Translations under genes and position numbers: made by a program
NCBI GenBank assembly: GCA_001940825.1
Contig: MSGT01000046.1
Coordinates: 62,001-126,000, forward strand
Reading direction: 5' to 3'
DNA from: Sphaerochaeta sp. Phil3
GTDB lineage: Bacteria > Spirochaetota > Spirochaetia > Sphaerochaetales > Sphaerochaetaceae
Length of the DNA stretch: 64,000 bases
The notes under the pieces: generated by a model
Told to the model about the DNA's origin: nothing
What the model saw: only the letters and a program-made list of their open reading frames with translations
Databases searched by the model: none
Shown: positions 1 to 64,000 of the stretch, one piece after another
Layout: the number at the start of each line of letters is the position of its first letter
How positions within the stretch are numbered: the first letter of the stretch is position 1

Positions 1-1025
1 TAAGCATGGACAACTGTTCCAGAAACGGCGAAAAGCTTGGAAACGGCATCATGACCATAGCCCGCAGATGGCAGGAGCTTGGATTCGTGGAGCAGGGCTT
101 CGTGGACTACGTATGCAACCCTGAAGTCGTCAGCTTCCCATGGTCCATGATCGACAAGATAACTCCAAGGCCTGATGCATCGGTTGCAGACATGCTCAAG
201 GCCGATGGCGTTGAGGATATGGATATCGTCGTGACTTCCAAGAAGTCATGGGTTGCGCCTTTCGTCAACGCAGAGGAGTGCGAATACCTTGTCGTCGAGG
301 ACTCCTTCCCAAACGGAAGGCCTGCATTGGACAAGGCCGGGGTGCTCTTCACTGACCGCGAGACCGTGACCAAGGTCGAGAGGATGAAGGTATGCACATG
401 CCTCAACCCACTTCACACTGCAATGAGCGTCGCCGGATGCCTTCTTGGCTACAAGAAGATAAGCGATGAGATGAAGGATGATGACATAGTCGCCTACATA
501 AAGAGGCTTGGCTATGTGGAGGGACTTCCTGTCGTGACGGACCCCGGCATCCTTTCACCAAAGAGCTTCATAGACGATGTCGTCTACAAGAGGCTTCCAA
601 ACCCGTTCATGCCAGACACTCCTCAGAGGATTGCCACGGATACGAGCCAGAAGCTTGCAATCCGCTTTGGCGAGACCGTCAAGGAATACGAGAAGAGAGG
701 CATGGACCTTTCGAATCTCAAGTGCGTACCGTTCGTGCTTGCATCATGGATGAGATACCTTCTTGCAGTAGACGACGAAGGCAATGCCTTTGAACCAAGC
801 CCAGATCCACTTCTCGAGTCCGCTCAGAAGGATATGGCAGGCATTGTTTTTGGACAGCCAGCGAAGGATGGCGCATTGGTTGCAATAATGTCCCGTAGCG
901 ATATATGGGGCTATGATCTGAACGCATCTCCTTTGAAGGAGGCTGTCGTTTCCAATTTCAAGAAGATGAACGAAGGTCCTGGTGCCGTAAGGAAGGCCCT
1001 TCACGAAATGGTTCAGACGTTCTGA
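1..1025 (+). CDS. Mannitol dehydrogenase family oxidoreductase (fructuronate reductase/mannonate-type), 5' truncated by window
   Basis: ORF reads 'SMDNCSRNGEKL' in frame from the window edge; mannitol-dehydrogenase family motif; hexuronate operon context. Confidence 0.8.
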   Translation, partial: SMDNCSRNGEKLGNGIMTIARRWQELGFVEQGFVDYVCNPEVVSFPWSMIDKITPRPDASVADMLKADGVEDMDIVVTSKKSWVAPFVNAEECEYLVVEDSFPNGRPALDKAGVLFTDRETVTKVERMKVCTCLNPLHTAMSVAGCLLGYKKISDEMKDDDIVAYIKRLGYVEGLPVVTDPGILSPKSFIDDVVYKRLPNPFMPDTPQRIATDTSQKLAIRFGETVKEYEKRGMDLSNLKCVPFVLASWMRYLLAVDDEGNAFEPSPDPLLESAQKDMAGIVFGQPAKDGALVAIMSRSDIWGYDLNASPLKEAVVSNFKKMNEGPGAVRKALHEMVQTF

Positions 1026-1042
1026 TTCAAGGAGGTTTTGTC

Positions 1043-2116
1043 ATGAAGCTTAGAGGGAATTGCAAGTACGATCTGGTGTGCCCCACCAGCATGGGCGTGA
1101 GGATCACGCCTGTCGATAGACTTCCAGTGCACACAAGCCGCTTCTTCGAGATGCAGGCTACAAGTGCGGAGAGCAACGTTCTGAACGTGTCCTCGTCGCT
1201 TGGGCTCAAGACGAAGGTCCTTACATCGTTCGTCAAGGACAGCCCAATAGCCTCCTTCATAAAGGCTGAACTTAGGTTCAGGAACATAGACTACGAAGGT
1301 CCAGAGGTCCCACAGGGCGGTGCATGGGGCTATAGACACCAGTTCAACATTGCAGACAGCGGTTTTGGAAGCCGTGGACCAAGGGTCTGGAACGACCGCA
1401 GCGGAGAGGTTGGACGCACCCTCAAGGCCCAGGATTTCGATCTTGACAGGATCTTCCGTGTGGAAGGTGTGAGGATCCTCCACCTTTCAGGCCTTGTCTG
1501 TGCCTTGAGTCCTGAGACGACGGCTTTCTGCCTTGAGGTCGCAAGGGCGGCAAAGGCGAACGGCACCGTCATATCGTTCGACCTAAACTACAGAGCTTCG
1601 TTCTGGAAGGGTAGGGAGGAGGAGCTTCGCGCTGCATTCAGCGAGATCGCAGGTGTTGCTGACATCCTCATTGGAAACGAAGAGGACTTCCAGCTCGCCC
1701 TTGGAATGAAGGGACCTGAAGCCGGAGGAAAGGACCTTGAGAAGAAGATTGGACAGTTCAAGGACATGATAGCCCAGGTTAGGGCCTCCTATCCTCAGGC
1801 AAGCGTCTTTGCAACGACCCTCAGAGAGGTCGTGAGCGCCAACGAACACAACTGGGGCGCACTCGTCCTCGTTGGAGACACATGGTACGTGGAAGAGCCT
1901 CGTCCAATACAGGTCATGGACCGCATTGGTGGCGGTGACGGATTCGTTGGAGGCCTTCTCTATGCAATCCTTGCCGGAAAACCACAGGAGGATTGGATAA
2001 AGATGGGTTGGGCCACTGGTGTACTTGCAACCACAGTCCTTACTGACTACAGCACACCAGCGGACGAAGAGCAGATCTGGTCCGTCTACAGCGGAAACGC
2101 CAGAGTCAAGAGATAA
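1043..2116 (+). CDS. kdgK: PfkB-family sugar kinase, likely 2-dehydro-3-deoxygluconokinase
   Basis: PfkB signature 'DRIGGGDGFVGGLLYAIL'; hexuronate operon context. Confidence 0.75.
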   Translation: MKLRGNCKYDLVCPTSMGVRITPVDRLPVHTSRFFEMQATSAESNVLNVSSSLGLKTKVLTSFVKDSPIASFIKAELRFRNIDYEGPEVPQGGAWGYRHQFNIADSGFGSRGPRVWNDRSGEVGRTLKAQDFDLDRIFRVEGVRILHLSGLVCALSPETTAFCLEVARAAKANGTVISFDLNYRASFWKGREEELRAAFSEIAGVADILIGNEEDFQLALGMKGPEAGGKDLEKKIGQFKDMIAQVRASYPQASVFATTLREVVSANEHNWGALVLVGDTWYVEEPRPIQVMDRIGGGDGFVGGLLYAILAGKPQEDWIKMGWATGVLATTVLTDYSTPADEEQIWSVYSGNARVKR

Positions 2117-2133
2117 ACAACAAGGAGATACTT

Positions 2134-3588
2134 ATGGAGAAAAAAGCAGATATAGGTCTTATTGGTCTTGCCGTAATGGGTGAGAACATAGTCATGAACA
2201 TGGAGTCCAAGGGCTTCACGGTCGCCGTATACAACAGAACCGTAAGCAAGGTCGATGACTTTGTGAACGGTAGGGCAAAGGGCCTAAACATAATTGGAAC
2301 CCATAGCCTCCAGGAACTTGCAGACTCGCTTGCAAAGCCTAGGAAGGTCATGATGCTTGTAAAGGCAGGTGCTCCTGTAGACGACTACATTGAGCAGCTC
2401 CTTGGCGTTCTTGAGCCAGGTGATGTCATCATAGACGGTGGAAACAGCCACTTCCCAGATACGATTCGCAGAACCGCATATGTCGAGAGCAAAGGGCTCC
2501 TGTATGTTGGGACCGGAGTCTCCGGTGGCGAAGAGGGCGCCCTCAAGGGTCCTTCCATGATGCCGGGCGGCTCGCCTGCCGCATGGCCGTTGGTGAAGCC
2601 TATCTTCCAGTCCATCTGCGCCAAGGTGGAGGATGGAACCCCTTGCTGCGACTGGGTTGGAAGCGATGGTGCCGGACACTTCGTCAAGATGGTCCACAAC
2701 GGCATAGAGTACGGCGACATGCAGCTCATCTGCGAAGCCTACCAGCTCATGAAGGACATGCTTGGAATGTCCGCAGACGAGATGCATGAAGTGTTCGCCC
2801 AGTGGAACAAGACTGAGCTTGACAGCTACCTCATCCAGATCACCAGCGAAATCCTTGCCCGCAAGGACGAGGACGGACAGCCTCTTGTGGACAAGATCCT
2901 TGACACCGCAGGACAGAAAGGCACTGGAAAGTGGACCGGAATCGCAGCCCTTGACGAAGGCGTACCACTAACTCTCATTGGAGAGGCTGTGTTTGCAAGA
3001 TGCCTTTCTGCAATGAAGGCCCAGAGGGTTGAGGCTGACAAGGCCTTTGGAATCAAGCGCGGTCGCTACGAAGGCGACAAGGCTGCAATGGTCGAAGACA
3101 TAAGAAAGGCCCTCCTTGCATCCAAGATAATCTCCTATGCCCAGGGCTACGTCCTTATGGAGAGCGCTGCAAAGACATACGGCTGGAATCTCAACTATGG
3201 TTCCATAGCCCTTCTTTGGAGAGGAGGCTGCATCATAAGGTCAACCTTCCTTGGAAAGATAAAGGAGGCCTTCGACCACAACCCAGAGCTTTCAAACCTT
3301 CTTCTCGATCCTTATTTCAAGGATACCGTGAAGGCACTTGTCCCTTCCTGGAGGAATGTGGTTGCGAACGCAACGCTCTGCGGAATCCCTGTTCCTACAT
3401 TCTCAAGCGCACTCAGCTATTTCGATGGCTACACCTCATCCCGTCTTCCTGCCAACCTCCTTCAGGCGCAGAGGGACTACTTTGGTGCACACACATACGA
3501 AAGGGTTGACTGCGAGCGTGGAAAGTTCTTCCACACCAACTGGACAGGCGAAGGCGGCAGCACATCGGCCACCACATACAACGCCTAA
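2134..3588 (+). CDS. gnd: 6-phosphogluconate dehydrogenase, decarboxylating
   Basis: N-term 'IGLIGLAVMGENIVMNMESKGF', 'GGNSHFPDT', 'KMVHNGIEYGDMQLICEAY' are diagnostic of Gnd. Confidence 0.96.
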   Translation: MEKKADIGLIGLAVMGENIVMNMESKGFTVAVYNRTVSKVDDFVNGRAKGLNIIGTHSLQELADSLAKPRKVMMLVKAGAPVDDYIEQLLGVLEPGDVIIDGGNSHFPDTIRRTAYVESKGLLYVGTGVSGGEEGALKGPSMMPGGSPAAWPLVKPIFQSICAKVEDGTPCCDWVGSDGAGHFVKMVHNGIEYGDMQLICEAYQLMKDMLGMSADEMHEVFAQWNKTELDSYLIQITSEILARKDEDGQPLVDKILDTAGQKGTGKWTGIAALDEGVPLTLIGEAVFARCLSAMKAQRVEADKAFGIKRGRYEGDKAAMVEDIRKALLASKIISYAQGYVLMESAAKTYGWNLNYGSIALLWRGGCIIRSTFLGKIKEAFDHNPELSNLLLDPYFKDTVKALVPSWRNVVANATLCGIPVPTFSSALSYFDGYTSSRLPANLLQAQRDYFGAHTYERVDCERGKFFHTNWTGEGGSTSATTYNA

Positions 3589-3590
3589 AG

Positions 3591-4838
3591 GTGAGGTTCT
3601 CTATGCTTGACGAAAGACAGATAAGAATTGAGGTCGAGGCCGCCCTTGCGGCCCGCAGCCCAAAGAAGGTGCTCATGGTAGTGCCTGACTTCACGAGGTT
3701 CTTCTCGAATGCGGGTCTCATTGCCAATATAGGCTATCATTGGTGCTGCGACCATGGCGTAGAGGTTGAGATCCTCGAAGCCCTTGGAACCCACGTTCCA
3801 ATGACACAGCAGGAGATCTCCACCATGTATGGTGACATCCCTGTAGAGAAGTTCCATGCACATGATTGGAGACATGACGTCGTCAACATTGGAGAGGTTC
3901 CTGCCTCGTTCGTGTCAGAGGTCACGGAGGGACTTTGGAAGGAGCCCGTTGCCGTTGAGATAAACCGCATGGTCATGGACCCGTCGTTCGACCTTGTCCT
4001 TTCCATAGGTCAGGTCGTGCCCCACGAGGTCATTGGTATGGCCAACCATTCCAAGAACCTGTTCGTTGGCGTTGGTGGAAGCTCAATGATAAACCAGAGC
4101 CACATCATAGGCGCAGTCTACGGAATGGAACGCATGATGGGTCGCGACCACACTCCTGTAAGGAAGGTCTTCGACTACGCCGCAGAGCATTTCCTCAAGG
4201 ATGTCCATGTGCTCTACATGCTCACTGCATGCACCGCTCCAAACTCCGTGATACAGACACACGGCCTTTTCATAGGCGAAGGCAGAAAGCCTCTTGAGGA
4301 TGCAATCGTGTGCGCCCAGGAGCACAACATAGACTTCGTGGAGCATGGAATCAAGAAGTGCGTCGTCTATCTTGACCCCAAGGAGTTCAAGAGCACCTGG
4401 CTTGGCAACAAGAGCGTGTACAGAACCCGCATGGCCATGGCCGATGGTGGAGACCTCATCGTCCTTGCTCCCGGTGTGGACAAGTTTGGAGAGGACCCCA
4501 TCAACGACAAGCTCATTCGCAAGTACGGCTACAAGGGCCGTCTTCATACCCTTGAGTTGTTGAAGGACTGCGACGACCTTAAGGAGAACATGGGTGTTGC
4601 CGCACACCTGATCCATGGTTCAAGCGACGGTAGGTTCTCGATAACCTATGCCGTGAAGAACATCTCCCAAAAGGAGATAGAGGACGTTGGGTTCATACCT
4701 GCTTCATATGATGAGATTGCGAAGAAGTACGATCCTTCCAAGCTTTCGTATGGCTACAACGATGTTGATGGAGAACAGGTCTTCTTCATTCCAAACCCTG
4801 CTTTGGGTCTTTGGATAAACAGGGAGAAGTTCAATTGA
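3591..4838 (+). CDS. LarA/DUF2088-family nickel-dependent hydroxyacid racemase/epimerase homolog
   Basis: 'VVPDFTR', 'GTHVPMTQQEI', 'MANHSKNLFVGVGGSSMINQSHIIG' pattern of LarA-like proteins. Confidence 0.75.
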   Translation: MRFSMLDERQIRIEVEAALAARSPKKVLMVVPDFTRFFSNAGLIANIGYHWCCDHGVEVEILEALGTHVPMTQQEISTMYGDIPVEKFHAHDWRHDVVNIGEVPASFVSEVTEGLWKEPVAVEINRMVMDPSFDLVLSIGQVVPHEVIGMANHSKNLFVGVGGSSMINQSHIIGAVYGMERMMGRDHTPVRKVFDYAAEHFLKDVHVLYMLTACTAPNSVIQTHGLFIGEGRKPLEDAIVCAQEHNIDFVEHGIKKCVVYLDPKEFKSTWLGNKSVYRTRMAMADGGDLIVLAPGVDKFGEDPINDKLIRKYGYKGRLHTLELLKDCDDLKENMGVAAHLIHGSSDGRFSITYAVKNISQKEIEDVGFIPASYDEIAKKYDPSKLSYGYNDVDGEQVFFIPNPALGLWINREKFN

Positions 4839-4896
4839 TACGGTGTCCTCAGGGATATCGGTCTTGGATATGATGGATTTGATTGGAGGATTTGAT

Positions 4897-6279
4897 ATGA
4901 AGGATTTCATGGGCGATGATTTTCTCTTGGAGAACGAGCCTGCACGTATGCTTTTCCATGAATGGGCCAAGGACATGCCCATTTTCGACTACCACTGCCA
5001 CCTTTCGCCAAAGGAGATAGCTCAGAACAAGCGCGAGCCTGACATCACTCAGGCGTGGCTTGGCGGAGACCACTACAAGTGGCGCATGATCCGAGCCAAC
5101 GGCATGGACGAGAGGGAAGGGGACTCTTTCCAGCGTTTCTACAACTGGAGCGATGCCGTCTCCCGCTTGGTTGGAAACCCTCTCTACCACTGGACGCACC
5201 TTGAACTCAAGCGATACTTTGGCATCGACAAGGTGCTTTGCCCCACAACGGCCCGTGAAATCTACGACGAGGCCAACGATAAGCTCAAGAACGATCCGTC
5301 ACTGAACGTCTACGGAATCTTCGACAAGTTCAAGGTCTACGCCGTTGGTACAACAGACGACCCTGTGGATTCACTTGAATACCACGCACAGATCAGGTCT
5401 GAAGGCAAAACCAAGACAAAGGTCATCCCTTCGTTCCGTCCTGACAAGGCAATGAACATCGATGCCGCAGGCTTCAATGCCTATATCGATTCCCTTGCCG
5501 CCGCAAGCGGTGTTTCCATCGATAACGCATGGGATGTCATGACGGCACTTTCCAAGCGCCTTGACTGGTTCGTCGAGAACGGCTGCCTTGCCACAGACCA
5601 CGCACTCTGCTTCCCTCCATACGCCGTTGGAAGCGACGCCCAGGTCAACGAGGTGTTCCTCAAAGCCCGCAAGGGGGAGGCCGTCACAGCATCCGAAGCC
5701 GAGCTCTACAGGACGTTCATCCTCATGTCGTTGGCAAAGGAATACTCCAAACGCGGTCTTGTCATGCAGCTTCACATGCAGGCCAGCCGCAACAACTGCT
5801 CACGTGGCTACAAGGCCCTTGGCCCTGACACCGGCTACGATGCAATAAGCGACTACTCCATTGCGGACAAGCTTGCACGTTTCCTTGATGCCCTTGACAG
5901 TCAGGACGCTCTTCCAAAGACAATCCTGTACTCCTTGAACCCAAACGACTACTATGTCCTTGGATCCCTTATGGGCGATTTCCAGCGCGACATCCCAGGA
6001 AAGCTGCAGCTTGGTTCCGGCTGGTGGTTCTGTGACCACATAGACGGTATGGTCCAGCAGATGAAGACCCTTGGCAACCTTGGTATGCTCTCACGCTTCG
6101 TTGGCATGCTCACTGACAGCCGTTCGTTCCTTTCATATCCAAGGCACGAGTACTTCCGCAGAATCATGTGCAACATCCTTGGTACCTGGATGGAGAACGG
6201 AGAGGCTCCCGGTGACTATGAGATGATGGGTAAGATGGCTCAGGATATCTCCTTCAACAACGCTTTGCACTACTTCTAA
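4897..6279 (+). CDS. uxaC: Glucuronate (uronate) isomerase
   Basis: 'FDYHCHLSPKEIA', 'GWWFCDHIDGM', 'GMLTDSRSFLSYPRHEYFRRIMC'; start moved to ATG 4897 behind GGAGGA. Confidence 0.95.
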   Translation: MKDFMGDDFLLENEPARMLFHEWAKDMPIFDYHCHLSPKEIAQNKREPDITQAWLGGDHYKWRMIRANGMDEREGDSFQRFYNWSDAVSRLVGNPLYHWTHLELKRYFGIDKVLCPTTAREIYDEANDKLKNDPSLNVYGIFDKFKVYAVGTTDDPVDSLEYHAQIRSEGKTKTKVIPSFRPDKAMNIDAAGFNAYIDSLAAASGVSIDNAWDVMTALSKRLDWFVENGCLATDHALCFPPYAVGSDAQVNEVFLKARKGEAVTASEAELYRTFILMSLAKEYSKRGLVMQLHMQASRNNCSRGYKALGPDTGYDAISDYSIADKLARFLDALDSQDALPKTILYSLNPNDYYVLGSLMGDFQRDIPGKLQLGSGWWFCDHIDGMVQQMKTLGNLGMLSRFVGMLTDSRSFLSYPRHEYFRRIMCNILGTWMENGEAPGDYEMMGKMAQDISFNNALHYF

Positions 6280-6301
6280 GTCTTTGAAAAACTTATTTTT
6301 T

Positions 6302-6343
6302 GCTGAATAGACCGTTGCTTGGTGGGTCTATTCAGCTTTTTTT
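6302..6343 (+). terminator. Rho-independent terminator after uxaC
   Basis: GCTGAATAGACC/GGTCTATTCAGC perfect 12-bp stem followed by TTTTTTT. Confidence 0.93.
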
Positions 6344-6430
6344 GGCGTTGTAGGGCGCTGTATGGCGTTGTATGGCGGAGTGTGGCGCTGTAGGGCTCTG
6401 ACGGACGCTGTAGGACGCTATGAATGCGAG
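6341..6430. repeat. Period-10 degenerate tandem array (GGCG every 10 bp)
   Basis: tttggcgttg/tagggcgctg/tatggcgttg/tatggcggag/tgtggcgctg/tagggctctg/acggacgctg/taggacgcta read directly. Confidence 0.85.
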
Positions 6431-6465
6431 CTTTTTTGAAACTGCATTCGAATCTGTGGCCAATG

Positions 6466-6536
6466 TGTGGCGGTTGTGGCATGTGTGCCATCTGTAGCAT
6501 TTGTGGCAACTGTAGCGTCTGTAGAAAGTGTTGAAA
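6466..6536. repeat. Period-9 degenerate tandem array (TGTRGCNNN)
   Basis: TGTGGCGGT TGTGGCATG TGTGCCATC TGTAGCATT TGTGGCAAC TGTAGCGTC TGTAGAAAG read directly. Confidence 0.85.
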
Positions 6537-6702
6537 ACGTTGAAACGTTAAACCAAACAAAAACTAACCGCCCAGCCCTCGAACAGCTGAGCGGTATTTA
6601 TCGCTTCGTTTTTCAGAGGTTGACCGTCCACAGGCGGTGCCTCTTTTCATTCGAAGTATCGCAAAAGAAACATCACCTGTCAAGTTTTAACCAGCCACTC
6701 TG

Positions 6703-7461
6703 TCAACAACCTAGTAGCATTGAGGCTGAGTTCATATCCAAGAAGAGGCTCCAATCGGGATGTGTCTTGAGCAAAGTCGCAGGCACCATAGGGGAGACCG
6801 GCTTGGTGATTGTGTCATAGACGGCTTGTGACTTCACTTTGTGTGGAACGGCTGAGATGATGTGTCGGCACGACATTATCTGCCTAGGACACATGGATAT
6901 GGCCTGTCTTGGAACGTCGTCTACAGTTGCGAACCAGCCCTCACCAACCTGCTGCATGCGACAGCGTGTGTCTAGGTCTACGATTTTGTAGGCCTGTGTG
7001 GTCTCGAAGTCCGCTGGTGGATCGTTGAAGGCAATGTGGCCGTTCTCGCCAATGCCTATGAGCCCCACATCCACAGGCTTTTCGTTGAGCGCGGCGGAAA
7101 GCTCTTCTATGTTCTTGGATACATCGTCTTCTCCGTTGACGAAGTAGGCCGCCTTGAGGTCTACAAGGGATGTGAATCGCTCCTTGAGGTATTTCCTAAA
7201 GCTTGCAATGTGCGTCTCTGGAAGTCCAACGTACTCGTCCAAATGGAACATCGTGACCTTTGACCAGTCAACGTCCATTTTGACAAGTTCTTTCAAAGTC
7301 TCGAATTGGCTCATGCCTGTGGACAGTATTATCCTTGCTTCTCCCCGTTCTGAAATGGCCTGTGATATGAGACCTGCGGCCTTCTTCGCTGCACAAAGTC
7401 CAAGTTCGTTGGCATCTTTGGAAATGCTTATTTCAATCATGATTCGCTCCTCTTTCTGCAA
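6703..7461 (-). CDS. nagB: Glucosamine-6-phosphate deaminase
   Basis: 'FHLDEYVGLPETHIASFRKYL', 'GIGENGHIAFNDPPADF'; true start probably the internal MIEIS Met. Confidence 0.95.
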   Translation of the reverse strand: MQKEERIMIEISISKDANELGLCAAKKAAGLISQAISERGEARIILSTGMSQFETLKELVKMDVDWSKVTMFHLDEYVGLPETHIASFRKYLKERFTSLVDLKAAYFVNGEDDVSKNIEELSAALNEKPVDVGLIGIGENGHIAFNDPPADFETTQAYKIVDLDTRCRMQQVGEGWFATVDDVPRQAISMCPRQIMSCRHIISAVPHKVKSQAVYDTITKPVSPMVPATLLKTHPDWSLFLDMNSASMLLGC

Positions 7462-7477
7462 TTCTAATGGCAGTGTT

Positions 7478-8683
7478 CTACAGTCTATACGAATTGAGCA
7501 CTATCTTTCCATCCACAAGCACATGCTTTAGCTTCACATCTTCGTCGCAGATCACGAGGTCCGCCTTCTTTCCTTCCCTGATGGAACCTATCTCCCTGTC
7601 CATTCCAATGAGCTGTGCAGGTCTTAGCGAGACCAAACGGGAGACCTCCTCCATTTTGAGGCCCATGGTCTTGTACAACGTCCTTATGAGCCTGTCTCCT
7701 GTCGCGACGCTTCCTGCGAAGCATGTGCGGTCAGGCATCTTTGCAATGCCGTCCTCAATGATGCAGGCCGTTCCATTGTGCTTGGGGCCAAGGATGGATG
7801 GACCTTGTGGCATTGCCGCACCCCTCATGCTGTCTGAGCAGGCTGTTATCCTGTCATGGCGCTTGAGCTTGAATATCATTTCAAGAAGCTCTGGAGGAAG
7901 ATGCATGCCATCGCATATCAGTTCTATGTTCAAGTCGTCCAAAAGGTATCCGCTTTCGACTGTCCCAAGGACTCTGAATCCACCTCTTCTGGTTATGGTG
8001 GACATTCCTGAGTAGAAGTGGGTGAGTAGGTTCATTCCGCAGTCGTATGCCTTTGAAATCTCATCGTAGGTGGCCGCCGTATGGCCAGCGGAGATGAGGA
8101 CCCCTTCCTTGGAAAGCCTTTTCGTCATCTCCAAGGCACCGTCGAGCTCAGGGGCTACAGACCATCTTTTGATGCTGCCTTGAGATGCCTCCATTATTGA
8201 CATGTAGTGTTTTTCATCGGGCTTCCGTATGTATCTTGGATCCTGGGCGCCTTTCTGCTCCATGTCGAAGTAGGGGCCTTCCAGATGCAGTCCCGGCATC
8301 TTTGCCATGTTGAGGGCTGGTTTCTTCTTGAAACCTTCGACAAGAGTCCTGTAGTTCTTTATGAACGAGAAAAGCTCTTCGTCAGAGGAGGTAAGGGTCG
8401 TTGGAAGGCATGTTGTGGTTCCATGCGCTGCAAGGCTGGATGCCGCACCAACTATGTCAGAGACCTCTCCGTCCATGAAGTCGAATCCTCCAGACCCATG
8501 TGTGTGCAGGTCCACGACTCCTGGCATGACAAAACATCCTTTGGCATCCAGTATGTCGTCTGTTCCCGGATTTTCTATTGGCTTTGAGCTGATTTGGGCT
8601 ATTGTATCGTCTACAATCTTTATGTTTCCAAGTATTGTCTCGTCCTCTAGGACGATCTTTGCATTGGTGATTACCATTGTCAT
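7478..8683 (-). CDS. nagA: N-acetylglucosamine-6-phosphate deacetylase
   Basis: 'MPGVVDLHTHGSGGFDFMD', 'HLEGPYF', 'SAGHTAATYDE'; start moved to MTMVITN behind GGGAGGAGCA (the longer ORF runs into the regulator gene). Confidence 0.94.
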   Translation of the reverse strand: MTMVITNAKIVLEDETILGNIKIVDDTIAQISSKPIENPGTDDILDAKGCFVMPGVVDLHTHGSGGFDFMDGEVSDIVGAASSLAAHGTTTCLPTTLTSSDEELFSFIKNYRTLVEGFKKKPALNMAKMPGLHLEGPYFDMEQKGAQDPRYIRKPDEKHYMSIMEASQGSIKRWSVAPELDGALEMTKRLSKEGVLISAGHTAATYDEISKAYDCGMNLLTHFYSGMSTITRRGGFRVLGTVESGYLLDDLNIELICDGMHLPPELLEMIFKLKRHDRITACSDSMRGAAMPQGPSILGPKHNGTACIIEDGIAKMPDRTCFAGSVATGDRLIRTLYKTMGLKMEEVSRLVSLRPAQLIGMDREIGSIREGKKADLVICDEDVKLKHVLVDGKIVLNSYRL

Positions 8684-8697
8684 TGCTCCTCCCAGCG

Positions 8698-9399
8698 TCA
8701 TAGGTCTTTGTTCTGCGGGGTGATTGACGCTATCACGTTGTACATACCTTCGAGGCCCTCGGATGAGAGACCCATTATCACGTTCTTCTTGTGGTCCCGT
8801 GCGGTGTTTATATAGTCCGTCATCAGGCGGCAGGCCTTTTCTGTGTCGTTCTCCTCTATGGCGTCGCAAATTCCGGCAAAGCACTCCCTTGCCTTCAAGA
8901 GCGGTTTGGCCATGCCAAGGATGCTTATGACCCGTATCTGCTTCTGTAGCTTGGAGAAGCTTGAGAGAAGCATGGGGTTGCCTCCCAATGATGCCAAAAG
9001 GTAGTTGAAGCCGTGGTCGTGGTTCAAAGCTGTTCGGATGTCCCCTTGGTTCTCCGAGTTGCTTACTATCTCCATCTCCGTTCTAAGTTGCGCCAGGTCG
9101 CCCTTTGAGATCCCCTTTTCCATTGCAAGCCTCAAGAGCCCCGTCTGCAGGCATATTCTTGCATCGTACACGTCATCGATATGCTTCTCCGTGAGCTGCG
9201 GCACGTTGAAATGCACGCCATCGGTCTCAAGCAGGCCATCGGATGCCAGCGCAAGCATCGCCTGCCTGATTGGGGTCCGGCTCATGCCCAACGTCTTGCA
9301 CAGTACGAAGTCCGATACCCTTGAGCCCGGTGCCAGACGGAACGTGAAGATCATTTCCTGCAATGTGTCGTAAGCCTTCTGGGTCTGCGATTCCTTCAT
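8698..9399 (-). CDS. GntR-family (FCD domain) transcriptional regulator
   Basis: wHTH 'YDTLQEMIFTFRLAPGSRVSDFVLCKTLGMSRTPIRQAMLALASDGLL'; start Met at 9399 behind GAGAGG. Confidence 0.9.
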   Translation of the reverse strand: MKESQTQKAYDTLQEMIFTFRLAPGSRVSDFVLCKTLGMSRTPIRQAMLALASDGLLETDGVHFNVPQLTEKHIDDVYDARICLQTGLLRLAMEKGISKGDLAQLRTEMEIVSNSENQGDIRTALNHDHGFNYLLASLGGNPMLLSSFSKLQKQIRVISILGMAKPLLKARECFAGICDAIEENDTEKACRLMTDYINTARDHKKNVIMGLSSEGLEGMYNVIASITPQNKDL

Positions 9400-9452
9400 T
9401 TCTACCTCTCGGTGCAGGTGTAGTCTATGGCCATGGATGTAGCCATGAATAT

Positions 9453-9473
9453 TGTATACAAAAAATGTATACA
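9453..9473. promoter_or_regulatory. Tandem TGTATACA palindromes, putative GntR operator
   Basis: TGTATACA-AAAAA-TGTATACA directly upstream of the GntR gene; a further TGTATAC at 9529-9535. Confidence 0.65.
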
Positions 9474-9555
9474 TTTTCAACTGCTCAAAGGATAGCAGAG
9501 CATAGCTGTGCAGTCAAATGTTTTTTTGTGTATACTTCCACTCTGGAGGCATGGC

Positions 9556-10446
9556 ATGGCTAAGGGTACGTCTATGGTTGGAATTGGCAGTGTAGAGGAG
9601 CTTTCCCATATTGCAAGGATGTTCCCTCAGGCGTCGTTCGAGCTTTCGTACAATCGTAGGAGGGATGAACTTGAAGAATGGCTAACCTCCGCTAAGGGCA
9701 GGATAGCTTCAATCCATGCGCTTTCTCCAATGCGTAGTTTCTTCCCCAACTTTGCAAGTCCTGACAAGGATGTCGTATGTTGGTCCCATGAGCAGGTGCT
9801 TGAGGATGCATGGCTTGCAAAGAGGATTGGTGCCGGCATAGTCGTGCTGCATCCGGGCTACCTGGTGCCGGGCCTTGTGCCGACATCGGTCTCCGAGAGA
9901 TCCGACATGCTTTCCAAGAGCGGGCTTGAGAAGTTCATATCCGTGAAGAAGGGGAGTATATGCAACCTTTCGTACACCAAGGAGTCTGAATACCGCTTGG
10001 CGTTTTCGTCCATGGTGGAGAACCTGTCCGCTTTGTCCGGCGAACTTGATGCAATGGGTGTGAAGCTGGCGGTGGAGAACCTGAACCCACGTGCAGGCTA
10101 CCTTCTCGTCCATCCTGATGAACTGCTTGAACTTGCACGCACGACAAGCCTCTCCTTTTGCCTTGATGTCGGCCACTTGCTCGTATCCAGCGCTCTCTTT
10201 GGATTCGATTTCATTTCTTCCGTTGAAGCCGTCCTGGAAACGGGGCGTGTCGTTACCGTCCACATGCATTCGAACCCTTCGGGATTTGGGGTGTACGAGG
10301 ACTCCCATCAAAGCATAAGAGCCAATGGGTTTCCATATAAGGTTGTCTTGGACCTTGTGGAGAAAAGCGGTGCGAACCTAATGCTTGAGACCCTTGGCGG
10401 CATAGAAGGCGGACTTCTGGACGACCTTGGCGTTGTGTTTGAATAA
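9556..10446 (+). CDS. TIM-barrel sugar phosphate isomerase/epimerase (AP endonuclease 2-like)
   Basis: 'GIVVLHPGYL', 'KLAVENLNPRAGYLL', 'FCLDVGHLL', 'MLETLGG'; start at ATG behind TGGAGG. Confidence 0.75.
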   Translation: MAKGTSMVGIGSVEELSHIARMFPQASFELSYNRRRDELEEWLTSAKGRIASIHALSPMRSFFPNFASPDKDVVCWSHEQVLEDAWLAKRIGAGIVVLHPGYLVPGLVPTSVSERSDMLSKSGLEKFISVKKGSICNLSYTKESEYRLAFSSMVENLSALSGELDAMGVKLAVENLNPRAGYLLVHPDELLELARTTSLSFCLDVGHLLVSSALFGFDFISSVEAVLETGRVVTVHMHSNPSGFGVYEDSHQSIRANGFPYKVVLDLVEKSGANLMLETLGGIEGGLLDDLGVVFE

Positions 10447-10624
10447 GATTTGAATAGGAATGAAAAAGCCATCTTGCAAGAGGTTTGATGGCATTCCTGC
10501 AACAAACAGAAACCATTTAGACTGATTCTCTTATTTCAAGAATGGAAAAACCATAATATTCTGACCCTGAGGCGAGGTTATAATTACAATCACAGATTTC
10601 CAATGTGGTCACTGTGATGGTTGG

Positions 10625-11512
10625 GTGAATATGAATCAGACATCTTCAAACAGAGCTGTAGCGCGAAACGAAAACTCTTTCTTCAACACCTCCATGTCTC
10701 TGTCTTCCTTGACGGTGTATCGGACAGGGTACAAACAGTGTCCAAAGAACCAACATAGATGCAAGGTAAGGGATTTCTACCTGATCCACTACGTTATAAA
10801 AGGAAAAGGGGTCCTCAAAATTGACACGAAGGAATATCCTGTGAGTGCAGGCGAAAGCTACATGATGTTTCCTGGAATTCCAGTCGATTATACCGCTGAT
10901 TCGGAGAATCCTTGGGAATTCTGCTGGGTAGGTTTCAACGGAAACGATGCCAAGCTGCTTGTAGCTGCTTCTGGATTCTCTGTCAGCAATCCTGTTCTTA
11001 GACATGGTGATTCCAAAGTGGTCCATGACTGCATCATGTCAATCTACGAAGCCAGGGGCAATGCGCGAGACACCATTGTTAGGATGTCAGCATACCTTTA
11101 TCTTCTGTTTGCCCAGCTGATCAAGGAGGCTCCTCAGAGGCCTGAAAGGAACAGCGAAGTTCTCTTTCAGGATGCATGTGCCTATATATCAAGGAATTAT
11201 AAAAAGGATATCTCTATAGAGGACATATCCAGTGCCATGAATGTTTCAAGAAGCAATCTATACAGGAACTTCATTGAGTTCATTGGAGTCTCTCCAAAGC
11301 AGCATCTAGCAGAGTTCAGAATCCACACTGCCTGCAAGATGCTTGCGAATACATCTATGAGCGTGAAGGAGATTTCAACGGAGGTTGGATTCAAGAATCC
11401 ACAGCACTTCGATGTTGTATTCAAAAAAGTTATGGGAATCAGTCCTACCGATTTCAGGACAAACAAAAACACTGAAAAATCACCAATGAAACAAGGGGGA
11501 ATCGACAAATGA
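10625..11512 (+). CDS. AraC-family transcriptional regulator
   Basis: C-terminal double HTH '...[43 protein letters not shown]...[25 protein letters not shown]'. Confidence 0.92.
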
Positions 11513-12330
11513 TAGAAATACGGGATCTGAAAAAGAAGTACCCTTCTGGGCAGGAAGCCTTGAAAGGGGTCAACCTTGAGGTTCATAACAACGAGGTGAT
11601 CGCCCTCATAGGTCCATCCGGAGCAGGAAAGAGCACTCTCATAAGGTGTATAAACAGACTCGTTGAGCCTACAAGCGGGCAGGTGTTGATCGACGGCAAG
11701 GATATAACTTCATTGAATACGTCGGAACTGAGGAAGCAAAGGAAGAAGATAGGTATGATCTTCCAGGAATATGCTCTTGTGGACAGGCTTACGGTTATGG
11801 AGAACGTACTTTCCGGAAGGCTTGGCTATACCGGCTTCTGGAAAAGCCTTTTCAGAAAATTCCCTTCGGAAGACATTTCAAAGGCCTATGCCCTTCTTGA
11901 AAGGGTTGGTCTTTCCGACTATGTAGATAGCCGTGCAGACCAGCTTTCAGGAGGACAGAGGCAAAGGGTAGGCATTGCCAGAGCCCTTATGCAAGATCCA
12001 ACCCTTCTTCTTGTGGACGAACCTACGGCAAGCCTTGACCCTAAGACTTCACGTCAGGTCATGAGATTGATCATAGAACTTGTTCAGGAGCACAAACTTG
12101 CATGCATCATCAACATCCATGACGTCATTCTTGCAAAGCAGTTTGCACAAAGGATCATTGGATTGCAGGCAGGGCAGGTCGTGTACGAGGGCAAGAGCGA
12201 TGATCTTGATACAAACGTCCTTACCAAAATCTATGGAGAGGAAGATTGGAATGTAAAGAAAAAGGATTCCAATTCAGACGACTCGGAAGAGGATGATGCC
12301 CAAGACATTTTCTCTTTAGGGGAGAAATGA
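11509..12330 (+). CDS. phnC: Phosphonate-type ABC transporter ATP-binding protein
   Basis: Walker A 'GPSGAGKST', signature '[19 protein letters not shown]', PhnC-like '[30 protein letters not shown]'. Confidence 0.88.
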
Positions 12331-12331
12331 T

Positions 12332-13126
12332 ATGGAAACACAGAAGACCTGGAAGAAAAAACCTCGGATCAAAAACGTTTTCCTTCGATATGGTCTGTTG
12401 GTTCTGATCCTTGCATATCTCATAATAGCTGGATCCGAGATCAATATAGACCCTGCTAGAATCGCAAAAGGGTGGTCGAGGATGGGAAGCCTCTTTTCTG
12501 GATTCTTCCATCCTGATTTCAGCTCTCGAGGAAAGTATATCGTCATTGGGGTCTTTGAAAGCCTTACAATGACAATTCTGTCTTCGCTTTTGAGTACATT
12601 CCTGTCAATACCAATCGCCCTTGGATCTTCGAGGAATCTTGTCCCCAAATGGGTTTATCTGATCTGCAGGACCCTCCTTATGCTTATTAGAAGCTTCCAT
12701 GCGGTGGTCATGGGGATAATCTTTGTCATCATGTTCGGCTACGGCCCGTTTGCCGGTGTGATAACCTTGATGCTCAACAGCATAGGATTCATTGGAAAAC
12801 TCCTTGCAGAAGACATTGAAAACATAAGCTCGGAGCAGATAGAGGCCATCAAGGCAACTGGAGCCAACTGGTTCCAAGTCGTCGCCTATGGCGTGTGGCC
12901 TCAGATTTCAACACGTTTCATTGGATTGTCGATCTACAGAGCCGATATCAGTTTCAGACAATCCACCGTAATTGGAATCGTTGGAGCCGGTGGGATTGGA
13001 ACCGTTCTCAATACCGCAATGAACAGATACGACTACAACACTGCAGGTGCGATCCTTCTTGTGATCATAGTCTTGGTTTTGGTCACCGAATACATCTCCA
13101 GCAATGTAAGAAGGAGGATCGTCTAA
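12332..13126 (+). CDS. phnE: Phosphonate-type ABC transporter permease
   Basis: EAA-like loop 'EAIKATGANWFQVVAYGVWPQISTRFIGLSIYRADISFRQSTVIGIVGAGGIG'. Confidence 0.88.
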   Translation: METQKTWKKKPRIKNVFLRYGLLVLILAYLIIAGSEINIDPARIAKGWSRMGSLFSGFFHPDFSSRGKYIVIGVFESLTMTILSSLLSTFLSIPIALGSSRNLVPKWVYLICRTLLMLIRSFHAVVMGIIFVIMFGYGPFAGVITLMLNSIGFIGKLLAEDIENISSEQIEAIKATGANWFQVVAYGVWPQISTRFIGLSIYRADISFRQSTVIGIVGAGGIGTVLNTAMNRYDYNTAGAILLVIIVLVLVTEYISSNVRRRIV

Positions 13127-13938
13127 TGCCACTTGTCAAAAAGAACGACGTTTTGGAATGGAAAAGAAGGACTCCTAGACAGACTCTTACAAGGTTCATC
13201 CTTCTGCTTGTCGCAATTGTCGCAGTTCTTGTTTCTTGGAGTTTCATAAGCGCTGAAACGACCTGGGAGTTCGTCAAGGATGCCCCTAGACAGATACAGG
13301 ACTTCCTCTCTCGAATGTTCCCGCCAGACATAAAGTATTTTGGCAAAATCCTTCCAGCTCTCTGGGATACGATAACGATTTCCGTCTTTGGTACAGGTAT
13401 TGCAGTCGTTCTTTCGTTTTTCCTTGCCATTCTGGCAGCCAAGAACACAAGTCCACATCCTGCTGTAAGGCTGGTTGTCCTCACGATCATCGTTGCATCC
13501 CGTTCAGTCAATTCAATGATATGGGCGATGATCCTCGTTCAGCTTGTAGGTCCTGGGCTCTTTGCATCGATCCTTGCAATCGCCGTCAGATCCCTTGGCA
13601 TGGTTTCCAAGCTTTTCTATGAAGCGATAGAGGAGATAGACAAAGAACCAATCGAGGCCATCACCGCAACGGGTGCCTCAAAGCTTCAGATTTTCGTATA
13701 CGGTTATCTTCCCCAGCTTTTGCCAACGTTCATTGGAACTGCAGTGTACAGATGGGAGAACAACATTAGGGAATCGACGATCATTGGCATCGTTGGAGGC
13801 GGCGGTATAGGCCTTCTCCTCAATTCTGCCATCAATCTGCTTGCATGGAACAAGGTTCTGTCCGTATTGATGTCGATTCTAGCGACTGTAGTCTTCGCCG
13901 AATATGTATCGGCAAGGGTCAGGAAGGCCCTATCGTAA
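13126..13938 (+). CDS. phnE: Second phosphonate-type ABC transporter permease
   Basis: 'EAITATGASKLQIFVYGYLPQLLPTFIGTAVYRWENNIRESTIIGIVGGGGIG'; TAATG overlap start. Confidence 0.87.
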   Translation: MPLVKKNDVLEWKRRTPRQTLTRFILLLVAIVAVLVSWSFISAETTWEFVKDAPRQIQDFLSRMFPPDIKYFGKILPALWDTITISVFGTGIAVVLSFFLAILAAKNTSPHPAVRLVVLTIIVASRSVNSMIWAMILVQLVGPGLFASILAIAVRSLGMVSKLFYEAIEEIDKEPIEAITATGASKLQIFVYGYLPQLLPTFIGTAVYRWENNIRESTIIGIVGGGGIGLLLNSAINLLAWNKVLSVLMSILATVVFAEYVSARVRKALS

Positions 13939-13974
13939 CAATCCATTTGAATTATTTGAACAGGGAGGTTCAAT

Positions 13975-14961
13975 ATGAGAAAACATCTATGTTTCGTTTT
14001 GGTTCTTCTGCTGTGCATGACGGCTGTCTTTGCACAGGGAGCACAAGAGAAGTCTGAGGAAGTCAAGTACGGAGAACTTGATCTTGGATATGTTGACAAG
14101 GATGGCGACATGGTGGCTGACCATCCAGAGGATCCCTCCGAGTATCTGGATCCTGAAACGCTTATCTTCGCCTACACGCCGGTCGAAGACCCAGCTGTCT
14201 ATGAAGATGTCTTCCAGGAATTCATGGAACACCTTTCGAAGATGACAGGAAAGAAGGTGAAGTGGTTCGCCGTTGACAGTTATGCAACACAGGTCGAGGC
14301 AATGAGAGCCGGAAGACTCCATGTTTCAGGTTTTGCCGCAGGCTCCGTCCAGGATGCAGTCAACCATGGCGGGTTCGTACCTCTTGCTGCAATGGGATAT
14401 CAGGGAAGCATGGTAGGATACACAATGCAGATCATCGTCAGGAAGGACTCTGGACTGAAGGAGATTTCTGATCTCAACGGCAAGACCATTGCCTTCGTCT
14501 CAGAATCCTCCAACTCAGGATACAGCGCACCTAGAGCTCTTCTCTATCAGCTTTTTGGAATGCTCCCGGAAAAGAACTACATCGTTGCATTCTCAGGAAA
14601 GCATGACAACTCGATCCTTGGTGTATACAACGGTGACTATGATGCCGGCGCCATTGCTTCCACTGTCCTTACCAGAATGGTCAACGGTGATCGTGTTCCA
14701 GATGCAAGCCAGTGGTGCGATGTCCTCTATGAGTCTCAGGTGTTCCCTGTAACCGCATGGGGTGTAACGAATCGTCTTTCACCAGAGTTGACTGAAAAGA
14801 TCAAAGAGGCTTTCCTTTCGTTCGATTTCGTCAATTCCAAGCTCCATGAATCTTGGCCTGAAGACGATAGCTTCATCGCAATCGACTATGCAAAGGACTA
14901 TGAAGTCCTTCGTGTCATCCGCGATGGTTCAGCTGCCGTTGCAGAGATCCTTGGCGAATAA
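13975..14961 (+). CDS. phnD: Phosphate/phosphonate ABC transporter substrate-binding protein
   Basis: Signal peptide '...AVFAQGAQE'; 'YATQVEAMRAGRLHVSGFAAGSVQDAVNHGGFVPLAA'; 'NGKTIAFVSESSNSGYSAPRALL'. Confidence 0.87.
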   Translation: MRKHLCFVLVLLLCMTAVFAQGAQEKSEEVKYGELDLGYVDKDGDMVADHPEDPSEYLDPETLIFAYTPVEDPAVYEDVFQEFMEHLSKMTGKKVKWFAVDSYATQVEAMRAGRLHVSGFAAGSVQDAVNHGGFVPLAAMGYQGSMVGYTMQIIVRKDSGLKEISDLNGKTIAFVSESSNSGYSAPRALLYQLFGMLPEKNYIVAFSGKHDNSILGVYNGDYDAGAIASTVLTRMVNGDRVPDASQWCDVLYESQVFPVTAWGVTNRLSPELTEKIKEAFLSFDFVNSKLHESWPEDDSFIAIDYAKDYEVLRVIRDGSAAVAEILGE

Positions 14962-14976
14962 TCTTATTCAAAACCA

Positions 14977-15006
14977 AGCCTGTGGAGGTTTCACCATCCA
15001 CAGGCT
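14977..15006 (+). promoter_or_regulatory. Intercistronic hairpin after phnD-like gene
   Basis: AGCCTGTGGA/TCCACAGGCT perfect 10-bp stem, no T tract. Confidence 0.7.
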
Positions 15007-15030
15007 GCTGTTTCCAAAGAGAGAGGTGTT

Positions 15031-15774
15031 ATGGAAATAACTGTTCTAGGTTTTTCTAATGGTCTTGACTGTCTTGATTCTACAAATACAAGTTTGCTTG
15101 TCAGTACGGCACAGACATCGATTTTGGTCGATGTAAGCGGCAGTCCAAGGCAATCTCTATTGAAGGCCGGTGTGGATTCTCTATCTTTGGATGCAGTGTT
15201 GCTGACACATGGGCATATCGACCACGTCTATGCCTTTCCTTCCTTGATTCATAGCATGTGGCTGCAGAACAGGACGAAGCCCCTGATAGTCGCTGGCAAC
15301 GACTTGGCGATTGGAGTGTGCAAACACTTCTTTTCATATTTCAGACTTGATAGGAAGATTGGATTTGAAATCGATTGGAAGTGCGCTTCGACAAAGCAGA
15401 TTGGAGATGTGCAAATATCTTCTTTCTCTCTCTATCACAGACCAGAAGTGCCTGTAAACGGTTATACGTTCATGGCGGACGGCATGAAGGTCTCCTATTT
15501 TCCTGACAGCGTTGCATCCCTTGTCATACCAGAATGCGCTCTTGGCTCCGACATCCTTATCCATGAAGCAGGAGGGCTTGATGAGGATAGGGAAGAAATA
15601 AACAAAAGCCATACTACAGCGTTGCAGGCCGCTCTGATGGCAAAAAAGGCGAATGCAAAGGAATTGTTCTTGGTCCATGTTCCAGAGAATCCGGATCTGA
15701 GGAAAAGGATGTTGGCTGAAGCACAGGGAGTCTTTCCTGATGCTTTCATCCCTTCTTCCTTTCAGAATCTGTAG
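15031..15774 (+). CDS. MBL-fold metal-dependent hydrolase (PhnP/RNase Z-like)
   Basis: 'LLTHGHIDHVYAFPSL' HxHxDH motif; 'ILIHEAGG'; operon with phn genes. Confidence 0.85.
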   Translation: MEITVLGFSNGLDCLDSTNTSLLVSTAQTSILVDVSGSPRQSLLKAGVDSLSLDAVLLTHGHIDHVYAFPSLIHSMWLQNRTKPLIVAGNDLAIGVCKHFFSYFRLDRKIGFEIDWKCASTKQIGDVQISSFSLYHRPEVPVNGYTFMADGMKVSYFPDSVASLVIPECALGSDILIHEAGGLDEDREEINKSHTTALQAALMAKKANAKELFLVHVPENPDLRKRMLAEAQGVFPDAFIPSSFQNL

Positions 15775-15885
15775 AACCTGCAGTAAAACAGGTGCGAAAA
15801 CGAAAATAAAAATGAAATAAAAGTTGCGAAAACGAAAAATGTGATTTAGCATTTGAGCATTGGACAAAAAAAGGAGACTTTTAAA

Positions 15886-16872
15886 ATGAAGAAACTTATT
15901 GGTGTTCTTTTGGTTCTCGCACTTGTTGTGGGCGCCGCATTCGCACAGGCTGCTGCAGAGGAGAAGCAGGAGCTGGTCATCTATTGTGCCGGAACTGAAT
16001 CAGAGGCTCAGGCACTTGCCGATGCATTCAACAAGATCCATCCAAACATTTCCATCACGATCCTCCAGAGCAGCTCTGGAGACCTTGTGACAAGAATCAA
16101 CACTGAATGGCCAAAGCCGGAAGGCGATGTCGTCATCCTCATGGCATCAGAGAACCTCGACCAGGTCTATGACAAGCTCGAAGGCTACAAGACAGCCAAC
16201 GATGCAAAGTTCACAGCCGAGCAGAAGGACCAGAAGAACGGCGACGCTCCAAAGTACTACGGCACATCCATGCCTCTGCAGGCAATCATGTACAACTCAA
16301 ACGTCCTCAGCGCAGAGGATGCTCCAAAGAGCTGGAAGGACCTTGCAGATCCCAAGTACGCAGGAAAGATCGTTCTTGCAAACCCAGCTTCATCTGGCTC
16401 TGCATACGCTCAGCTTTACATGATGAACAAGCTTTACGGTATGGATTTCGTTGCACAGGTTGCAAAGAACACGACATACATAGCTTCCTCCACTGCAGGT
16501 CCTGACTCGGTTGCCCGTGGAGAGTATGCAATCACAGTCACCGGTGAGAAGAACATAAGCCAGAAGCTTGTTGCGGGCGATCCTGTCGTCTACGTCCTTC
16601 CTGAAGAGGGAACAGGCCTTAGACTTGAAGGTTCCGCAATGCTCGCAAACTGCAAGAACCCTGAAGCCGCAAAGCTTTTCATGGACTTCGTAACAAGCAA
16701 GGAAGCCTTCGAGATTCTGAGCAGCCAGTTTGGTAGAAGAGCTGTATCCACTGAGGTCGCAGGTCCTGCAATGCTTCCATCTCTCTCTGAGATGACGTTC
16801 TTCGAGTACAATGCAGAGGAAGCTGCAAGCCTCAAGAAGGACCTTAGAAAGCAGTTCGAGGCTTTCCTTTGA
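15886..16872 (+). CDS. Fbp/Afu-type ABC transporter substrate-binding protein
   Basis: Signal peptide 'MKKLIGVLLVLALVVGAAFAQ'; 'LVIYCAGTESEAQALADAFNKIHPNISI'; followed by ATPase and permease. Confidence 0.85.
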   Translation: MKKLIGVLLVLALVVGAAFAQAAAEEKQELVIYCAGTESEAQALADAFNKIHPNISITILQSSSGDLVTRINTEWPKPEGDVVILMASENLDQVYDKLEGYKTANDAKFTAEQKDQKNGDAPKYYGTSMPLQAIMYNSNVLSAEDAPKSWKDLADPKYAGKIVLANPASSGSAYAQLYMMNKLYGMDFVAQVAKNTTYIASSTAGPDSVARGEYAITVTGEKNISQKLVAGDPVVYVLPEEGTGLRLEGSAMLANCKNPEAAKLFMDFVTSKEAFEILSSQFGRRAVSTEVAGPAMLPSLSEMTFFEYNAEEAASLKKDLRKQFEAFL

Positions 16873-16922
16873 GACTAGATGGGAACCTATGAAATAGGCT
16901 CTCGTACACTTTTGTTAATTTG

Positions 16923-16953
16923 GGCTGCCTGGTGGAGAACCGGGCAGCCTTTT
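16923..16953 (+). terminator. Intercistronic hairpin/attenuator
   Basis: GGCTGCCTGGT/ACCGGGCAGCC stem followed by TTTT between SBP and ATPase genes. Confidence 0.7.
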
Positions 16954-16980
16954 GGAATACTCCGGATATAGAGGGACAAA

Positions 16981-18102
16981 ATGAGCAAGAACGTTACCTA
17001 CGAACACGTAAACAAGATATTCGATGAAAAGGGGAAGAACCCCGTACATGCACTTAACGACATCTCTTTCACCATAAACGCTGGAGAGCTGTTCTGTCTG
17101 CTAGGGCCAAGCGGTTGTGGAAAGACGACCCTCCTTAGGTCCACCGCAGGACTTGAGCAGATTTCAAGCGGCAAGATGTACTATGGAGATGTCGATATAT
17201 CAACGATTCCTCCGTTCAAGCGAAACATTGGAATGGTGTTCCAAAGCTTTGCCCTCTATCCTCACATGACGATATTCGAAAACGTCGCATACGGACTTAG
17301 AGTTAGAAAAGTCCCAAACGACATCATCAAGAAGAAGGTCACTGATGTCATGGAGCTTGTAGGCCTTCAGGACGAGCTCAAGAGAAACCCGTCGCCTACG
17401 GGCCTTTCCGGCGGTCAGCAGCAACGCGTCGCCATCGCCCGCGCCCTCGTCTACGATCCAGATGTCCTTCTTCTCGATGAACCGCTTGCAAACCTTGACG
17501 CAAAGCTCCGCCGCTACATGAGGGCTGAGATACGCAGGATTCAGAAGGCCACCAACATCACCACAATCTTCGTCACACACGACCAAGAGGAGGCCATGGC
17601 TGTAGGCGATAGGCTCGCAGTCCTCAGAAAGGGCGTCGTGGAGCAGATTGGCACATCGGACGAACTCTACTCGTCACCACGCAACGCATTCGTGGCCAAC
17701 TTCATTGGAAAGATGAACTTCTTCAACGCAAAGGTCGTCGAAGTCCAGCCTTCCTACATTGCGGCACAGGTCGATGGTACCGATGTCACGTTCAAAGTCG
17801 CAAGCGAGCGTTGCCATGTGGATCCAAAAACAGGGGACGCAGTCCTTGTTGGTGGTAGGCCTGAGCAGCTTGTCGTTTCAAAATCGCCGATTGCAAATTC
17901 AGTGAAGGGAAAGGTCCATATAATCCAGCACCTTGGAGCCTTCATAAGGTATGAGGTCGAAGTGGGCAAGGGTATCTCCCCAACGATCTTTGAGATAGAC
18001 AACCAGGGGGTCCTTAGGGATGTCCATGAAAACGATGATGTCTATGTTGGAGCAAAGGAGGACCGCATCTCCCTGTTCTCACCGGAGGGCCGCGAACTAT
18101 GA
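16981..18102 (+). CDS. Fbp/Pot-type ABC transporter ATP-binding protein
   Basis: Walker A 'GPSGCGKTT', 'LSGGQQQRVAIARALVYDPDVLLLDEPLANLD'. Confidence 0.92.
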   Translation: MSKNVTYEHVNKIFDEKGKNPVHALNDISFTINAGELFCLLGPSGCGKTTLLRSTAGLEQISSGKMYYGDVDISTIPPFKRNIGMVFQSFALYPHMTIFENVAYGLRVRKVPNDIIKKKVTDVMELVGLQDELKRNPSPTGLSGGQQQRVAIARALVYDPDVLLLDEPLANLDAKLRRYMRAEIRRIQKATNITTIFVTHDQEEAMAVGDRLAVLRKGVVEQIGTSDELYSSPRNAFVANFIGKMNFFNAKVVEVQPSYIAAQVDGTDVTFKVASERCHVDPKTGDAVLVGGRPEQLVVSKSPIANSVKGKVHIIQHLGAFIRYEVEVGKGISPTIFEIDNQGVLRDVHENDDVYVGAKEDRISLFSPEGREL

Positions 18103-19835
18103 AGAAAGTCCACTCAATGGAGATAAACGGCCAGGAGAAATCGGCCTTGAAGAGGTTCTTCCAGAAGGACTTCTCCCAGACCATAGTCTTTCTTGTACCA
18201 ATGGCGTTCCTTGCCGTGTTCCTGCTTTACCCGTTGGCCACCACGTTGGTGAGGGCTTTCATGGCTCCAGCCGAGGACCTTGCGTTCCATGGCTTCTCGC
18301 TTGAAAGCTTCAAGCAGTTCTTCACGAGCAACCTCTACAAGAAGAGCCTTCTCAATTCGTTCATAGTGAGCCTGAGCGTCACGGTTCTGTGTCTTGTAAT
18401 TGGTGTCCCAATGGGATATTGCGTGGCAAGGGTCAAGATGCCTTGCAAGAGCCTCATCCTCTCATTGGGAATCCTTCCAATAATCATGCCATCCTTTGTT
18501 GGTGCGTTCACTTGGGTCATTCTTCTTGGCCGCAACGGAATCGTGCGTGTCGCGCTCAACTGGCTCTTGTCTCCGTTTGGAGTCGAGGTCCCACCAATCT
18601 ATGGAATGTTTGGGATGATCCTGTGCATGACCCTCACGTACTATCCGTTCGTGTTCCAGCTCAGCTACGGTGCGTTCGCATCGGCCAACTCCCTCCTTGA
18701 GGAGTCCGCGATGCTCATGGGAGCCTCCAAGAGAAGGATAATGAGGACGATAACGTTCCCACTCATCATGCCGTCGCTCGGTGCCGCAGCGCTCCTCGTG
18801 TTCGTAAGGGCCATTGGAAACTTTGGGATTCCAGCAATCATAGGTGGCCAGAACTACGTCCTTCCTACGTTGATATACTTTGAGGTCAACGGCTATTGGA
18901 ATATCAACGGAGCATCTTCCATTGCTTTGGTGAACGTCCTTATAACGGGCCTTGTCCTCTATATCCAGAAGTATGTCGTAAGCCGCCACGAGTATGAGAC
19001 CATCTCCGCAACCCACAGCGAAGTGAAGCAGCACGAAGGACGGGGTGCAAAGATCGCTGCAACGATCTACTGCTTCATAATCCTCATAATCTCGTTGCTT
19101 CCTCAGTTGGCTATCATTGTCATGTCGTTCTTCGAAAAGTGGACAGGCCTTCTTCCTGAAGGCTTCACGCTTGCAAACTATACAAGGATTCCAAAGTACT
19201 CGACAAAGGAGCTTTTCAACTCCTTCTACCTTTCCATTTTGGCTACAGTCCTCTGCGCTGTACTTGGAAGCATAGTCGCCTACATAACAGAGAGGAAGAA
19301 GCCTCGCGGTGCGGCTCTGCTGGACCTTTCCGTCATGGCTCCCTTCATCCTTCCTGGAACCGTCGTATCCATAGCGCTTCTTTCAGCTTTCAGCGGTTCA
19401 AGTGTCATAAGGCTTACTGGAACTTATACGATAATCATAATCTCCTACATGATAAGAAGAACCCCATACGTCTACAGGTCCGTGTGCGCATCCCTGACCC
19501 AGCTGAACCCTTCGCTCGAAGAGGCCAGTACAATAGCCGGCGCCACATGGTTCTACACGTTCAGGAAGGTAAGCGTTCCTCTTATAATGCCAGCCATCAT
19601 AAGCGGTTCCATTCTGACTCTGACGACCCTTCTTCAGGAGCTGAGCACTACGATCCTTCTGTACAGCGGACGGACCAGAACTGTTCCTATCCAAATCTAC
19701 AGCGCTGTACAGGATGGAAAGCTTGGTCAAGCCAGTGCTTTGTCCGTTGTGCTTTTGGTCGTTGTATTCATCATAGTGTTCTCGACTAACAGGAAGCAGG
19801 GAAAGGGGATGTCCGCCGCCTTCAAGATGGGCTGA
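18099..19835 (+). CDS. Fbp-type ABC transporter permease (fused two-domain)
   Basis: Two EAA loops ('LLEESAMLMGASKRRIMRTITFPLIMPSL', 'SLEEASTIAGATWFYTFRKVSVPLIMPAI'). Confidence 0.92.
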   Translation: MKKVHSMEINGQEKSALKRFFQKDFSQTIVFLVPMAFLAVFLLYPLATTLVRAFMAPAEDLAFHGFSLESFKQFFTSNLYKKSLLNSFIVSLSVTVLCLVIGVPMGYCVARVKMPCKSLILSLGILPIIMPSFVGAFTWVILLGRNGIVRVALNWLLSPFGVEVPPIYGMFGMILCMTLTYYPFVFQLSYGAFASANSLLEESAMLMGASKRRIMRTITFPLIMPSLGAAALLVFVRAIGNFGIPAIIGGQNYVLPTLIYFEVNGYWNINGASSIALVNVLITGLVLYIQKYVVSRHEYETISATHSEVKQHEGRGAKIAATIYCFIILIISLLPQLAIIVMSFFEKWTGLLPEGFTLANYTRIPKYSTKELFNSFYLSILATVLCAVLGSIVAYITERKKPRGAALLDLSVMAPFILPGTVVSIALLSAFSGSSVIRLTGTYTIIIISYMIRRTPYVYRSVCASLTQLNPSLEEASTIAGATWFYTFRKVSVPLIMPAIISGSILTLTTLLQELSTTILLYSGRTRTVPIQIYSAVQDGKLGQASALSVVLLVVVFIIVFSTNRKQGKGMSAAFKMG

Positions 19836-19977
19836 TTCCTTCTTGGTCTTTGAGTCGTCTTCATCGTTGCTGCGCTCAGGCTGTGCAGAAAAGCACTATC
19901 CTTCGCTTGCTTCCTTGAATACGGCTCAAATCCCTGCAAATGAGAGTCTTGTTTTCTTCTTTTTTTCGTTTTTCTGG

Positions 19978-20033
19978 GGTTTAGGAAGAAAATTTTCTTC
20001 CTAAACCTTGATTTTTTTGTTTACGGAAGAAAA
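19978..20033 (+). repeat. Three-arm hairpin element, copy A
   Basis: GGTTTAGGAAGAAAA / TTTTCTTCCTAAACC perfect inverted repeat, T run, then TTTACGGAAGAAAA that can re-pair with the middle arm. Confidence 0.75.
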
Positions 20034-20171
20034 CCTGATAGAATCACCTTCAATTCAACCGTCTTCAAGCGCCCAGACAGCCCTGTAGGCCCAAAGCGCC
20101 CCAACGGCCCCATCTGGAATGAAACAAGGCTTCTTCTCGCAAACTTTCTGCAACCATGTTACAATCCAAAC

Positions 20172-20948
20172 ATGTTTGATTTCATCGAGGCCAACAGAAA
20201 GGCATGGAACAAGGAAGCCAATACCGGCAATGCATGGTCGAGGCCTGTGGATGACTCACTGGTTGAAACGGCCCAAAGCGGCAATCTCAACCTAAGGCTT
20301 GCGATAACCAACGATGTGCCACAATCCTGGATAGAAGGGCTGAAAGGCAAGAAGGTGCTCAATCTTGGAGGTGGAGGAGGGCAGCAGACCGTCCTGCTTG
20401 CAGCCTATGGATGCAAAGTCACCACAGTCGATATAAGCGAAGAGCAGCTGGAAATAGATGCCTTCACTCTTGCAAGACACGGCCTAGAAGCCACGCTTCA
20501 CAACGGCAGCCTAACGGATTTGAAATTCCTCGACAGTGATTCCTTCGATTGCGTCATTGCCCCTGGCGTGCTCAACTTCATACCGGAATTGGAAGATGTC
20601 TACAAAGATGTCTATAGACTTCTGAGAAAAGGTGGCAGGTTCATGTTCTCGATTGCAAACCCTGCATTGTACATGTTCGACCAGAGAAGACTTGAGAAGG
20701 GGCGAATGAAGGTCAAGTACACGCTGCCATTCGCTTCGGATACGACATTGTCCCAGAAACAGCTTCAACGACTTCTTGCGACAGGCGATACGATCGAGTA
20801 CTCCCACACCCTTGACGAAGTCCTTGGCTCGCTTTGCAAAACCGGCTTCTCCATTGAAGGATACCTATCAAGCAAGTCGGACTTCGAGCCCATAGACTCG
20901 TTTCTCAAGGATTGCTATTTTTCCATCCTTGCAGTAAAAAATGGTTGA
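20172..20948 (+). CDS. Class I SAM-dependent methyltransferase
   Basis: 'KKVLNLGGGGGQQTVLLAAYGCKVTTVDISEEQLE' motif I and post-I. Confidence 0.9.
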   Translation: MFDFIEANRKAWNKEANTGNAWSRPVDDSLVETAQSGNLNLRLAITNDVPQSWIEGLKGKKVLNLGGGGGQQTVLLAAYGCKVTTVDISEEQLEIDAFTLARHGLEATLHNGSLTDLKFLDSDSFDCVIAPGVLNFIPELEDVYKDVYRLLRKGGRFMFSIANPALYMFDQRRLEKGRMKVKYTLPFASDTTLSQKQLQRLLATGDTIEYSHTLDEVLGSLCKTGFSIEGYLSSKSDFEPIDSFLKDCYFSILAVKNG

Positions 20949-20990
20949 GTTGTAGTACAACAGCTGCTCTCAACTAAAGAGGATCAGGAT

Positions 20991-21530
20991 ATGGCCAGAC
21001 CTTTTGCGCATTTCAGGACCATAACGAAGCACCGTCATCTTGTGATGAAGCATTGCTTCATGGCGGGTATCCCTTTGCAGGGATTGAAACACGACCTATC
21101 GAAATACAGTCCAACTGAGTTCATTCCAGGTGCTAGGTTCTACCAAGGAACAAGAAGCCCAAACGAAAGGGAGCGCGAAGCATACGGGTATTCAAGTGCA
21201 TGGCTCCACCACAAAGGGCGCAACCGCCACCATCTTGAGTACTGGACTGATTACTCTCCTGTCACGAAGGATTTGGTTGCGGTGAAGATGCCTTTGAAAT
21301 ACGTTGTGGAGATGTTCTGCGACAGGGTGGCTGCAAGCAAGATATACAAAGGCAAGGACTACAACGATCAATGTCCTCTTTTGTATTTCCAGAACAGAAA
21401 AACGCATGTTCTGATACATCCAGACACCCAAAGGCTCCTTGAGGAGCTTTTGCGAATGCTTGCAGACAAGGGTGAGAAGGAGACCTTCAGGTACATAAGG
21501 AAGGTCCTTATGAGGCAAAAGAACTATTGA
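20991..21530 (+). CDS. DUF5662-family protein
   Basis: 'HRHLVMKHCFMAGIPLQGLKHDLSKYSPTEF' and 'WLHHKGRNRHHLEYW' pattern. Confidence 0.8.
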   Translation: MARPFAHFRTITKHRHLVMKHCFMAGIPLQGLKHDLSKYSPTEFIPGARFYQGTRSPNEREREAYGYSSAWLHHKGRNRHHLEYWTDYSPVTKDLVAVKMPLKYVVEMFCDRVAASKIYKGKDYNDQCPLLYFQNRKTHVLIHPDTQRLLEELLRMLADKGEKETFRYIRKVLMRQKNY

Positions 21531-21665
21531 GGACCTTTCAAAACCCGCAAAGCTTGGTTTTGAGAGCTTCTCCATTGAGGATTTACAATCTTTTCTATTG
21601 ACTGACCGTCCTTTCACAGGTATGTTTGCCGCAGATTGTACAAAGATTGTTTTAGGAGGAACGCA

Positions 21666-23105
21666 ATGGCAACGTTCGACACAAAGGTGCAGTATCTCAA
21701 GTACCGGGTTCTCAGAGAGGTTGCAAAGCATGCTTGGAACGGAACCCTTTTCGAGAACGAACTTGACATTCCAAAGACCATCGTGCCGGGAAAGACCCCT
21801 ACCATGCGTTGCTGCGTATACAAGGAGCGCGCAATCCTTGCCGAGCGCGTCAAGATTGCAAAGGGCGGCGACAAGTCAAGTGACAATGTCATACAGGTCA
21901 TAGACATAGCCTGCGACGAGTGCCCTATGGGCGGTTATGAAGTCACCAATTCATGCCGTGGCTGCCTTGCTCATAGATGCGAAAGCGTATGCCGTTTTGG
22001 TGCAATCTCATTCGACCACAACCATACCGCTGTCATAGACAAGTCCAAGTGCAAGGAATGCGGCGCCTGCTCCAGAGTATGCCCGTACAGTGCAATACGT
22101 AACTACAAGAGACCTTGCGAACAGGCCTGCAAGGTCAAAGCCATATCCATGGGCAAAGACGGAGAGGCCTGTATCGACGATTCAAAATGCATCTCCTGCG
22201 GAGCCTGCGTATATCAGTGTCCGTTTGGTGCAATAACTGACAAGTCGTTCATCCTTGATGTCATCGACATACTGAAGAATTCAAAGAAAGACGGCTACTC
22301 GACCTATGCTGTGGTGGCTCCTGCGATATCGAGCCAGTTCAACTACGCAAAGCTGGAGCAAGTGGTATCGGGCTTGAAGGCCCTTGGCTTCGATGGGGTG
22401 GTGGAGGCTGCTCTTGGTGCAGACATGGTGGCCCTTGCCGAGTCCAAGGAGCTTGCCCAGACGGGCTTTTTGACAAGTTCGTGCTGTCCTGCCTTCGTGT
22501 CGTATGTGGAGAAGAACTATCCAGACATGAGACAGTATATATCCAAGAACCTTTCGCCAATGGCCACGATCTCCAAGTATCTCAAGGAACACAAAGGCAA
22601 CTGCAAGGTGGTTTTCGTTGGGCCGTGTACCGCAAAGAAGAAGGAGATAAAACGTCCTGATGTAAGCCCATACGTGGATGCGGTGATAACGTTCGAGGAA
22701 CTTCAGGCTCTGTTCGACAGCCGTGAAATAGACATCACTATGTTGCAGGGAAGCCCTCTTGACGGCGCTTCGTACTTTGGAAGGATATTCGCTCGCTGCG
22801 GAGGCCTTTCCGATGCCGTTGCAGAGGGCCTTAAGGAGCAGGGGCGCTCGGATTTTGAACTCAAGTCCTGTTCCTGCAATGGAATAGACGAATGCAAGCT
22901 TGCGCTTCTCAAAAAGAGCAAGGGTCTTATAGACGCCAACTTCATAGAAGGTATGGCCTGTGTGGGCGGCTGCATTGGAGGAGCCGGATGCCTCACTCAT
23001 GGCGAACGCAACAGGGCTGACGTAGAGAAATACAGCCTTCAGGCCCAAAGGTCCATAGAGGACGCCGTTTGTGGCATTGAAGCCTTGACGGAGTTTGAGG
23101 CTTAA
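21666..23105 (+). CDS. [FeFe]-hydrogenase-like protein with N-terminal 4Fe-4S domains (group B-like)
   Basis: 'CDECPMGGYEVTNSCRGCLAHRCESVC', tandem ferredoxin CxxCxxC, H-cluster-like 'TSSCCPAFV', 'GPCTAKKKE', 'EGMACVGGCIGGAG'; start at ATGGCAACG is inferred. Confidence 0.8.
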   Translation: MATFDTKVQYLKYRVLREVAKHAWNGTLFENELDIPKTIVPGKTPTMRCCVYKERAILAERVKIAKGGDKSSDNVIQVIDIACDECPMGGYEVTNSCRGCLAHRCESVCRFGAISFDHNHTAVIDKSKCKECGACSRVCPYSAIRNYKRPCEQACKVKAISMGKDGEACIDDSKCISCGACVYQCPFGAITDKSFILDVIDILKNSKKDGYSTYAVVAPAISSQFNYAKLEQVVSGLKALGFDGVVEAALGADMVALAESKELAQTGFLTSSCCPAFVSYVEKNYPDMRQYISKNLSPMATISKYLKEHKGNCKVVFVGPCTAKKKEIKRPDVSPYVDAVITFEELQALFDSREIDITMLQGSPLDGASYFGRIFARCGGLSDAVAEGLKEQGRSDFELKSCSCNGIDECKLALLKKSKGLIDANFIEGMACVGGCIGGAGCLTHGERNRADVEKYSLQAQRSIEDAVCGIEALTEFEA

Positions 23106-23139
23106 GTCCAAAGGGAGTTGAAACTCAAAGGAGATTGGA

Positions 23140-23472
23140 ATGAAGGAAATCATGAAGAACATCGAAAAGGCAAAGGTTCTGGCCCTCAAGGACCAGGTCT
23201 CGTATCAGGATGGACAAATCGTGAGCAAGACGCTCTTTCAGAACAGCAGTGCAAGCATCACTCTTTTCTCGTTCGACAAAGGGGAGGAGATAAGCACCCA
23301 CGAGTCGTCTGGAGATGCCTTCGTGACCTGCTTGGATGGTACTGGGCGAGTCACGATAGATGGTGTGGACTACATCCTCAACCAAGGCGATTCCATAGTC
23401 ATGCCTGCCGGTCATCCACACGCCGTCTACGGACAGGAGTGTTTCAAGATGCTCCTTGTGGTCGTGTTCTAG
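23140..23472 (+). CDS. Cupin-domain protein
   Basis: 'FDKGEEISTHESSGDAFVTCLDGTGRVTIDGVDYILNQGDSIVMPAGHPHAVY'. Confidence 0.85.
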   Translation: MKEIMKNIEKAKVLALKDQVSYQDGQIVSKTLFQNSSASITLFSFDKGEEISTHESSGDAFVTCLDGTGRVTIDGVDYILNQGDSIVMPAGHPHAVYGQECFKMLLVVVF

Positions 23473-23530
23473 ACCTGTCTCTGCACAATACGGGCAAAAT
23501 GGTTGGTAGGTAGTCATAGGTAGGCACGAT

Positions 23531-24100
23531 ATGAAAGTCAATTCCAATCTTGATGGTCTTGTGATAAGACGCACGTTCGAGGAGGATCTTGAGAACGTGC
23601 GTACTCTGTGGTCGCGTGGCGATGTCATGGCCTTCGTGGGTTTTCCAACAGGGCTTCAAAGGTCTATTGCCGACATGGAACGTTGGCTTGCCCGCAAACT
23701 TGCAAACGCCCCTCTTGAACAGCATTTTTCGATCTATGACGCAGGGGTCTTCTGCGGTGAGGCGTATTACCGCATCGAGCCGGAGCACGACCATGCCGCC
23801 TGCATGGACATAAAGCTCCTTCCTTCCGCACGTGGTAGGGGGATTGCATCCACTGCACTTTCATTCGCTTTGGATCAGGCCTTCGAACACGGCGCCTCAT
23901 TCGCCTGGGTGGACCCCATCCCTGAAAACCTAGCCGCAATCGCCTTGTACAGGCATCTTGGCTTCGAACCCGCAACTCCACCTGCCTTCATATCCCAACT
24001 CTCATATCCCGATGTCCCTGAGCCTTGCCCTTCCTCTGTATACATGGAGATTTCTGCAAGAAAATGGAGGAGAGTGAGGGGTCAACGACATCGGTCTTGA
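23531..24100 (+). CDS. GNAT-family N-acetyltransferase
   Basis: 'IKLLPSARGRGIASTALSFALDQAFEHG...AIALYRHLGFE'. Confidence 0.85.
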   Translation: MKVNSNLDGLVIRRTFEEDLENVRTLWSRGDVMAFVGFPTGLQRSIADMERWLARKLANAPLEQHFSIYDAGVFCGEAYYRIEPEHDHAACMDIKLLPSARGRGIASTALSFALDQAFEHGASFAWVDPIPENLAAIALYRHLGFEPATPPAFISQLSYPDVPEPCPSSVYMEISARKWRRVRGQRHRS

Positions 24101-24192
24101 TGTTTTTGCGTGATTTGAGACCCTTTCCCAAATCTTAGTCGCCTTTTCGTGGTGGATGGCTATATTTGAGTCATCCTGACGGGAGGTAAGAG

Positions 24193-24912
24193 ATGGGTGT
24201 CGTGAAGTGTATAGTGTATATTGCGGTTTCCGGTTGCGTTGCGTTCGTGTTGGGACGTATCGCCCCAAAGAGCTGGTTCCATGCAGACCGTTTCCCTTTC
24301 AGGACATACGAGTGGGAGTCCAAGGTTTGGAAGGCCATTCGAATAAAGCAGTGGCAGGCCAAGCTTCCCGATATGAGTCGTATATTGGATTTCTTCTTGC
24401 CTGACAATGAGATACTTCCGTTGAAGAAGATAACCGAGTCGTCGTTGAAGAATCTTCCTCTTATGATTCAGGAGACCTGTGTGTCTGAACTGACCCACGC
24501 TTTTCTCTGCTTCTCAGGGCTTGCTATGCTGTGGATATATCCTGGGTGGGGCGGGGTGCTCATAACATTCCTGTATGTTTTCCTGGGCAATCTTCCGTTC
24601 GTATGGATCCAGCGTTTCAACCGCCCTCGTCTTGAGCGTGCGTTGGCGCAGCAGGATGCTCGAAGGGCTAGACAGGCCAGGCAGATGGGCTTTCCAAGAA
24701 GTGCTGCCTCTATTGGTTCCTCTGACTCTTCTAGGCTGCCTGTCGCCGTTGCAGCTTCGTCAGTTGCAGTCCCATCTGTCGTTTCATCCGTTGGTCCCTC
24801 TGCTGTTTCCTCAGTTGCTTCCGTTGCCTTGGTGCCGGATGTCTTGGTTCCAGATGTTTTCCGCTCCAATATGCTGCTGGACGGGGTGGAAGCAGTGAAA
24901 CTTGGAGTTTGA
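24193..24912 (+). CDS. Membrane protein resembling glycosyl-diaponeurosporenoate acyltransferase family, with Val/Ser/Ala-rich C-terminal tail
   Basis: 'FPFRTYEWESKVWKAIRIKQWQAKLPD' and TM segments; repeat-like tail 'VAVAASSVAVPSVVSSVGPSAVSSVASVALVPDVLVPDVF'. Confidence 0.6.
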   Translation: MGVVKCIVYIAVSGCVAFVLGRIAPKSWFHADRFPFRTYEWESKVWKAIRIKQWQAKLPDMSRILDFFLPDNEILPLKKITESSLKNLPLMIQETCVSELTHAFLCFSGLAMLWIYPGWGGVLITFLYVFLGNLPFVWIQRFNRPRLERALAQQDARRARQARQMGFPRSAASIGSSDSSRLPVAVAASSVAVPSVVSSVGPSAVSSVASVALVPDVLVPDVFRSNMLLDGVEAVKLGV

Positions 24913-24973
24913 CTGCTTCTGGGTGTTGCGTGATTGTCATTGGTAGTATATTTCTTGCTTTTTTTAATTGTTT

Positions 24974-24991
24974 TTTACTATAAATAGTAAA
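24974..24991. promoter_or_regulatory. Palindrome upstream of the nuclease-like gene
   Basis: TTTACTAT-AA-ATAGTAAA followed by TTTACA-18 bp-TATACT. Confidence 0.55.
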
Positions 24992-25032
24992 TTTACATTC
25001 AAAAACTGATTGAAGTATACTATCATTGAGTC

Positions 25033-25845
25033 ATGAACAATCTGATTCTTGATTTAAAAAAACGTATCGAGGAGTTGGACTCGATGATTTCACATCTTGA
25101 AAAGGCTGTAGGTGATGCCCCTTCGGGTACTGTGGAACTCAGAAACGTGAACGGCTCTATGAGGACGTACAGGTTCAACGGAAACGATAAAACCATCGAA
25201 TACCTAGGTAAAGACAAGGAACCTTTGGTCAAGGCCCTCTCTCAGAAGAAGTACGACCAAGGGCTGCTGAAGGTCGCCACAAGACAGAAGGCTGAGCTCG
25301 AAAGGACTCTGGAGAGGCTCTCAAAAGGGAAGGGGCCAAGGACGCTAGACGACGTGATGTCCACGGTGCCGGAGGCCCTGAAGCAGTACATAGACCCCAA
25401 CCCCGCTACGGACGAAGGATTCATAGCAATGTGGAGCAAGCCGTCTCCAAAACGCTTCTATAAGGGGGACGTGCCAAAGGAATCCCCTCACTACACCATG
25501 AGGGGCGAGCATGTGAGGTCCAAGAGCGAGATCCTCATAGCGGATAGATTGTATGTCAGAGGGATTCCGTACCACTACGAGCTTGCGTTCTCCCCAAACG
25601 AGGGCGTGTCCATAAGGCATCCCGACTTCACCGTACTGAACACGAGGACGCTCGAGGAATTCTACTGGGAGCATCTGGGGAAGATGGACGACCCCAGGTA
25701 TTCTGTGACGTCCAAGGAGAAGGTTGAGTGGTTTGCCGCCTACGGCATAGTGCCGGGTAGGAGGCTGATAGTGACCTTCGAGACCTCAATGAGTCCTTTG
25801 AATACGAAGTACGTGGACAAGCTCATTGAGTTGTATCTGAAATAG
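25033..25845 (+). CDS. Hypothetical protein with PD-(D/E)XK/VSR-like nuclease motifs
   Basis: 'VRSKSEILIADRLYVRGIPYHYELAF...HPDFTVLNTRTLEEFYWEHLGKMDD' resembles E...D...ExK nuclease pattern; coiled-coil-like N-terminus. Confidence 0.6.
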   Translation: MNNLILDLKKRIEELDSMISHLEKAVGDAPSGTVELRNVNGSMRTYRFNGNDKTIEYLGKDKEPLVKALSQKKYDQGLLKVATRQKAELERTLERLSKGKGPRTLDDVMSTVPEALKQYIDPNPATDEGFIAMWSKPSPKRFYKGDVPKESPHYTMRGEHVRSKSEILIADRLYVRGIPYHYELAFSPNEGVSIRHPDFTVLNTRTLEEFYWEHLGKMDDPRYSVTSKEKVEWFAAYGIVPGRRLIVTFETSMSPLNTKYVDKLIELYLK

Positions 25846-25851
25846 GAAGAC

Positions 25852-26991
25852 ATAACACGTCTCCAAAGCATACTTTCATCTGGAATAAATGCTTTTTCGG
25901 CTTTAGATATCTACAAAATAACACGTCTCCAAAGCCTTACAATCTGCATTCACGCTTTTTATTTCGCTTTAGATATCTACAAAATAACACGTCTCCAAAG
26001 CTGGAAGAGCTTGCAATTTTTAACGAACCGTGCTTTAGATATCTACAAAATAACACGTCTCCAAAGCAGGGAAGATGATTCCAAGAGTCTGGGCATCGCT
26101 TTAGATATCTACAAAATAACACGTCTCCAAAGCCGTATCGACTGCCTTGTTGAGGCTCTGCGTGCTTTAGATATCTACAAAATAACACGTCTCCAAAGCC
26201 AGTCGAAGGTCCAGTTCGAAATGCGTCGTGCTTTAGATATCTACAAAATAACACGTCTCCAAAGCAGAAGCTTTTCTATGATCCTATGGATGAACGCTTT
26301 AGATATCTACAAAATAACACGTCTCCAAAGCTACCTTTAATACTCAAAGGAACAGTCTCTTGCTTTAGATATCTACAAAATAACACGTCTCCAAAGCTAA
26401 ATGAGACGATACGGGACAAAGAAGGTAGCTTTAGATATCTACAAAATAACACGTCTCCAAAGCGAAGTTCAGAGTTACAACTATCTTGTTCAAGCTTTAG
26501 ATATCTACAAAATAACACGTCTCCAAAGCACTCTCCGGGTATATCAGTCCTCCGTCCTTGCTTTAGATATCTACAAAATAACACGTCTCCAAAGCCATGA
26601 ACAAATCGGAACAATATGCCTGAAAGCTTTAGATATCTACAAAATAACACGTCTCCAAAGCGTAAACAGTGACATTGACTATAGCACAGTCGCTTTAGAT
26701 ATCTACAAAATAACACGTCTCCAAAGCAAGAGGTTCCTTGCAACTTAAACCCCTTTTGCTTTAGATATCTACAAAATAACACGTCTCCAAAGCTGAACGA
26801 TTCGAGTATTCCTGGTGGCAAGCGCTTTAGATATCTACAAAATAACACGTCTCCAAAGCCTTTGCTGTCCATTTTGTCAAAGCTAGGTGGCTTTAGATAT
26901 CTACAAAATAACACGTCTCCAAAGCTGAAGAATCAAATGATTCCCAGGATTACCAGCTTTAGATATCTACAAAATAACACGTCTCCAAAGC
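25852..26991 (-). CRISPR. Type II-A CRISPR array: 17 full 36-bp repeats at 66-bp period (starts 25900+66k, k=0..16), 17 spacers all 30 bp, truncated terminal repeat 25852-25869
   Basis: Repeat on crRNA strand GCTTTGGAGACGTGTTATTTTGTAGATATCTAAAGC; orientation from tracrRNA pairing, degenerate distal repeat and cas gene order. Confidence 0.98.
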
Positions 26992-27026
26992 CTCAGCAAT
27001 AGGTCTAAAAGCGTGTTTTTGTTTTT
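26992..27026 (-). promoter_or_regulatory. Short CRISPR leader between csn2 stop and first repeat
   Basis: About 35 bp; minus-strand leader end '...CTATTGCTGAG' abutting GCTTTGG. Confidence 0.6.
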
Positions 27027-27704
27027 TCATTCGAATATTTCGCATAAATCATGGTCAATAAGGATCTTTTGGGATGCGTTTTCAACCGTTTGGTCATATC
27101 TTTCTATGAATAGAAGATTGTGTTTGTTTGCGTTACATTCTCTAATGAATGTTTGTATTGTTCTTTCGTTGAAATAATTGAACATCGACACAAACACAAA
27201 ATGGTCTATTCCGCACACGTCATGAAGAACATTTGTGTATTCAGAAAGCTTGTCAATTTCATCCTGATAATCCAGCTTCAAAGAAAAACCAAACATTTTT
27301 ACCAGTGCTTGGATGTCTGGTTCTGAGTGTTCGACTTCAAAAGGGAAATCCATTTCTAGATCTTGAGCAAATGATTCAAGTTGTGAGAGTACCGTTGTCA
27401 TTGCTTCATAATGTGTTTCATTTGACATGCGATTTTTCATCAATGATGTAATCTTCGTTTGAATTCTCTTGTCAGTGAAATCTACTTGAAGAGGATTTGT
27501 GATTATTGCAAATCTGTCTTTAAATGATAAAGAGTCCTTTTCATTCGAAAAAGCAAAATCTCCTTCAAGTCCTTCGATTTGCGACTTGAGTTCTGTTATG
27601 TATTTCCTGAAAGTATCAGAGTCTTCGATGACAAGAAGAGTAGTTGAACCATCATTGAATTTGATCTGATGTTCCCAATTGTGGCTGGAAATCTTTGTTC
27701 TCAT
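27027..27704 (-). CDS. csn2: CRISPR-associated protein Csn2
   Basis: 225 aa, last gene of cas9-cas1-cas2-X operon next to array; Csn2-like sequence. Confidence 0.85.
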   Translation of the reverse strand: MRTKISSHNWEHQIKFNDGSTTLLVIEDSDTFRKYITELKSQIEGLEGDFAFSNEKDSLSFKDRFAIITNPLQVDFTDKRIQTKITSLMKNRMSNETHYEAMTTVLSQLESFAQDLEMDFPFEVEHSEPDIQALVKMFGFSLKLDYQDEIDKLSEYTNVLHDVCGIDHFVFVSMFNYFNERTIQTFIRECNANKHNLLFIERYDQTVENASQKILIDHDLCEIFE

Positions 27705-28021
27705 AACACCACCAACCTATCCGTATTGTTTATGTACTCAGAAGAAGATTCACCTGTAAGGTATTCTATAGATGCATATTGCTTTTCTGTCACAACCATT
27801 AGTTGGACGATTCCTTTTTTAGGTGTGTTTTTCCTTACATTGTCATAGATTGTTTTTGCAGCCGTTGCATTGAGACATAGTTTGGAATAGATGGATTCTT
27901 GCATCATTATAAATCCGTTTTTCATTAAGAACTTCCTGAATTGGGTATATGACCGCCTTTCTTCTGCAGTTTCTACTGGTAGATCGAACATTATAAAGAC
28001 TCTCATTTCTCTAAAACTCAT
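27701..28021 (-). CDS. cas2: CRISPR-associated endoribonuclease Cas2
   Basis: 'MRVFIMFDLPVETAEERRSYTQFRKFLMKNGFIMMQESIYSKL'. Confidence 0.96.
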   Translation of the reverse strand: MSFREMRVFIMFDLPVETAEERRSYTQFRKFLMKNGFIMMQESIYSKLCLNATAAKTIYDNVRKNTPKKGIVQLMVVTEKQYASIEYLTGESSSEYINNTDRLVVL

Positions 28022-28886
28022 ATTCGTAGAATTTGATCAACGAGAGGTCGTTGTTGTCCAATGCATCCAATATGCTTTTTACATATATCCCAACTGCATT
28101 TATAACTGTTTGTTTTGCTTTTCCTATTTGCACACGTTCATTCAAGGTGTTTAGGAGAAAAAGCTTGTCTTCATGTTCCAAGTCTGTTCCTTTTGGCATT
28201 GAATAAACTATCAAATCAAATAGAGGCCTGAATGGTTCCATTAAGTCCGATGAAAGATTGAATTGATTGAAAACATTTTTGTGAAAAAGACCCAATTGTG
28301 TCAGATATCCATTTGCAACGATTTCTCGGTTTACAAGCGATAGCAGGAGACCATACCCATAGTTCAAAGCTGAGTTTGTAAAGCAGTCGTCGGAACGAGA
28401 GAATGAACTTCCAAAAAGGCTATTGAAATAGACCTTTGCAGCATGACCTTCTCTATTCGTTGAGTCTCCAGTTTCGATTTCATCAATATAGCTGTACAGC
28501 AAATCGGAGTTTTTCAAGTTCAGTTTTTCAATGGCTTGTGCCTGTTTCCTTATTTTCTCTTTGATTATTTCCGTCCAAACCAAATCCTTGACGTCTTGAG
28601 TCCATTGAATTTGGGTATTCACCCGAGCACTGCAATCAAAACTATTGTAGTAGGGGAGCAGCTGAGCTCCGGGATTCCTTTTGTGATCACAGAATATAAC
28701 AACGGTCTTGTTTTCCCATAGAGCTTCAAGAAGTGCTGCAGTGACAGCACTTCCAGTGTTTTCGATTACAAGTACGGATATCTCGTCAAGATGGACTCTT
28801 TTTACTGTGTCACTTCTTATGACGAGATATCCGTTCTTCAATTCCAGTTTTGACCTTGAGCTTACAACGACCGTTCGCCAACTCAT
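28011..28886 (-). CDS. cas1: CRISPR-associated endonuclease Cas1 (type II)
   Basis: 'RTVVVSSRSKLELKNGYLVIR', 'HLDEISVLVIENTGSAVTAALLEALWENKTVVIFCDHKRNPGAQLLPYY'. Confidence 0.97.
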   Translation of the reverse strand: MSWRTVVVSSRSKLELKNGYLVIRSDTVKRVHLDEISVLVIENTGSAVTAALLEALWENKTVVIFCDHKRNPGAQLLPYYNSFDCSARVNTQIQWTQDVKDLVWTEIIKEKIRKQAQAIEKLNLKNSDLLYSYIDEIETGDSTNREGHAAKVYFNSLFGSSFSRSDDCFTNSALNYGYGLLLSLVNREIVANGYLTQLGLFHKNVFNQFNLSSDLMEPFRPLFDLIVYSMPKGTDLEHEDKLFLLNTLNERVQIGKAKQTVINAVGIYVKSILDALDNNDLSLIKFYEYEF

Positions 28887-31800
28887 GCTTTGATTTCTTC
28901 AATCTCCTCAAATAGTCCTGTAATGCTTTGGTCAAAAATCAGAATATTTGATTTGGTTATATCAAATCCTGCTTTTTTAGTTAGTTTTCCACAGGTTTTT
29001 GAACCGCCAATGGCTGTGAAGTCCGATTGTCCATTTCCTTCCATAGCATAATAGTTTAGTATTTCTCTAATAGCTTTACATCTTTCGAGAAGGCTCAGCT
29101 TTTCAAAAAGGCTTACTCCGTTTTCCAAGACGTCGCTCTGATTACCTGGTCTTTTGTTGTAGATTGGAGACTTACTCTTTTTCTGTAGTTCGCAATACAG
29201 GTCCAATGTGTTTTCCGTTGAGATTTTATCGAACTTTGGAGTTGGCTGTAGATCCTTGTTTTTTTCACTTTTTTTGAAAAATGATTCGATGTTCTTTACG
29301 GTTTGTTGCGATTGAGCAGATAAAACCAAAGGAACATTACTGCTCAATGTAAGAGCTTTTCCTCCAGTTGATTTTCCTGTAATTGCAAACAGGTACCCAT
29401 CAATCTTGAGCTGTGTATTGATCAATAGCTTGCTTCTGACGATGGTTGGATTGATAAGTCCCAATGTTGTTGAGCAATACTCCATGAGAGCACCAGGCTT
29501 TTCTAGGTGTTTTGCATCAATCATTGAGATTGGCACGAAGGATACGAATTTTTTGTTTTTCTCCTCATGCTTTATCACTGCGAAATGACTTGTTGCTAGG
29601 CTGTTATAACCACCATATTTTGATGTCCAGTCATCGTATGCTGATTCCTTGTTTTCAAAGTCTTCGATGGCGGATTGGAGTTTTTTGTCTGAAACTTTGG
29701 ATGGCAGAGTTCCTTTATTTGCCCCTTTCTTTACAAGTTGAATATCAAACAATTTCCCTTTCTTTGTTACCAGTTGTCTTGTAAATAGAATGTCATTTCT
29801 ATTCATGGTCTTTGCAACGACTGAGAGCGTTCCGGAAGCTCCTACTTTCCATGCATTCTTAACATCGAAATCAAAAAGCTTTGTGAGGTTGCCATAACCA
29901 TGTCCGTTTGCTTGTAGGTAGAAATTGCTTGAATACTTTGTATCGTAGACATTACCTACGACAATGTTGAGGTAGGCATCCTTTGCGTGGTGAAGGTCGT
30001 TCATTGAACGGCATTTTACGAACCCATACTGATTTCTGAAGTCTGAGACGTTTCTTGCTTTTGAGTAAACTACTTTTGTCTCTTCTCCAAATAAACTTTT
30101 CAAAGTATCCGTAACTTGTTTGACAGTTTGGCTGGTTTCTACAAGTTGTCGATTGATGAATCCATTGATTTCTTCGTCGGAAAGAGGGCTGTTTCTAACA
30201 AGCCTGTCATACTTCTCTTTTGGAATGAATTTCTTTTCGTACAAGAATTTCCAGAAGCTTTGCATTTTGGCTCTTATGAAATCATCGATAGGGTAGGCAT
30301 TGCTTTTTCTATTGTTCGTTGTCTTTTTGACAAGCACTCTATTTGTCAGGGAATCATCCTTTGTTCTAGACCGTGGGAAGATGTGGTCAATATCGTATTT
30401 GCTTATGTCGTAGATGTCTTCTATGTCGATTCTTTCTCCTGTGTACATGCATTTTCCGCATTGTGAGAAGTAAAGATATAGCTTATCTTGTCTAGACACG
30501 TCGCTTTCGCTTTTTTCTTCTAGTTTAGAGATTAACTCCCTTAATTCGTTGATGTAGTTCGAGTCTGTTTTCGTAGCATCTTTCAGCGTGTCAATCAACG
30601 TTTGTTTCCTTGAAACCGTTCTTTTCTTTTCCTGTTCGCTTCGTGTGACTTCAACGAAGACTTTTTGTGGGTTGTGTCCCATTATTCTGATAAGCTCATC
30701 AACGATTCTGAGAGTCTGCCAAGTTTCCTTTTTTACGGCAGGGGATACATACATTTCGTCAACTATCGAGTAGTCGAGTTTTCCAATGGTTTTTGGTTTT
30801 GTAATTTGTTCAATGAACTCATACTTGTTGCTTAGCAGCTCCATAAGGTTGTTCTGAGTCTCCCACAACATCCTCATGACTGACATGAGTTCTCCGGTTT
30901 CTTTGTTTATCGCTTGGATCTCATACAGGAACTTATGTGAGAAACGACCCCATCCTGCATACTTGAGCTTTGAGGTTTTATCTATCTCTTCCTTTGTCAA
31001 GACTTCTCCAAATTCGCGTTCTATGCGTTTTCTTAGCATGTCACCGCCCTCTGAGAAAACAGTTGCCCATTTTATAATCCTGTCAACGTCATCGGCTTTG
31101 AGCCTATGGCTTTCAAGAAAGTCTTTGAAGTCAAAGTATGATGAAAGTGATGCTTTTAAGTCTCCATCTATACCTGTTATGTCTTCTTTCTTGATTTTTC
31201 CAGAATACCAACAATTGTCATTGATATATTTTGTCAACTTGCTGATTGAGACTTTCTTTTCCTTCTTGAAAAGTTCATTGAAGATTTCTTGTTTCCTAGG
31301 AACTGAAAGTCTGTCTCCACAAATCCTTAGATTGTTCAGCTCGTTGAGTACCATATACTTGGAGTATTCCAGAGAGTTCTTTGGTAGGACGTCTTGGTCT
31401 TTGCAATATGTGCATTTATTTGTCATACGTTCTATGAACTTCTCAGCTGAAGACTCATAGTCGATCTTTTGTTCGATGTTCCAAGGTAGAACTCTTCCAG
31501 AGGTCTTTCTTTCAACCCAAGAATTCTTTCCTTTTGTTTCCTTTCCATAAGGATTGGATCCCAATGGTCCAACATAGTAGGGGACTCTAAACTTTAGGAG
31601 TTCCTTTATCTTTTCTGTTGCGGAGAAGCCATCTGGATCCTTCTTTTCAAGGAATTCGAAATTCTTTGAACAATTTGCCAGAATTGCATCCAATTCTATT
31701 TTGTTCATCTGGTAGGGGATCGTTCCATTTCTAAACGACTTGAGCAGAGGCATGAATGAGTCGTTTTCGATTGCATCTAGGATATGTTTGACATGTTCGT

Positions 31801-32965
31801 CGTCTTTTGGGACTTTCTCCAGAAGGTTTTTGATTTTCTTGTAGAACTCGTCTGTTCCAGTTCTTTTTACTCGTTTGACTACATGGTTACCATGGATTTT
31901 GCCTGTGTAGCTTGAATATGACCCTTTTTCATCTGAATGGAAAAAACTTTCGTATTTGTCAGGTGCATAGATCTTGATTGCTTCTTTTAGGTGTTTTAGA
32001 TCCGCCTTGTTACTGTCGAACAATTCTATCTTTGCATCTGATATGTATAAATGGCCACTCATTATGGAAGCAAGAAGAGTCCAGTCATATATTCCTTTCG
32101 CTGCTTTTATAAAAGCGAATTCCTCATCTGAAAGGCGGTCTTGTAGTTCTGGAAGGTCTGATTCTTCAAAAGATGCCTTTTTGAACTCAACGTCTGGAAT
32201 CTCGTCCCCTTCTTTTTTGAACAAAGTCGTTGTCTTTACCTTGTAGCCAAGAAGTATCCTGACTACCGATGCTTTGAGCTTTGTATCTGAAATTAGGATT
32301 TCTTTTTCTAGTTTCTCTTTTTTTTCAGAATTCCTTTTGCTCATCAAGGCTTCTTGAAGCTTTCCTATTGATGTGTACTCGAAAGTAGCATCATCAAAGA
32401 GTTCTTCGAAAACATTCTGGATGTCATCTACTAGAGGCTTAATTGATTCCACGGCTTTCATGCCTTCCCCAGGAAAGAGGAAATGGCCTCTGTTTTTGAG
32501 TATGTGCTGTATTCCTAGATACAGCAGTCTTGGATCCTTTATGTCTTCTGTCATTAGAGCTTTTCTCAAATGATATGCTGTTGGATAGATCTTGAAGAAA
32601 TCCTTGTCTTTGTAGTTCTTGTCGTTGAAAAGGATGTTCAGGTCTGGAGTTGTCTTGTCTTCAAGTATGTATTTGCTGTCGTTGAGGCGTATGAAGAACG
32701 TTGGATCGACTTTGCATATTTCTTCTGCAAAAATTTCCTGCAACAAAAGGATTCTCTTTCGCCTTCTTTCGAGTCTCCTCCTTGCTGTTCTGAAACCTCT
32801 TCGTCCAGCGGCGGTGTTGGCTTTTTCGAACAAGTGTGAACCCCACATCCTTTTACCATTGAATTTCAAGATGTTGTAGTTCGTGTCAGTTACAGCAAAG
32901 CCAACGGAGGACGTCCCGCAGTCCAATCCAATGTAGTAGTCGATGCTCTTCAAATCCTTATTCAC
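28883..32965 (-). CDS. cas9: CRISPR-associated endonuclease Cas9 (type II-A); GTG start reassigned to 32965
   Basis: RuvC-I 'YYIGLDCGTSSVGFAVTD', bridge helix 'RRGFRTARRRLERRRKRI', RuvC-II 'KVFVEVTRSEQ', HNH 'YDIDHIFPRSRTKDDSLTNRVLV', RuvC-III 'HHAKDAYLNIVVGN'; RBS GGAGG 7 nt upstream of GTG. Confidence 0.97.
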   Translation of the reverse strand: MNKDLKSIDYYIGLDCGTSSVGFAVTDTNYNILKFNGKRMWGSHLFEKANTAAGRRGFRTARRRLERRRKRILLLQEIFAEEICKVDPTFFIRLNDSKYILEDKTTPDLNILFNDKNYKDKDFFKIYPTAYHLRKALMTEDIKDPRLLYLGIQHILKNRGHFLFPGEGMKAVESIKPLVDDIQNVFEELFDDATFEYTSIGKLQEALMSKRNSEKKEKLEKEILISDTKLKASVVRILLGYKVKTTTLFKKEGDEIPDVEFKKASFEESDLPELQDRLSDEEFAFIKAAKGIYDWTLLASIMSGHLYISDAKIELFDSNKADLKHLKEAIKIYAPDKYESFFHSDEKGSYSSYTGKIHGNHVVKRVKRTGTDEFYKKIKNLLEKVPKDDEHVKHILDAIENDSFMPLLKSFRNGTIPYQMNKIELDAILANCSKNFEFLEKKDPDGFSATEKIKELLKFRVPYYVGPLGSNPYGKETKGKNSWVERKTSGRVLPWNIEQKIDYESSAEKFIERMTNKCTYCKDQDVLPKNSLEYSKYMVLNELNNLRICGDRLSVPRKQEIFNELFKKEKKVSISKLTKYINDNCWYSGKIKKEDITGIDGDLKASLSSYFDFKDFLESHRLKADDVDRIIKWATVFSEGGDMLRKRIEREFGEVLTKEEIDKTSKLKYAGWGRFSHKFLYEIQAINKETGELMSVMRMLWETQNNLMELLSNKYEFIEQITKPKTIGKLDYSIVDEMYVSPAVKKETWQTLRIVDELIRIMGHNPQKVFVEVTRSEQEKKRTVSRKQTLIDTLKDATKTDSNYINELRELISKLEEKSESDVSRQDKLYLYFSQCGKCMYTGERIDIEDIYDISKYDIDHIFPRSRTKDDSLTNRVLVKKTTNNRKSNAYPIDDFIRAKMQSFWKFLYEKKFIPKEKYDRLVRNSPLSDEEINGFINRQLVETSQTVKQVTDTLKSLFGEETKVVYSKARNVSDFRNQYGFVKCRSMNDLHHAKDAYLNIVVGNVYDTKYSSNFYLQANGHGYGNLTKLFDFDVKNAWKVGASGTLSVVAKTMNRNDILFTRQLVTKKGKLFDIQLVKKGANKGTLPSKVSDKKLQSAIEDFENKESAYDDWTSKYGGYNSLATSHFAVIKHEEKNKKFVSFVPISMIDAKHLEKPGALMEYCSTTLGLINPTIVRSKLLINTQLKIDGYLFAITGKSTGGKALTLSSNVPLVLSAQSQQTVKNIESFFKKSEKNKDLQPTPKFDKISTENTLDLYCELQKKSKSPIYNKRPGNQSDVLENGVSLFEKLSLLERCKAIREILNYYAMEGNGQSDFTAIGGSKTCGKLTKKAGFDITKSNILIFDQSITGLFEEIEEIKA

Positions 32966-32994
32966 TTGACAACCTCCAGTTCTCGTAATAATGT

Positions 32995-33100
32995 TTAGAC
33001 ATAACACGTCGTGTCAAAGTAAAGACATTACGTCAAAATCGCCCGAAAGGGTCTCCCGCTGTTGGGATTTTGAAAAGCCACCTGAACAGGGTGGTTTTTT
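32995..33100 (+). ncRNA. tracrRNA, antisense to cas9, with terminator
   Basis: 33001-33020 ATAACACGTC-GTGT-CAAAGT pairs with crRNA GCUUUG-GA-GACGUGUUAU (10-bp WC upper stem, 4:2 bulge, 6-bp lower stem); terminator CCACC-TGAACAG-GGTGG-TTTTTT. The 5' end is not defined. Confidence 0.93.
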
Positions 33101-33166
33101 CATATTTCCAGAGTTTCCCTCGATTCAATTGTAAACCGACTACTCGTAGAAAACAACAATTATCTC

Positions 33167-33187
33167 TAGTTGACAATTTGGCAACTA
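33167..33187. promoter_or_regulatory. Candidate hicAB promoter/operator
   Basis: TAGTTG...CAACTA inverted repeat overlapping TTGACA, 17 bp before TATCGT. Confidence 0.55.
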
Positions 33188-33222
33188 AAACTTATCGTTG
33201 ATAGTGGAGAGTGGGGGGTGTT

Positions 33223-33414
33223 ATGCCTATTTCCGGAAAGGAAATGGTGAAGCTCCTGAAGGCTTTTGGCTTTGAAGAAGTCGGCCAGATGGGAAGCCAT
33301 TTGAAAATGAAGAATGACAAGACTGGTAGAACCGTTATTATCCCAATCCATTCAAAGGATTTGGGAAAAGGGCTTGAACATTGTATTTTGAAACAAGCTG
33401 GATTGGAGGATTGA
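33223..33414 (+). CDS. hicA: HicA-family mRNA interferase toxin
   Basis: 'MPISGKEMVKLLKAFGFEEVGQMGSHLKMKNDKTGRTVIIPIHSKDLGKGL'. Confidence 0.92.
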   Translation: MPISGKEMVKLLKAFGFEEVGQMGSHLKMKNDKTGRTVIIPIHSKDLGKGLEHCILKQAGLED

Positions 33415-33417
33415 TTT

Positions 33418-33900
33418 ATGACTTCAAACAAAAGAGTATATCCTGCGATATTCCACAAGGAAGGGAAGAACTATTGGGTTGAGTTTCCTGATATTCCAAG
33501 TTGCATGACTCAAGGGCATTCCATAGAGCAGGCGTATCTGATGGCAAAAGAAGCTTTGGCCTTGGCTCTTGATAATGAAAAATGCAAGACGCCGACTCCG
33601 TTGGAGAAGGTGATTGCATCAAGCATAGAGGACAGAATCATGTTGGTTGAAGCTGGGGATGGTAGGGATATAGTCCATTACAGAAACCCAGACATTCCAA
33701 CGAAAATCGATGAGGGACTTAGAAAAAAGGGCTATACAAAGTATCAGGCGGCTCAGGTTTTAGGGGTGAACAGAGCATATATAACCAGAATAGCCAATGG
33801 GGAAAGGGTTCCTTCAGTTGATATGGCAAAGAGAATTGGTCTGCTTCTTGGTTTCGACTGGAAACTTTTCTATAGCAACAGTAGGGAAAAAAGAGCCTAA
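33418..33900 (+). CDS. hicB: HicB-family antitoxin with C-terminal HTH
   Basis: 'YPAIFHKEGKNYWVEFPDIPSCMTQGHSIEQAYLMAKEALALAL' HicB fold plus XRE-like HTH. Confidence 0.92.
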   Translation: MTSNKRVYPAIFHKEGKNYWVEFPDIPSCMTQGHSIEQAYLMAKEALALALDNEKCKTPTPLEKVIASSIEDRIMLVEAGDGRDIVHYRNPDIPTKIDEGLRKKGYTKYQAAQVLGVNRAYITRIANGERVPSVDMAKRIGLLLGFDWKLFYSNSREKRA

Positions 33901-33941
33901 ACAAAGCAGCCCTAGTAATGTCCAAGGGCTGCTTTGTTTTT
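33901..33941. terminator. Terminator between convergent hicB and TspO-like genes
   Basis: ACAAAGCAGCCCT/AGGGCTGCTTTGT perfect 13-bp stem then TTTT. Confidence 0.9.
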
Positions 33942-33960
33942 GGCCAAACGAACCTGCATG

Positions 33961-34800
33961 TTAGACTTGGATCTTGGAGTCGTTAAGGTTTTTGGAGCCG
34001 TTGGAGTCATCCTTTGGAAGGATCGCCCAGCCGTTGAGGATTAGGGTGTAGACGGCAAGACCAAGCAACAGAAGTATTCCAATTATGGATGAGATGTTGA
34101 CCATTTTGTCCAACTTGTTGGCTTGGTGGATGCCAAAGAACGCCCATGCGACAGGAAGTGGTATTGCGGCGTTCTTGTCGCTGCAGGTTATGATTGCCGT
34201 AAGGATTACAGCAAAGGCCAGCACTATCACCGTCCATACGTAGGGGCTGAGTCCAAAGCCGTTCCAATTGAGCTTCACTAGGAACGCCGATATATTGACT
34301 ACCGTGGCTACCACTATCCATCCAAAGTAGATTCCAAATGTGAGTGGAAGCAGCCACTTTCCATCCTTTCTCATCCTAAGAAGCTCCGAGCAGATTAGAC
34401 CCAATGTAATCATTAGGATAGCTATGAACAGCACTGACAGCCATATCTTCACATAGGAGAAGGCGACGATCCATGCAATGTTGAATATGCATGAGACCCA
34501 GAACATCCATGAAATGTTCTCGATGGCCTTGTTCCAGTACTTGTCCTTGTTTTTTACTATCATGACAATCATTGAGACTATCAGAAGTGCATAGATTACC
34601 ATCCATATCTGAAATGTGAATGGACTTGGGGTGATCAGTGTAGGGTACATGTCGGAGACTTGCTTTTGGCTGAGGCCGTTTATGATTCCAAATGCACCCA
34701 AAGCGTTTACAGCAATCGTCACAACGAGAAAACACAGATTCGCGACAGCCTTTCCGGTTGCGCCGCACGTACAAGGTTTCTTTCCTTTGGTTTCGTCCAT
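33961..34800 (-). CDS. TspO/MBR-family tryptophan-rich membrane protein
   Basis: Multi-TM protein with 'PSPFTFQIWMVIYALL', 'SWMFWVSCIFNIAWIVAFSYVKIWLSVLFI'. Confidence 0.7.
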   Translation of the reverse strand: MDETKGKKPCTCGATGKAVANLCFLVVTIAVNALGAFGIINGLSQKQVSDMYPTLITPSPFTFQIWMVIYALLIVSMIVMIVKNKDKYWNKAIENISWMFWVSCIFNIAWIVAFSYVKIWLSVLFIAILMITLGLICSELLRMRKDGKWLLPLTFGIYFGWIVVATVVNISAFLVKLNWNGFGLSPYVWTVIVLAFAVILTAIITCSDKNAAIPLPVAWAFFGIHQANKLDKMVNISSIIGILLLLGLAVYTLILNGWAILPKDDSNGSKNLNDSKIQV

Positions 34801-34884
34801 AGAGGACCTCCTTCTTTGGTGATTTTCATAGGAAATCTATACACCAGAATGAGAAAAGAACACTAAGAAACGGTTAGGAAACAG

Positions 34885-35130
34885 CTACTCCCTGCGCTCG
34901 TAATCGCCATTGGGGTTTGGTCCGTCGTCGTCATCGGCTCCCTTGAAGAAACGCCATATGCCTGACCCTGCGACCATTATGGCCACAACCAACGATTCCA
35001 CGCTTCTATGGAAGAGGAAATATATAAGGACCGCACTTGCAATGGCCACGCACAGGGTTATGATTCTTTGGACCGATGTCTTCATGTTCTCCATCATAAA
35101 GCAAATGCTCCAGCCTTTCAACGAGCCCAA
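34885..35130 (-). CDS. Small hypothetical membrane protein
   Basis: TM stretch 'ITLCVAIASAVLIYFLFHRSVESLVVAIMVAG'. Confidence 0.45.
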   Translation of the reverse strand: MGSLKGWSICFMMENMKTSVQRIITLCVAIASAVLIYFLFHRSVESLVVAIMVAGSGIWRFFKGADDDDGPNPNGDYERRE

Positions 35131-35284
35131 AACAATAACGAAATGTCAGAAAACGGGATGAAAAAGGTGCTTTCCGAGGATATCTTTGTAAAAAATGCGG
35201 TGTTACGATGGGTTTTAGAAAACAAAGACATCGGTCTAGACAGGCCTTGATGGGCCACGTATGAAGACCGGTTCAGGAGGAAAC

Positions 35285-36319
35285 ATGAAGAAGATGGTAT
35301 CTGTTCTGGTTCTCGTTGCATTGGCGTGTACATGTGTTTTCGCACAAGGCGCTCAGGAGGCGAAGAGCGAGGAAAGCAAGAAGCTGACGGTCTACACAAC
35401 CGTTTCCGAGAAGACAATCGAGCCAATCGTCTCCCAGTTCGAGGAAGAGACGGGCATTGAGGTGGAGCTTGTCACAGCCGGTGTAGGCGAGCTGCTCAAG
35501 AGAATCGAGTCCGAGAAGGACAACCCTCTTGCGGACGTGATTTGGGGTGCGGCTCTTTCGTCCATCCAGGCATACGACACGAACCTTTTCAAGCCTTATA
35601 GGACCGTCAACTATGACAGCATCTACGAGCCGTATAGGGTTGAAGGCGACTACTATACACCTTATGGAATCGCACTTCGCTGCCTTTTGGTCAACACGAA
35701 CCTCACAGAGGGCATTGATGTGACAGGTTATGCAAGCCTTCTCAATCCAGCTCTCAAGGGCAAGATCTCAATGGTCGATCCATCTGCGTCTTCGTCTGGT
35801 TTTGGTCAGCTTTCAAACATGCTGTTCGACATGGGCACTGACCACGACCCAGAGTCGGAGGCTGCATGGAACTACGTCACAGAGTTCGCAAAGAACCTGG
35901 ATGGCAAGCTTCTCAACAGTTCATCCGCTGTGTGGAAAGGTGTCTGCGACGGTGAGTATGCAGTTGGCTGCACATACGAAGAGGTTTCCTTCCAGGCTGT
36001 CAAGGACGGATATCCTGTCAAGATCGTCTACTGCGAAGAGGGTGCATACGGTGAGTGCACGACAGCTGCTATCGTAAACGGCGCAAAGAACGAGAAGAAC
36101 GCAGAGAAGTTCATAGACTTCCTCACAAGCCTTGAGATCCAGCAGCTCTTCTGCGACGAGCTCAACATCCGTGGAATAAGATCCGACCTCGCATTCTCCG
36201 ATGCTCTTCCAAACACTGCATCCATAACCCTTACAGATGGAAACAGCGCATTGGCATCGGCCAACAAGAAGGCTTGGCTCAGCAGATTCATGGACGTTTG
36301 GACAAGCGTCGCAAACTAA
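35285..36319 (+). CDS. Afu/Fbp-type ABC transporter substrate-binding protein
   Basis: Signal peptide '...CVFAQGAQE'; 'LTVYTTVSEKTIEPIVSQFEEETGIEVELV', 'SASSSGFGQLSNML'. Confidence 0.87.
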   Translation: MKKMVSVLVLVALACTCVFAQGAQEAKSEESKKLTVYTTVSEKTIEPIVSQFEEETGIEVELVTAGVGELLKRIESEKDNPLADVIWGAALSSIQAYDTNLFKPYRTVNYDSIYEPYRVEGDYYTPYGIALRCLLVNTNLTEGIDVTGYASLLNPALKGKISMVDPSASSSGFGQLSNMLFDMGTDHDPESEAAWNYVTEFAKNLDGKLLNSSSAVWKGVCDGEYAVGCTYEEVSFQAVKDGYPVKIVYCEEGAYGECTTAAIVNGAKNEKNAEKFIDFLTSLEIQQLFCDELNIRGIRSDLAFSDALPNTASITLTDGNSALASANKKAWLSRFMDVWTSVAN

Positions 36320-36445
36320 TGCGTCACCAACTAATGGAATGAAACACTGAAAAGAATGGGCTGGGGCGTGAAAACGTTCCGGCCCATTTGAAACCAAAAG
36401 TTCAAAACCAAGAGTTCAAAAAACAAGACTTTAAAGAGGTTTTCA

Positions 36446-37582
36446 ATGAGCAAGGACATAATCATCGAACATGCTGTTAAAAGGTATGGCAACCTTACGA
36501 TCATCCCAGATCTTTCCGCACAGATACGCAACAGCGAGCTTTTCACCCTTCTTGGACCAAGCGGCTGCGGCAAGACGACCCTCCTTAGGATGATTGCAGG
36601 CTTCAATTCAATCGAAGGCGGAACGATAAGCTTCAGCGGACAGGTCATAAACAAGATCCCCGCCCACAAGAGGAACATTGGAATGGTGTTCCAGGACTAC
36701 GCAATCTTTCCACACCTTACCGTTGAACAGAATATTCGATACGGCCTCAAGGAGCACAAGGTTCCAAAACCAGAGGCCGATGCAAGGGTTGAGTCCATCA
36801 TGAAGCTCACCAAGATAGACATCTACCGCGACAGGCTTCCGGAGAACCTCTCCGGTGGACAGCAGCAGCGCGTGGCCTTGGCCCGTGCAATAGCCATCCA
36901 CCCGGACGTGCTTCTCATGGACGAGCCGCTGTGCAACCTTGATGCCAAGCTCAGAGTCGAGATGAGAGGTGTCATACGTGACATCCAGAAGGAGATTGGC
37001 ATCACCACCGTGTACGTCACACACGACCAGGAGGAGGCGCTTGCGATATCGGATCGTATAGCGGTCATGAACAGGGGGGAGATCCAGCAGATCGCCTCAC
37101 CACACACGATATACACACGTCCGTACAATCTCTTCGTCGCCGATTTCATTGGACACTCCGGCTTCGCATACGCACAGCTCAAAGGAAAGGGCCCCGTGCG
37201 CACCTTGGACTTTGGAAACGGCTACAGCGTTGAGATGGACAACATCAAGGCCGATGCCCCAGAGGGGCGCGTAATCGTTGGAATCAGGCCAGAGGAGTTC
37301 TGCGTAAGCAAGGACCCTTCAAGAGGGTTCAAATCACATATCTCCAAGTCCACATACCTTGGAAAGTATGTGATCTACTTCGTTGACATAAAAGGCGTAG
37401 AATGTCCAAAAGGCGAGGACGACGCTGAAGATGTGTTTGAAATCTCCCAGGACCTTGGAACGGCTACAAGCCTGCTCAAGGTTGGAGACGATGTCTCGTT
37501 TGAGGTGTATCCGCATAAGATAAACGTGTTCGATGCCGCAAGTGGGGTATCGTTGATAGAGGGAACAAGCCATGAAGAGTAG
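36446..37582 (+). CDS. Afu/Fbp-type ABC transporter ATP-binding protein
   Basis: 'GPSGCGKTTLLRMIAGF', 'LSGGQQQRVALARAIAIHPDVLLMDEPLCNLD'. Confidence 0.92.
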   Translation: MSKDIIIEHAVKRYGNLTIIPDLSAQIRNSELFTLLGPSGCGKTTLLRMIAGFNSIEGGTISFSGQVINKIPAHKRNIGMVFQDYAIFPHLTVEQNIRYGLKEHKVPKPEADARVESIMKLTKIDIYRDRLPENLSGGQQQRVALARAIAIHPDVLLMDEPLCNLDAKLRVEMRGVIRDIQKEIGITTVYVTHDQEEALAISDRIAVMNRGEIQQIASPHTIYTRPYNLFVADFIGHSGFAYAQLKGKGPVRTLDFGNGYSVEMDNIKADAPEGRVIVGIRPEEFCVSKDPSRGFKSHISKSTYLGKYVIYFVDIKGVECPKGEDDAEDVFEISQDLGTATSLLKVGDDVSFEVYPHKINVFDAASGVSLIEGTSHEE

Positions 37583-39275
37583 CTCGCTTTCACTTGGAAA
37601 AGGAAGCTTCAAGGATAGGTTCTACGGCTGGGTCCAGGGTATAAACTTCTGGAGCGTAGTGACCTTGGTCGTGTTCGTCCTCTTTGCGCTCTTTCTCGTG
37701 TACCCGTTGTTCAAGCTTCTTATATCTGGCTTCAAGGATACCGAGACCGGTGCCTGGACTCTTGAAAACTTCAGGACGTTCTTTGGCAAAAAATACTACA
37801 CCAATGCAATATGGCACTCCTTGGCGATTGGCGTTGGCGTGACGCTCATAACAGTGGTGCTTGGAACTCTTTTGGCCTACATTCTCACTTTCTATGAGAT
37901 AAAGGGGAAGAAGGTCCTTCAGGTCCTCATCATATTCTCAATGATGTCGCCATCCTTCATAGGGGCGTACTCTTGGGTCATACTCCTTGGACGAAGCGGA
38001 ATAGTCACGCAGTTCTTCGCTGACAAAATGGGGGTGTCTCTGCCAACGATATACGGCCTTGGGGGTATAATCCTTGTGCTTGTGCTCAAGATGTACTCCA
38101 ACATCTACCTGTATGTATCAGGTGCCATGAAGAAGATAGACACATCGCTTCTTGAAGCCTCACGCAGCCTTGGCTGCAGCCCAGTCAAGAACGTCGTGAA
38201 GATGATAGTTCCTCTTGTGTTGCCAACCATACTGGCAGCCGCCCTCATGGTGTTCATGACGTCCATTGCGGACTTTGGAACCGCAATGCTCATAGGGGAG
38301 GGCTACAGAGTCCTGCCGGTTCTCATATACCGTGCATTCATGGGTGAAAACGGAAGCGACGCCAACTTTGCTGCAGCCATAGCCCTTGTCATGGTTACGC
38401 TCACAGCCTGTCTATATTTCCTCCAGAAGTTCATAATCAACCGCAAGTCCTTTAGGATGAGATCCGTCAAACGTATAGTCCCAAAGAAGATAATAGGTGT
38501 CAAGGGAGTCCTTGCATACGTGTATTCGTACCTTCTTGTTGGAATCTCAGTAATCCCTCAGTTTACGGTCATATACACGGCGTTCCTCAAGACCAAGGGT
38601 ACGAGGTTCCTGTCTTCGTTCTCGCTTGAGAGCTTCTCCAAGATGAAATCGACCATAATCAAGAGCGCGGCGCACACCTACACATATGGAATCGTTGCCA
38701 TAGTGCTCATCGTGATAATAGCGGTGTTCGTTGCATATCTTTCTGTGAGAAAGAGAAATGCACTTACGTCAACGCTTGATATCGTTACGGTGTTCCCGTA
38801 CATAATTTCAGGTTCCATTCTTGGCATCATGCTGCTTCTTTGCTTCAACAAGAAGCCTTTGGTCCTGAGCGGAACGGCTGCCATAATCATAATAGCGTTC
38901 ATAATCCGCAGACTACCGCATACGCTTCGTTCCAGCGTAGCCATATTGTACCAGATAAGTCCAAACACGGAGGAGGCGGCCATAAGCCTTGGCTCGTCTC
39001 CACAAAAGGCGTTTTTTAAGGTAACATTCAGACTCATGCTGTCAGGAGTGCTGACCGGGGCCATCCTGAGTTGGGTGACGGTCATAAACGAGCTTAGTGC
39101 CTCGCTCATCCTGTATACGGGAAGGACGAAGACTTTGTCCGTTGCCGTCTATGAACAGGTTACAAGGGGAAACTATGGAAATGCTGCGGCAATAGCGTCT
39201 GTGCTTATGCTTTCGACAGCCATCTCCATGATAGTGTTCCTTGTATCGACCAGAAAGAAGGAGTTCTCCCTCTAG
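37572..39275 (+). CDS. Afu/Fbp-type ABC transporter permease
   Basis: Two EAA loops, multi-TM. Confidence 0.92.
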   Translation: MKSSSLSLGKGSFKDRFYGWVQGINFWSVVTLVVFVLFALFLVYPLFKLLISGFKDTETGAWTLENFRTFFGKKYYTNAIWHSLAIGVGVTLITVVLGTLLAYILTFYEIKGKKVLQVLIIFSMMSPSFIGAYSWVILLGRSGIVTQFFADKMGVSLPTIYGLGGIILVLVLKMYSNIYLYVSGAMKKIDTSLLEASRSLGCSPVKNVVKMIVPLVLPTILAAALMVFMTSIADFGTAMLIGEGYRVLPVLIYRAFMGENGSDANFAAAIALVMVTLTACLYFLQKFIINRKSFRMRSVKRIVPKKIIGVKGVLAYVYSYLLVGISVIPQFTVIYTAFLKTKGTRFLSSFSLESFSKMKSTIIKSAAHTYTYGIVAIVLIVIIAVFVAYLSVRKRNALTSTLDIVTVFPYIISGSILGIMLLLCFNKKPLVLSGTAAIIIIAFIIRRLPHTLRSSVAILYQISPNTEEAAISLGSSPQKAFFKVTFRLMLSGVLTGAILSWVTVINELSASLILYTGRTKTLSVAVYEQVTRGNYGNAAAIASVLMLSTAISMIVFLVSTRKKEFSL

Positions 39276-39339
39276 GAGAATTCTTTGATGGATCAAGAAT
39301 CAAGGCGGTACTGTTTGGCCGCACAAAGGTGTTTCGACT

Positions 39340-41070
39340 GTGAAGGGAAGAGGACGTAGAACGGCTTTGACATTCTCCAACGATGTCAGAAAAGTGGTCA
39401 TGAAGTATGTTGTTGTCCCAGTTTTGGTTGCATATTTCGTGATTCTGGCCATCATCGTCCTCTTCTATGGGCTTTCCATATCCTACAGCGCAAAGGCGGA
39501 GTGCCATAGTGCGGCTTCAAGGTTTGAAAGTGTGGTCTCTTCCTATGAGAAGCGGCTTTCCTCCATAGTTGAGGACCGCTCTCTGGAGAGACTGATAGCT
39601 GGAGAGATATATGGAAACGCCTTCTCTGAACGTGTCTATGATTTCATCAATGAACAGGATATCCCCGCTCATTTCTTCCTTCTCGATGCACATGGTTCAT
39701 TGGTCATTGGAAGTTCTACAATCCTTTCCAACTACCTTCTTTCAAAGCCTCCGTATAATACGGGTTTCATGTATAGGCTGCATAACAATCTTGAAAATCC
39801 CTCCAAGATGCTGAGTCAGATTGGCAATGCCCGCACTTCATCCATGGTGCTGTCCATTGGACAGGCCATAGTGAGGGAAGATCAGGTAATTGGGTACTTC
39901 GTGTTCGAATTGAGCCCGTCCAGAATCCTTGAATACATCTCCACTGGCGAGGTGGGGGATGTGGTTGTAACAAACTCCTTCTTCACCACTCTTGTCACAT
40001 CCAAGAACGAGTTTATAGACCAGTATTCGAAGCTAAGGACAGAATACCGGGGAAAGACCGGTCTTGTGGAAATAGATGCCCAAAAGATATACATTGCCTC
40101 AGAATATCTACCTGATATGGACACTTGGGTATTCATTCTTGTGAAGGTTGGTACGTTGTCCAAGGCCATCCTCATAACGGGCATAGCTGCGGGTTTGGTT
40201 CTTGTGGTATCGGTCTTTGCCATTGGAGGGGTGAGCGGCCGTGTGCTGAACGAGGAGGCTTCGTCCATAGATGGACTCATTTCAAGCATAAAGCAAATGA
40301 AGGCCAAGGGGATATACGCCCCTGTGGAACCTGTTGGAAGCAAGTTCAGCAGCCTTGAAGCCTCCTACGGAGAGCTTCTGCAGGACATAAGGGATCTGGC
40401 TCAGGCCAACAGGCAGGAGGCCACGATGCGTGAACGTGCGGAGGTCAAGCAGCTTGAGTCCCAGTTCAATCCCCATTTCATATTCAATACCCTTGAGATA
40501 ATCAGGTGCTACATAAAGATAGACCCGGTCGTTGCGAACCGCATGATTCTGGATTTTTCAAGCCTTCTGCGCTACAGCATAGACTCCAATGTCCAGTTCG
40601 TGCCGCTTCGCGACGACGTCCACTACATAGAGTGCTACCTTTCAATGAACAGGATGAGTAGGCCAAACGACCTTTCCTACTCGATCGAGGTGTTGGATGA
40701 AGCCTTGGATGTGCTTGTTCCAAAGCTTTGCATTCAGCCTCTTGTCGAGAACGCTGTCAAGTACGGACGTTCTGCGTCAGGTGTGAGTGAGTGCACAGTC
40801 CGTGCTTTCGTGGAGGATTCAAGACTAAAGGTCCTTGTCTGCGACAACGGCCCTGGAATGGATGATGCAAAGCTTTTGGACATTGCAAATGTGATTGCAA
40901 GCGATGAGACTCCAAGTAGATATTTTGGCCTCTACAATGTCCATAGAAGATTGAAGCTTATCTATGGGGAGTCCTCTGGACTTTCAATAACATCCGGTTC
41001 AAATGGTACCTGCGTGGCCATCTCGATTCCTTTGGCAGGAGGTTTTGCAGGAGGAGTGTTGTATGTATAG
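39340..41070 (+). CDS. Sensor histidine kinase, LytS/YesM-like
   Basis: 'QLESQFNPHFIFNTLEIIRCYI', 'PKLCIQPLVENAVKYG', 'VCDNGPGMD'. Confidence 0.92.
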   Translation: MKGRGRRTALTFSNDVRKVVMKYVVVPVLVAYFVILAIIVLFYGLSISYSAKAECHSAASRFESVVSSYEKRLSSIVEDRSLERLIAGEIYGNAFSERVYDFINEQDIPAHFFLLDAHGSLVIGSSTILSNYLLSKPPYNTGFMYRLHNNLENPSKMLSQIGNARTSSMVLSIGQAIVREDQVIGYFVFELSPSRILEYISTGEVGDVVVTNSFFTTLVTSKNEFIDQYSKLRTEYRGKTGLVEIDAQKIYIASEYLPDMDTWVFILVKVGTLSKAILITGIAAGLVLVVSVFAIGGVSGRVLNEEASSIDGLISSIKQMKAKGIYAPVEPVGSKFSSLEASYGELLQDIRDLAQANRQEATMRERAEVKQLESQFNPHFIFNTLEIIRCYIKIDPVVANRMILDFSSLLRYSIDSNVQFVPLRDDVHYIECYLSMNRMSRPNDLSYSIEVLDEALDVLVPKLCIQPLVENAVKYGRSASGVSECTVRAFVEDSRLKVLVCDNGPGMDDAKLLDIANVIASDETPSRYFGLYNVHRRLKLIYGESSGLSITSGSNGTCVAISIPLAGGFAGGVLYV

Positions 41071-41872
41071 GATACTTGTGGTGGAGGACCAACAGATAAT
41101 TCGCTACATGCTGTGCAATACGATCGACTGGGATTCCGTTGACTGCGAGGTATGCGGTCAGGCTGCAACAGGAGAAGAGGGGCTTCGCTGTATTGAGGCG
41201 TTGTCTCCTGACATCGTGCTGACAGACATCCACCTTCCTGGAATGGATGGGATAAAGATGCTGGAGAAGGCCAAGGGGCTTCAGGTTTCTGGTGATGGGC
41301 GTGGTGTTTCCTATGGATTCGAGTCCATAATAATAACAGGGTTCAGCCAGTTCGAATACGCGAAGAGGGCCATTGGACTTTCCGCTGTGGACTACATACT
41401 CAAACCCATAGACGAGGAGAAGCTCTTGGAGGCTGTACGCAAGGCCGTAGCGCATATAGAGGAGAAGCGTGAGCTTGCTTCCTATAGGCACCAAGCAATC
41501 TATTCGTTGGATAGGCTTGATGCCTCAAGTGGCGATGAATACGTCAAAAAAGTACTTGATATCATAAGAACGGATTATTGCAAGCACCTTAACTTTGATT
41601 CGATAGCAAGGGGCATAGGTCTTAGCAGCGGATACCTGAGCCGCAAGATCAAGTCTGAGACCGGAATGTCGTTTTTGGATATTCTGCAACGTCACAGAAT
41701 AGAAGTGGCGCAGCAGCTTATGAAGAGCAACCGCAGCATGAAGTACTATGAAGTTGCGGAGAAGGTGGGGTTCTCAAGCTACAAGCGCTTCTCATTCGTT
41801 TTCAGGGAGGTCTGCGGCTATACTCCAAGCGACCTTTCAAAAAACGAGGACCTTGGTGCAAAGCTCGAATAG
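41063..41872 (+). CDS. Response regulator, AraC-type (YesN-like)
   Basis: Receiver 'RILVVEDQQIIRYML...DIVLTDIHLPGMDGIKML', AraC HTH 'SGYLSRKIKSETGMSFLDILQRHRIEVAQQLM'. Confidence 0.92.
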   Translation: MYRILVVEDQQIIRYMLCNTIDWDSVDCEVCGQAATGEEGLRCIEALSPDIVLTDIHLPGMDGIKMLEKAKGLQVSGDGRGVSYGFESIIITGFSQFEYAKRAIGLSAVDYILKPIDEEKLLEAVRKAVAHIEEKRELASYRHQAIYSLDRLDASSGDEYVKKVLDIIRTDYCKHLNFDSIARGIGLSSGYLSRKIKSETGMSFLDILQRHRIEVAQQLMKSNRSMKYYEVAEKVGFSSYKRFSFVFREVCGYTPSDLSKNEDLGAKLE

Positions 41873-41904
41873 AGTTTGAATGGTATTTGAATAGGAGGTT
41901 CGTA

Positions 41905-42570
41905 ATGAACGTTAACGATAGCAGAGTTTTGAATTTGATTCTTGAAAAGAAGATAATCACGATTGTACGTGGTACGTATGGCGATGACCTTAGAAAGCTT
42001 GCACATGCGCTCTATGATGGCGGTATTAGGTTCATGGAGGTCACGTTCGACCAGAAGGACCCTGACTGCATTGCAAAGACAGCAGGTGCGATCTCTATGC
42101 TCAATGCCGAGTTTGCTGGCTGTGATTTCTACGCTGGTGCAGGTACCGTCCTTACAAAGGAGCAGGTCAAGGCCGCTTTCGATGCAGGTGCAAGCTACAT
42201 CATTTCACCCAACACGAATCCAGAGGTGATAAGGTACACAAAGGAGCTTGGACTGGTTTCCATCCCCGGAGCCATGACCCCAACCGAGATCCTTTTTGCA
42301 CATGACTGTGGAGCCGATATCGTTAAGCTTTTCCCTGCTGCGACGCTTGGTCTCAAGTACGTAAAGGACATCCTTGCGCCTATAAGCCATGTAGCAATAA
42401 TCGCCACCGCCGGCATTACGGAGGAGAACTTCGCAGAGTTCCTCAAGCTTGGTCTCAAGGGTGCTGGCATAAGCGGGCGTCTTACTGACAAGAAGCTCAT
42501 AGCCGCCGGGGACTGGGAGGAGTTCACCCGCAGGGCCAAGGCTTTTGTCGATATTGCCGACAACAACTGA
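41905..42570 (+). CDS. eda: KDPG/KHG aldolase
   Basis: 'FMEVTFDQ', 'AGAGTVLTKEQVKAAFDAGASYIISPNTNPEVI', 'GADIVKLFPAATLG'. Confidence 0.88.
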   Translation: MNVNDSRVLNLILEKKIITIVRGTYGDDLRKLAHALYDGGIRFMEVTFDQKDPDCIAKTAGAISMLNAEFAGCDFYAGAGTVLTKEQVKAAFDAGASYIISPNTNPEVIRYTKELGLVSIPGAMTPTEILFAHDCGADIVKLFPAATLGLKYVKDILAPISHVAIIATAGITEENFAEFLKLGLKGAGISGRLTDKKLIAAGDWEEFTRRAKAFVDIADNN

Positions 42571-42667
42571 ATTAATTTGCATTTTTGTTAAAATGACAAC
42601 CTCGCAACTGCATATTCCTGTTTGCATTCCGCCTGAATGTGGTTAGAATTTGCAAAACTTTTGTAAG

Positions 42668-42686
42668 AGTATACAGAATGTATGCA
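42668..42686. promoter_or_regulatory. GntR-operator-like site upstream of asnA
   Basis: AGTATACA-GAA-TGTATGCA, similar to the 9453-9473 sites. Confidence 0.45.
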
Positions 42687-42696
42687 GGAGGTTGTC

Positions 42697-43755
42697 ATGG
42701 AAAGTTCTTTCAAGAAAACATCGGTTTGTCAGTTTCCAAAGGATTACAAGCCAATTCTGAACCAGCATGACACGGAGAAGGCCATCAAGGCGGCCAAGGA
42801 CATCTTCGAGAAGGAGTTGTCAGGGTCGCTTAGGCTAAGTCGTGTCACGAGCCCTCTTTTCGTAGAGGCCGGCAGTGGTATAAACGACGACCTCAACGGC
42901 ATAGAAAGGCCCGTCTCCTTCCCTGTGAAGAACATGGGCGAGAAGAAGATGGAGATTGTCCAATCCCTTGCCAAGTGGAAGCGCATGGCCCTTGCGGACC
43001 TTGGCTTCAAGCCTGGCTACGGCCTCTACACCGATATGAACGCAATTCGCCCTGACGACGACATAGACTGCATCCATTCCATCTATGTTGACCAGTGGGA
43101 CTGGGAGAAGGTGATGGCTGACGGTCAGCGCAATCTGGACTTCCTGAAGAAGACGGTCTCAACTATCTACGATGTGATAAGACGCACCGCCTTTAGGCTG
43201 TGCGAGTTCTATCCCCAGCTTGAGGATGATTTGCCAGAGAGCATCACCTTCGTCCATTCAGAGGACTTGGCTTCAGAGTTCCCTTCGTTGACCCCTGACG
43301 AACGCGAATACGAAGCAGCAAAGCGCTATGGTGCGGTGTTCGTCATTGGCATTGGATATGGCAACCCTCCTCACGGCGGACGTGCTCCAGACTATGATGA
43401 TTGGTCCACCTGTGTTTTAGATGGTGATGGCTCATACCACGGCCTAAACGGAGACATAATCGTTTGGGACAGCGTAAGGCAGCGAAACCTTGAGCTTTCC
43501 AGCATGGGAATCCGCGTCGATAGCGAGACTTTGCTGAGACAGCTTGCCATTCGTGGCTGTGAGTCTCGCAAGGACCTCTACTGGCATTCCCGTTTGCTTT
43601 CAGGTGATTTCCCCCAGACCATAGGTGGTGGAATAGGGCAGTCAAGGCTGTGCATGTTCCTTCTGAAGAAGGCCCATATTGGAGAGGTCCAGGCCTCGGT
43701 GTGGCCAAAAGAGGTATACAGCGAAGCTGCCTCCCACAACACCCACTTGTTCTAG
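42697..43755 (+). CDS. asnA: Aspartate--ammonia ligase
   Basis: 'RVTSPLFVEAGSGINDDLNGIERPVSF', 'LYTDMNAIRPDDDIDCIHSIYVDQWDWEKVM', 'IGGGIGQSRLCMFLL'. Confidence 0.93.
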   Translation: MESSFKKTSVCQFPKDYKPILNQHDTEKAIKAAKDIFEKELSGSLRLSRVTSPLFVEAGSGINDDLNGIERPVSFPVKNMGEKKMEIVQSLAKWKRMALADLGFKPGYGLYTDMNAIRPDDDIDCIHSIYVDQWDWEKVMADGQRNLDFLKKTVSTIYDVIRRTAFRLCEFYPQLEDDLPESITFVHSEDLASEFPSLTPDEREYEAAKRYGAVFVIGIGYGNPPHGGRAPDYDDWSTCVLDGDGSYHGLNGDIIVWDSVRQRNLELSSMGIRVDSETLLRQLAIRGCESRKDLYWHSRLLSGDFPQTIGGGIGQSRLCMFLLKKAHIGEVQASVWPKEVYSEAASHNTHLF

Positions 43756-43881
43756 ACTGTTCTTGTCCTTCGCGTGGTCTACTGCGTTGCAATCCACAGG
43801 CCGTACATAAAGTACTGTCCTGTGTATTGCGCCTTGTCTATTGCGTGAACAACATCGACGTCTTAGGGGGCTTGTTTTCAG

Positions 43882-43961
43882 TTTTCAACAAAAAAGTCAA
43901 AAAACAGGGGTTTTGTTGAAAAAATGCAACAAAAAGCATTAAAAGCGAGTTTTTTGTTGCA
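43882..43961. repeat. Tandem AT-rich hairpins (CAACAAAA/TTTTGTTG alternating arms)
   Basis: TTTTCAACAAAA..TTTTGTTGAAAA and TGCAACAAAAA..TTTTTGTTGCA read directly. Confidence 0.75.
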
Positions 43962-44180
43962 ATCGCAAGATTAGAGAAGTCCTCTTTTGGAGCCTCTCCT
44001 TTCTTTTGTGAAAGAACAGCTCAAAGGGCTCAATCACAATGAGATGCTTTTCTATTCAAATCTTGTTTTTCGTTTTTTGGATAGAACTTTTTCTATTCTT
44101 TTGCCGTTTTTTTTGAAAACAATAGAAAGCCAATGTCAAAAAAGAATTTCTCCTAAAACCATCGTGCTTCTTGTGAAACG

Positions 44181-44537
44181 CTATAAAAGTCTAGAAACAA
44201 GTTTCTTGTCAAAGCTTATGATGTGCTGACCAAGTACGTTGTTATAAGAGATTAGGAGGCAATCAACAAAATCTAAACTTGAATCCTTGAACAGGTTGAT
44301 TGCAAATATCACTGCTATTCCGTTTTCTATTTGCACCTCTTTCAAAAGGGAGAAGAGTGCTATTGCGATGTCGGGTCTTGGAATTTTATAGACTTTCATA
44401 AGTACATAGACTACTTCAGCGAGTACTTCTGTTGTTGTACAGCACCCCAAATCAATTGCTTGGCTTGCCCTGAGGTACTGGTCCTCTATGTCTCTTAATA
44501 GGTATCTGATGATTACATTGGCATCAATCAAGTTCAT
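44181..44537 (-). CDS. PIN-domain toxin (VapC-like)
   Basis: 'MNLIDANVIIRYLLRD' and 'DSSLDFVDCLLISYNNVLGQHIISFDKKL' acidic PIN motifs. Confidence 0.88.
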   Translation of the reverse strand: MNLIDANVIIRYLLRDIEDQYLRASQAIDLGCCTTTEVLAEVVYVLMKVYKIPRPDIAIALFSLLKEVQIENGIAVIFAINLFKDSSLDFVDCLLISYNNVLGQHIISFDKKLVSRLL

Positions 44538-44811
44538 ACTTCTCTCCCACAGCAAGGGACCAAGCATCATTTTCCTTTTCAATCAAGGAAGGGTTTGCAT
44601 ATTTGTGGAGGATTCCACCTGCTGAGTCTGGGTAGTTGTTCAGAAGAACAGTGGACCTTGGTGTGAATGGCAGTCCATTGTGGGCAATGCTCTGAACAGC
44701 AAACATCCTTACTGCATCTGCAAATGAGAACCCCATGCTCTCGTAGAGGGTTTCGACTTTTTGTTTCACCTCTGAGTCTATTCTTATTTGAAGAACTGCA
44801 TCCTTTGCCAT
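44524..44811 (-). CDS. RelB/DinJ-family antitoxin
   Basis: 'MAKDAVLQIRIDSEVKQKVETLYESMGFSFADAVRMFAVQSIAHNGLPF'; overlaps the PIN start. Confidence 0.87.
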   Translation of the reverse strand: MAKDAVLQIRIDSEVKQKVETLYESMGFSFADAVRMFAVQSIAHNGLPFTPRSTVLLNNYPDSAGGILHKYANPSLIEKENDAWSLAVGEKYELD

Positions 44812-44937
44812 ATACAACTCCTACGTAACTCTTATGGGTAATGTAATACAAATGTATGACAATTGCAAAGGGTTGATGTTTTTTTGATGTCTTTTTCTGC
44901 AACATGCAGCGTCATTGTAACCAAATTGTAACCAAAA

Positions 44938-45180
44938 TTGCCAAATCGTTGGTATTGCAATAGAATCAAGTGCCATGAAGGAGAAGGCCGCAATGCAGAT
45001 GGCATCGACCAAAAAAAGAACAGGCATCCTCTGTATATTGACAGGAAGAAGGAGTCGTACAAGGAGCCGTCGAAGAACTACGTGGGTAGAACAGTCACGG
45101 TAACCGTGAATCCGTCGAACGGCAATATCGTAACGGCACGACCTACGAACGCGAAGGAGAAGAGGAATGGAGGAGCTTGA
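44938..45180 (+). CDS. Small protein, possibly the C-terminal remnant of a polymorphic toxin
   Basis: 'KEPSKNYVGRTVTVTVNPSNGNIVTARPTNAKEK' resembles C-terminal strands of BECR/EndoU-like toxins from memory; start uncertain. Confidence 0.4.
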   Translation: MPNRWYCNRIKCHEGEGRNADGIDQKKNRHPLYIDRKKESYKEPSKNYVGRTVTVTVNPSNGNIVTARPTNAKEKRNGGA

Positions 45181-45421
45181 AGAAAAGATACCTGAGTTCT
45201 CAAAGGAGCAGAAGGACTTCCTCCACTCGCTGTGCCCGGACCTCGACTTCGAGCATATGGAACGTTTCTCGCAGGATGATTGGCTTCGTGTCATACACAA
45301 GGTGGATGACGAACTGATGGAGAACGGTCTGGAAGTCATAGATATCAACGGACAGGAGGACTACAAGGCCAACGAGATAGGGGTCATGTGCTACTCCATC
45401 CTGGACAACGAAGACCTCTAG
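45167..45421 (+). CDS. Small acidic hypothetical protein (possible immunity protein)
   Basis: 84-aa acidic ORF with AGGAATG start context overlapping the upstream ORF. Confidence 0.55.
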   Translation: MEELEEKIPEFSKEQKDFLHSLCPDLDFEHMERFSQDDWLRVIHKVDDELMENGLEVIDINGQEDYKANEIGVMCYSILDNEDL

Positions 45422-45456
45422 CTTCACATAAAGCACCAAAAACCACGCCAATCCGC

Positions 45457-45483
45457 AGAAAGCCCCGCAGAGGGCTTTCTTCG
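45457..45483 (+). terminator. Hairpin after the 45167-45421 ORF
   Basis: AGAAAGCCC/GGGCTTTCT 9-bp stem; weak T tract. Confidence 0.6.
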
Positions 45484-46041
45484 TATGGGGCTACGACTTT
45501 CCCGTCTTTTGGGGAAGACCCCGTTGTTCAACGTTTTTCAACACTTCTCAGGGCGAATGGGCCTGCATGCGCACCATGAAGATGCGTTGCATGCCCGTTC
45601 AACATCCATTCAACGCCAACGTACCCTTGTGAATCCGTCCTGCGTCCAGGTGCTAGGCTACTCTATCAGTAGGTCAAGGCATATACGAAGCTGCCGTTCG
45701 AAGACGTGTTGGAGCAATAGCTTGCATGGACGAAGACGGGGTGTCGCCGGTTGGTTTGAATTTGTTCGCGATTCGGTTCGCATTTGTTCGCGTTTTTTGT
45801 TCGCAATCAGACTTCAAGGCGGATCTTTGGATTTATTCTTGTATGGAATGATTACCCTCGAAAACGCTTAATATGGTGTTTAAAACGGTGTTCAACTGTG
45901 TTTCAATCGATTTGAACTTGAACACTTGTAGGTTCTCTTTCAATGGCTATGGAACGTCGATTCAACGTGTTTTCCATGTCAAAACCAATGTTTCTTTCAT
46001 TTTAGGTTGGATTTTTCTTTCAAATAAACTTGGATTTAACA

Positions 46042-46094
46042 TTTAGGAAGAAAACTTTCTTCAGTAATTCTTTTTTTCTCGTTTACTGAAGAAA
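46042..46094 (+). repeat. Three-arm hairpin element, copy B
   Basis: TTTAGGAAGAAAAC-TTTCTTCAGTAA-T-rich-TTTACTGAAGAAA; TTTCTTCAGTAA/TTACTGAAGAAA perfect 12-bp stem. Confidence 0.7.
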
Positions 46095-46190
46095 CTTCAT
46101 GGCAAAGAAAACCTTTTGTGCAGATTGCCTTGACACTTTAGACACCGGTCAATTGACTAACATATGTTTTGACCTTAATATCATATTCGT

Positions 46191-46273
46191 GCCAAAGTGG
46201 TGGAATGGTAGACACCGGGGACTTAAAATCCCCTGGCCGCAGGGCCGTACGGGTCCGAGTCCCGTCTTTGGTA
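46191..46273 (+). tRNA. tRNA-Leu (UAA), CCA not encoded
   Basis: GCCAAAG/CTTTGGT acceptor stem, GGGGA-CTTAAAA-TCCCC anticodon arm, long variable arm, GGGTCCGAGTCCC T-arm. Confidence 0.96.
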
Positions 46274-46502
46274 AGCTCCTGAGCCTCAATCCGACATCGA
46301 ATTGTGGCTCTTTTCTTTTATGTTGAAACTGGTGGTCTATCCGTTTCGTTGATTAAGAATGGTTTTGACTTGAAGAAGTTGGCAATGCTTTAGATGTCGT
46401 TTGAAAAATATTGTGCTTATATAAAAACTCGCTATGAAAATAGTGTTATACAAGCTAAAAGTCATTTGAAAAATATTTAAAATCAAATAAAACTCACTTG
46501 AA

Positions 46503-46727
46503 AATACTGGTTTGGAAATCGATTTCTGTATCAGATACATGGGGGAGTTGTCTTTGGTTGAAGTCAAAGCGACAACAGGAAACACAAAGAGTTCAAAGAC
46601 AATTCTCAACCATCCAGAGAAGTACCATGTAGAACATGCACTAAAGATTGGAAACTACAACGTTGGTAGAACTGGTTCAATGTTGACGATTCCTCACTAC
46701 ATGGCGTTTCTGCTTACGGAAAGATGA
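46503..46727 (+). pseudogene. C-terminal remnant of an AAA+/DUF4143-type ATPase
   Basis: 'EIDFCIRYMGELSLVEVKATTGNTKSSKTILNHPEKYHVEHALKIGNYNVGRTGSMLTIPHYMAFLL' is a DUF4143 C-terminus with no ATPase upstream. Confidence 0.7.
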
Positions 46728-46770
46728 AGCACCCCAATAGCAGGGGTAGAAATCGGAGTATAGGCAGTCT

Positions 46771-46826
46771 GTGTAGGGCGTATTAGGGCGCATGACGGCG
46801 GACTACGGCGCACCAAGGCGCATCAG
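46771..46826. repeat. Period-10 degenerate array (GGCG every 10 bp), second locus
   Basis: gtgtagggcg/tattagggcg/catgacggcg/gactacggcg/caccaaggcg. Confidence 0.8.
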
Positions 46827-47042
46827 ATTTGTTTGGGAGAATCGCACCCACCCTTACATCACGGACTGCACGCACATCACGCACTACCCGTGCATCACGC
46901 ACGAAAACGCACTGTTTTGATTTGCATTCAGAAATTGTGAGCGAATTGTAATGATGGTGAGCGTGGTGAGTGTGGTGGGTTTGTAAGCATGGTGAGTGAT
47001 GTGTGATCGCAATGGTTGAATCTGTAACCAATCCGTAGAGGT

Positions 47043-47096
47043 TGTAGTGTTTGTGGCAGTTGTAGCGTCTGTAGCAGTTGTAGTGTACGTAGCAAA
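47043..47096. repeat. Period-9 degenerate array (TGTRGCNNN), second locus
   Basis: TGTAGTGTT TGTGGCAGT TGTAGCGTC TGTAGCAGT TGTAGTGTA CGTAGCAAA. Confidence 0.85.
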
Positions 47097-47253
47097 AGCA
47101 AGCGTCATGACACAAAAGCATTGCATTCCATAGGTAAAGCAGTGCGCCATAGTGCGCCCAGCTCGCCCAGTAAGCCCAGTCCGCCTCCCTCAAACGTACA
47201 AAAAAGCCAGCCTGCAATGATGCAAGCTGGCTCCAAAAGATCCCAAAGGATGT

Positions 47254-47724
47254 CTACTGTTCGTCTACGACGTTGTCCTTGTCTATGAGCTTGGCGTTGG
47301 TGCGACCAGGGAGGATCTTCTTCCAGAACGCTTGGGTTCCGGAGTAGATCTTCTCGAATTCGTCTTCGCTTTCCTTGAGGGCTGACTGCCATGCAGCTCC
47401 AAAGCCTGGGCTGTTTATGATGAGACGGTCAACGGCCTTCTGGTAGATCTGAAGGCGTTGGACCTCTGCGCGGCCAGGCTTTTGGGCAAGGGCTGCATTG
47501 GTGATTCTAAGGTTTTCGTTGGCTTTCTTGAGCTCTTCGTTCTCAGCCTTGAGCTTGTTGACTCCTGCCGACTCTATGTCCATGCGGTCAGCAAGGAGGC
47601 CCTTGAGCTTTGCAACCTCGTCCTTTCCCTTCTTTTCTATGTCGTGCTTGGATATCGACTGCCAAATGTATACAATGATGGCAACCACAAGGCCAATTCC
47701 AAGGCCAATCAAAAGCTTATCCAT
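47254..47724 (-). CDS. Hypothetical membrane-anchored coiled-coil protein
   Basis: N-terminal TM 'LLIGLGIGLVVAIIVYIW' then Lys/Glu/Asn heptad-like region. Confidence 0.65.
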   Translation of the reverse strand: MDKLLIGLGIGLVVAIIVYIWQSISKHDIEKKGKDEVAKLKGLLADRMDIESAGVNKLKAENEELKKANENLRITNAALAQKPGRAEVQRLQIYQKAVDRLIINSPGFGAAWQSALKESEDEFEKIYSGTQAFWKKILPGRTNAKLIDKDNVVDEQ

Positions 47725-47839
47725 AGTCGTTCTCCTTTCACGTCTCCAAGCGATACCTTAGATGAAACGGATGCATCAAATGCATCGCTTGGGATACAGT
47801 GGAAAATATAACCTCTAGGCGAACGTTTTTCAACCAAGC

Positions 47840-49060
47840 TCAGCTGAAGCGCCTGATTACGGCATCCACGCTGTTCTCAATAGGGGAGGGCATCGAGACC
47901 CTGCCATCGAAGACGGCCATGTCCTTGAAGCCTATTCCTGTAAGAAGTACGCATACATCAACGTTTGAGCCAAAACGTTGCTTGAGCATTGGAGCATCCT
48001 TTTCAAGGGCCGCCCATGCGGTTGCGCTAGCAGGTTCAACGAAGATTCCACTGTCATGTACGAGCTTCATCTGAGCATCAAGGATCTCCTGCTCCGTGAC
48101 CTGGGTGCACCAGCCGTCGTACTGCTTGAGGTACTGCACCGCCATCCTTCCGCTTGCGGGGATATCGACTGAGATGGAGTCCGCACGGGTTGACGCCTCT
48201 ATCGATTTGAACTGGCCCGTTGCAAAAGCCAGGCTTATAGCATTGGACTTTTCACTCTGGGAACACACTATGTGAGGAATGCGGTCTGTAAGACCAGCCT
48301 TCATGAGGTCGTAGAAGCCTTTGTAGACGCCGCTTATGATGCAGCCGTCTCCAACTGGAACGTAGACTACGTCTGGAATCCGTCGACCAAGCTGCTCGAA
48401 GAGCTCAATGGAGATGCTCTTCTTTCCTTCTATGGTCATTGGATTGTAGGCCGTGTTGCGGTTGATTCCACCAAAGTGCTCAGTGTAGGCGATCGAAAGA
48501 AGGAAGGCATCATCGTATGTTCCGTCTACTGGAACGACCGTTGCTCCATAGAGGACGCTCTGCATAAGCTTGTTGATTGGAGCCGTCTTTGGAACAAAGA
48601 GGATTATGTCCAGTCCGTATGCCGCACCTGCACAGCTCATGGCCGCTCCTGCGTTTCCAGTGGATGCAAGGGCTATCTTCTTTGTGTCATGTGCAATGGC
48701 CTGTGCTGCAATGAGCTGGCTTGCCCTGTCCTTGAAGGAGCCTGATGGTAGGTATGCATCCATTTTGCAATAGACATTGGAAAGGCCAAGCTTGGCGTTA
48801 AGGCGCATTGGCTTGACGATTGGTGTTGTTCCAATGGGATATACTTCCTTATTAGGAACGTCATAAGGGAAGAAATCATAGATGGAAACGTGGTCCTTCT
48901 TTCCAAGTTCCCTAAGTTCCTCTTTGTCGTAGATGACCTTGAGGTATCCGCGGGGGAATTCCCCTTCCTTTGATTTTGCAGCGCATTCAGGACACTGATA
49001 GATGACTTCGTCCGTGACGAACTCCTTGCCACAGTCTATGCACACATATTTGAATTTCAT
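47840..49060 (-). CDS. Threonine synthase-like PLP enzyme (fold type II) with N-terminal zinc ribbon
   Basis: 'CIDCGKEF...YQCPECA', 'PSGSFKDRASQLIAAQA', 'ASTGNAGAAMSCAGAAYG'. Confidence 0.8.
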   Translation of the reverse strand: MKFKYVCIDCGKEFVTDEVIYQCPECAAKSKEGEFPRGYLKVIYDKEELRELGKKDHVSIYDFFPYDVPNKEVYPIGTTPIVKPMRLNAKLGLSNVYCKMDAYLPSGSFKDRASQLIAAQAIAHDTKKIALASTGNAGAAMSCAGAAYGLDIILFVPKTAPINKLMQSVLYGATVVPVDGTYDDAFLLSIAYTEHFGGINRNTAYNPMTIEGKKSISIELFEQLGRRIPDVVYVPVGDGCIISGVYKGFYDLMKAGLTDRIPHIVCSQSEKSNAISLAFATGQFKSIEASTRADSISVDIPASGRMAVQYLKQYDGWCTQVTEQEILDAQMKLVHDSGIFVEPASATAWAALEKDAPMLKQRFGSNVDVCVLLTGIGFKDMAVFDGRVSMPSPIENSVDAVIRRFS

Positions 49061-49213
49061 CGTTCACTCCTAGGAAATTGTCTTGGAAAGCGGTTGGACG
49101 CCATCGCTTGGATGCACTTTCGTCCAAATTCCGCTCACAATGTGGCCAAGCCTTTTGACCATTACAAAAAAGGGACCACCGCATTGCGGCAGTCCCCGTC
49201 AAACCTACATGGT

Positions 49214-50683
49214 TTAGTCTGCGAGTACGTCCTTGTTGAAGTCCTCGATAAGCTTGTCGATCTGCTCGGCCATTGGAGGGATGGATGTCCAGTAGTTTCT
49301 GTCGTACCACTGTGCATTGATCTCTTCGTATGTCTTGCCCTGCTGCTCGACCCAAGTGTAGTACTTGAGGTTGTGGATGCGTAGTCTGTCGTAGTAGCCA
49401 AGCTCCAAAGCATCCTGATAGCTCTGGTGGAGAAGGGCGCCGCTGTGTACTCTTGCAGCTTCCATCTCCGTGAACTTGCCCTGCTGTTCTTCGAGCTCTG
49501 CAAGTCTTGTCTTGTACATGACTGCGGAGTCCGTGCAGATCGTGAAGATGACATCGTCCTCGTCCATCTCGTAGTACTTGGCCATCTTGATTGCGCTGAG
49601 GGTGTTGCCAATGCCTGAGATTCCAAAGTACTGGAGCTCTGCAATCTGCTTGTCGCTAAGTCCAACTGTCTCCTTGAGGTACTTGATGCCAGCAGGTTCG
49701 TTGAAGAGCCTGTAGATGTCCATACAATCCTGGTCGTCTATTGCACAGATCATGTCCGTGTTCTTTACGTTGTGGATCCATGGTACATGCTTGTCTCCAA
49801 TGCCCTCGATCCTGTGTCCGCCAAAACCGTTTCTGAGGAGGGTTGGGCACTGCTTTGCTTCACCTGCCGCTATGACGATGTGTGGATACTCCTTCTTGAG
49901 GTGATCGCCTGCTGCGAGCGTTCCGCCGCTTCCTGTGGATGATGCGTAGCCGCGCACGTTCTCCGGCTTGACGCCAAGGTCCTTGAGGACTTCAAGGATT
50001 GCAGCACCTGTTACGGTGTAGTGCCAGAGATAGTTCTCGAACTGCTCGAACTGGTTGAAGATGACGATGTGCTTGCCGCGCTCTGCATCGAGCTCGTGGC
50101 ACTTGTCGAAGATCTCCTTCACGTTGGACTCGCAGCCAGGTGTTGCAATGACTTCACCTGCGACAGTCTTGAGCCAGTTGAACCTTTCCTGTGACATCTC
50201 AGCAGGGAGGATTGCAATGGACTTGCAGCCAAGAAGTGCGCTGTTGTATGCACCGCCGCGGCAGTAGTTGCCTGTGGATGGCCATACGGCCTGCTGGTTC
50301 TGGGCATCGAAGTTTCCAGTTGCGAGTGCTGGAGCGAGGCATGAATATGTTGCACCAACCTTGTGAGCTCCGGTTGGGAAGTACTTTCCAACGAGTGCGA
50401 AGATCCTTGCCTTTACGCCTGTGAGCTGCTTTGGAACCTCAATGTAGTTGACTTTGCCAAAGCCTCCGCCCTGTTCGACAGGTTCGTTCTTCCATGTGAT
50501 TCTGAAAAGGTTGACAGGGTTTACATCCCAAAGGCCTGTCTTTGCAAGCTTTTCCTTTATCTCAGCTGGAACAGTCGATGGATCGACCATCTGCTTGAAG
50601 GTTGGAAGGATGATTCCCTTTTCCTTGCAAAGCTTGACGTTCCTTGCTCTCACTTCTTCGTTGACGTTCAGATTGATGAGCAT
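49214..50683 (-). CDS. PLP-dependent fold type II enzyme (cysteine synthase/TrpB-like)
   Basis: 'FPTGAHKVGATYSCLAPAL', 'AVWPSTGNYCRGGAYNSALLGCKSIAILP', 'STGSGGTLAAGDHLK'. Confidence 0.8.
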   Translation of the reverse strand: MLINLNVNEEVRARNVKLCKEKGIILPTFKQMVDPSTVPAEIKEKLAKTGLWDVNPVNLFRITWKNEPVEQGGGFGKVNYIEVPKQLTGVKARIFALVGKYFPTGAHKVGATYSCLAPALATGNFDAQNQQAVWPSTGNYCRGGAYNSALLGCKSIAILPAEMSQERFNWLKTVAGEVIATPGCESNVKEIFDKCHELDAERGKHIVIFNQFEQFENYLWHYTVTGAAILEVLKDLGVKPENVRGYASSTGSGGTLAAGDHLKKEYPHIVIAAGEAKQCPTLLRNGFGGHRIEGIGDKHVPWIHNVKNTDMICAIDDQDCMDIYRLFNEPAGIKYLKETVGLSDKQIAELQYFGISGIGNTLSAIKMAKYYEMDEDDVIFTICTDSAVMYKTRLAELEEQQGKFTEMEAARVHSGALLHQSYQDALELGYYDRLRIHNLKYYTWVEQQGKTYEEINAQWYDRNYWTSIPPMAEQIDKLIEDFNKDVLAD

Positions 50684-50944
50684 CGTATTTCCTCCGTTTT
50701 CAGCCCAAGGCTGCTTTCTTCATACAAACGATTATTGCACAGCTTTCACCATGTGTAAATACATAAAGTGAAAAACTTACATAAATCGAATTTTACAACG
50801 AAAGAATTTAGCTTTACATCAAAAAAATCAAATCAAATTGAGATATCCATCCATTAACCCAATAAAAACTTGAGGTCATGCTAAAAGAAATAACTGTTGC
50901 ATTTTGTTGCGTTTTTTGTTGACTTTGGCCCTATATGAGGTAGA

Positions 50945-53900
50945 ATGGACTATAGATTACTATCAATAGGAGAGCTTTTCATGGGAGACAGAATGAGACC
51001 CGTTCCATTTGAGGAACTGATGGAAAGGATTTTTTCCGAGTACAGGAACCATGGCACCATATTTGGAATAAGCAAGGACGATTTCTACAAGCCGTCCGCA
51101 AAGCATTCGATCGAAGTCTTTGGCCAGAAGTGCGCCACACCGCTTGGCCCTGCGGCAGGTCCTCATACGCAGCTTGCACAGAACATCGTAAGCGCATACC
51201 TCGTGGGCGGCAGGTTCATGGAGCTCAAGACGGTTCAGATCATGGACCACTTGGAGATTGCAAAGCCTTGCATAGACGCAGGCGACGAAGGCCACAACGT
51301 AGAGTGGTCCACCGAGTACACCCTTGAGAAGGCTTTCGACGAGTACCTCAAGGCTTGGTTCGCCGTTCACGCTATCCAAGCGGCCCTTACGGGAAAGGCA
51401 TCCGAACCTGACTTCATATTCAACATGAGCGTTGGCTACAACCTTGAAGGAATCAAGCAGCCAAAGATGCAGACATATATAGACAACATGATGGATGCAT
51501 CGCGCAGCCCTCTCTTTGCACAGTACAAGGCGGCCCTCAAGGCCATGGTGGATGACGACGAGCTTCTCTGCGGCTCGGATCTGGAAGGCCATGCCAAGGC
51601 ACTTAGAGGCATAGAGGAGAGGATAAGCCCCGTCATCTGCAAGGGTGTCACGATCTCTACCATGCACGGCTGCCCTCCAAAGGAGATCGAGGCCATATGT
51701 TCCTACATGCTCACGGAGAAGCACCTCAACACGTTCGTCAAGCTCAACCCAACGCTTCTTGGATACGATGAAGTAAGGGCCATCCTCGACGACATCGGCT
51801 TTGGACATGTCGTCCTCAAGCGAGAGAGCTTTGAGCACGACCTCCAGTATACCGATGCCATTGCAATGCTGCACCGCTTGGTGGACCTTGCCAAGAAGGA
51901 AGGCCTTGGCTTTGGCGTCAAGCTTACGAACACCCTTGGCAACGTCAACGACGGCAAGGTGCTTCCTGGCGACGAGAGGTATATGTCCGGTAGGGCTCTT
52001 CTTCCAATCTCCACCAAGGTGGCTGCAAAGCTCAGTGCGGAGTTCGACGGCAAGCTTCCCGTTTCGTACTCCGGAGGGTGCACGATCTATTCCGTCAAGG
52101 ACATATTCGATACAGGCATAAGGCCCATCACGTTGGCAACCGACATGCTCAAGCCAGGTGGATACGCAAGGATGGCGAGGATGGCGGAGCTCTTGGAAAA
52201 GGAGAGCAAGTCTTGGAACCGCAAGGACATAGATCCAAAAGCGGTCCAGGAGCTTTGCGAAAAGGCACGCACCGTGGAGTATTCCCAGAAGGCTTTCCGT
52301 GGAGATGCGAAGGCCAAGGTTTCTGATACGCTTCCTCTTTTCAACTGCTATGTCTCTCCTTGCATGCAGGCCTGTCCAATACATCAGAACATCCCTGACT
52401 ACGTAGGCCTTGTTGGCGAGGGACGCTATGCAGAGGCTTTGGATGTCATCTATCAGGAGAACGCACTTCCAAACATCACATGCAACATATGCGACCATCA
52501 GTGCCAGTTCCACTGCGCCAGAATGGACTACGAGGGCGCCGTAAGAATAAGGGACATGAAGAAGATCGCCGTCGAGAACGGCACCGAGGAGTACATGGAG
52601 AAGCTTTGGTCCGCTCCTGGTCAGCCTGCCGATGTTAAGGCCGCTGTCATAGGTGCAGGTCCTGCGGGTCTTTCCGCTGCATATTTCCTTGCCCGTTCAG
52701 GTTTCGATACCACCATCTTCGAGCGCGAGCAGAACGCAGGCGGTGTGGTTGCGAACATAATCCCAACGTTCAGGATCGATCCAAAGGCCGTTCAGGCTGA
52801 CATCGACTTCGTAGCAGCCCATGGTGTGAAGTTCAACTATGGCGTCAAGCTTGAGGATGTCACAATAAAGGCCCTTAAGGATGCAGGGTACGAGTTCATC
52901 TACTACGCCGTTGGAAGCGAAAAGGACAACAGAATCTCCGTAGAGGGAGACGAGAAGGCCGTAGTCGGCGCACTTGAGTTCCTTGAAGCCTTCAAGAACG
53001 ACAAGGCCCTTGATGTGCTTGGAAGGAACGTCGTCGTCACGGGTGGTGGAAACACCGCAATGGACAGCGCAAGGGCTGCGAAGAGGACTGAGGGCGTGGA
53101 GAACGTCACAGTCGTCTACAGAAGGACTGAGAAGGAGATGCCGGCAGACCATGAGGAGTACCTCCTTGCCAAGGAAGACGGCGTTGATTTCGTGTTCCTT
53201 GCAAATCCAAAGAAGATTGGAGACGGCAGGCTTGTATGCACGAAGATGGCCCTTGGCGAGCCCGATGCCTCTGGAAGGCGCAGACCGGTGGAGACTGAAG
53301 AGACCATTGAGATCCCTTGCGACGTCCTCCTTACCGCAATTGGCGAACATGCAGACAGCGAAGCCCTCACTTGGTACGGCGTACCTGTGAACGAGAAGGG
53401 CTGGCCTGTCGTGGATGCAGATACGAACGAAACCCCTGTCGAGGGCGTATACGCAATTGGAGATGTCCAGAGCGGACCTTCCACGGTTGTAAGATGCATT
53501 GCATCGGCACGCAAGGCCGTAGAGGCCACGATAGACAAGGTCCTTGACGAGATCAAGGACGCCGAGTGCTGCGACGACGACTGCGACTGCTGCGACCACG
53601 ATGGCTGTCACGATGACTGCTGCTGCGGACACGACGACTGCCATGACGGCTGCGACCATGACGATTGCTGCCATGACCACCACGACTGCGGCTGTGGATG
53701 CGACGACTGCTGCGATGACGGTTGCGACGAAGACGAAGAAGAGGACGAGGCCTATCTTGAGGCAGAGGACAAGTTCTTCAAGGACATCCAGTATAGAAAG
53801 ACCCATATCTGCACGGACTGCAAGACCCCATGTGCCGGCAAGGCGTTCGCAGAGCAGGAGGCCAAGCGCTGCATGGACTGCACATACCTTTGCAACAAGT

Positions 53901-54280
53901 GCGTCGATGTATGTCCAAACCGCGCCAACGTGGCCATTGACATGAGGTTCTCGGATGCAACGGAAGACCCGTTCCAGATCCTTCATATAGATGCATTCTG
54001 CAACGAATGCGGAAACTGCGCCACGTTCTGCAACCACAATGGAAGACCGTACAAGGACAAGTTCACGGTATTCAGCAGACGCGACGACTTTGACGACAGC
54101 ACCAACAGCGGCTTCTATGTAGAAGGTGACAGCGTCCTTGTCAGACTTGAAAGAAAGGTCATAGAGTGCAGCATAGATGGGGATGGAAACCTCGTTGGAG
54201 ACGTCCCTGAGCTTGTACGTGACATCATCGAGCAGGTATTCATCTGCTACGACTACCTTCTTACAAGGGTTGAGGAGTAA
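50945..54280 (+). CDS. ygfK: YgfK-like putative selenate reductase / NAD(P)H-Fe-S oxidoreductase with Cys/His/Asp-rich insertion
   Basis: DHOD-like N-terminus, 'NITCNICDHQCQFHCARMDYEG', FAD motif 'AAVIGAGPAGLSAAYFLARSGF', C-terminal ferredoxin 'CMDCTYLCNKCVDVCPNRAN'. Confidence 0.88.
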   Translation: MDYRLLSIGELFMGDRMRPVPFEELMERIFSEYRNHGTIFGISKDDFYKPSAKHSIEVFGQKCATPLGPAAGPHTQLAQNIVSAYLVGGRFMELKTVQIMDHLEIAKPCIDAGDEGHNVEWSTEYTLEKAFDEYLKAWFAVHAIQAALTGKASEPDFIFNMSVGYNLEGIKQPKMQTYIDNMMDASRSPLFAQYKAALKAMVDDDELLCGSDLEGHAKALRGIEERISPVICKGVTISTMHGCPPKEIEAICSYMLTEKHLNTFVKLNPTLLGYDEVRAILDDIGFGHVVLKRESFEHDLQYTDAIAMLHRLVDLAKKEGLGFGVKLTNTLGNVNDGKVLPGDERYMSGRALLPISTKVAAKLSAEFDGKLPVSYSGGCTIYSVKDIFDTGIRPITLATDMLKPGGYARMARMAELLEKESKSWNRKDIDPKAVQELCEKARTVEYSQKAFRGDAKAKVSDTLPLFNCYVSPCMQACPIHQNIPDYVGLVGEGRYAEALDVIYQENALPNITCNICDHQCQFHCARMDYEGAVRIRDMKKIAVENGTEEYMEKLWSAPGQPADVKAAVIGAGPAGLSAAYFLARSGFDTTIFEREQNAGGVVANIIPTFRIDPKAVQADIDFVAAHGVKFNYGVKLEDVTIKALKDAGYEFIYYAVGSEKDNRISVEGDEKAVVGALEFLEAFKNDKALDVLGRNVVVTGGGNTAMDSARAAKRTEGVENVTVVYRRTEKEMPADHEEYLLAKEDGVDFVFLANPKKIGDGRLVCTKMALGEPDASGRRRPVETEETIEIPCDVLLTAIGEHADSEALTWYGVPVNEKGWPVVDADTNETPVEGVYAIGDVQSGPSTVVRCIASARKAVEATIDKVLDEIKDAECCDDDCDCCDHDGCHDDCCCGHDDCHDGCDHDDCCHDHHDCGCGCDDCCDDGCDEDEEEDEAYLEAEDKFFKDIQYRKTHICTDCKTPCAGKAFAEQEAKRCMDCTYLCNKCVDVCPNRANVAIDMRFSDATEDPFQILHIDAFCNECGNCATFCNHNGRPYKDKFTVFSRRDDFDDSTNSGFYVEGDSVLVRLERKVIECSIDGDGNLVGDVPELVRDIIEQVFICYDYLLTRVEE
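53567..53749 (+). other. Low-complexity Cys/His/Asp-rich insertion within ygfK
   Basis: Translation CCDDDCDCCDHDGCHDDCCCGHDDCHDGCDHDDCCHDHHDCGCGCDDCCDDGCDEDEEEDE: 19 Cys and 8 His in the first 53 residues, counted directly. Confidence 0.95.
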
Positions 54281-54283
54281 GGC

Positions 54284-55645
54284 ATGACGACCGTTATCAG
54301 AAACGCAAGGGTCATACAGACCATGGATCCAGTGGAGGTCCTCGAAGGTGTAGACATCGTAGTCGTTGACGATCTCATAAGGGCTGTTGGCAGAAACGCC
54401 GGCAGCCAGGTGAAGGCTGACAAGGTCATAGAGGCTGAAGGCAAGACCGTAATACCAGGCATGATATGCGGGCACCATCACTACTACAGCGGACTTAGCC
54501 GTGGAATGCAGATCTCTGCAGGTCCCCAGACGGACCTCATCCAGATCCTCAAGGAATGGTGGTGGCGTCTTGACAGGGCTTTGGACGAGGAGTCCCTCTA
54601 CTACAGTTCCCTGATATGCACACTTGATGCAATAAAGAACGGCACTACCACCTGTATAGACCATCATGAGAGTCCTAACTACATCTCCGGCTCCCTTTCC
54701 ACGATTGCAAAGGGAATGGAGAGGTTCGGGCTCAGGGGAATCGTTGCATACGGAATCACGGACCGCAACTACGGCATGAAGGAGATAAAGGCTGGAGTCG
54801 AGGAAGGCATAAGGTTCGCAAAGGAAGTCGATGACAGGAAGAAGCGCGGCGAGAACGTAATGTGCCAGGCAATGGTAGGCGGACATGCTCCATTCACCAT
54901 CCCTGAAGAGGGAATGGAGATGCTTGCAGACTCTGCGCGCCAGACCGGACGTGGAGCGCACATCCATGTCGCAGAGGGCGAGTACGACCAGGTGTGGTCG
55001 CACCATTTCTACAACATGGACATCCTTGACAGGCTGGACAAGCATGGACTACTTGCCGACAACACTCTCCTGGTGCATGGAATCTACCTCAACGAGCATG
55101 AGATAGACCTTCTCAACGAGAGAGGCTGCTACCTTGCGCACAATCCAAGAAGCAACATGAACAACGAAGTCGGCTACAGCAAGTACCTTCCAAAGGTCAG
55201 GAACCTCATCCTTGGAACCGATGGCTGCGGAAGCAACATGTTTGAGGAAAGCAAGATTGCATTCTTCAAGAACCGCGATGCAAACGGTCCGTATTGGCCG
55301 GGCGACTACATGAGGGCCCTCACTAGAGCCAACACCTTCATTGAAAAGTATTTCGTAGGCGACAGGTTTGGAAGGATAGAGCCTGGCTACAAGGCTGACC
55401 TGGACATCATCACATACCAGAACCCAACGCCGCTTAATGCAGGCAATGCAGCCGGACACTTCGTTTGGGGCATGAGCAGCAACTGCGTCGAGTCCGTCAT
55501 GATCAATGGAAAGCTGGTCATGGAGAATAGACAGTTCGACTTCGATGAGAAGGAGATCTACGCAAAGGCTGCAGAGGTTGCAAAGAAGGTCTGGGAAAGG
55601 ACCGACGCCCTCAAGGCCGATGGAACTAGCGGTATAGTCAGATAA
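54284..55645 (+). CDS. ssnA: SsnA-like aminohydrolase
   Basis: 'VIPGMICGHHHYYSGLSRGM', 'GTTTCIDHHESPN', 'HVAEGEYDQ', 'LGTDGCGSNMFEE'; directly after ygfK. Confidence 0.9.
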   Translation: MTTVIRNARVIQTMDPVEVLEGVDIVVVDDLIRAVGRNAGSQVKADKVIEAEGKTVIPGMICGHHHYYSGLSRGMQISAGPQTDLIQILKEWWWRLDRALDEESLYYSSLICTLDAIKNGTTTCIDHHESPNYISGSLSTIAKGMERFGLRGIVAYGITDRNYGMKEIKAGVEEGIRFAKEVDDRKKRGENVMCQAMVGGHAPFTIPEEGMEMLADSARQTGRGAHIHVAEGEYDQVWSHHFYNMDILDRLDKHGLLADNTLLVHGIYLNEHEIDLLNERGCYLAHNPRSNMNNEVGYSKYLPKVRNLILGTDGCGSNMFEESKIAFFKNRDANGPYWPGDYMRALTRANTFIEKYFVGDRFGRIEPGYKADLDIITYQNPTPLNAGNAAGHFVWGMSSNCVESVMINGKLVMENRQFDFDEKEIYAKAAEVAKKVWERTDALKADGTSGIVR

Positions 55646-55772
55646 CTGTTTTTCCTGTATTATTTCTATGCGTGCCGCAGTATGACGATTGACTTCATGC
55701 TGCGGTCTACGTTTCATTTTGGAATGCCATTGTGTTTTTCAAGAATCAATGGTATCTACGGTTGGAGGAACG

Positions 55773-57935
55773 ATGGTTGCACATGACATCTCCAAGGCTG
55801 TGAGAAGGCTTGATGCGGTATCCAAGAGCGAAGGGTCCGTCAAGTACATAGCCGACTATGGATTCGAGGATTGCCTTTGGGGACGGCTCGTCCGTTCAAG
55901 CATCCCAAGGGGAATCATCAAAGACATAAAACTGCCTGAAATGCCTGACGGCTATAGGTTCATAACCTACAAGGACATCCCTGATGGTGGCCACAACTAC
56001 CTTCATATGATAGCGACGGACTGGAAGTGCTTTGCAGAAAACGATGTAAGGTACGTTGGCGAGACCATTGGAATAATCGTTGGGCCTGACAGGACCATCG
56101 TAGAGGACCTTAGGGAAAAGATAGTCATAGAATACGAAGAGCAGGAACCGGCGGTATCCATAGACGACGGCCTTGCCTGCAAGGGCGGTGCGTTCATAAA
56201 CGACGACAACATCCACTGCCATCTCAAGCTTGAGGTGGGAAATGTCGATGAGGCGTTCAGAAAGGCTGACAGAATCGTTGAGGAGACCATTGAGACGGGC
56301 TTCCAGGAGCATGTCTACCTTGAGACCAACGGTGCATGCTGCATGCCTGACGGCGATGGATACAAGATATATGCATCAGCCCAGTGTCCGTTCTACATAA
56401 GGAAGTCCATAGCTCCGCTTTTGAACATAGACCCTTCAAAGATATCGGTCCAGCAGACCACGACCGGTGGGGCCTTTGGTGGAAAGGAGCACTTCCCGGA
56501 TGTCGTGTGCGGACCTCTTCTACTTGCCGCCTACGTGATGAAGAAGGGCGTCAAGATGATATTCGACAGGGAGGAGGACATAGAGAACTCCGTCAAGAGA
56601 CACCCTTCCAAGACTGTTTTCAGGACAGGCCTTGACAAAGACGGCAATATTGTGGCCATGGACAGCAAGGTCTACTACAACGTTGGCGGATACCTTTCGT
56701 CTTCGTTCGTCGTTCTCCAGAGAGGATGCTTCCATGTAACGGGTTGCTACGAGTTCCCAAACATGAGGACAGAGGGCTTTGGCGTTGCCACCAACACATA
56801 TCCAAGCTGTGCTTTCAGAGGCTTTGGAGCTCCTCAGACGCTGTTTGCGGTGGAGACCCACATGTGTCACATTGCAGAGATGCAGGGCTTGGACCCTCTT
56901 GAGTATAAGAAGAGATACTTCATAAAGCAGGGTGGAACAACAAGTACGAACGGAAAGATCGTTGAGAAGGTCATGATACCTGAAATGCTTGATCAGGTGC
57001 TCAAGGCAAGCGACTACGAACGAAAGGCCAAGGAATACAAGTGGGGCAGTGGAAAGGGCATTGGAATCTCCTTCTACAACCACGGCGGCGCATTCACTGG
57101 AAACGGAGAGCAGGCCATAATCAAGGGCCGTGCAAAGCTCCACAAGTTCAAGGACGGCACGGTGGAGATTCTCTGCAGCCAGACGGAGATGGGGCAGGGC
57201 TTCCATACTATCCTTCCAAAGATAGCCGCTCATATACTTGAGATCCCTATAGAGAAGGTCATATTCAAGGACCCTGACACATCAAGGGTCCCTGACTCAG
57301 GCCCTACAGCCGCATCGCGTTCCACCATGATCGTAGGCGAACTCGTAGAAAGGGCCGCAACGCTCATGAAGCCACGCTACGACAAGGAAGAGGAGTTCGA
57401 GGTCGAGACCCAGTACGAGCATCCGGATGGATACCCTTGGGATCAGTCAACGTTCCAAGGATATGCATATCTTGGCTATGGCTGGGGTGTGTGCGCCGTT
57501 GAGGTTGAGGTCGATCCTTGCACCGGTGAAGTGACGACCAAGGGCGTGTGGTCAAGCCATGACTGCGGACACCTCATAGATGAGATGATAGTCCATGGAC
57601 AAGTCAACGGCGGGGTGCTGCAGGGAATAGGATGGGCATCCACGGAGGTGCTCAAGAATGTAGGAGGGCACTTCAAGCAGACATCCATGAGCGACTACAT
57701 AGTCCCAACGTCAATGGATTGTCCAAAGCAGGGAGTCTCGTTTGTGGAAAACCCATACGAATGGGGTCCGTTTGGAGCCAAGGGCATGGGAGAACTTGTA
57801 TTCAATGGAAGTGGGGCTGCATACATAGATGCACTTTCTCGTGCCATAGGAAAGCGCATAACGGCCATTCCTGTTCCAACTGAGGACGTTATGGGCTACA
57901 TGCTCAATGGAAAGGACCTAAAGGAGGCTCTTTGA
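55773..57935 (+). CDS. Xanthine dehydrogenase-family molybdopterin-binding subunit
   Basis: 'TTTGGAFGGKEHF', 'SCAFRGFGAPQTLFAVETHM', 'GPFGAKGMGEL'; start behind GGAGGAACG. Confidence 0.9.
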   Translation: MVAHDISKAVRRLDAVSKSEGSVKYIADYGFEDCLWGRLVRSSIPRGIIKDIKLPEMPDGYRFITYKDIPDGGHNYLHMIATDWKCFAENDVRYVGETIGIIVGPDRTIVEDLREKIVIEYEEQEPAVSIDDGLACKGGAFINDDNIHCHLKLEVGNVDEAFRKADRIVEETIETGFQEHVYLETNGACCMPDGDGYKIYASAQCPFYIRKSIAPLLNIDPSKISVQQTTTGGAFGGKEHFPDVVCGPLLLAAYVMKKGVKMIFDREEDIENSVKRHPSKTVFRTGLDKDGNIVAMDSKVYYNVGGYLSSSFVVLQRGCFHVTGCYEFPNMRTEGFGVATNTYPSCAFRGFGAPQTLFAVETHMCHIAEMQGLDPLEYKKRYFIKQGGTTSTNGKIVEKVMIPEMLDQVLKASDYERKAKEYKWGSGKGIGISFYNHGGAFTGNGEQAIIKGRAKLHKFKDGTVEILCSQTEMGQGFHTILPKIAAHILEIPIEKVIFKDPDTSRVPDSGPTAASRSTMIVGELVERAATLMKPRYDKEEEFEVETQYEHPDGYPWDQSTFQGYAYLGYGWGVCAVEVEVDPCTGEVTTKGVWSSHDCGHLIDEMIVHGQVNGGVLQGIGWASTEVLKNVGGHFKQTSMSDYIVPTSMDCPKQGVSFVENPYEWGPFGAKGMGELVFNGSGAAYIDALSRAIGKRITAIPVPTEDVMGYMLNGKDLKEAL

Positions 57936-58426
57936 TGGAATGTAAGGAATACAAGATCGAGTTCACTTTGAACGGAAAGCCAGTAAGCATAGCCACAAAC
58001 CCTCTAAGACGGCTCATTGACGTTCTAAGGGATGACTTTGGATGCCTTGGAGTCAAGGAAGGCTGCAGCGAGGGCGAGTGCGGGGCATGTTCCATACTCA
58101 TGAACGGAAGGGTCGTTACGCCTTGTCTCATTCCAGTGGGTGCTGCAAACGGTCAGGACATAATGACCATTGAAGGCATAAAGGAGACTGAGAAAGGGTC
58201 GATCATAGTTCAGGCGTTCGCTGACGGCGGAGCCGTGCAGTGTGGTTTCTGCATCCCTGGAATGGTGATTGCTGCATATTATCTCCTTTCAAGGAACCCA
58301 AATCCAACCGAGGACGAGATAAGGCTTGGAATCAGCGGAAACATTTGCCGCTGCACGGGCTACGACCTCATAGTAGAGAGCATAAAGCTTGCCGCCAAGA
58401 GGGGAGGTGAGATATGGAAGAGATGA
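57932..58426 (+). CDS. Xanthine dehydrogenase-family 2Fe-2S subunit
   Basis: 'GVKEGCSEGECGACSILMNG', 'QCGFCIPGMVIAAYYLLSRNPNPTEDEIRLGISGNICRCTGY' with all eight cluster cysteines. Confidence 0.95.
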   Translation: MMECKEYKIEFTLNGKPVSIATNPLRRLIDVLRDDFGCLGVKEGCSEGECGACSILMNGRVVTPCLIPVGAANGQDIMTIEGIKETEKGSIIVQAFADGGAVQCGFCIPGMVIAAYYLLSRNPNPTEDEIRLGISGNICRCTGYDLIVESIKLAAKRGGEIWKR

Positions 58427-59331
58427 TGTGCTACATTCCAAAGACGCTTGAAGAAGCCCTTGAGATAAAGTCCAGGCACGATGTCATAGTCCTTGCAGGT
58501 GGGAGCGACCTCATGGTCTCCAACAAAAGGACCTTGGGCCTTGCACCAAAGTTCGACAAACCTGTAATGATAGTCAGGAACCTTCCCGAACTCAGAGGCA
58601 TATACATAAACGAAGAGGGCGAGTGCTGCATAGGAGCAGGTTGCACCAGTGCGCAGATTGCAGAAAGCACCCTATGCCCGTGGCACCTCAGACAGGCAGC
58701 ATCCAGAATGGGAGCCGTCGCCCTCAGAAACAGCGCCACCATTGCCGGAAACATTGCAAACGCATCCCCAAAAGGCGATACTCCGGGTCCGTTGTACATG
58801 CTTGACGCCAGAGTCAAGCTCAGTTCCGTTTCAGGCAGCAGGGAGATTCTTGTCAGCGATTTCATCGTCAAGTTCAGAACCATCGACCTAAGGCCGGACG
58901 AAATGATAACAGAGGTCATAGTGCCGCTTTCAGAGGACGACTTCGACTACGTGTTCTGGCACAAGGTGGGTACCCGCAAGGCCAATGCAATAAGCAAGAT
59001 AACCCTAAGCCAGGCCATCAAATTCAATGCCGATGGTACTGTGAAGGACTACAGGGTGGCCGCCACCGCGACCGGTGCAAAGACCAACCGCAGTCGTGAT
59101 GTTGAGTCCATCATCATTGGAAAGCGCCTTTCACCGGAACTCATAGAGGACGTGATCAAAGGCTTCGACGACGTGATCTCCCCTCGTGCCATGCCTGAGT
59201 TCAGGCGTGAGGCCACGCGTAGGATGATAAGGCGTTTCCTTAACGTTGCGGACACCCATCCAGAGGGAAAGGTCATAGATACCTACGATGGATACTACGT
59301 CGTAGGACAGCCTGAGCCAAGAGTGTTGTAG
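58414..59331 (+). CDS. Xanthine dehydrogenase-family FAD-binding subunit
   Basis: 'VLAGGSDLMV', 'RNSATIAGNIANASPKGDTPGPLYML'. Confidence 0.92.
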   Translation: MEEMMCYIPKTLEEALEIKSRHDVIVLAGGSDLMVSNKRTLGLAPKFDKPVMIVRNLPELRGIYINEEGECCIGAGCTSAQIAESTLCPWHLRQAASRMGAVALRNSATIAGNIANASPKGDTPGPLYMLDARVKLSSVSGSREILVSDFIVKFRTIDLRPDEMITEVIVPLSEDDFDYVFWHKVGTRKANAISKITLSQAIKFNADGTVKDYRVAATATGAKTNRSRDVESIIIGKRLSPELIEDVIKGFDDVISPRAMPEFRREATRRMIRRFLNVADTHPEGKVIDTYDGYYVVGQPEPRVL

Positions 59332-59358
59332 GCCGTGGGTTTTAGAAAAGGAGACGAC

Positions 59359-60741
59359 ATGAACGAAAGAGGAATACTACTTAAAGGCATATACGCACTT
59401 ATGACGAACCCTGAAAAGGATACGTTGTATGGGGTGGACATGCTCATTGAGGATGGCAAGGTTAAATCCATAGGAAAAGGCCTTGTCGCACCCCAGGACT
59501 ACAGAGTCATAGACGGTTCAAAACTGGCCGTTGTCCCTGGCTTTGTGAACACACACCACCATTTCTATCAGACTCTTACGAGAAACCTTCCTGCGGTGCA
59601 GGATGCAAAGCTCTTTGACTGGTTGGTGTATCTCTATGAAGTATGGAAATACATAGACGAAGAGGCTATATACTACTCATCTTTGCTTGCAATGACTGAG
59701 CTTTTGAAAACAGGTTGCACCTGTTCTACTGACCATCACTATGTGTTCCCTAGGCAGTGCAAGGGTCAGGATCTCACAGGAGCCCAGTTCAAGGCGGCCG
59801 ATAGGCTTGGGATGAGGTTCTCCCCGACACGTGGAAGCATGAGCCTTTCGAAGAAGGACGGAGGCCTTCCCCCTGATACCGTGGTGCAGACCGAGGACGA
59901 AATCCTTGAGGACTCCGAGCGCGTCATAAAGCTCTACCACGACCCATCGCCAATGGCAATGCACAAGATTGTGCTTGCTCCATGCTCCCCGTTCTCAGTC
60001 ACCAAGCGCTGTATGCTTGAAAGCGCAAGGCTTGCTCGTAAATACGGAGTGCGTCTCCACACCCATCTTTGCGAGACCATGGACGAAGAAGACCAGTGCA
60101 AGGCCATGTATGGAATAAGACCGGTGGAGCTCATGCAGGAATGCGAACTCATTGGAAACGATGTGTTCTACGCCCATGGAATATGGTTCAACGACGATGA
60201 ACTCAAGCTCCTTGCAAAGACCGGAAGCCATGTTGCCCACTGTCCATCCTCTAACATGAGGCTTGGATCTGGAATCTGCCGTACAAGGGAGCTTTTGGAC
60301 CTTGGAGTGAACGTTGGAATAGCCGTAGACGGCAGTGCCTCGAACGACAGCTCCGACATGCTTGCAGAGATGCGCAATGCGCTTCTCCTTGGCAGGGTGA
60401 AATACGGCAGCACTGCCCTTACAGCCCGTGACGTATTCAAGATGGGAAGCGAGAACGGAGCCAAGATGCTCAACTTTGGCAACGTTGGAAGACTTGAGGA
60501 AGGCTGGGCCGCAGACCTTGCATGTTTCGATGTATCGGGCATAGCATATGCAGGAAGCCACAGCGACCCAATAGCGGCCCTTCTTTTCTGTGGCTGCGAC
60601 CATACGGCGCAGTATACAATCGTCAATGGACAGGTTGTCGTGGACAATAGAAAGGTCGTTGGTGTGAACGAACAGGAGCTTGCAGACAAGGCCAACAGGA
60701 TAAGCGCAGGACTTCTTGAGAAGAGGAGGGTCTATGGTTGA
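59359..60741 (+). CDS. Amidohydrolase, 8-oxoguanine deaminase/hydroxyatrazine aminohydrolase-like
   Basis: 'VVPGFVNTHHHFYQTLTRNLPAVQDAKLFDWLVYLYEVW', 'HTHLCETMDEE', 'VGIAVDGSASNDSSDML'. Confidence 0.88.
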   Translation: MNERGILLKGIYALMTNPEKDTLYGVDMLIEDGKVKSIGKGLVAPQDYRVIDGSKLAVVPGFVNTHHHFYQTLTRNLPAVQDAKLFDWLVYLYEVWKYIDEEAIYYSSLLAMTELLKTGCTCSTDHHYVFPRQCKGQDLTGAQFKAADRLGMRFSPTRGSMSLSKKDGGLPPDTVVQTEDEILEDSERVIKLYHDPSPMAMHKIVLAPCSPFSVTKRCMLESARLARKYGVRLHTHLCETMDEEDQCKAMYGIRPVELMQECELIGNDVFYAHGIWFNDDELKLLAKTGSHVAHCPSSNMRLGSGICRTRELLDLGVNVGIAVDGSASNDSSDMLAEMRNALLLGRVKYGSTALTARDVFKMGSENGAKMLNFGNVGRLEEGWAADLACFDVSGIAYAGSHSDPIAALLFCGCDHTAQYTIVNGQVVVDNRKVVGVNEQELADKANRISAGLLEKRRVYG

Positions 60742-61588
60742 GAACCTTATAATAGCCAAGAACATAGCAGAAGCCGTTTCATGCAAGGTTTCATGCAAGG
60801 CTTCATGCAAGGAGAGCTCCGCCTACCTTGCAGGAGGGACGGAGATAAACAGACTCAATGGCACGGTGAATGCATCCACTTTGGTTTCCATTGGAAGGAT
60901 AGCTGAGCTTGACGGAATGTCTGTGGTTGACGATCCACGAAAGGGCTCGTGCGCCACAGCCTCAAGATTCCTTAGGATTGGCTCCATGTGCACGTTCCAG
61001 GAAATCGTTGAATCCAACGATGCTCCCCAGTGGCTCAAGGATGCCAGCCGTTTCATGGCATCGCGCACCAAGCGCAACATGGCTACCATTGGTGGAAACG
61101 TAGCCCTCATGAGGGACGATTCGTACCTCTATGCAACCCTTCTTGCCGCAGGTTCCCTCCTTGAGCTCGTGGACATAGAGGGCAACACCATGTTCAGGTG
61201 CACCAGAAAGTACATGAACGAGCACGAATCGTTCAAGGATTGCCTCATAGCCGCTGTACTTGTTCCAATGAATGCAGTCGTGGCATCAAGGCGCTATGCA
61301 AATACCGCTGAAAGCCATGCTGTCCTCACTATGGGGGCGGGCATTGTCAACGGAGAACTTAGGCTTGCAGCCGCCCTCAAGGGTACCGGAGTTTTCCTCA
61401 TGCCTCATCTTTCAGAGCTCATTTCAAATGGCGCAACGGAGGACGAAGTCCTTGATGCGGCAAAGAACCACAGCGGAGTGGAGGTCAAGTCAGACATGTT
61501 CGGGGGCGAAGCATACAAGAGGTATCTTCTTGGAGTCACCGCATACGACCTTGCAAAGAAGGTCCTTTCACAGGGAGGAAGCAGATGA
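60734..61588 (+). CDS. ygfM: YgfM-like FAD-binding subunit
   Basis: 'AYLAGGTEINRLNG', 'RNMATIGGNVALMRDDSYL'; start at ATG behind GGAGGG; between amidohydrolase and xdhD-like gene. Confidence 0.82.
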   Translation: MVENLIIAKNIAEAVSCKVSCKASCKESSAYLAGGTEINRLNGTVNASTLVSIGRIAELDGMSVVDDPRKGSCATASRFLRIGSMCTFQEIVESNDAPQWLKDASRFMASRTKRNMATIGGNVALMRDDSYLYATLLAAGSLLELVDIEGNTMFRCTRKYMNEHESFKDCLIAAVLVPMNAVVASRRYANTAESHAVLTMGAGIVNGELRLAAALKGTGVFLMPHLSELISNGATEDEVLDAAKNHSGVEVKSDMFGGEAYKRYLLGVTAYDLAKKVLSQGGSR

Positions 61589-64000
61589 GAGTCGATTGCA
61601 TAATCAACGGAAGAGGAAGGAGCTTTGACGTAGAGCCTTCCATGAAGCTCAGGGAGATGCTTCTTCTCAACGGCAACCTGGCCGTGCGCGACAGCGACGA
61701 TGCAGAGGGCTTCTGCGGAAGCGACACCGTCCTTGTGGATGGAACCCCAGTCTTTTCCAACCTCGTCCTTGCGGGAGAGGTCCAGGGCTGTGAGATAAGG
61801 ACACCTGACGGCCTTGGAGACCCCAGACACCTTACGGTCGTCCAGCAGGCCATGATAGATGCAGGCATAGTCCAAAGTGCATACAACGCGCCGGCTGCGG
61901 CCCTTCTTCTCACATGGCTTCTTGAGAACAACCCAAATCCAACCAAAGAGGACATAAAGGACGCGCTTTCAGGCATCTTCATAAGGGATGCAGGCTATGA
62001 GCACTACTATCTTGCAGTCAAGCTTGCACAGGAGAAGATGAAGGACGGCAAATACTCGACAACCATAGCCCCTTCGTTCAGACCTGAATGCGAGTACATT
62101 GGAAAGCCAATGTCCAAGATAGACGGAGCCCAGCTCGTAACCGGCGACAAGGCCTTCGTTGAGGACTACGTTCCATCCGATGCCTGCCACATGGTCGTCC
62201 TTAGAAGCCCACATGCAAGTGCATACATAAAGTCCATAGATACAAGCGAGGCTGAGAAGGTGGAGGGTGTCATCTCCATCCTCACCGCATACAATACGCC
62301 TGACACCCATTACATGCAGGCGGGCCAGGGCAATCCTGAGCCATCCCCACACGACAGAAGGCTCTTCAACCTCAAGGTAAGGCACGTTGGAGACAGGGTG
62401 GCTGCAGTCATAGCCGAGACCTTGGAGGAGGCGAAGGCTGCGTGCAAGCTCATAAAGGTTGAGTACGAAGTGCTTCCTGCGGTCTTCACTGTAGAGGAGG
62501 CGATGGCGCCAGGGGCCCCTGCGGTACATGACGGCATAGTCGAATACAGAGCCGGCGCACCTGCTGACCTTGATGAATATAACAAGGCCTCAAAGGATCC
62601 CCGCGAAGGCAAGGTCATCTACCAGTTCCCTCTTGGAGGGGACATAAGGCACAACGTGGCTGCCTCCAACAAGGGGCACATAGGTGATGTGGAGAAGGCC
62701 TTCAATGAGTCCGATGCCGTTGTGGAATGCACGTATCAGACAAGCCAAATCCAGCATACTCCTCTTGAGACGCATATATGCTTTGCAAAGATGGAAGGCC
62801 AGAGGCTCGTCGTCTATGCCTCGACCCAGGTTCCATACCATGTAAGGAGAATCGTGGGGTGGGTCACAGGGCTTCCTGAAAACAGGATCCACGTCATAAA
62901 GACACGCGTAGGCGGTGGCTACGGCTCAAAGCAGGACATCCTCATAGAGGACCTTACAGGCTATGCTGCGTTCGTGACTGGAAAGCCTGTGCTTTGCCAC
63001 AACACAAGGGAGGAGGAATTCATTGCCAACTCCACACGCCACCCAATGAGGGTCCGTGTGAAGATGTCTGGAAACAAGGATGGTCAGATCACCGGAATCT
63101 TCATGGAGGTGTGCGCAAACACAGGCCCTTACGGCAACCACTGCCTTACAGTTCCAATGAACAGCTGCTCGAAGACGCTGCCGCTTTTCAAAGTGGACAA
63201 CATGGCATACGACCTCAAGGTGTTCTATACCAACACTCCACCTGCTGGCGCATACCAGGGCTATGGCACTCCAAAGGGCACATACGGCCTCATGATGGCG
63301 ATGGCCCTTCTTGCAGAGAAGCTTGGCATAGACTACAAGGACATGGTGCTCAAGAACCACGTAGAGGAAGGCTACATGCTTGAAATCCTCAAGGGTCTTG
63401 GGGAAGGAAGGGAAGGTGCTGTCGTTCCAGTTGGCTCCTGCGGTCTTGACGAAGCCATAAGAAAGGGCTGCGACATGATAGAGTGGGGCAAGAAGGAGGT
63501 CTCAAGCGATCCTGACTGGAAGATTGGAAAGGGCTTTGCAATGATAATGCAGGGTTCAGGCCTTCCTGGCCTTGACCACGCAGAGGCCATAGCAAAGCTT
63601 GAGACTGATGGCACAATCATCCTCAACAGCGGTGGAGCTGACCTTGGAACGGGCCTTGATACGATATCGGCCAAGATAGTGGCTGAAGTCCTCAAGGTCC
63701 CAATGGATAGGATAACGGTCGTCTCCGGCGATACCGACTCCTGTGCGTTCGACACTGGAGCATACGCTTCATCTGGTACGTTCTTCAGTGGAAATGCATC
63801 CCTTGAAGCCTGTAAGAAGCTCAAGGATATGATCATAAAGGAATCGGCCTATCAGATGGGTGAGGACGAGGGCGACCTTGAGATCCGCTTCCCGGGTGAG
63901 GTCTACTCCAAGAAGACGGGCAAGGTGCTTTCCTACTATGAGCTGTCCCATACTGCGTGCAGCGGTGGCGGCCATGGTCAGATGATAGCCCACGGGACGT
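61585..64000 (+). CDS. xdhD: XdhD-like molybdenum hydroxylase (fused degenerate 2Fe-2S domain + Mo-binding domain), 3' truncated by window; absent from ORF track
   Basis: ATG 61585 after GGAGGAAGCAG; open frame to window end; 'VGGGYGSKQDILIEDL', 'PAGAYQGYGTPKGTYGLMMAMALLAEKL', 'SGGADLGTGLDTISAKIVAEVLKVP', 'GAYASSGTFFSGNA'. Confidence 0.9.
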   Translation, partial: MRVDCIINGRGRSFDVEPSMKLREMLLLNGNLAVRDSDDAEGFCGSDTVLVDGTPVFSNLVLAGEVQGCEIRTPDGLGDPRHLTVVQQAMIDAGIVQSAYNAPAAALLLTWLLENNPNPTKEDIKDALSGIFIRDAGYEHYYLAVKLAQEKMKDGKYSTTIAPSFRPECEYIGKPMSKIDGAQLVTGDKAFVEDYVPSDACHMVVLRSPHASAYIKSIDTSEAEKVEGVISILTAYNTPDTHYMQAGQGNPEPSPHDRRLFNLKVRHVGDRVAAVIAETLEEAKAACKLIKVEYEVLPAVFTVEEAMAPGAPAVHDGIVEYRAGAPADLDEYNKASKDPREGKVIYQFPLGGDIRHNVAASNKGHIGDVEKAFNESDAVVECTYQTSQIQHTPLETHICFAKMEGQRLVVYASTQVPYHVRRIVGWVTGLPENRIHVIKTRVGGGYGSKQDILIEDLTGYAAFVTGKPVLCHNTREEEFIANSTRHPMRVRVKMSGNKDGQITGIFMEVCANTGPYGNHCLTVPMNSCSKTLPLFKVDNMAYDLKVFYTNTPPAGAYQGYGTPKGTYGLMMAMALLAEKLGIDYKDMVLKNHVEEGYMLEILKGLGEGREGAVVPVGSCGLDEAIRKGCDMIEWGKKEVSSDPDWKIGKGFAMIMQGSGLPGLDHAEAIAKLETDGTIILNSGGADLGTGLDTISAKIVAEVLKVPMDRITVVSGDTDSCAFDTGAYASSGTFFSGNASLEACKKLKDMIIKESAYQMGEDEGDLEIRFPGEVYSKKTGKVLSYYELSHTACSGGGHGQMIAHGT

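Follow-up and report, generated by a model that had tools for sequence, protein, structure and literature searches.

A tracrRNA gene upstream of cas9 in a type II-A CRISPR-Cas9 locus of the spirochaete Sphaerochaeta sp. Phil3

The crRNA:tracrRNA of Streptococcus pyogenes Cas9 (SpCas9) has a 2:4 bulge between its lower and upper stems, followed by a nexus, 3′ hairpins and a terminator. In the same type II-A system, a long tracrRNA form, tracr-L, serves as a naturally occurring single guide by which the cas promoter is repressed (PMC11417352). Faecalibaculum rodentium carries a type II-A system whose FrCas9 uses an NNTA PAM and a 71-nt tracrRNA (PMC8931148), and the type II-A system of Treponema denticola has a Cas9 of 1,395 aa and the repeat GTTTGAGAGTTGTGTAATTTAAGATGGATCTCAAAC (PMC4607530). 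A catalogue of Cas9 orthologues with 79 guide RNAs includes a ‘Tde’ tracrRNA group among the characterized Cas9s; in its main text, the names Sphaerochaeta, Spirochaet- and Treponema do not occur (PMC7606464).

Here we analysed a 64,000-nt stretch of DNA (the window) from the genome of Sphaerochaeta sp. Phil3 (72 contigs, 2.36 Mb). The window contains a complete type II-A operon, cas9-cas1-cas2-csn2-array (Table 1), the type following from csn2 (TIGR01866) and the type II cas1. The RuvC and HNH motifs that had been described as intact are present in the Cas9 sequence (GLDCGTSS, FVEVTRSE, DIDHIFPRS, NNRKSN and HHAKDAYL). The array runs in the direction of the cas genes and ends in a degenerate repeat, as expected of type II-A. 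Specifically, all 17 identical 36-nt repeats, with 5′ ends from 26991 to 25935 on the minus strand, begin with GCTTTG-GA-GACGTGTTAT, and the truncated terminal repeat (25852–25869) retains precisely those 18 nt with which the tracrRNA pairs. Directly downstream of the tracrRNA terminator lies a HicA toxin and HicB-like antitoxin pair (33223–33900, plus strand), which has a promoter-like TTGACA site of its own at 33170.

Table 1. Positions of the CRISPR-Cas9 features in the window
Feature	Position	Strand	Description
CRISPR array	25852..26991	-	36-nt repeat in 17 identical copies with 17 30-nt spacers; truncated terminal repeat at the end
csn2 (type II-A marker)	27027..27704	-	TIGR01866 1.8e-42
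cas2	27701..28021	-	TIGR01573 9e-20
cas1 (type II)	28011..28886	-	TIGR03639 5.9e-91
cas9	28883..32965	-	1360 aa; GTG start at 32965, GGAGG upstream; TIGR01865 3.6e-258; REC, HNH, RuvC, PI domains
Predicted tracrRNA promoter	32966..32994	+	-35 TTGACA 32966-32971; -10 TAATGT 32989-32994 (17-nt spacer) or AATAAT 32987-32992
Predicted cas operon promoter	32988..33017	-	-35 TTGACA 33017-33012 inside anti-repeat; 18-nt spacer; -10 CATTAT 32993-32988
Anti-repeat	33001..33020	+	upper strand 33001-33010, 4-nt bulge 33011-33014, lower strand 33015-33020
Nexus hairpin GAC-AUUAC-GUC	33024..33034	+	3 bp; covariation among relatives
Hairpin 1 GCCC-GAAA-GGGU	33041..33052	+	fold; covariation
Hairpin 2 UCCC-GCUGUU-GGGA	33054..33067	+	fold; seen by eye in relatives
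Intrinsic terminator CCACCU/GGGUGG then U6	33078..33100	+	sequence and fold; stem and U-run in most relatives

We conclude that positions 33001–33100 of the plus strand are, almost certainly, the tracrRNA gene of this complete spirochaete type II-A locus. The original prediction had placed a plus-strand tracrRNA next to cas9, and the intact operon, the covariation and the recovery of held-out loci by a covariance model all support it. The anti-repeat, ATAACACGTC-GTGT-CAAAGT, begins 36 nt from the cas9 GTG start and pairs with nucleotides 1–6 and 9–18 of the minus-strand repeat at 16 of 16 positions (15 Watson-Crick and one G·U), confirming the duplex proposed for the 18 nt at the 5′ end of the repeat. 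The 6-bp lower stem with its single G·U, the 10-bp Watson-Crick upper stem and the 2:4 bulge are all present as drawn; in the energy model the bulge becomes 1:3, one extra G·U pair closing it. Downstream, the nexus-like hairpin and the terminator (CCACC/GGTGG-U6 in the prediction) are found as well, and the ‘larger folded domain’ proposed between them is indeed structured, but as two separate hairpins rather than a single domain.

The proposed single-guide RNA (sgRNA) folds at −48.1 kcal/mol (z −5.5) into five modules, namely the duplex, the nexus, two 4-bp hairpins and the terminator. It folds as drawn. Its description as directly testable is fair, while ‘complete’ is best read as a prediction; we regard it as a sound design for a predicted scaffold. 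Two observations, besides others given below, count against the tracrRNA reading. First, without the crRNA, the anti-repeat is predicted to pair with the nexus (33001–33033, z −3.3). Second, a search of Rfam at the gathering threshold matched a tRNA alone, and the best match of a relaxed search was the unrelated RNAI model, far below its cut-off. We also considered a conserved switch of the apo-tracrRNA, with the anti-repeat folded onto the nexus, and rejected it: similar folds occur in several relatives, but z is near zero or positive in others.

Relatives of this Cas9 occur in 25 other genomes of the same spirochaete family. We took the repeats of these loci from their arrays and searched the whole loci for anti-repeats; in seven of them the candidate adjoining cas9 scored below an array remnant or a chance site and was picked by eye. 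Besides the window, 17 loci have an anti-repeat upstream of cas9, encoded on the strand opposite to it, that forms 14–16 of 16 pairs despite differing repeats, compared with a mean of 11.9 pairs for non-cognate repeat/anti-repeat combinations. The nearest relative (L032) has an anti-repeat identical to that of the window and a repeat sharing its first 17 nt; its array seems to reach the contig end and to continue on a second contig (G004:C7).

In an alignment of 16 loci, 97.6% of the cells are paired, whereas sliding the partner lowers this value to 30–38%. Changes on both sides affect 15 of the 23 pairs in these 16 loci (66 cells, against 17.4 when shuffled and 2–4 when slid), including 10 of the 16 pairs of the anti-repeat:repeat duplex. 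Furthermore, all three nexus pairs change on both sides (GAC/GUC, AAC/GUU, GUC/GAC and AAU/AUU) with every cell paired, in agreement with the predicted hairpin; the nexus loop would have only 2 nt in several relatives, which counts against the tracrRNA reading and makes the exact form there uncertain. Hairpin 1 is likewise paired in every cell, two of its pairs having both-sided changes. Because the alignment slips at hairpin 2, this element was left out of the formal covariation count, and hairpin 2 and the terminator were judged by fold and eye only.

A covariance model built from 13 of the tracrRNAs matches 18 of 139 family genomes, of which 17 are Cas9 carriers. The tracrRNAs of four genomes (G049, G121, G007 and G005) are recovered although they were absent from the model, so the check that had been suggested, comparison by covariance model, finds held-out loci upstream of cas9. 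All matches lie upstream of cas9 except one, a scar in genome G011 (L079 4226–4345, G011:C12) with no cas genes nearby, which consists of one repeat remnant directly fused to a tracrRNA whose first nucleotides are missing. Repeat and anti-repeat share one orientation on the plus strand; a recombination event between the two would therefore remove the entire operon, and the scar is apparently the product of such an event between an array repeat and the anti-repeat.

We compared the spacers with possible targets. Spacer 9 (26398–26427, minus strand) matches the VP1 capsid gene of a Microviridae genome from faeces (MG945808.1, 1666–1695) except at three positions, which all fall in the PAM-distal half, and a spacer of another family locus (L037) matches another Microviridae. 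Together with a VP1-like gene carried by the family genome G029, these matches suggest that microviruses probably infect these spirochaetes. Four spacer patterns had no match among viral contigs, degenerate and protein searches found no further microviruses, and the arrays of relatives mostly had no matches among phages.

Spacer 1, the newest and leader-proximal one (26926–26955, minus strand), matches the host chromosome perfectly within a TerB-DnaJ (djlA-like) gene (G000:C72:46667–46696; L076 9968–9997), flanked by AACTCAGA (in a longer entry, AACTCAGAAC). Such an exact self-match would be lethal in an active system whose PAM the flank satisfied well, a point against the tracrRNA reading; if the system is active, the flank is presumably not a PAM. 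Alternatively, the self-match may reflect mixed strains in the assembly. Set beside NNTA, the flanks come from three targets only: CGGTATTG for the microvirus with three mismatches, AACTCAGA for the self-target, and TGTA, which fits NNTA, for the L037 spacer.

The predicted tracrRNA start lies near 32999–33001. Scored with E. coli-type weights, a σ70-like promoter in the tracrRNA direction is the top site of the region in 17 of 17 loci, with a start at most 4 nt from the anti-repeat. Of 23 loci, 21 have a TTGAC-type −35 box that precedes the anti-repeat by 33–40 nt; 17 of these 21 boxes are 0–2 nt from the cas9 start codon, so that the cas9 Shine-Dalgarno sequence is flanked by the −35 and −10 of the tracrRNA promoter. 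In the cas9 direction, the predicted promoter has 10 of 12 consensus matches, is the sole such site found in 600 bp of the window, and has a score equalled by 2 of 100 shuffles. To judge from the sequence, the start signals of tracrRNA and cas9 are unusually tightly packed. The tracrRNA had been described as antisense to the cas operon, which is correct for the strand but not for the transcripts: as predicted, these diverge without overlap, so ‘antisense’ is a matter of strand alone.

This arrangement raises the possibility that the region is, beyond a tracrRNA gene, a shared control element, in which promoters interlocked over about 50 bp set the ratio of Cas9 to tracrRNA. With the cas9 −35 inside the anti-repeat and the tracrRNA −35 at the cas9 start, tracrRNA and cas9 may compete for polymerase, which could act at either promoter but not at both together. 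The near-fixed distance of the tracrRNA −35 from the anti-repeat in 21 of 23 loci, its place next to the cas9 start codon in 17, the enclosed Shine-Dalgarno sequence and the overlapping cas9-direction promoter, which is also strong in L032 and L039, speak for such an interlock. However, in most of the other 14 loci the cas9-direction site does not outscore shuffled sequence, the bulge UGU that provides the cas9 −35 may be conserved for Cas9 binding alone, and the promoter scores depend on the weights noted above. On balance we consider the shared element possible but rather unlikely. A double role of the anti-repeat, pairing the crRNA as RNA and holding the cas −35 as DNA, so that producing Cas9 and producing its RNA cofactor would be mutually exclusive, appears slightly less probable still. 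We accordingly put forward the interlocked promoters as a hypothesis about a weakly conserved arrangement; a search of the available literature, which does not prove absence, found no prior report of overlapping tracrRNA and cas9 promoters, nor of a type II-A system in Sphaerochaeta. If real, the interlocked promoters would be a simple means of balancing Cas9 against its RNA, and mutual exclusion, if true, would be an inbuilt form of control that differs from repression by tracr-L. In this locus, only the promoter arrangement might come as a surprise to a specialist.

As in S. pyogenes, the system is of type II-A and its tracrRNA adjoins the cas promoter (PMC11417352), so a long form acting as a natural single guide that represses the cas promoter might also be made here. 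We consider this very improbable. When the upstream 200 nt were compared with the anti-repeat, 132 of 500 shuffles paired as well or better, and transcription from the conserved promoter is predicted to begin at the anti-repeat itself, with no room for a guide extension; both results speak against a tracr-L-type 5′ extension mimicking guide plus repeat.

The pairing itself was compared with chance by a weighted count over 10 bp, 2–6 nt and 6 bp. The site scores 37, against 28–30 for the best sites elsewhere in the window and a maximum of 35 for 25 shuffled repeats searched against the whole window; when the DNA upstream of cas9 was shuffled 3,000 times, no version reached 37 and the best scored 33. 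With an unweighted count that takes G·U as equal to Watson-Crick, 5 of 40 shuffled repeats reach 16 of 16 somewhere in the 64 kb; such a match is not rare, and the argument therefore rests on the location and on the comparison with relatives. That chance or the decay of a repeat accounts for the pairing, with no RNA gene, a reading to which this unweighted count and the decayed scar in one relative lend something, can be dismissed almost outright, as the weighted score is unmatched by local shuffles, held-out loci are recovered and the covariation refutes it.

The tracrRNA reading, carried by sequence, pairing, covariation, synteny and held-out recovery, leads to the following model, in which transcription, processing, Cas9 binding and cleavage are modelled on the family. 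The tracrRNA would be transcribed from its own promoter, with the −35 abutting the cas9 start codon, away from cas9 and up to the intrinsic terminator, while the pre-crRNA would be transcribed on the minus strand together with the cas genes. The first 20 nt of the tracrRNA would then base-pair with nucleotides 1–18 of each pre-crRNA repeat, and host RNase III would trim the duplex. Finally, Cas9 would hold the duplex through the bulge, the nexus and the 3′ hairpins, leading to guided cleavage of DNA. The tracrRNA is a well-supported, ordinary member of type II-A, and the locus is otherwise routine.

The Cas9 of the window aligns with SpCas9 at about 426 bits over aa 10–1013, and its PAM-interacting domain has no match to that of SpCas9. 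The closest solved Cas9 is PDB entry 9jwk (1372 aa, 785 bits over the whole length), probably FrCas9 of Faecalibaculum rodentium; no other PDB entry matches the PAM-interacting domain. The scaffold predicted here would be a ready guide for a spirochaete Cas9 group whose PAM-interacting domain differs from that of SpCas9, and the covariance model recovers the tracrRNA across one spirochaete family.

The locus shares with S. pyogenes the type II-A class, the 2:4 bulge, the nexus, the 3′ hairpins and the terminator. It differs in that the 10-bp upper stem has another sequence and is followed by a nexus, two hairpins and a terminator, the promoter abuts the cas9 start, and no long form is supported. 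Treponema denticola likewise has a spirochaete type II-A system with csn2, and the 5′ half of its repeat follows the same pattern. Our method, with an anti-repeat near cas9, a GAAA joining it to the repeat and covariance models, is that of the Cas9 catalogue, which builds one model per group (PMC7606464). FrCas9 is encoded with the same gene set and a tracrRNA upstream of cas9 transcribed in the opposite direction (PMC8931148); that tracrRNA has 71 nt, the one described here about 100 nt.

What the first reader, a model, noticed from the sequence alone, without database searches (positions are those of the whole stretch)
53567..53749. Cys/His/Asp-rich metal-binding-like insertion inside YgfK
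Between the FAD/NAD(P)H-oxidoreductase part and the C-terminal ferredoxin domain lies about 61 aa with 19 Cys, 8 His and runs of Asp/Glu (CCDDDCDCCDHDGCHDDCCCGHDDCHDGCDHDDCCHDHHDCGCGCDDCCDDGCDEDEEEDE). I do not recall this in E. coli YgfK. Its TGC-GAC-CAC-GAT-like codon repetition suggests expansion by slippage. In a protein tied to selenium-dependent molybdenum hydroxylases, it could buffer metal (Fe, Ni, Zn, Cu) or bind selenium species.
Basis: partly seen in the sequence, partly recalled or inferred. Interest (0 to 1): 0.75.

Follow-up and report, generated by a model that had tools for sequence, protein, structure and literature searches.

The report
Metal-binding-like insert in YgfK
A gut spirochaete's purine-degrading enzyme YgfK carries, between its flavin part and its iron-sulphur part, a floppy stretch made only of cysteine, histidine, acidic residues and glycine; most species of the family Sphaerochaetaceae have their own version at the same spot, so it is probably a built-in metal-binding buffer, although no metal binding has been measured.

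Summary
Window 53567-53749 lies in frame inside ygfK (1111 aa, TIGR03315) and encodes 61 residues made only of D23, C19, H8, G6, E5. No other stop-free 60-aa stretch in the six frames of the window comes near it. It is not a one-off. YgfK of most Sphaerochaetaceae (94 of 123 usable genomes have at least 3 Cys) carries a Cys/His/acidic linker at exactly this place, hypervariable in length and sequence, often built on C-x-C-G-H-x-H repeats. E. coli, Salmonella, Enterococcus, Collinsella and other Spirochaetota lack it. The window's species seems to have kept an ancestral trait that the six other comparable species of its genus lost. In closely related pairs every Cys/His is conserved (76/76) while codons change synonymously, so selection acts on the peptide. 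The same composition occurs on other proteins of the family (a TPR protein, a NifX-like protein, a P-type ATPase). Best reading: a flexible transition-metal-binding module (SlyD-tail-like in action, not in ancestry) built into the yanthine reductase of the reductive urate pathway, possibly buffering Zn2+ for its partner SsnA (inferred). A selenium role is not supported; nickel-hydrogenase maturation is unlikely. Metal identity and binding are untested.

The parts
50945..54280 (+). ygfK, 1111 aa: N-terminal part (FMN/substrate half according to published modelling of E. coli YgfK), Fer4_20 (aa 466-548), FAD/NAD(P)H domain (aa 565-861), insert (aa 875-935), C-terminal ferredoxin-like domain (about aa 950-1060)
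   Evidence: TIGR03315 1391.9 bits; Pfam Fer4_20 and Pyr_redox_2; PDB relatives NfnL, GltD and DPD over aa 421-866
53567..53749 (+). Cys/His/Asp/Gly/Glu-only insert, 61 aa, 19 Cys and 8 His, between the FAD/NAD(P)H domain and the C-terminal ferredoxin domain
   Evidence: Direct reading; family-wide counterpart linkers; unstructured in a weak AlphaFold model, pLDDT about 30
53804..53834 (+). HICTDCKTPC segment: extra Cys pairs just after the insert and before the RCMDC ferredoxin motif, a feature of this genus
   Evidence: Sequence; relatives read HLCTDCKSCSSC or HLCEKCKSFESC here
54284..55645 (+). ssnA, metal-dependent aminohydrolase that acts on the YgfK product; starts 3 bases after the ygfK stop codon
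   Evidence: TIGR03314 523.8 bits, cut-off 455.5; coupling to YgfK in PMC12507026
49214..50683 (-). pyridoxal-phosphate enzyme read as ygeX-like (2,3-diaminopropionate ammonia-lyase), last step of the urate pathway
   Evidence: ORF; assignment from sequence recognition and from the place of ygeX in known uricolytic clusters, not profile-tested here
55761..59331 (+). three subunits of a xanthine-dehydrogenase-type molybdenum hydroxylase (Mo, 2Fe-2S and FAD subunits)
   Evidence: NCBIfam XdhA, XdhC, XdhB and TIGR03311 matches
59359..60741 (+). 8-oxoguanine-deaminase-like amidohydrolase (metal-dependent superfamily)
   Evidence: PRK08203 570.4 bits, cut-off 532
60731..64000 (+). second FAD subunit (60731-61585) and the start of a fused Fe-S/Mo subunit (61585 to the window end, open), together resembling YgfM-XdhD
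   Evidence: TIGR03312 match to the FAD subunit; open ORF, assignment of the latter by reading

Best explanation
The insert is an intrinsically flexible, transition-metal-binding linker inside YgfK, the NAD(P)H-dependent yanthine reductase of the reductive uric-acid pathway. The linker position is structural (FAD domain to ferredoxin domain) and is nearly always acidic in this family. In most Sphaerochaetaceae it has been turned into a multi-ligand module by amplification of Cys-x-Cys-Gly-His-x-His-type units; in the window's species this has become a 27-ligand stretch that could hold several divalent ions (Zn2+ most likely, Fe2+, Co2+ or Ni2+ possible) with fast exchange and little fixed structure, as the SlyD tail does. 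Most likely use: a local metal buffer that keeps metal close to the enzymes working with YgfK, first of all SsnA, which is encoded next to it and must act together with it. Shown here: presence, position, family-wide recurrence, conservation of the ligands. From the literature: YgfK activity, its coupling to SsnA, metals added in assays. Inferred: metal binding, the identity of the metal, delivery to SsnA.
For: Recurrence at the same site: of 123 usable family genomes, 94 have at least 3 Cys and 92 have C+H of at least 6 in the linker. Non-random arrangement across the family: CxCG 139 observed against 14 +/- 3.7 in shuffled linkers, CGH 106 against 17 +/- 4.2, HxH 304 against 167 +/- 9.7. Selection on the ligands: in gap-free close pairs 76/76 Cys/His identical, against 167/193 Asp/Glu and 84/107 others, while 15 of the 76 ligand codons changed synonymously; insert pN 0.10 against pS 0.68 over 28 pairs. 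The same motif sits in other proteins of the family: the P-type ATPase of G119, a NifX-family protein of the window's genus, a TPR protein found in 139/141 genomes with tails up to C14 H34. Metal-dependent partners: E. coli YgfK shows activity only with SsnA, assayed with ZnCl2, YgeY with CoCl2, and YgfK needs 4Fe-4S reconstitution (PMC12507026); ssnA starts 3 bases after ygfK here. [quoted passage not shown]
Against: No binding data. Window copy: the arrangement of its Cys/His does not differ from a shuffle of its own residues, so it does not show the clean family motif. The six comparable species of the same genus, some basal family members (g3, g22) and YgfK of E. coli, Enterococcus and Collinsella do without it, so it is not needed for catalysis. 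Nothing ties it to zinc rather than another metal, and the link to SsnA rests on gene order and in vitro coupling only.
Confidence: 0.6

Rival explanations
1. Acidic flexible spacer: the linker only has to be long, acidic and floppy so that the ferredoxin domain can reach its partner; Cys and His are tolerated passengers of repeat expansion with no metal function.
For: Nearly all family linkers are acidic, including those without Cys/His, such as AEVASEQEEDYEEISEEVTEIPEDEEYLEKEEAFF in G133. Length varies from near 0 to 83 aa. The window copy's ligand order is like a shuffle.
Against: Cys/His are the most conserved residues of the linker in close pairs (76/76), and CxCG/CGH are 6 to 10 times over-represented. 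The same motif appears on unrelated proteins of the family.
Confidence: 0.2
2. Fe2+ or Fe-S assembly aid: the Cys/His region holds iron for building or repairing YgfK's own 4Fe-4S clusters, which flank it on both sides.
For: The insert lies between the cluster-bearing Fer4_20 region and the C-terminal ferredoxin-like domain. E. coli YgfK has to be reconstituted with 4Fe-4S (PMC12507026). SlyD has been tied to Fe-S biogenesis (PMC10653786).
Against: Other phyla make the same clusters without it. His-rich versions with 0-2 Cys (G099, G111) are poor iron-sulphur ligands.
Confidence: 0.12
3. Selenium handling: thiols carry selenium (perselenide or selenotrisulfide) for the selenium-dependent molybdenum hydroxylase encoded in the same cluster.
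For: The window's genome has selD and yqeB. A raw count links fewer than 3 linker Cys with absence of selD (Fisher p = 1e-4).
Against: With phylogeny accounted for, 12 independent selD differences come with a linker difference in about 1. G026 has one of the two most Cys-rich linkers (19 Cys, 11 His) yet no selD or yqeB match in an 88% complete genome. Many linkers are dominated by His, which is not expected to carry selenium. The catalytic role of E. coli YgfK is known and is not selenium metabolism.
Confidence: 0.05
4. Nickel storage and delivery for hydrogenase maturation, as for SlyD/HypB.
For: Composition resembles nickel-binding tails; a few family genomes have hypB.
Against: hypB found in only 20 of 141 family genomes and not in the window's own.
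Confidence: 0.03

Closest known systems
YgfK (TIGR03315), yanthine reductase of the reductive uric-acid pathway (E. coli b2878; PMC12507026)
   Same: Full-length family member next to ssnA in a purine-degradation cluster; same domain order
   Different: E. coli, Salmonella, Enterococcus and Collinsella proteins have a short linker with 0-4 Cys and 0-3 His; here 61 extra residues with 19 Cys and 8 His
C-terminal metal-binding tail of SlyD (E. coli) and the histidine-rich ends of UreE and HypB
   Same: Unstructured, Cys/His/Gly/Asp-rich, rapidly evolving sequence attached to a folded protein
   Different: Internal linker of a redox flavoenzyme, richer in Cys and Asp, no FKBP domain, no hypB in this genome
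Nfn / GltD / dihydropyrimidine dehydrogenase electron-transfer modules
   Same: FAD/NAD(P)H plus Fe-S module, 24-36% identity over about 400 residues
   Different: The matched region ends just before the insert, so no solved relative covers it
Metallothioneins
   Same: Many Cys per residue and many possible ligands
   Different: Part of a large enzyme, mixed Cys/His/Asp, no Pfam metallothionein match

Membership tests
YgfK (TIGR03315) | Score above the curated whole-protein cut-off of 835.3 bits | tested here: met
   1391.9 bits, E = 0
YgfK (TIGR03315) | Neighbourhood of the reductive urate cluster (ssnA, Xdh subunits) | tested here: met
   ssnA TIGR03314 523.8 bits directly downstream; Xdh-type subunits follow
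YgfK (TIGR03315) | NAD(P)H-dependent reduction of yanthine | not testable with these tools
   Shown for the E. coli protein only (PMC12507026)
SlyD metallochaperone | FKBP-type prolyl isomerase domain | tested here: not met
   No such Pfam match in the 1111 aa
SlyD metallochaperone | Unstructured Cys/His-rich metal-binding stretch | tested here: inconclusive
   Composition and low pLDDT fit; the model is weak overall (mean pLDDT 62) and no binding was measured
Metallothionein | Match to a curated metallothionein profile / small free-standing Cys-rich protein | tested here: not met
   No Pfam match; internal to a 1111-aa enzyme
Selenium carrier of the SDMH system | Gain and loss together with the selenium gene selD | tested here: not met
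   12 independent pairs differing in selD, linker differs in about 1
Nickel chaperone for hydrogenase | Presence of hydrogenase maturation (hypB) in the same genomes | tested here: not met
   20 of 141 family genomes, absent from the window's genome

The most novel reading that the evidence does not exclude
In an entire bacterial family a central catabolic flavoenzyme has a built-in, fast-evolving metal reservoir that loads the metal-dependent enzyme acting on its product, so that metal supply and urate breakdown are physically coupled; the same Cys/His units are spread over several unrelated proteins as a family-wide metal-buffer system.
Probability: 0.15. Interest if true: 0.75.

Novelty: new variant of a known kind. 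Interest (0 to 1): 0.5.

Why it matters
Cys/His-rich metal tails are known on metallochaperones and transporters. An internal one, at a fixed site of a purine-catabolic redox enzyme and kept across most of a family of gut spirochaetes, was not found described in the papers searched here. If it binds metal, it would link metal availability in the gut or rumen to bacterial urate breakdown, a step of interest for gout, and it gives a natural series (species with 0 to about 30 ligands at one site) for testing what such tails do.

Tried and rejected
Assembly artefact or strain-specific oddity: rejected as a general account, since independent and single-contig genomes have the same kind of linker at the same site. 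Pure DNA slippage without selection: rejected for the family by synonymous change with fixed ligands. Selenium role: the raw correlation with selD (p = 1e-4) disappeared in independent pairs. Nickel hydrogenase: hypB rare and absent here. Selenocysteine in YgfK (some matches were reported with an in-frame TGA): in the 17 loci checked, the stop lies just upstream of the start codon in all but two; L064 has a mid-gene TGA, not pursued, and L144 is truncated. Structure: the allowed alignment was shallow (17 rows), so the model is good mainly for the FAD domain and says nothing beyond 'no fold' for the insert. Literature searches for an earlier description of the trait found none.

Full report
WHAT IS THERE. 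The ORF 50945-54280 (+) encodes 1111 aa and is YgfK (TIGR03315, 1391.9 bits against a cut-off of 835.3). Pfam places Fer4_20 at aa 466-548 and the FAD/NAD(P)H domain at aa 566-854; PDB relatives by sequence and fold are NfnL, GltD and dihydropyrimidine dehydrogenase over aa 421-866. The reported stretch 53567-53749 is in frame and consists only of Asp 23, Cys 19, His 8, Gly 6, Glu 5. It lies between the FAD/NAD(P)H domain and the C-terminal ferredoxin-like domain. In the whole window no other frame has more than 19 Cys+His in 60 stop-free codons, against 27 here; the genome has no second copy.

WHERE IT COMES FROM. The genome belongs with Sphaerochaetaceae, judged by named relatives from rumen and horse faeces. 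YgfK was matched in 133 of 141 genomes of the family. Reading the linker between two fixed anchors shows Cys/His/acidic stretches at the same site in most of them, with very different sequences: ECSCGHHHEHGEECSCGHHHDEE (G042), GCGCGHDHDHDHECTCEDGC (G104), CDCGCHDHDDE repeated (G007), CCCGNHDEGCCCNHGHSHDECGC (G026). Of 123 usable genomes, 94 have at least 3 Cys. YgfK of other Spirochaetota, E. coli, Salmonella, Enterococcus and Collinsella has short linkers with few or no such residues. On a YgfK tree built without the linker, the window's species is sister to the six other species of its genus with a readable linker, all of which have acidic linkers without Cys/His; the neighbouring genera g4, g8, g15 and g19 are Cys-rich (one g15 species excepted). 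The simplest history is an old family trait kept here and lost in the rest of the genus; over the tree at least 8 changes of state are needed.

IS IT SELECTED. Across the family CxCG occurs 139 times against 14 +/- 3.7 after shuffling each linker, and CGH 106 against 17 +/- 4.2. For 28 close pairs the insert has pS 0.68 and pN 0.10 (rest of the gene 0.48 and 0.05). In the pairs whose linkers align without gaps, all 76 Cys/His are identical, against 167/193 acidic and 84/107 other residues, while 15 of the 76 ligand codons changed synonymously. This argues for selection on the peptide. The window copy itself is not distinguishable from a shuffle of its own residues, so for this species the argument rests on the family. 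Third-position usage in the insert (TGC 17, TGT 2; GAC 19, GAT 4) is similar to the rest of the gene (TGC 28, TGT 4; GAC 54, GAT 27), and only short imperfect repeats are left. Length differences such as longer and shorter HD runs in G092, G093 and G104 show that repeat expansion does occur.

WHAT IT PROBABLY DOES. The composition and the CxCG-HxH unit are those of transition-metal ligands. A pattern search over the 141 genomes found the motif mostly in YgfK, and otherwise in a TPR protein present in 139 of 141 genomes with a hypervariable Cys/His tail (up to C14 H34), in a NifX-family protein of the window's genus, in a P-type ATPase and in a protein with a DUF6930 match; a share of the single matches is chance. 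E. coli YgfK is the NAD(P)H-dependent yanthine reductase, active only together with SsnA; the assays contained ZnCl2 for SsnA and CoCl2 for YgeY, and the 4Fe-4S clusters of YgfK had to be reconstituted (PMC12507026). In the window ssnA begins 3 bases after ygfK. I therefore take the insert for a flexible metal-binding buffer, most likely zinc, possibly serving SsnA. Metal binding, the metal and the delivery step are inferred, not shown.

ALTERNATIVES TESTED. Selenium: the genome has selD and yqeB, and a raw count links Cys-poor linkers with lack of selD, but in 12 phylogenetically independent pairs the linker differs in about one. One genome without a listed selD result (G122) was taken as lacking it by elimination. 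Nickel hydrogenase: hypB in 20 of 141 genomes and not in this one. An acidic spacer without metal function remains the main rival, because acidity is the feature common to nearly all linkers of the family. Selenocysteine was excluded for the loci checked, apart from one unexplained mid-gene TGA in L064.

LIMITS. The AlphaFold model is weak outside the FAD domain (mean pLDDT 62). Groups outside Spirochaetota were seen only as single examples. The genus-level statement rests on six relatives with a readable linker, several of them incomplete genomes. The 28-pair identity counts use alignments that favour Cys and His matches; the gap-free subset avoids this.

Noticed in passing
25900-26991: Repeat array with a 36-nt repeat (GCTTTAGATATCTACAAAATAACACGTCTCCAAAGC) at about 66-nt spacing, looks like a CRISPR array; a 1374-aa ORF lies at 28883-33007 on the minus strand, perhaps Cas9.
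   Followed up: no
L215, L271, L272, L275, L214 (TPR protein); own copy in L263: A TPR-repeat protein found in 139 of 141 Sphaerochaetaceae genomes has a C-terminal tail that varies between species from no Cys/His to C14 H34; the window's genome has a short His-only version.
   Followed up: partly
L288, L289, L290, L292: NifX-family (Nitro_FeMo-Co) proteins with Cys/His-rich tails in other species of the window's genus; no match in the window's own genome.
   Followed up: partly
60776-60812: 12-nt tandem repeat at the start of a Xdh-type FAD subunit, giving SCKVSCKASCKESS.
   Followed up: no
52697-55045 (-): 782-aa open frame antisense to ygfK and ssnA, including an Ala/Val-rich antisense reading of the insert; probably a shadow of codon bias.
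   Followed up: no
46783-47217 (-): Small ORF rich in His and Cys over a repeat-rich stretch (second-best Cys/His window, 19 in 60 aa); likely not a gene.
   Followed up: no
G111, G112, G113, G117, G118 (other genomes of the family): yqeB is present but no selD match was found, three of them in 1-2 contigs; either selD is lost while the SDMH maturation gene stays, or the match was missed.
   Followed up: no
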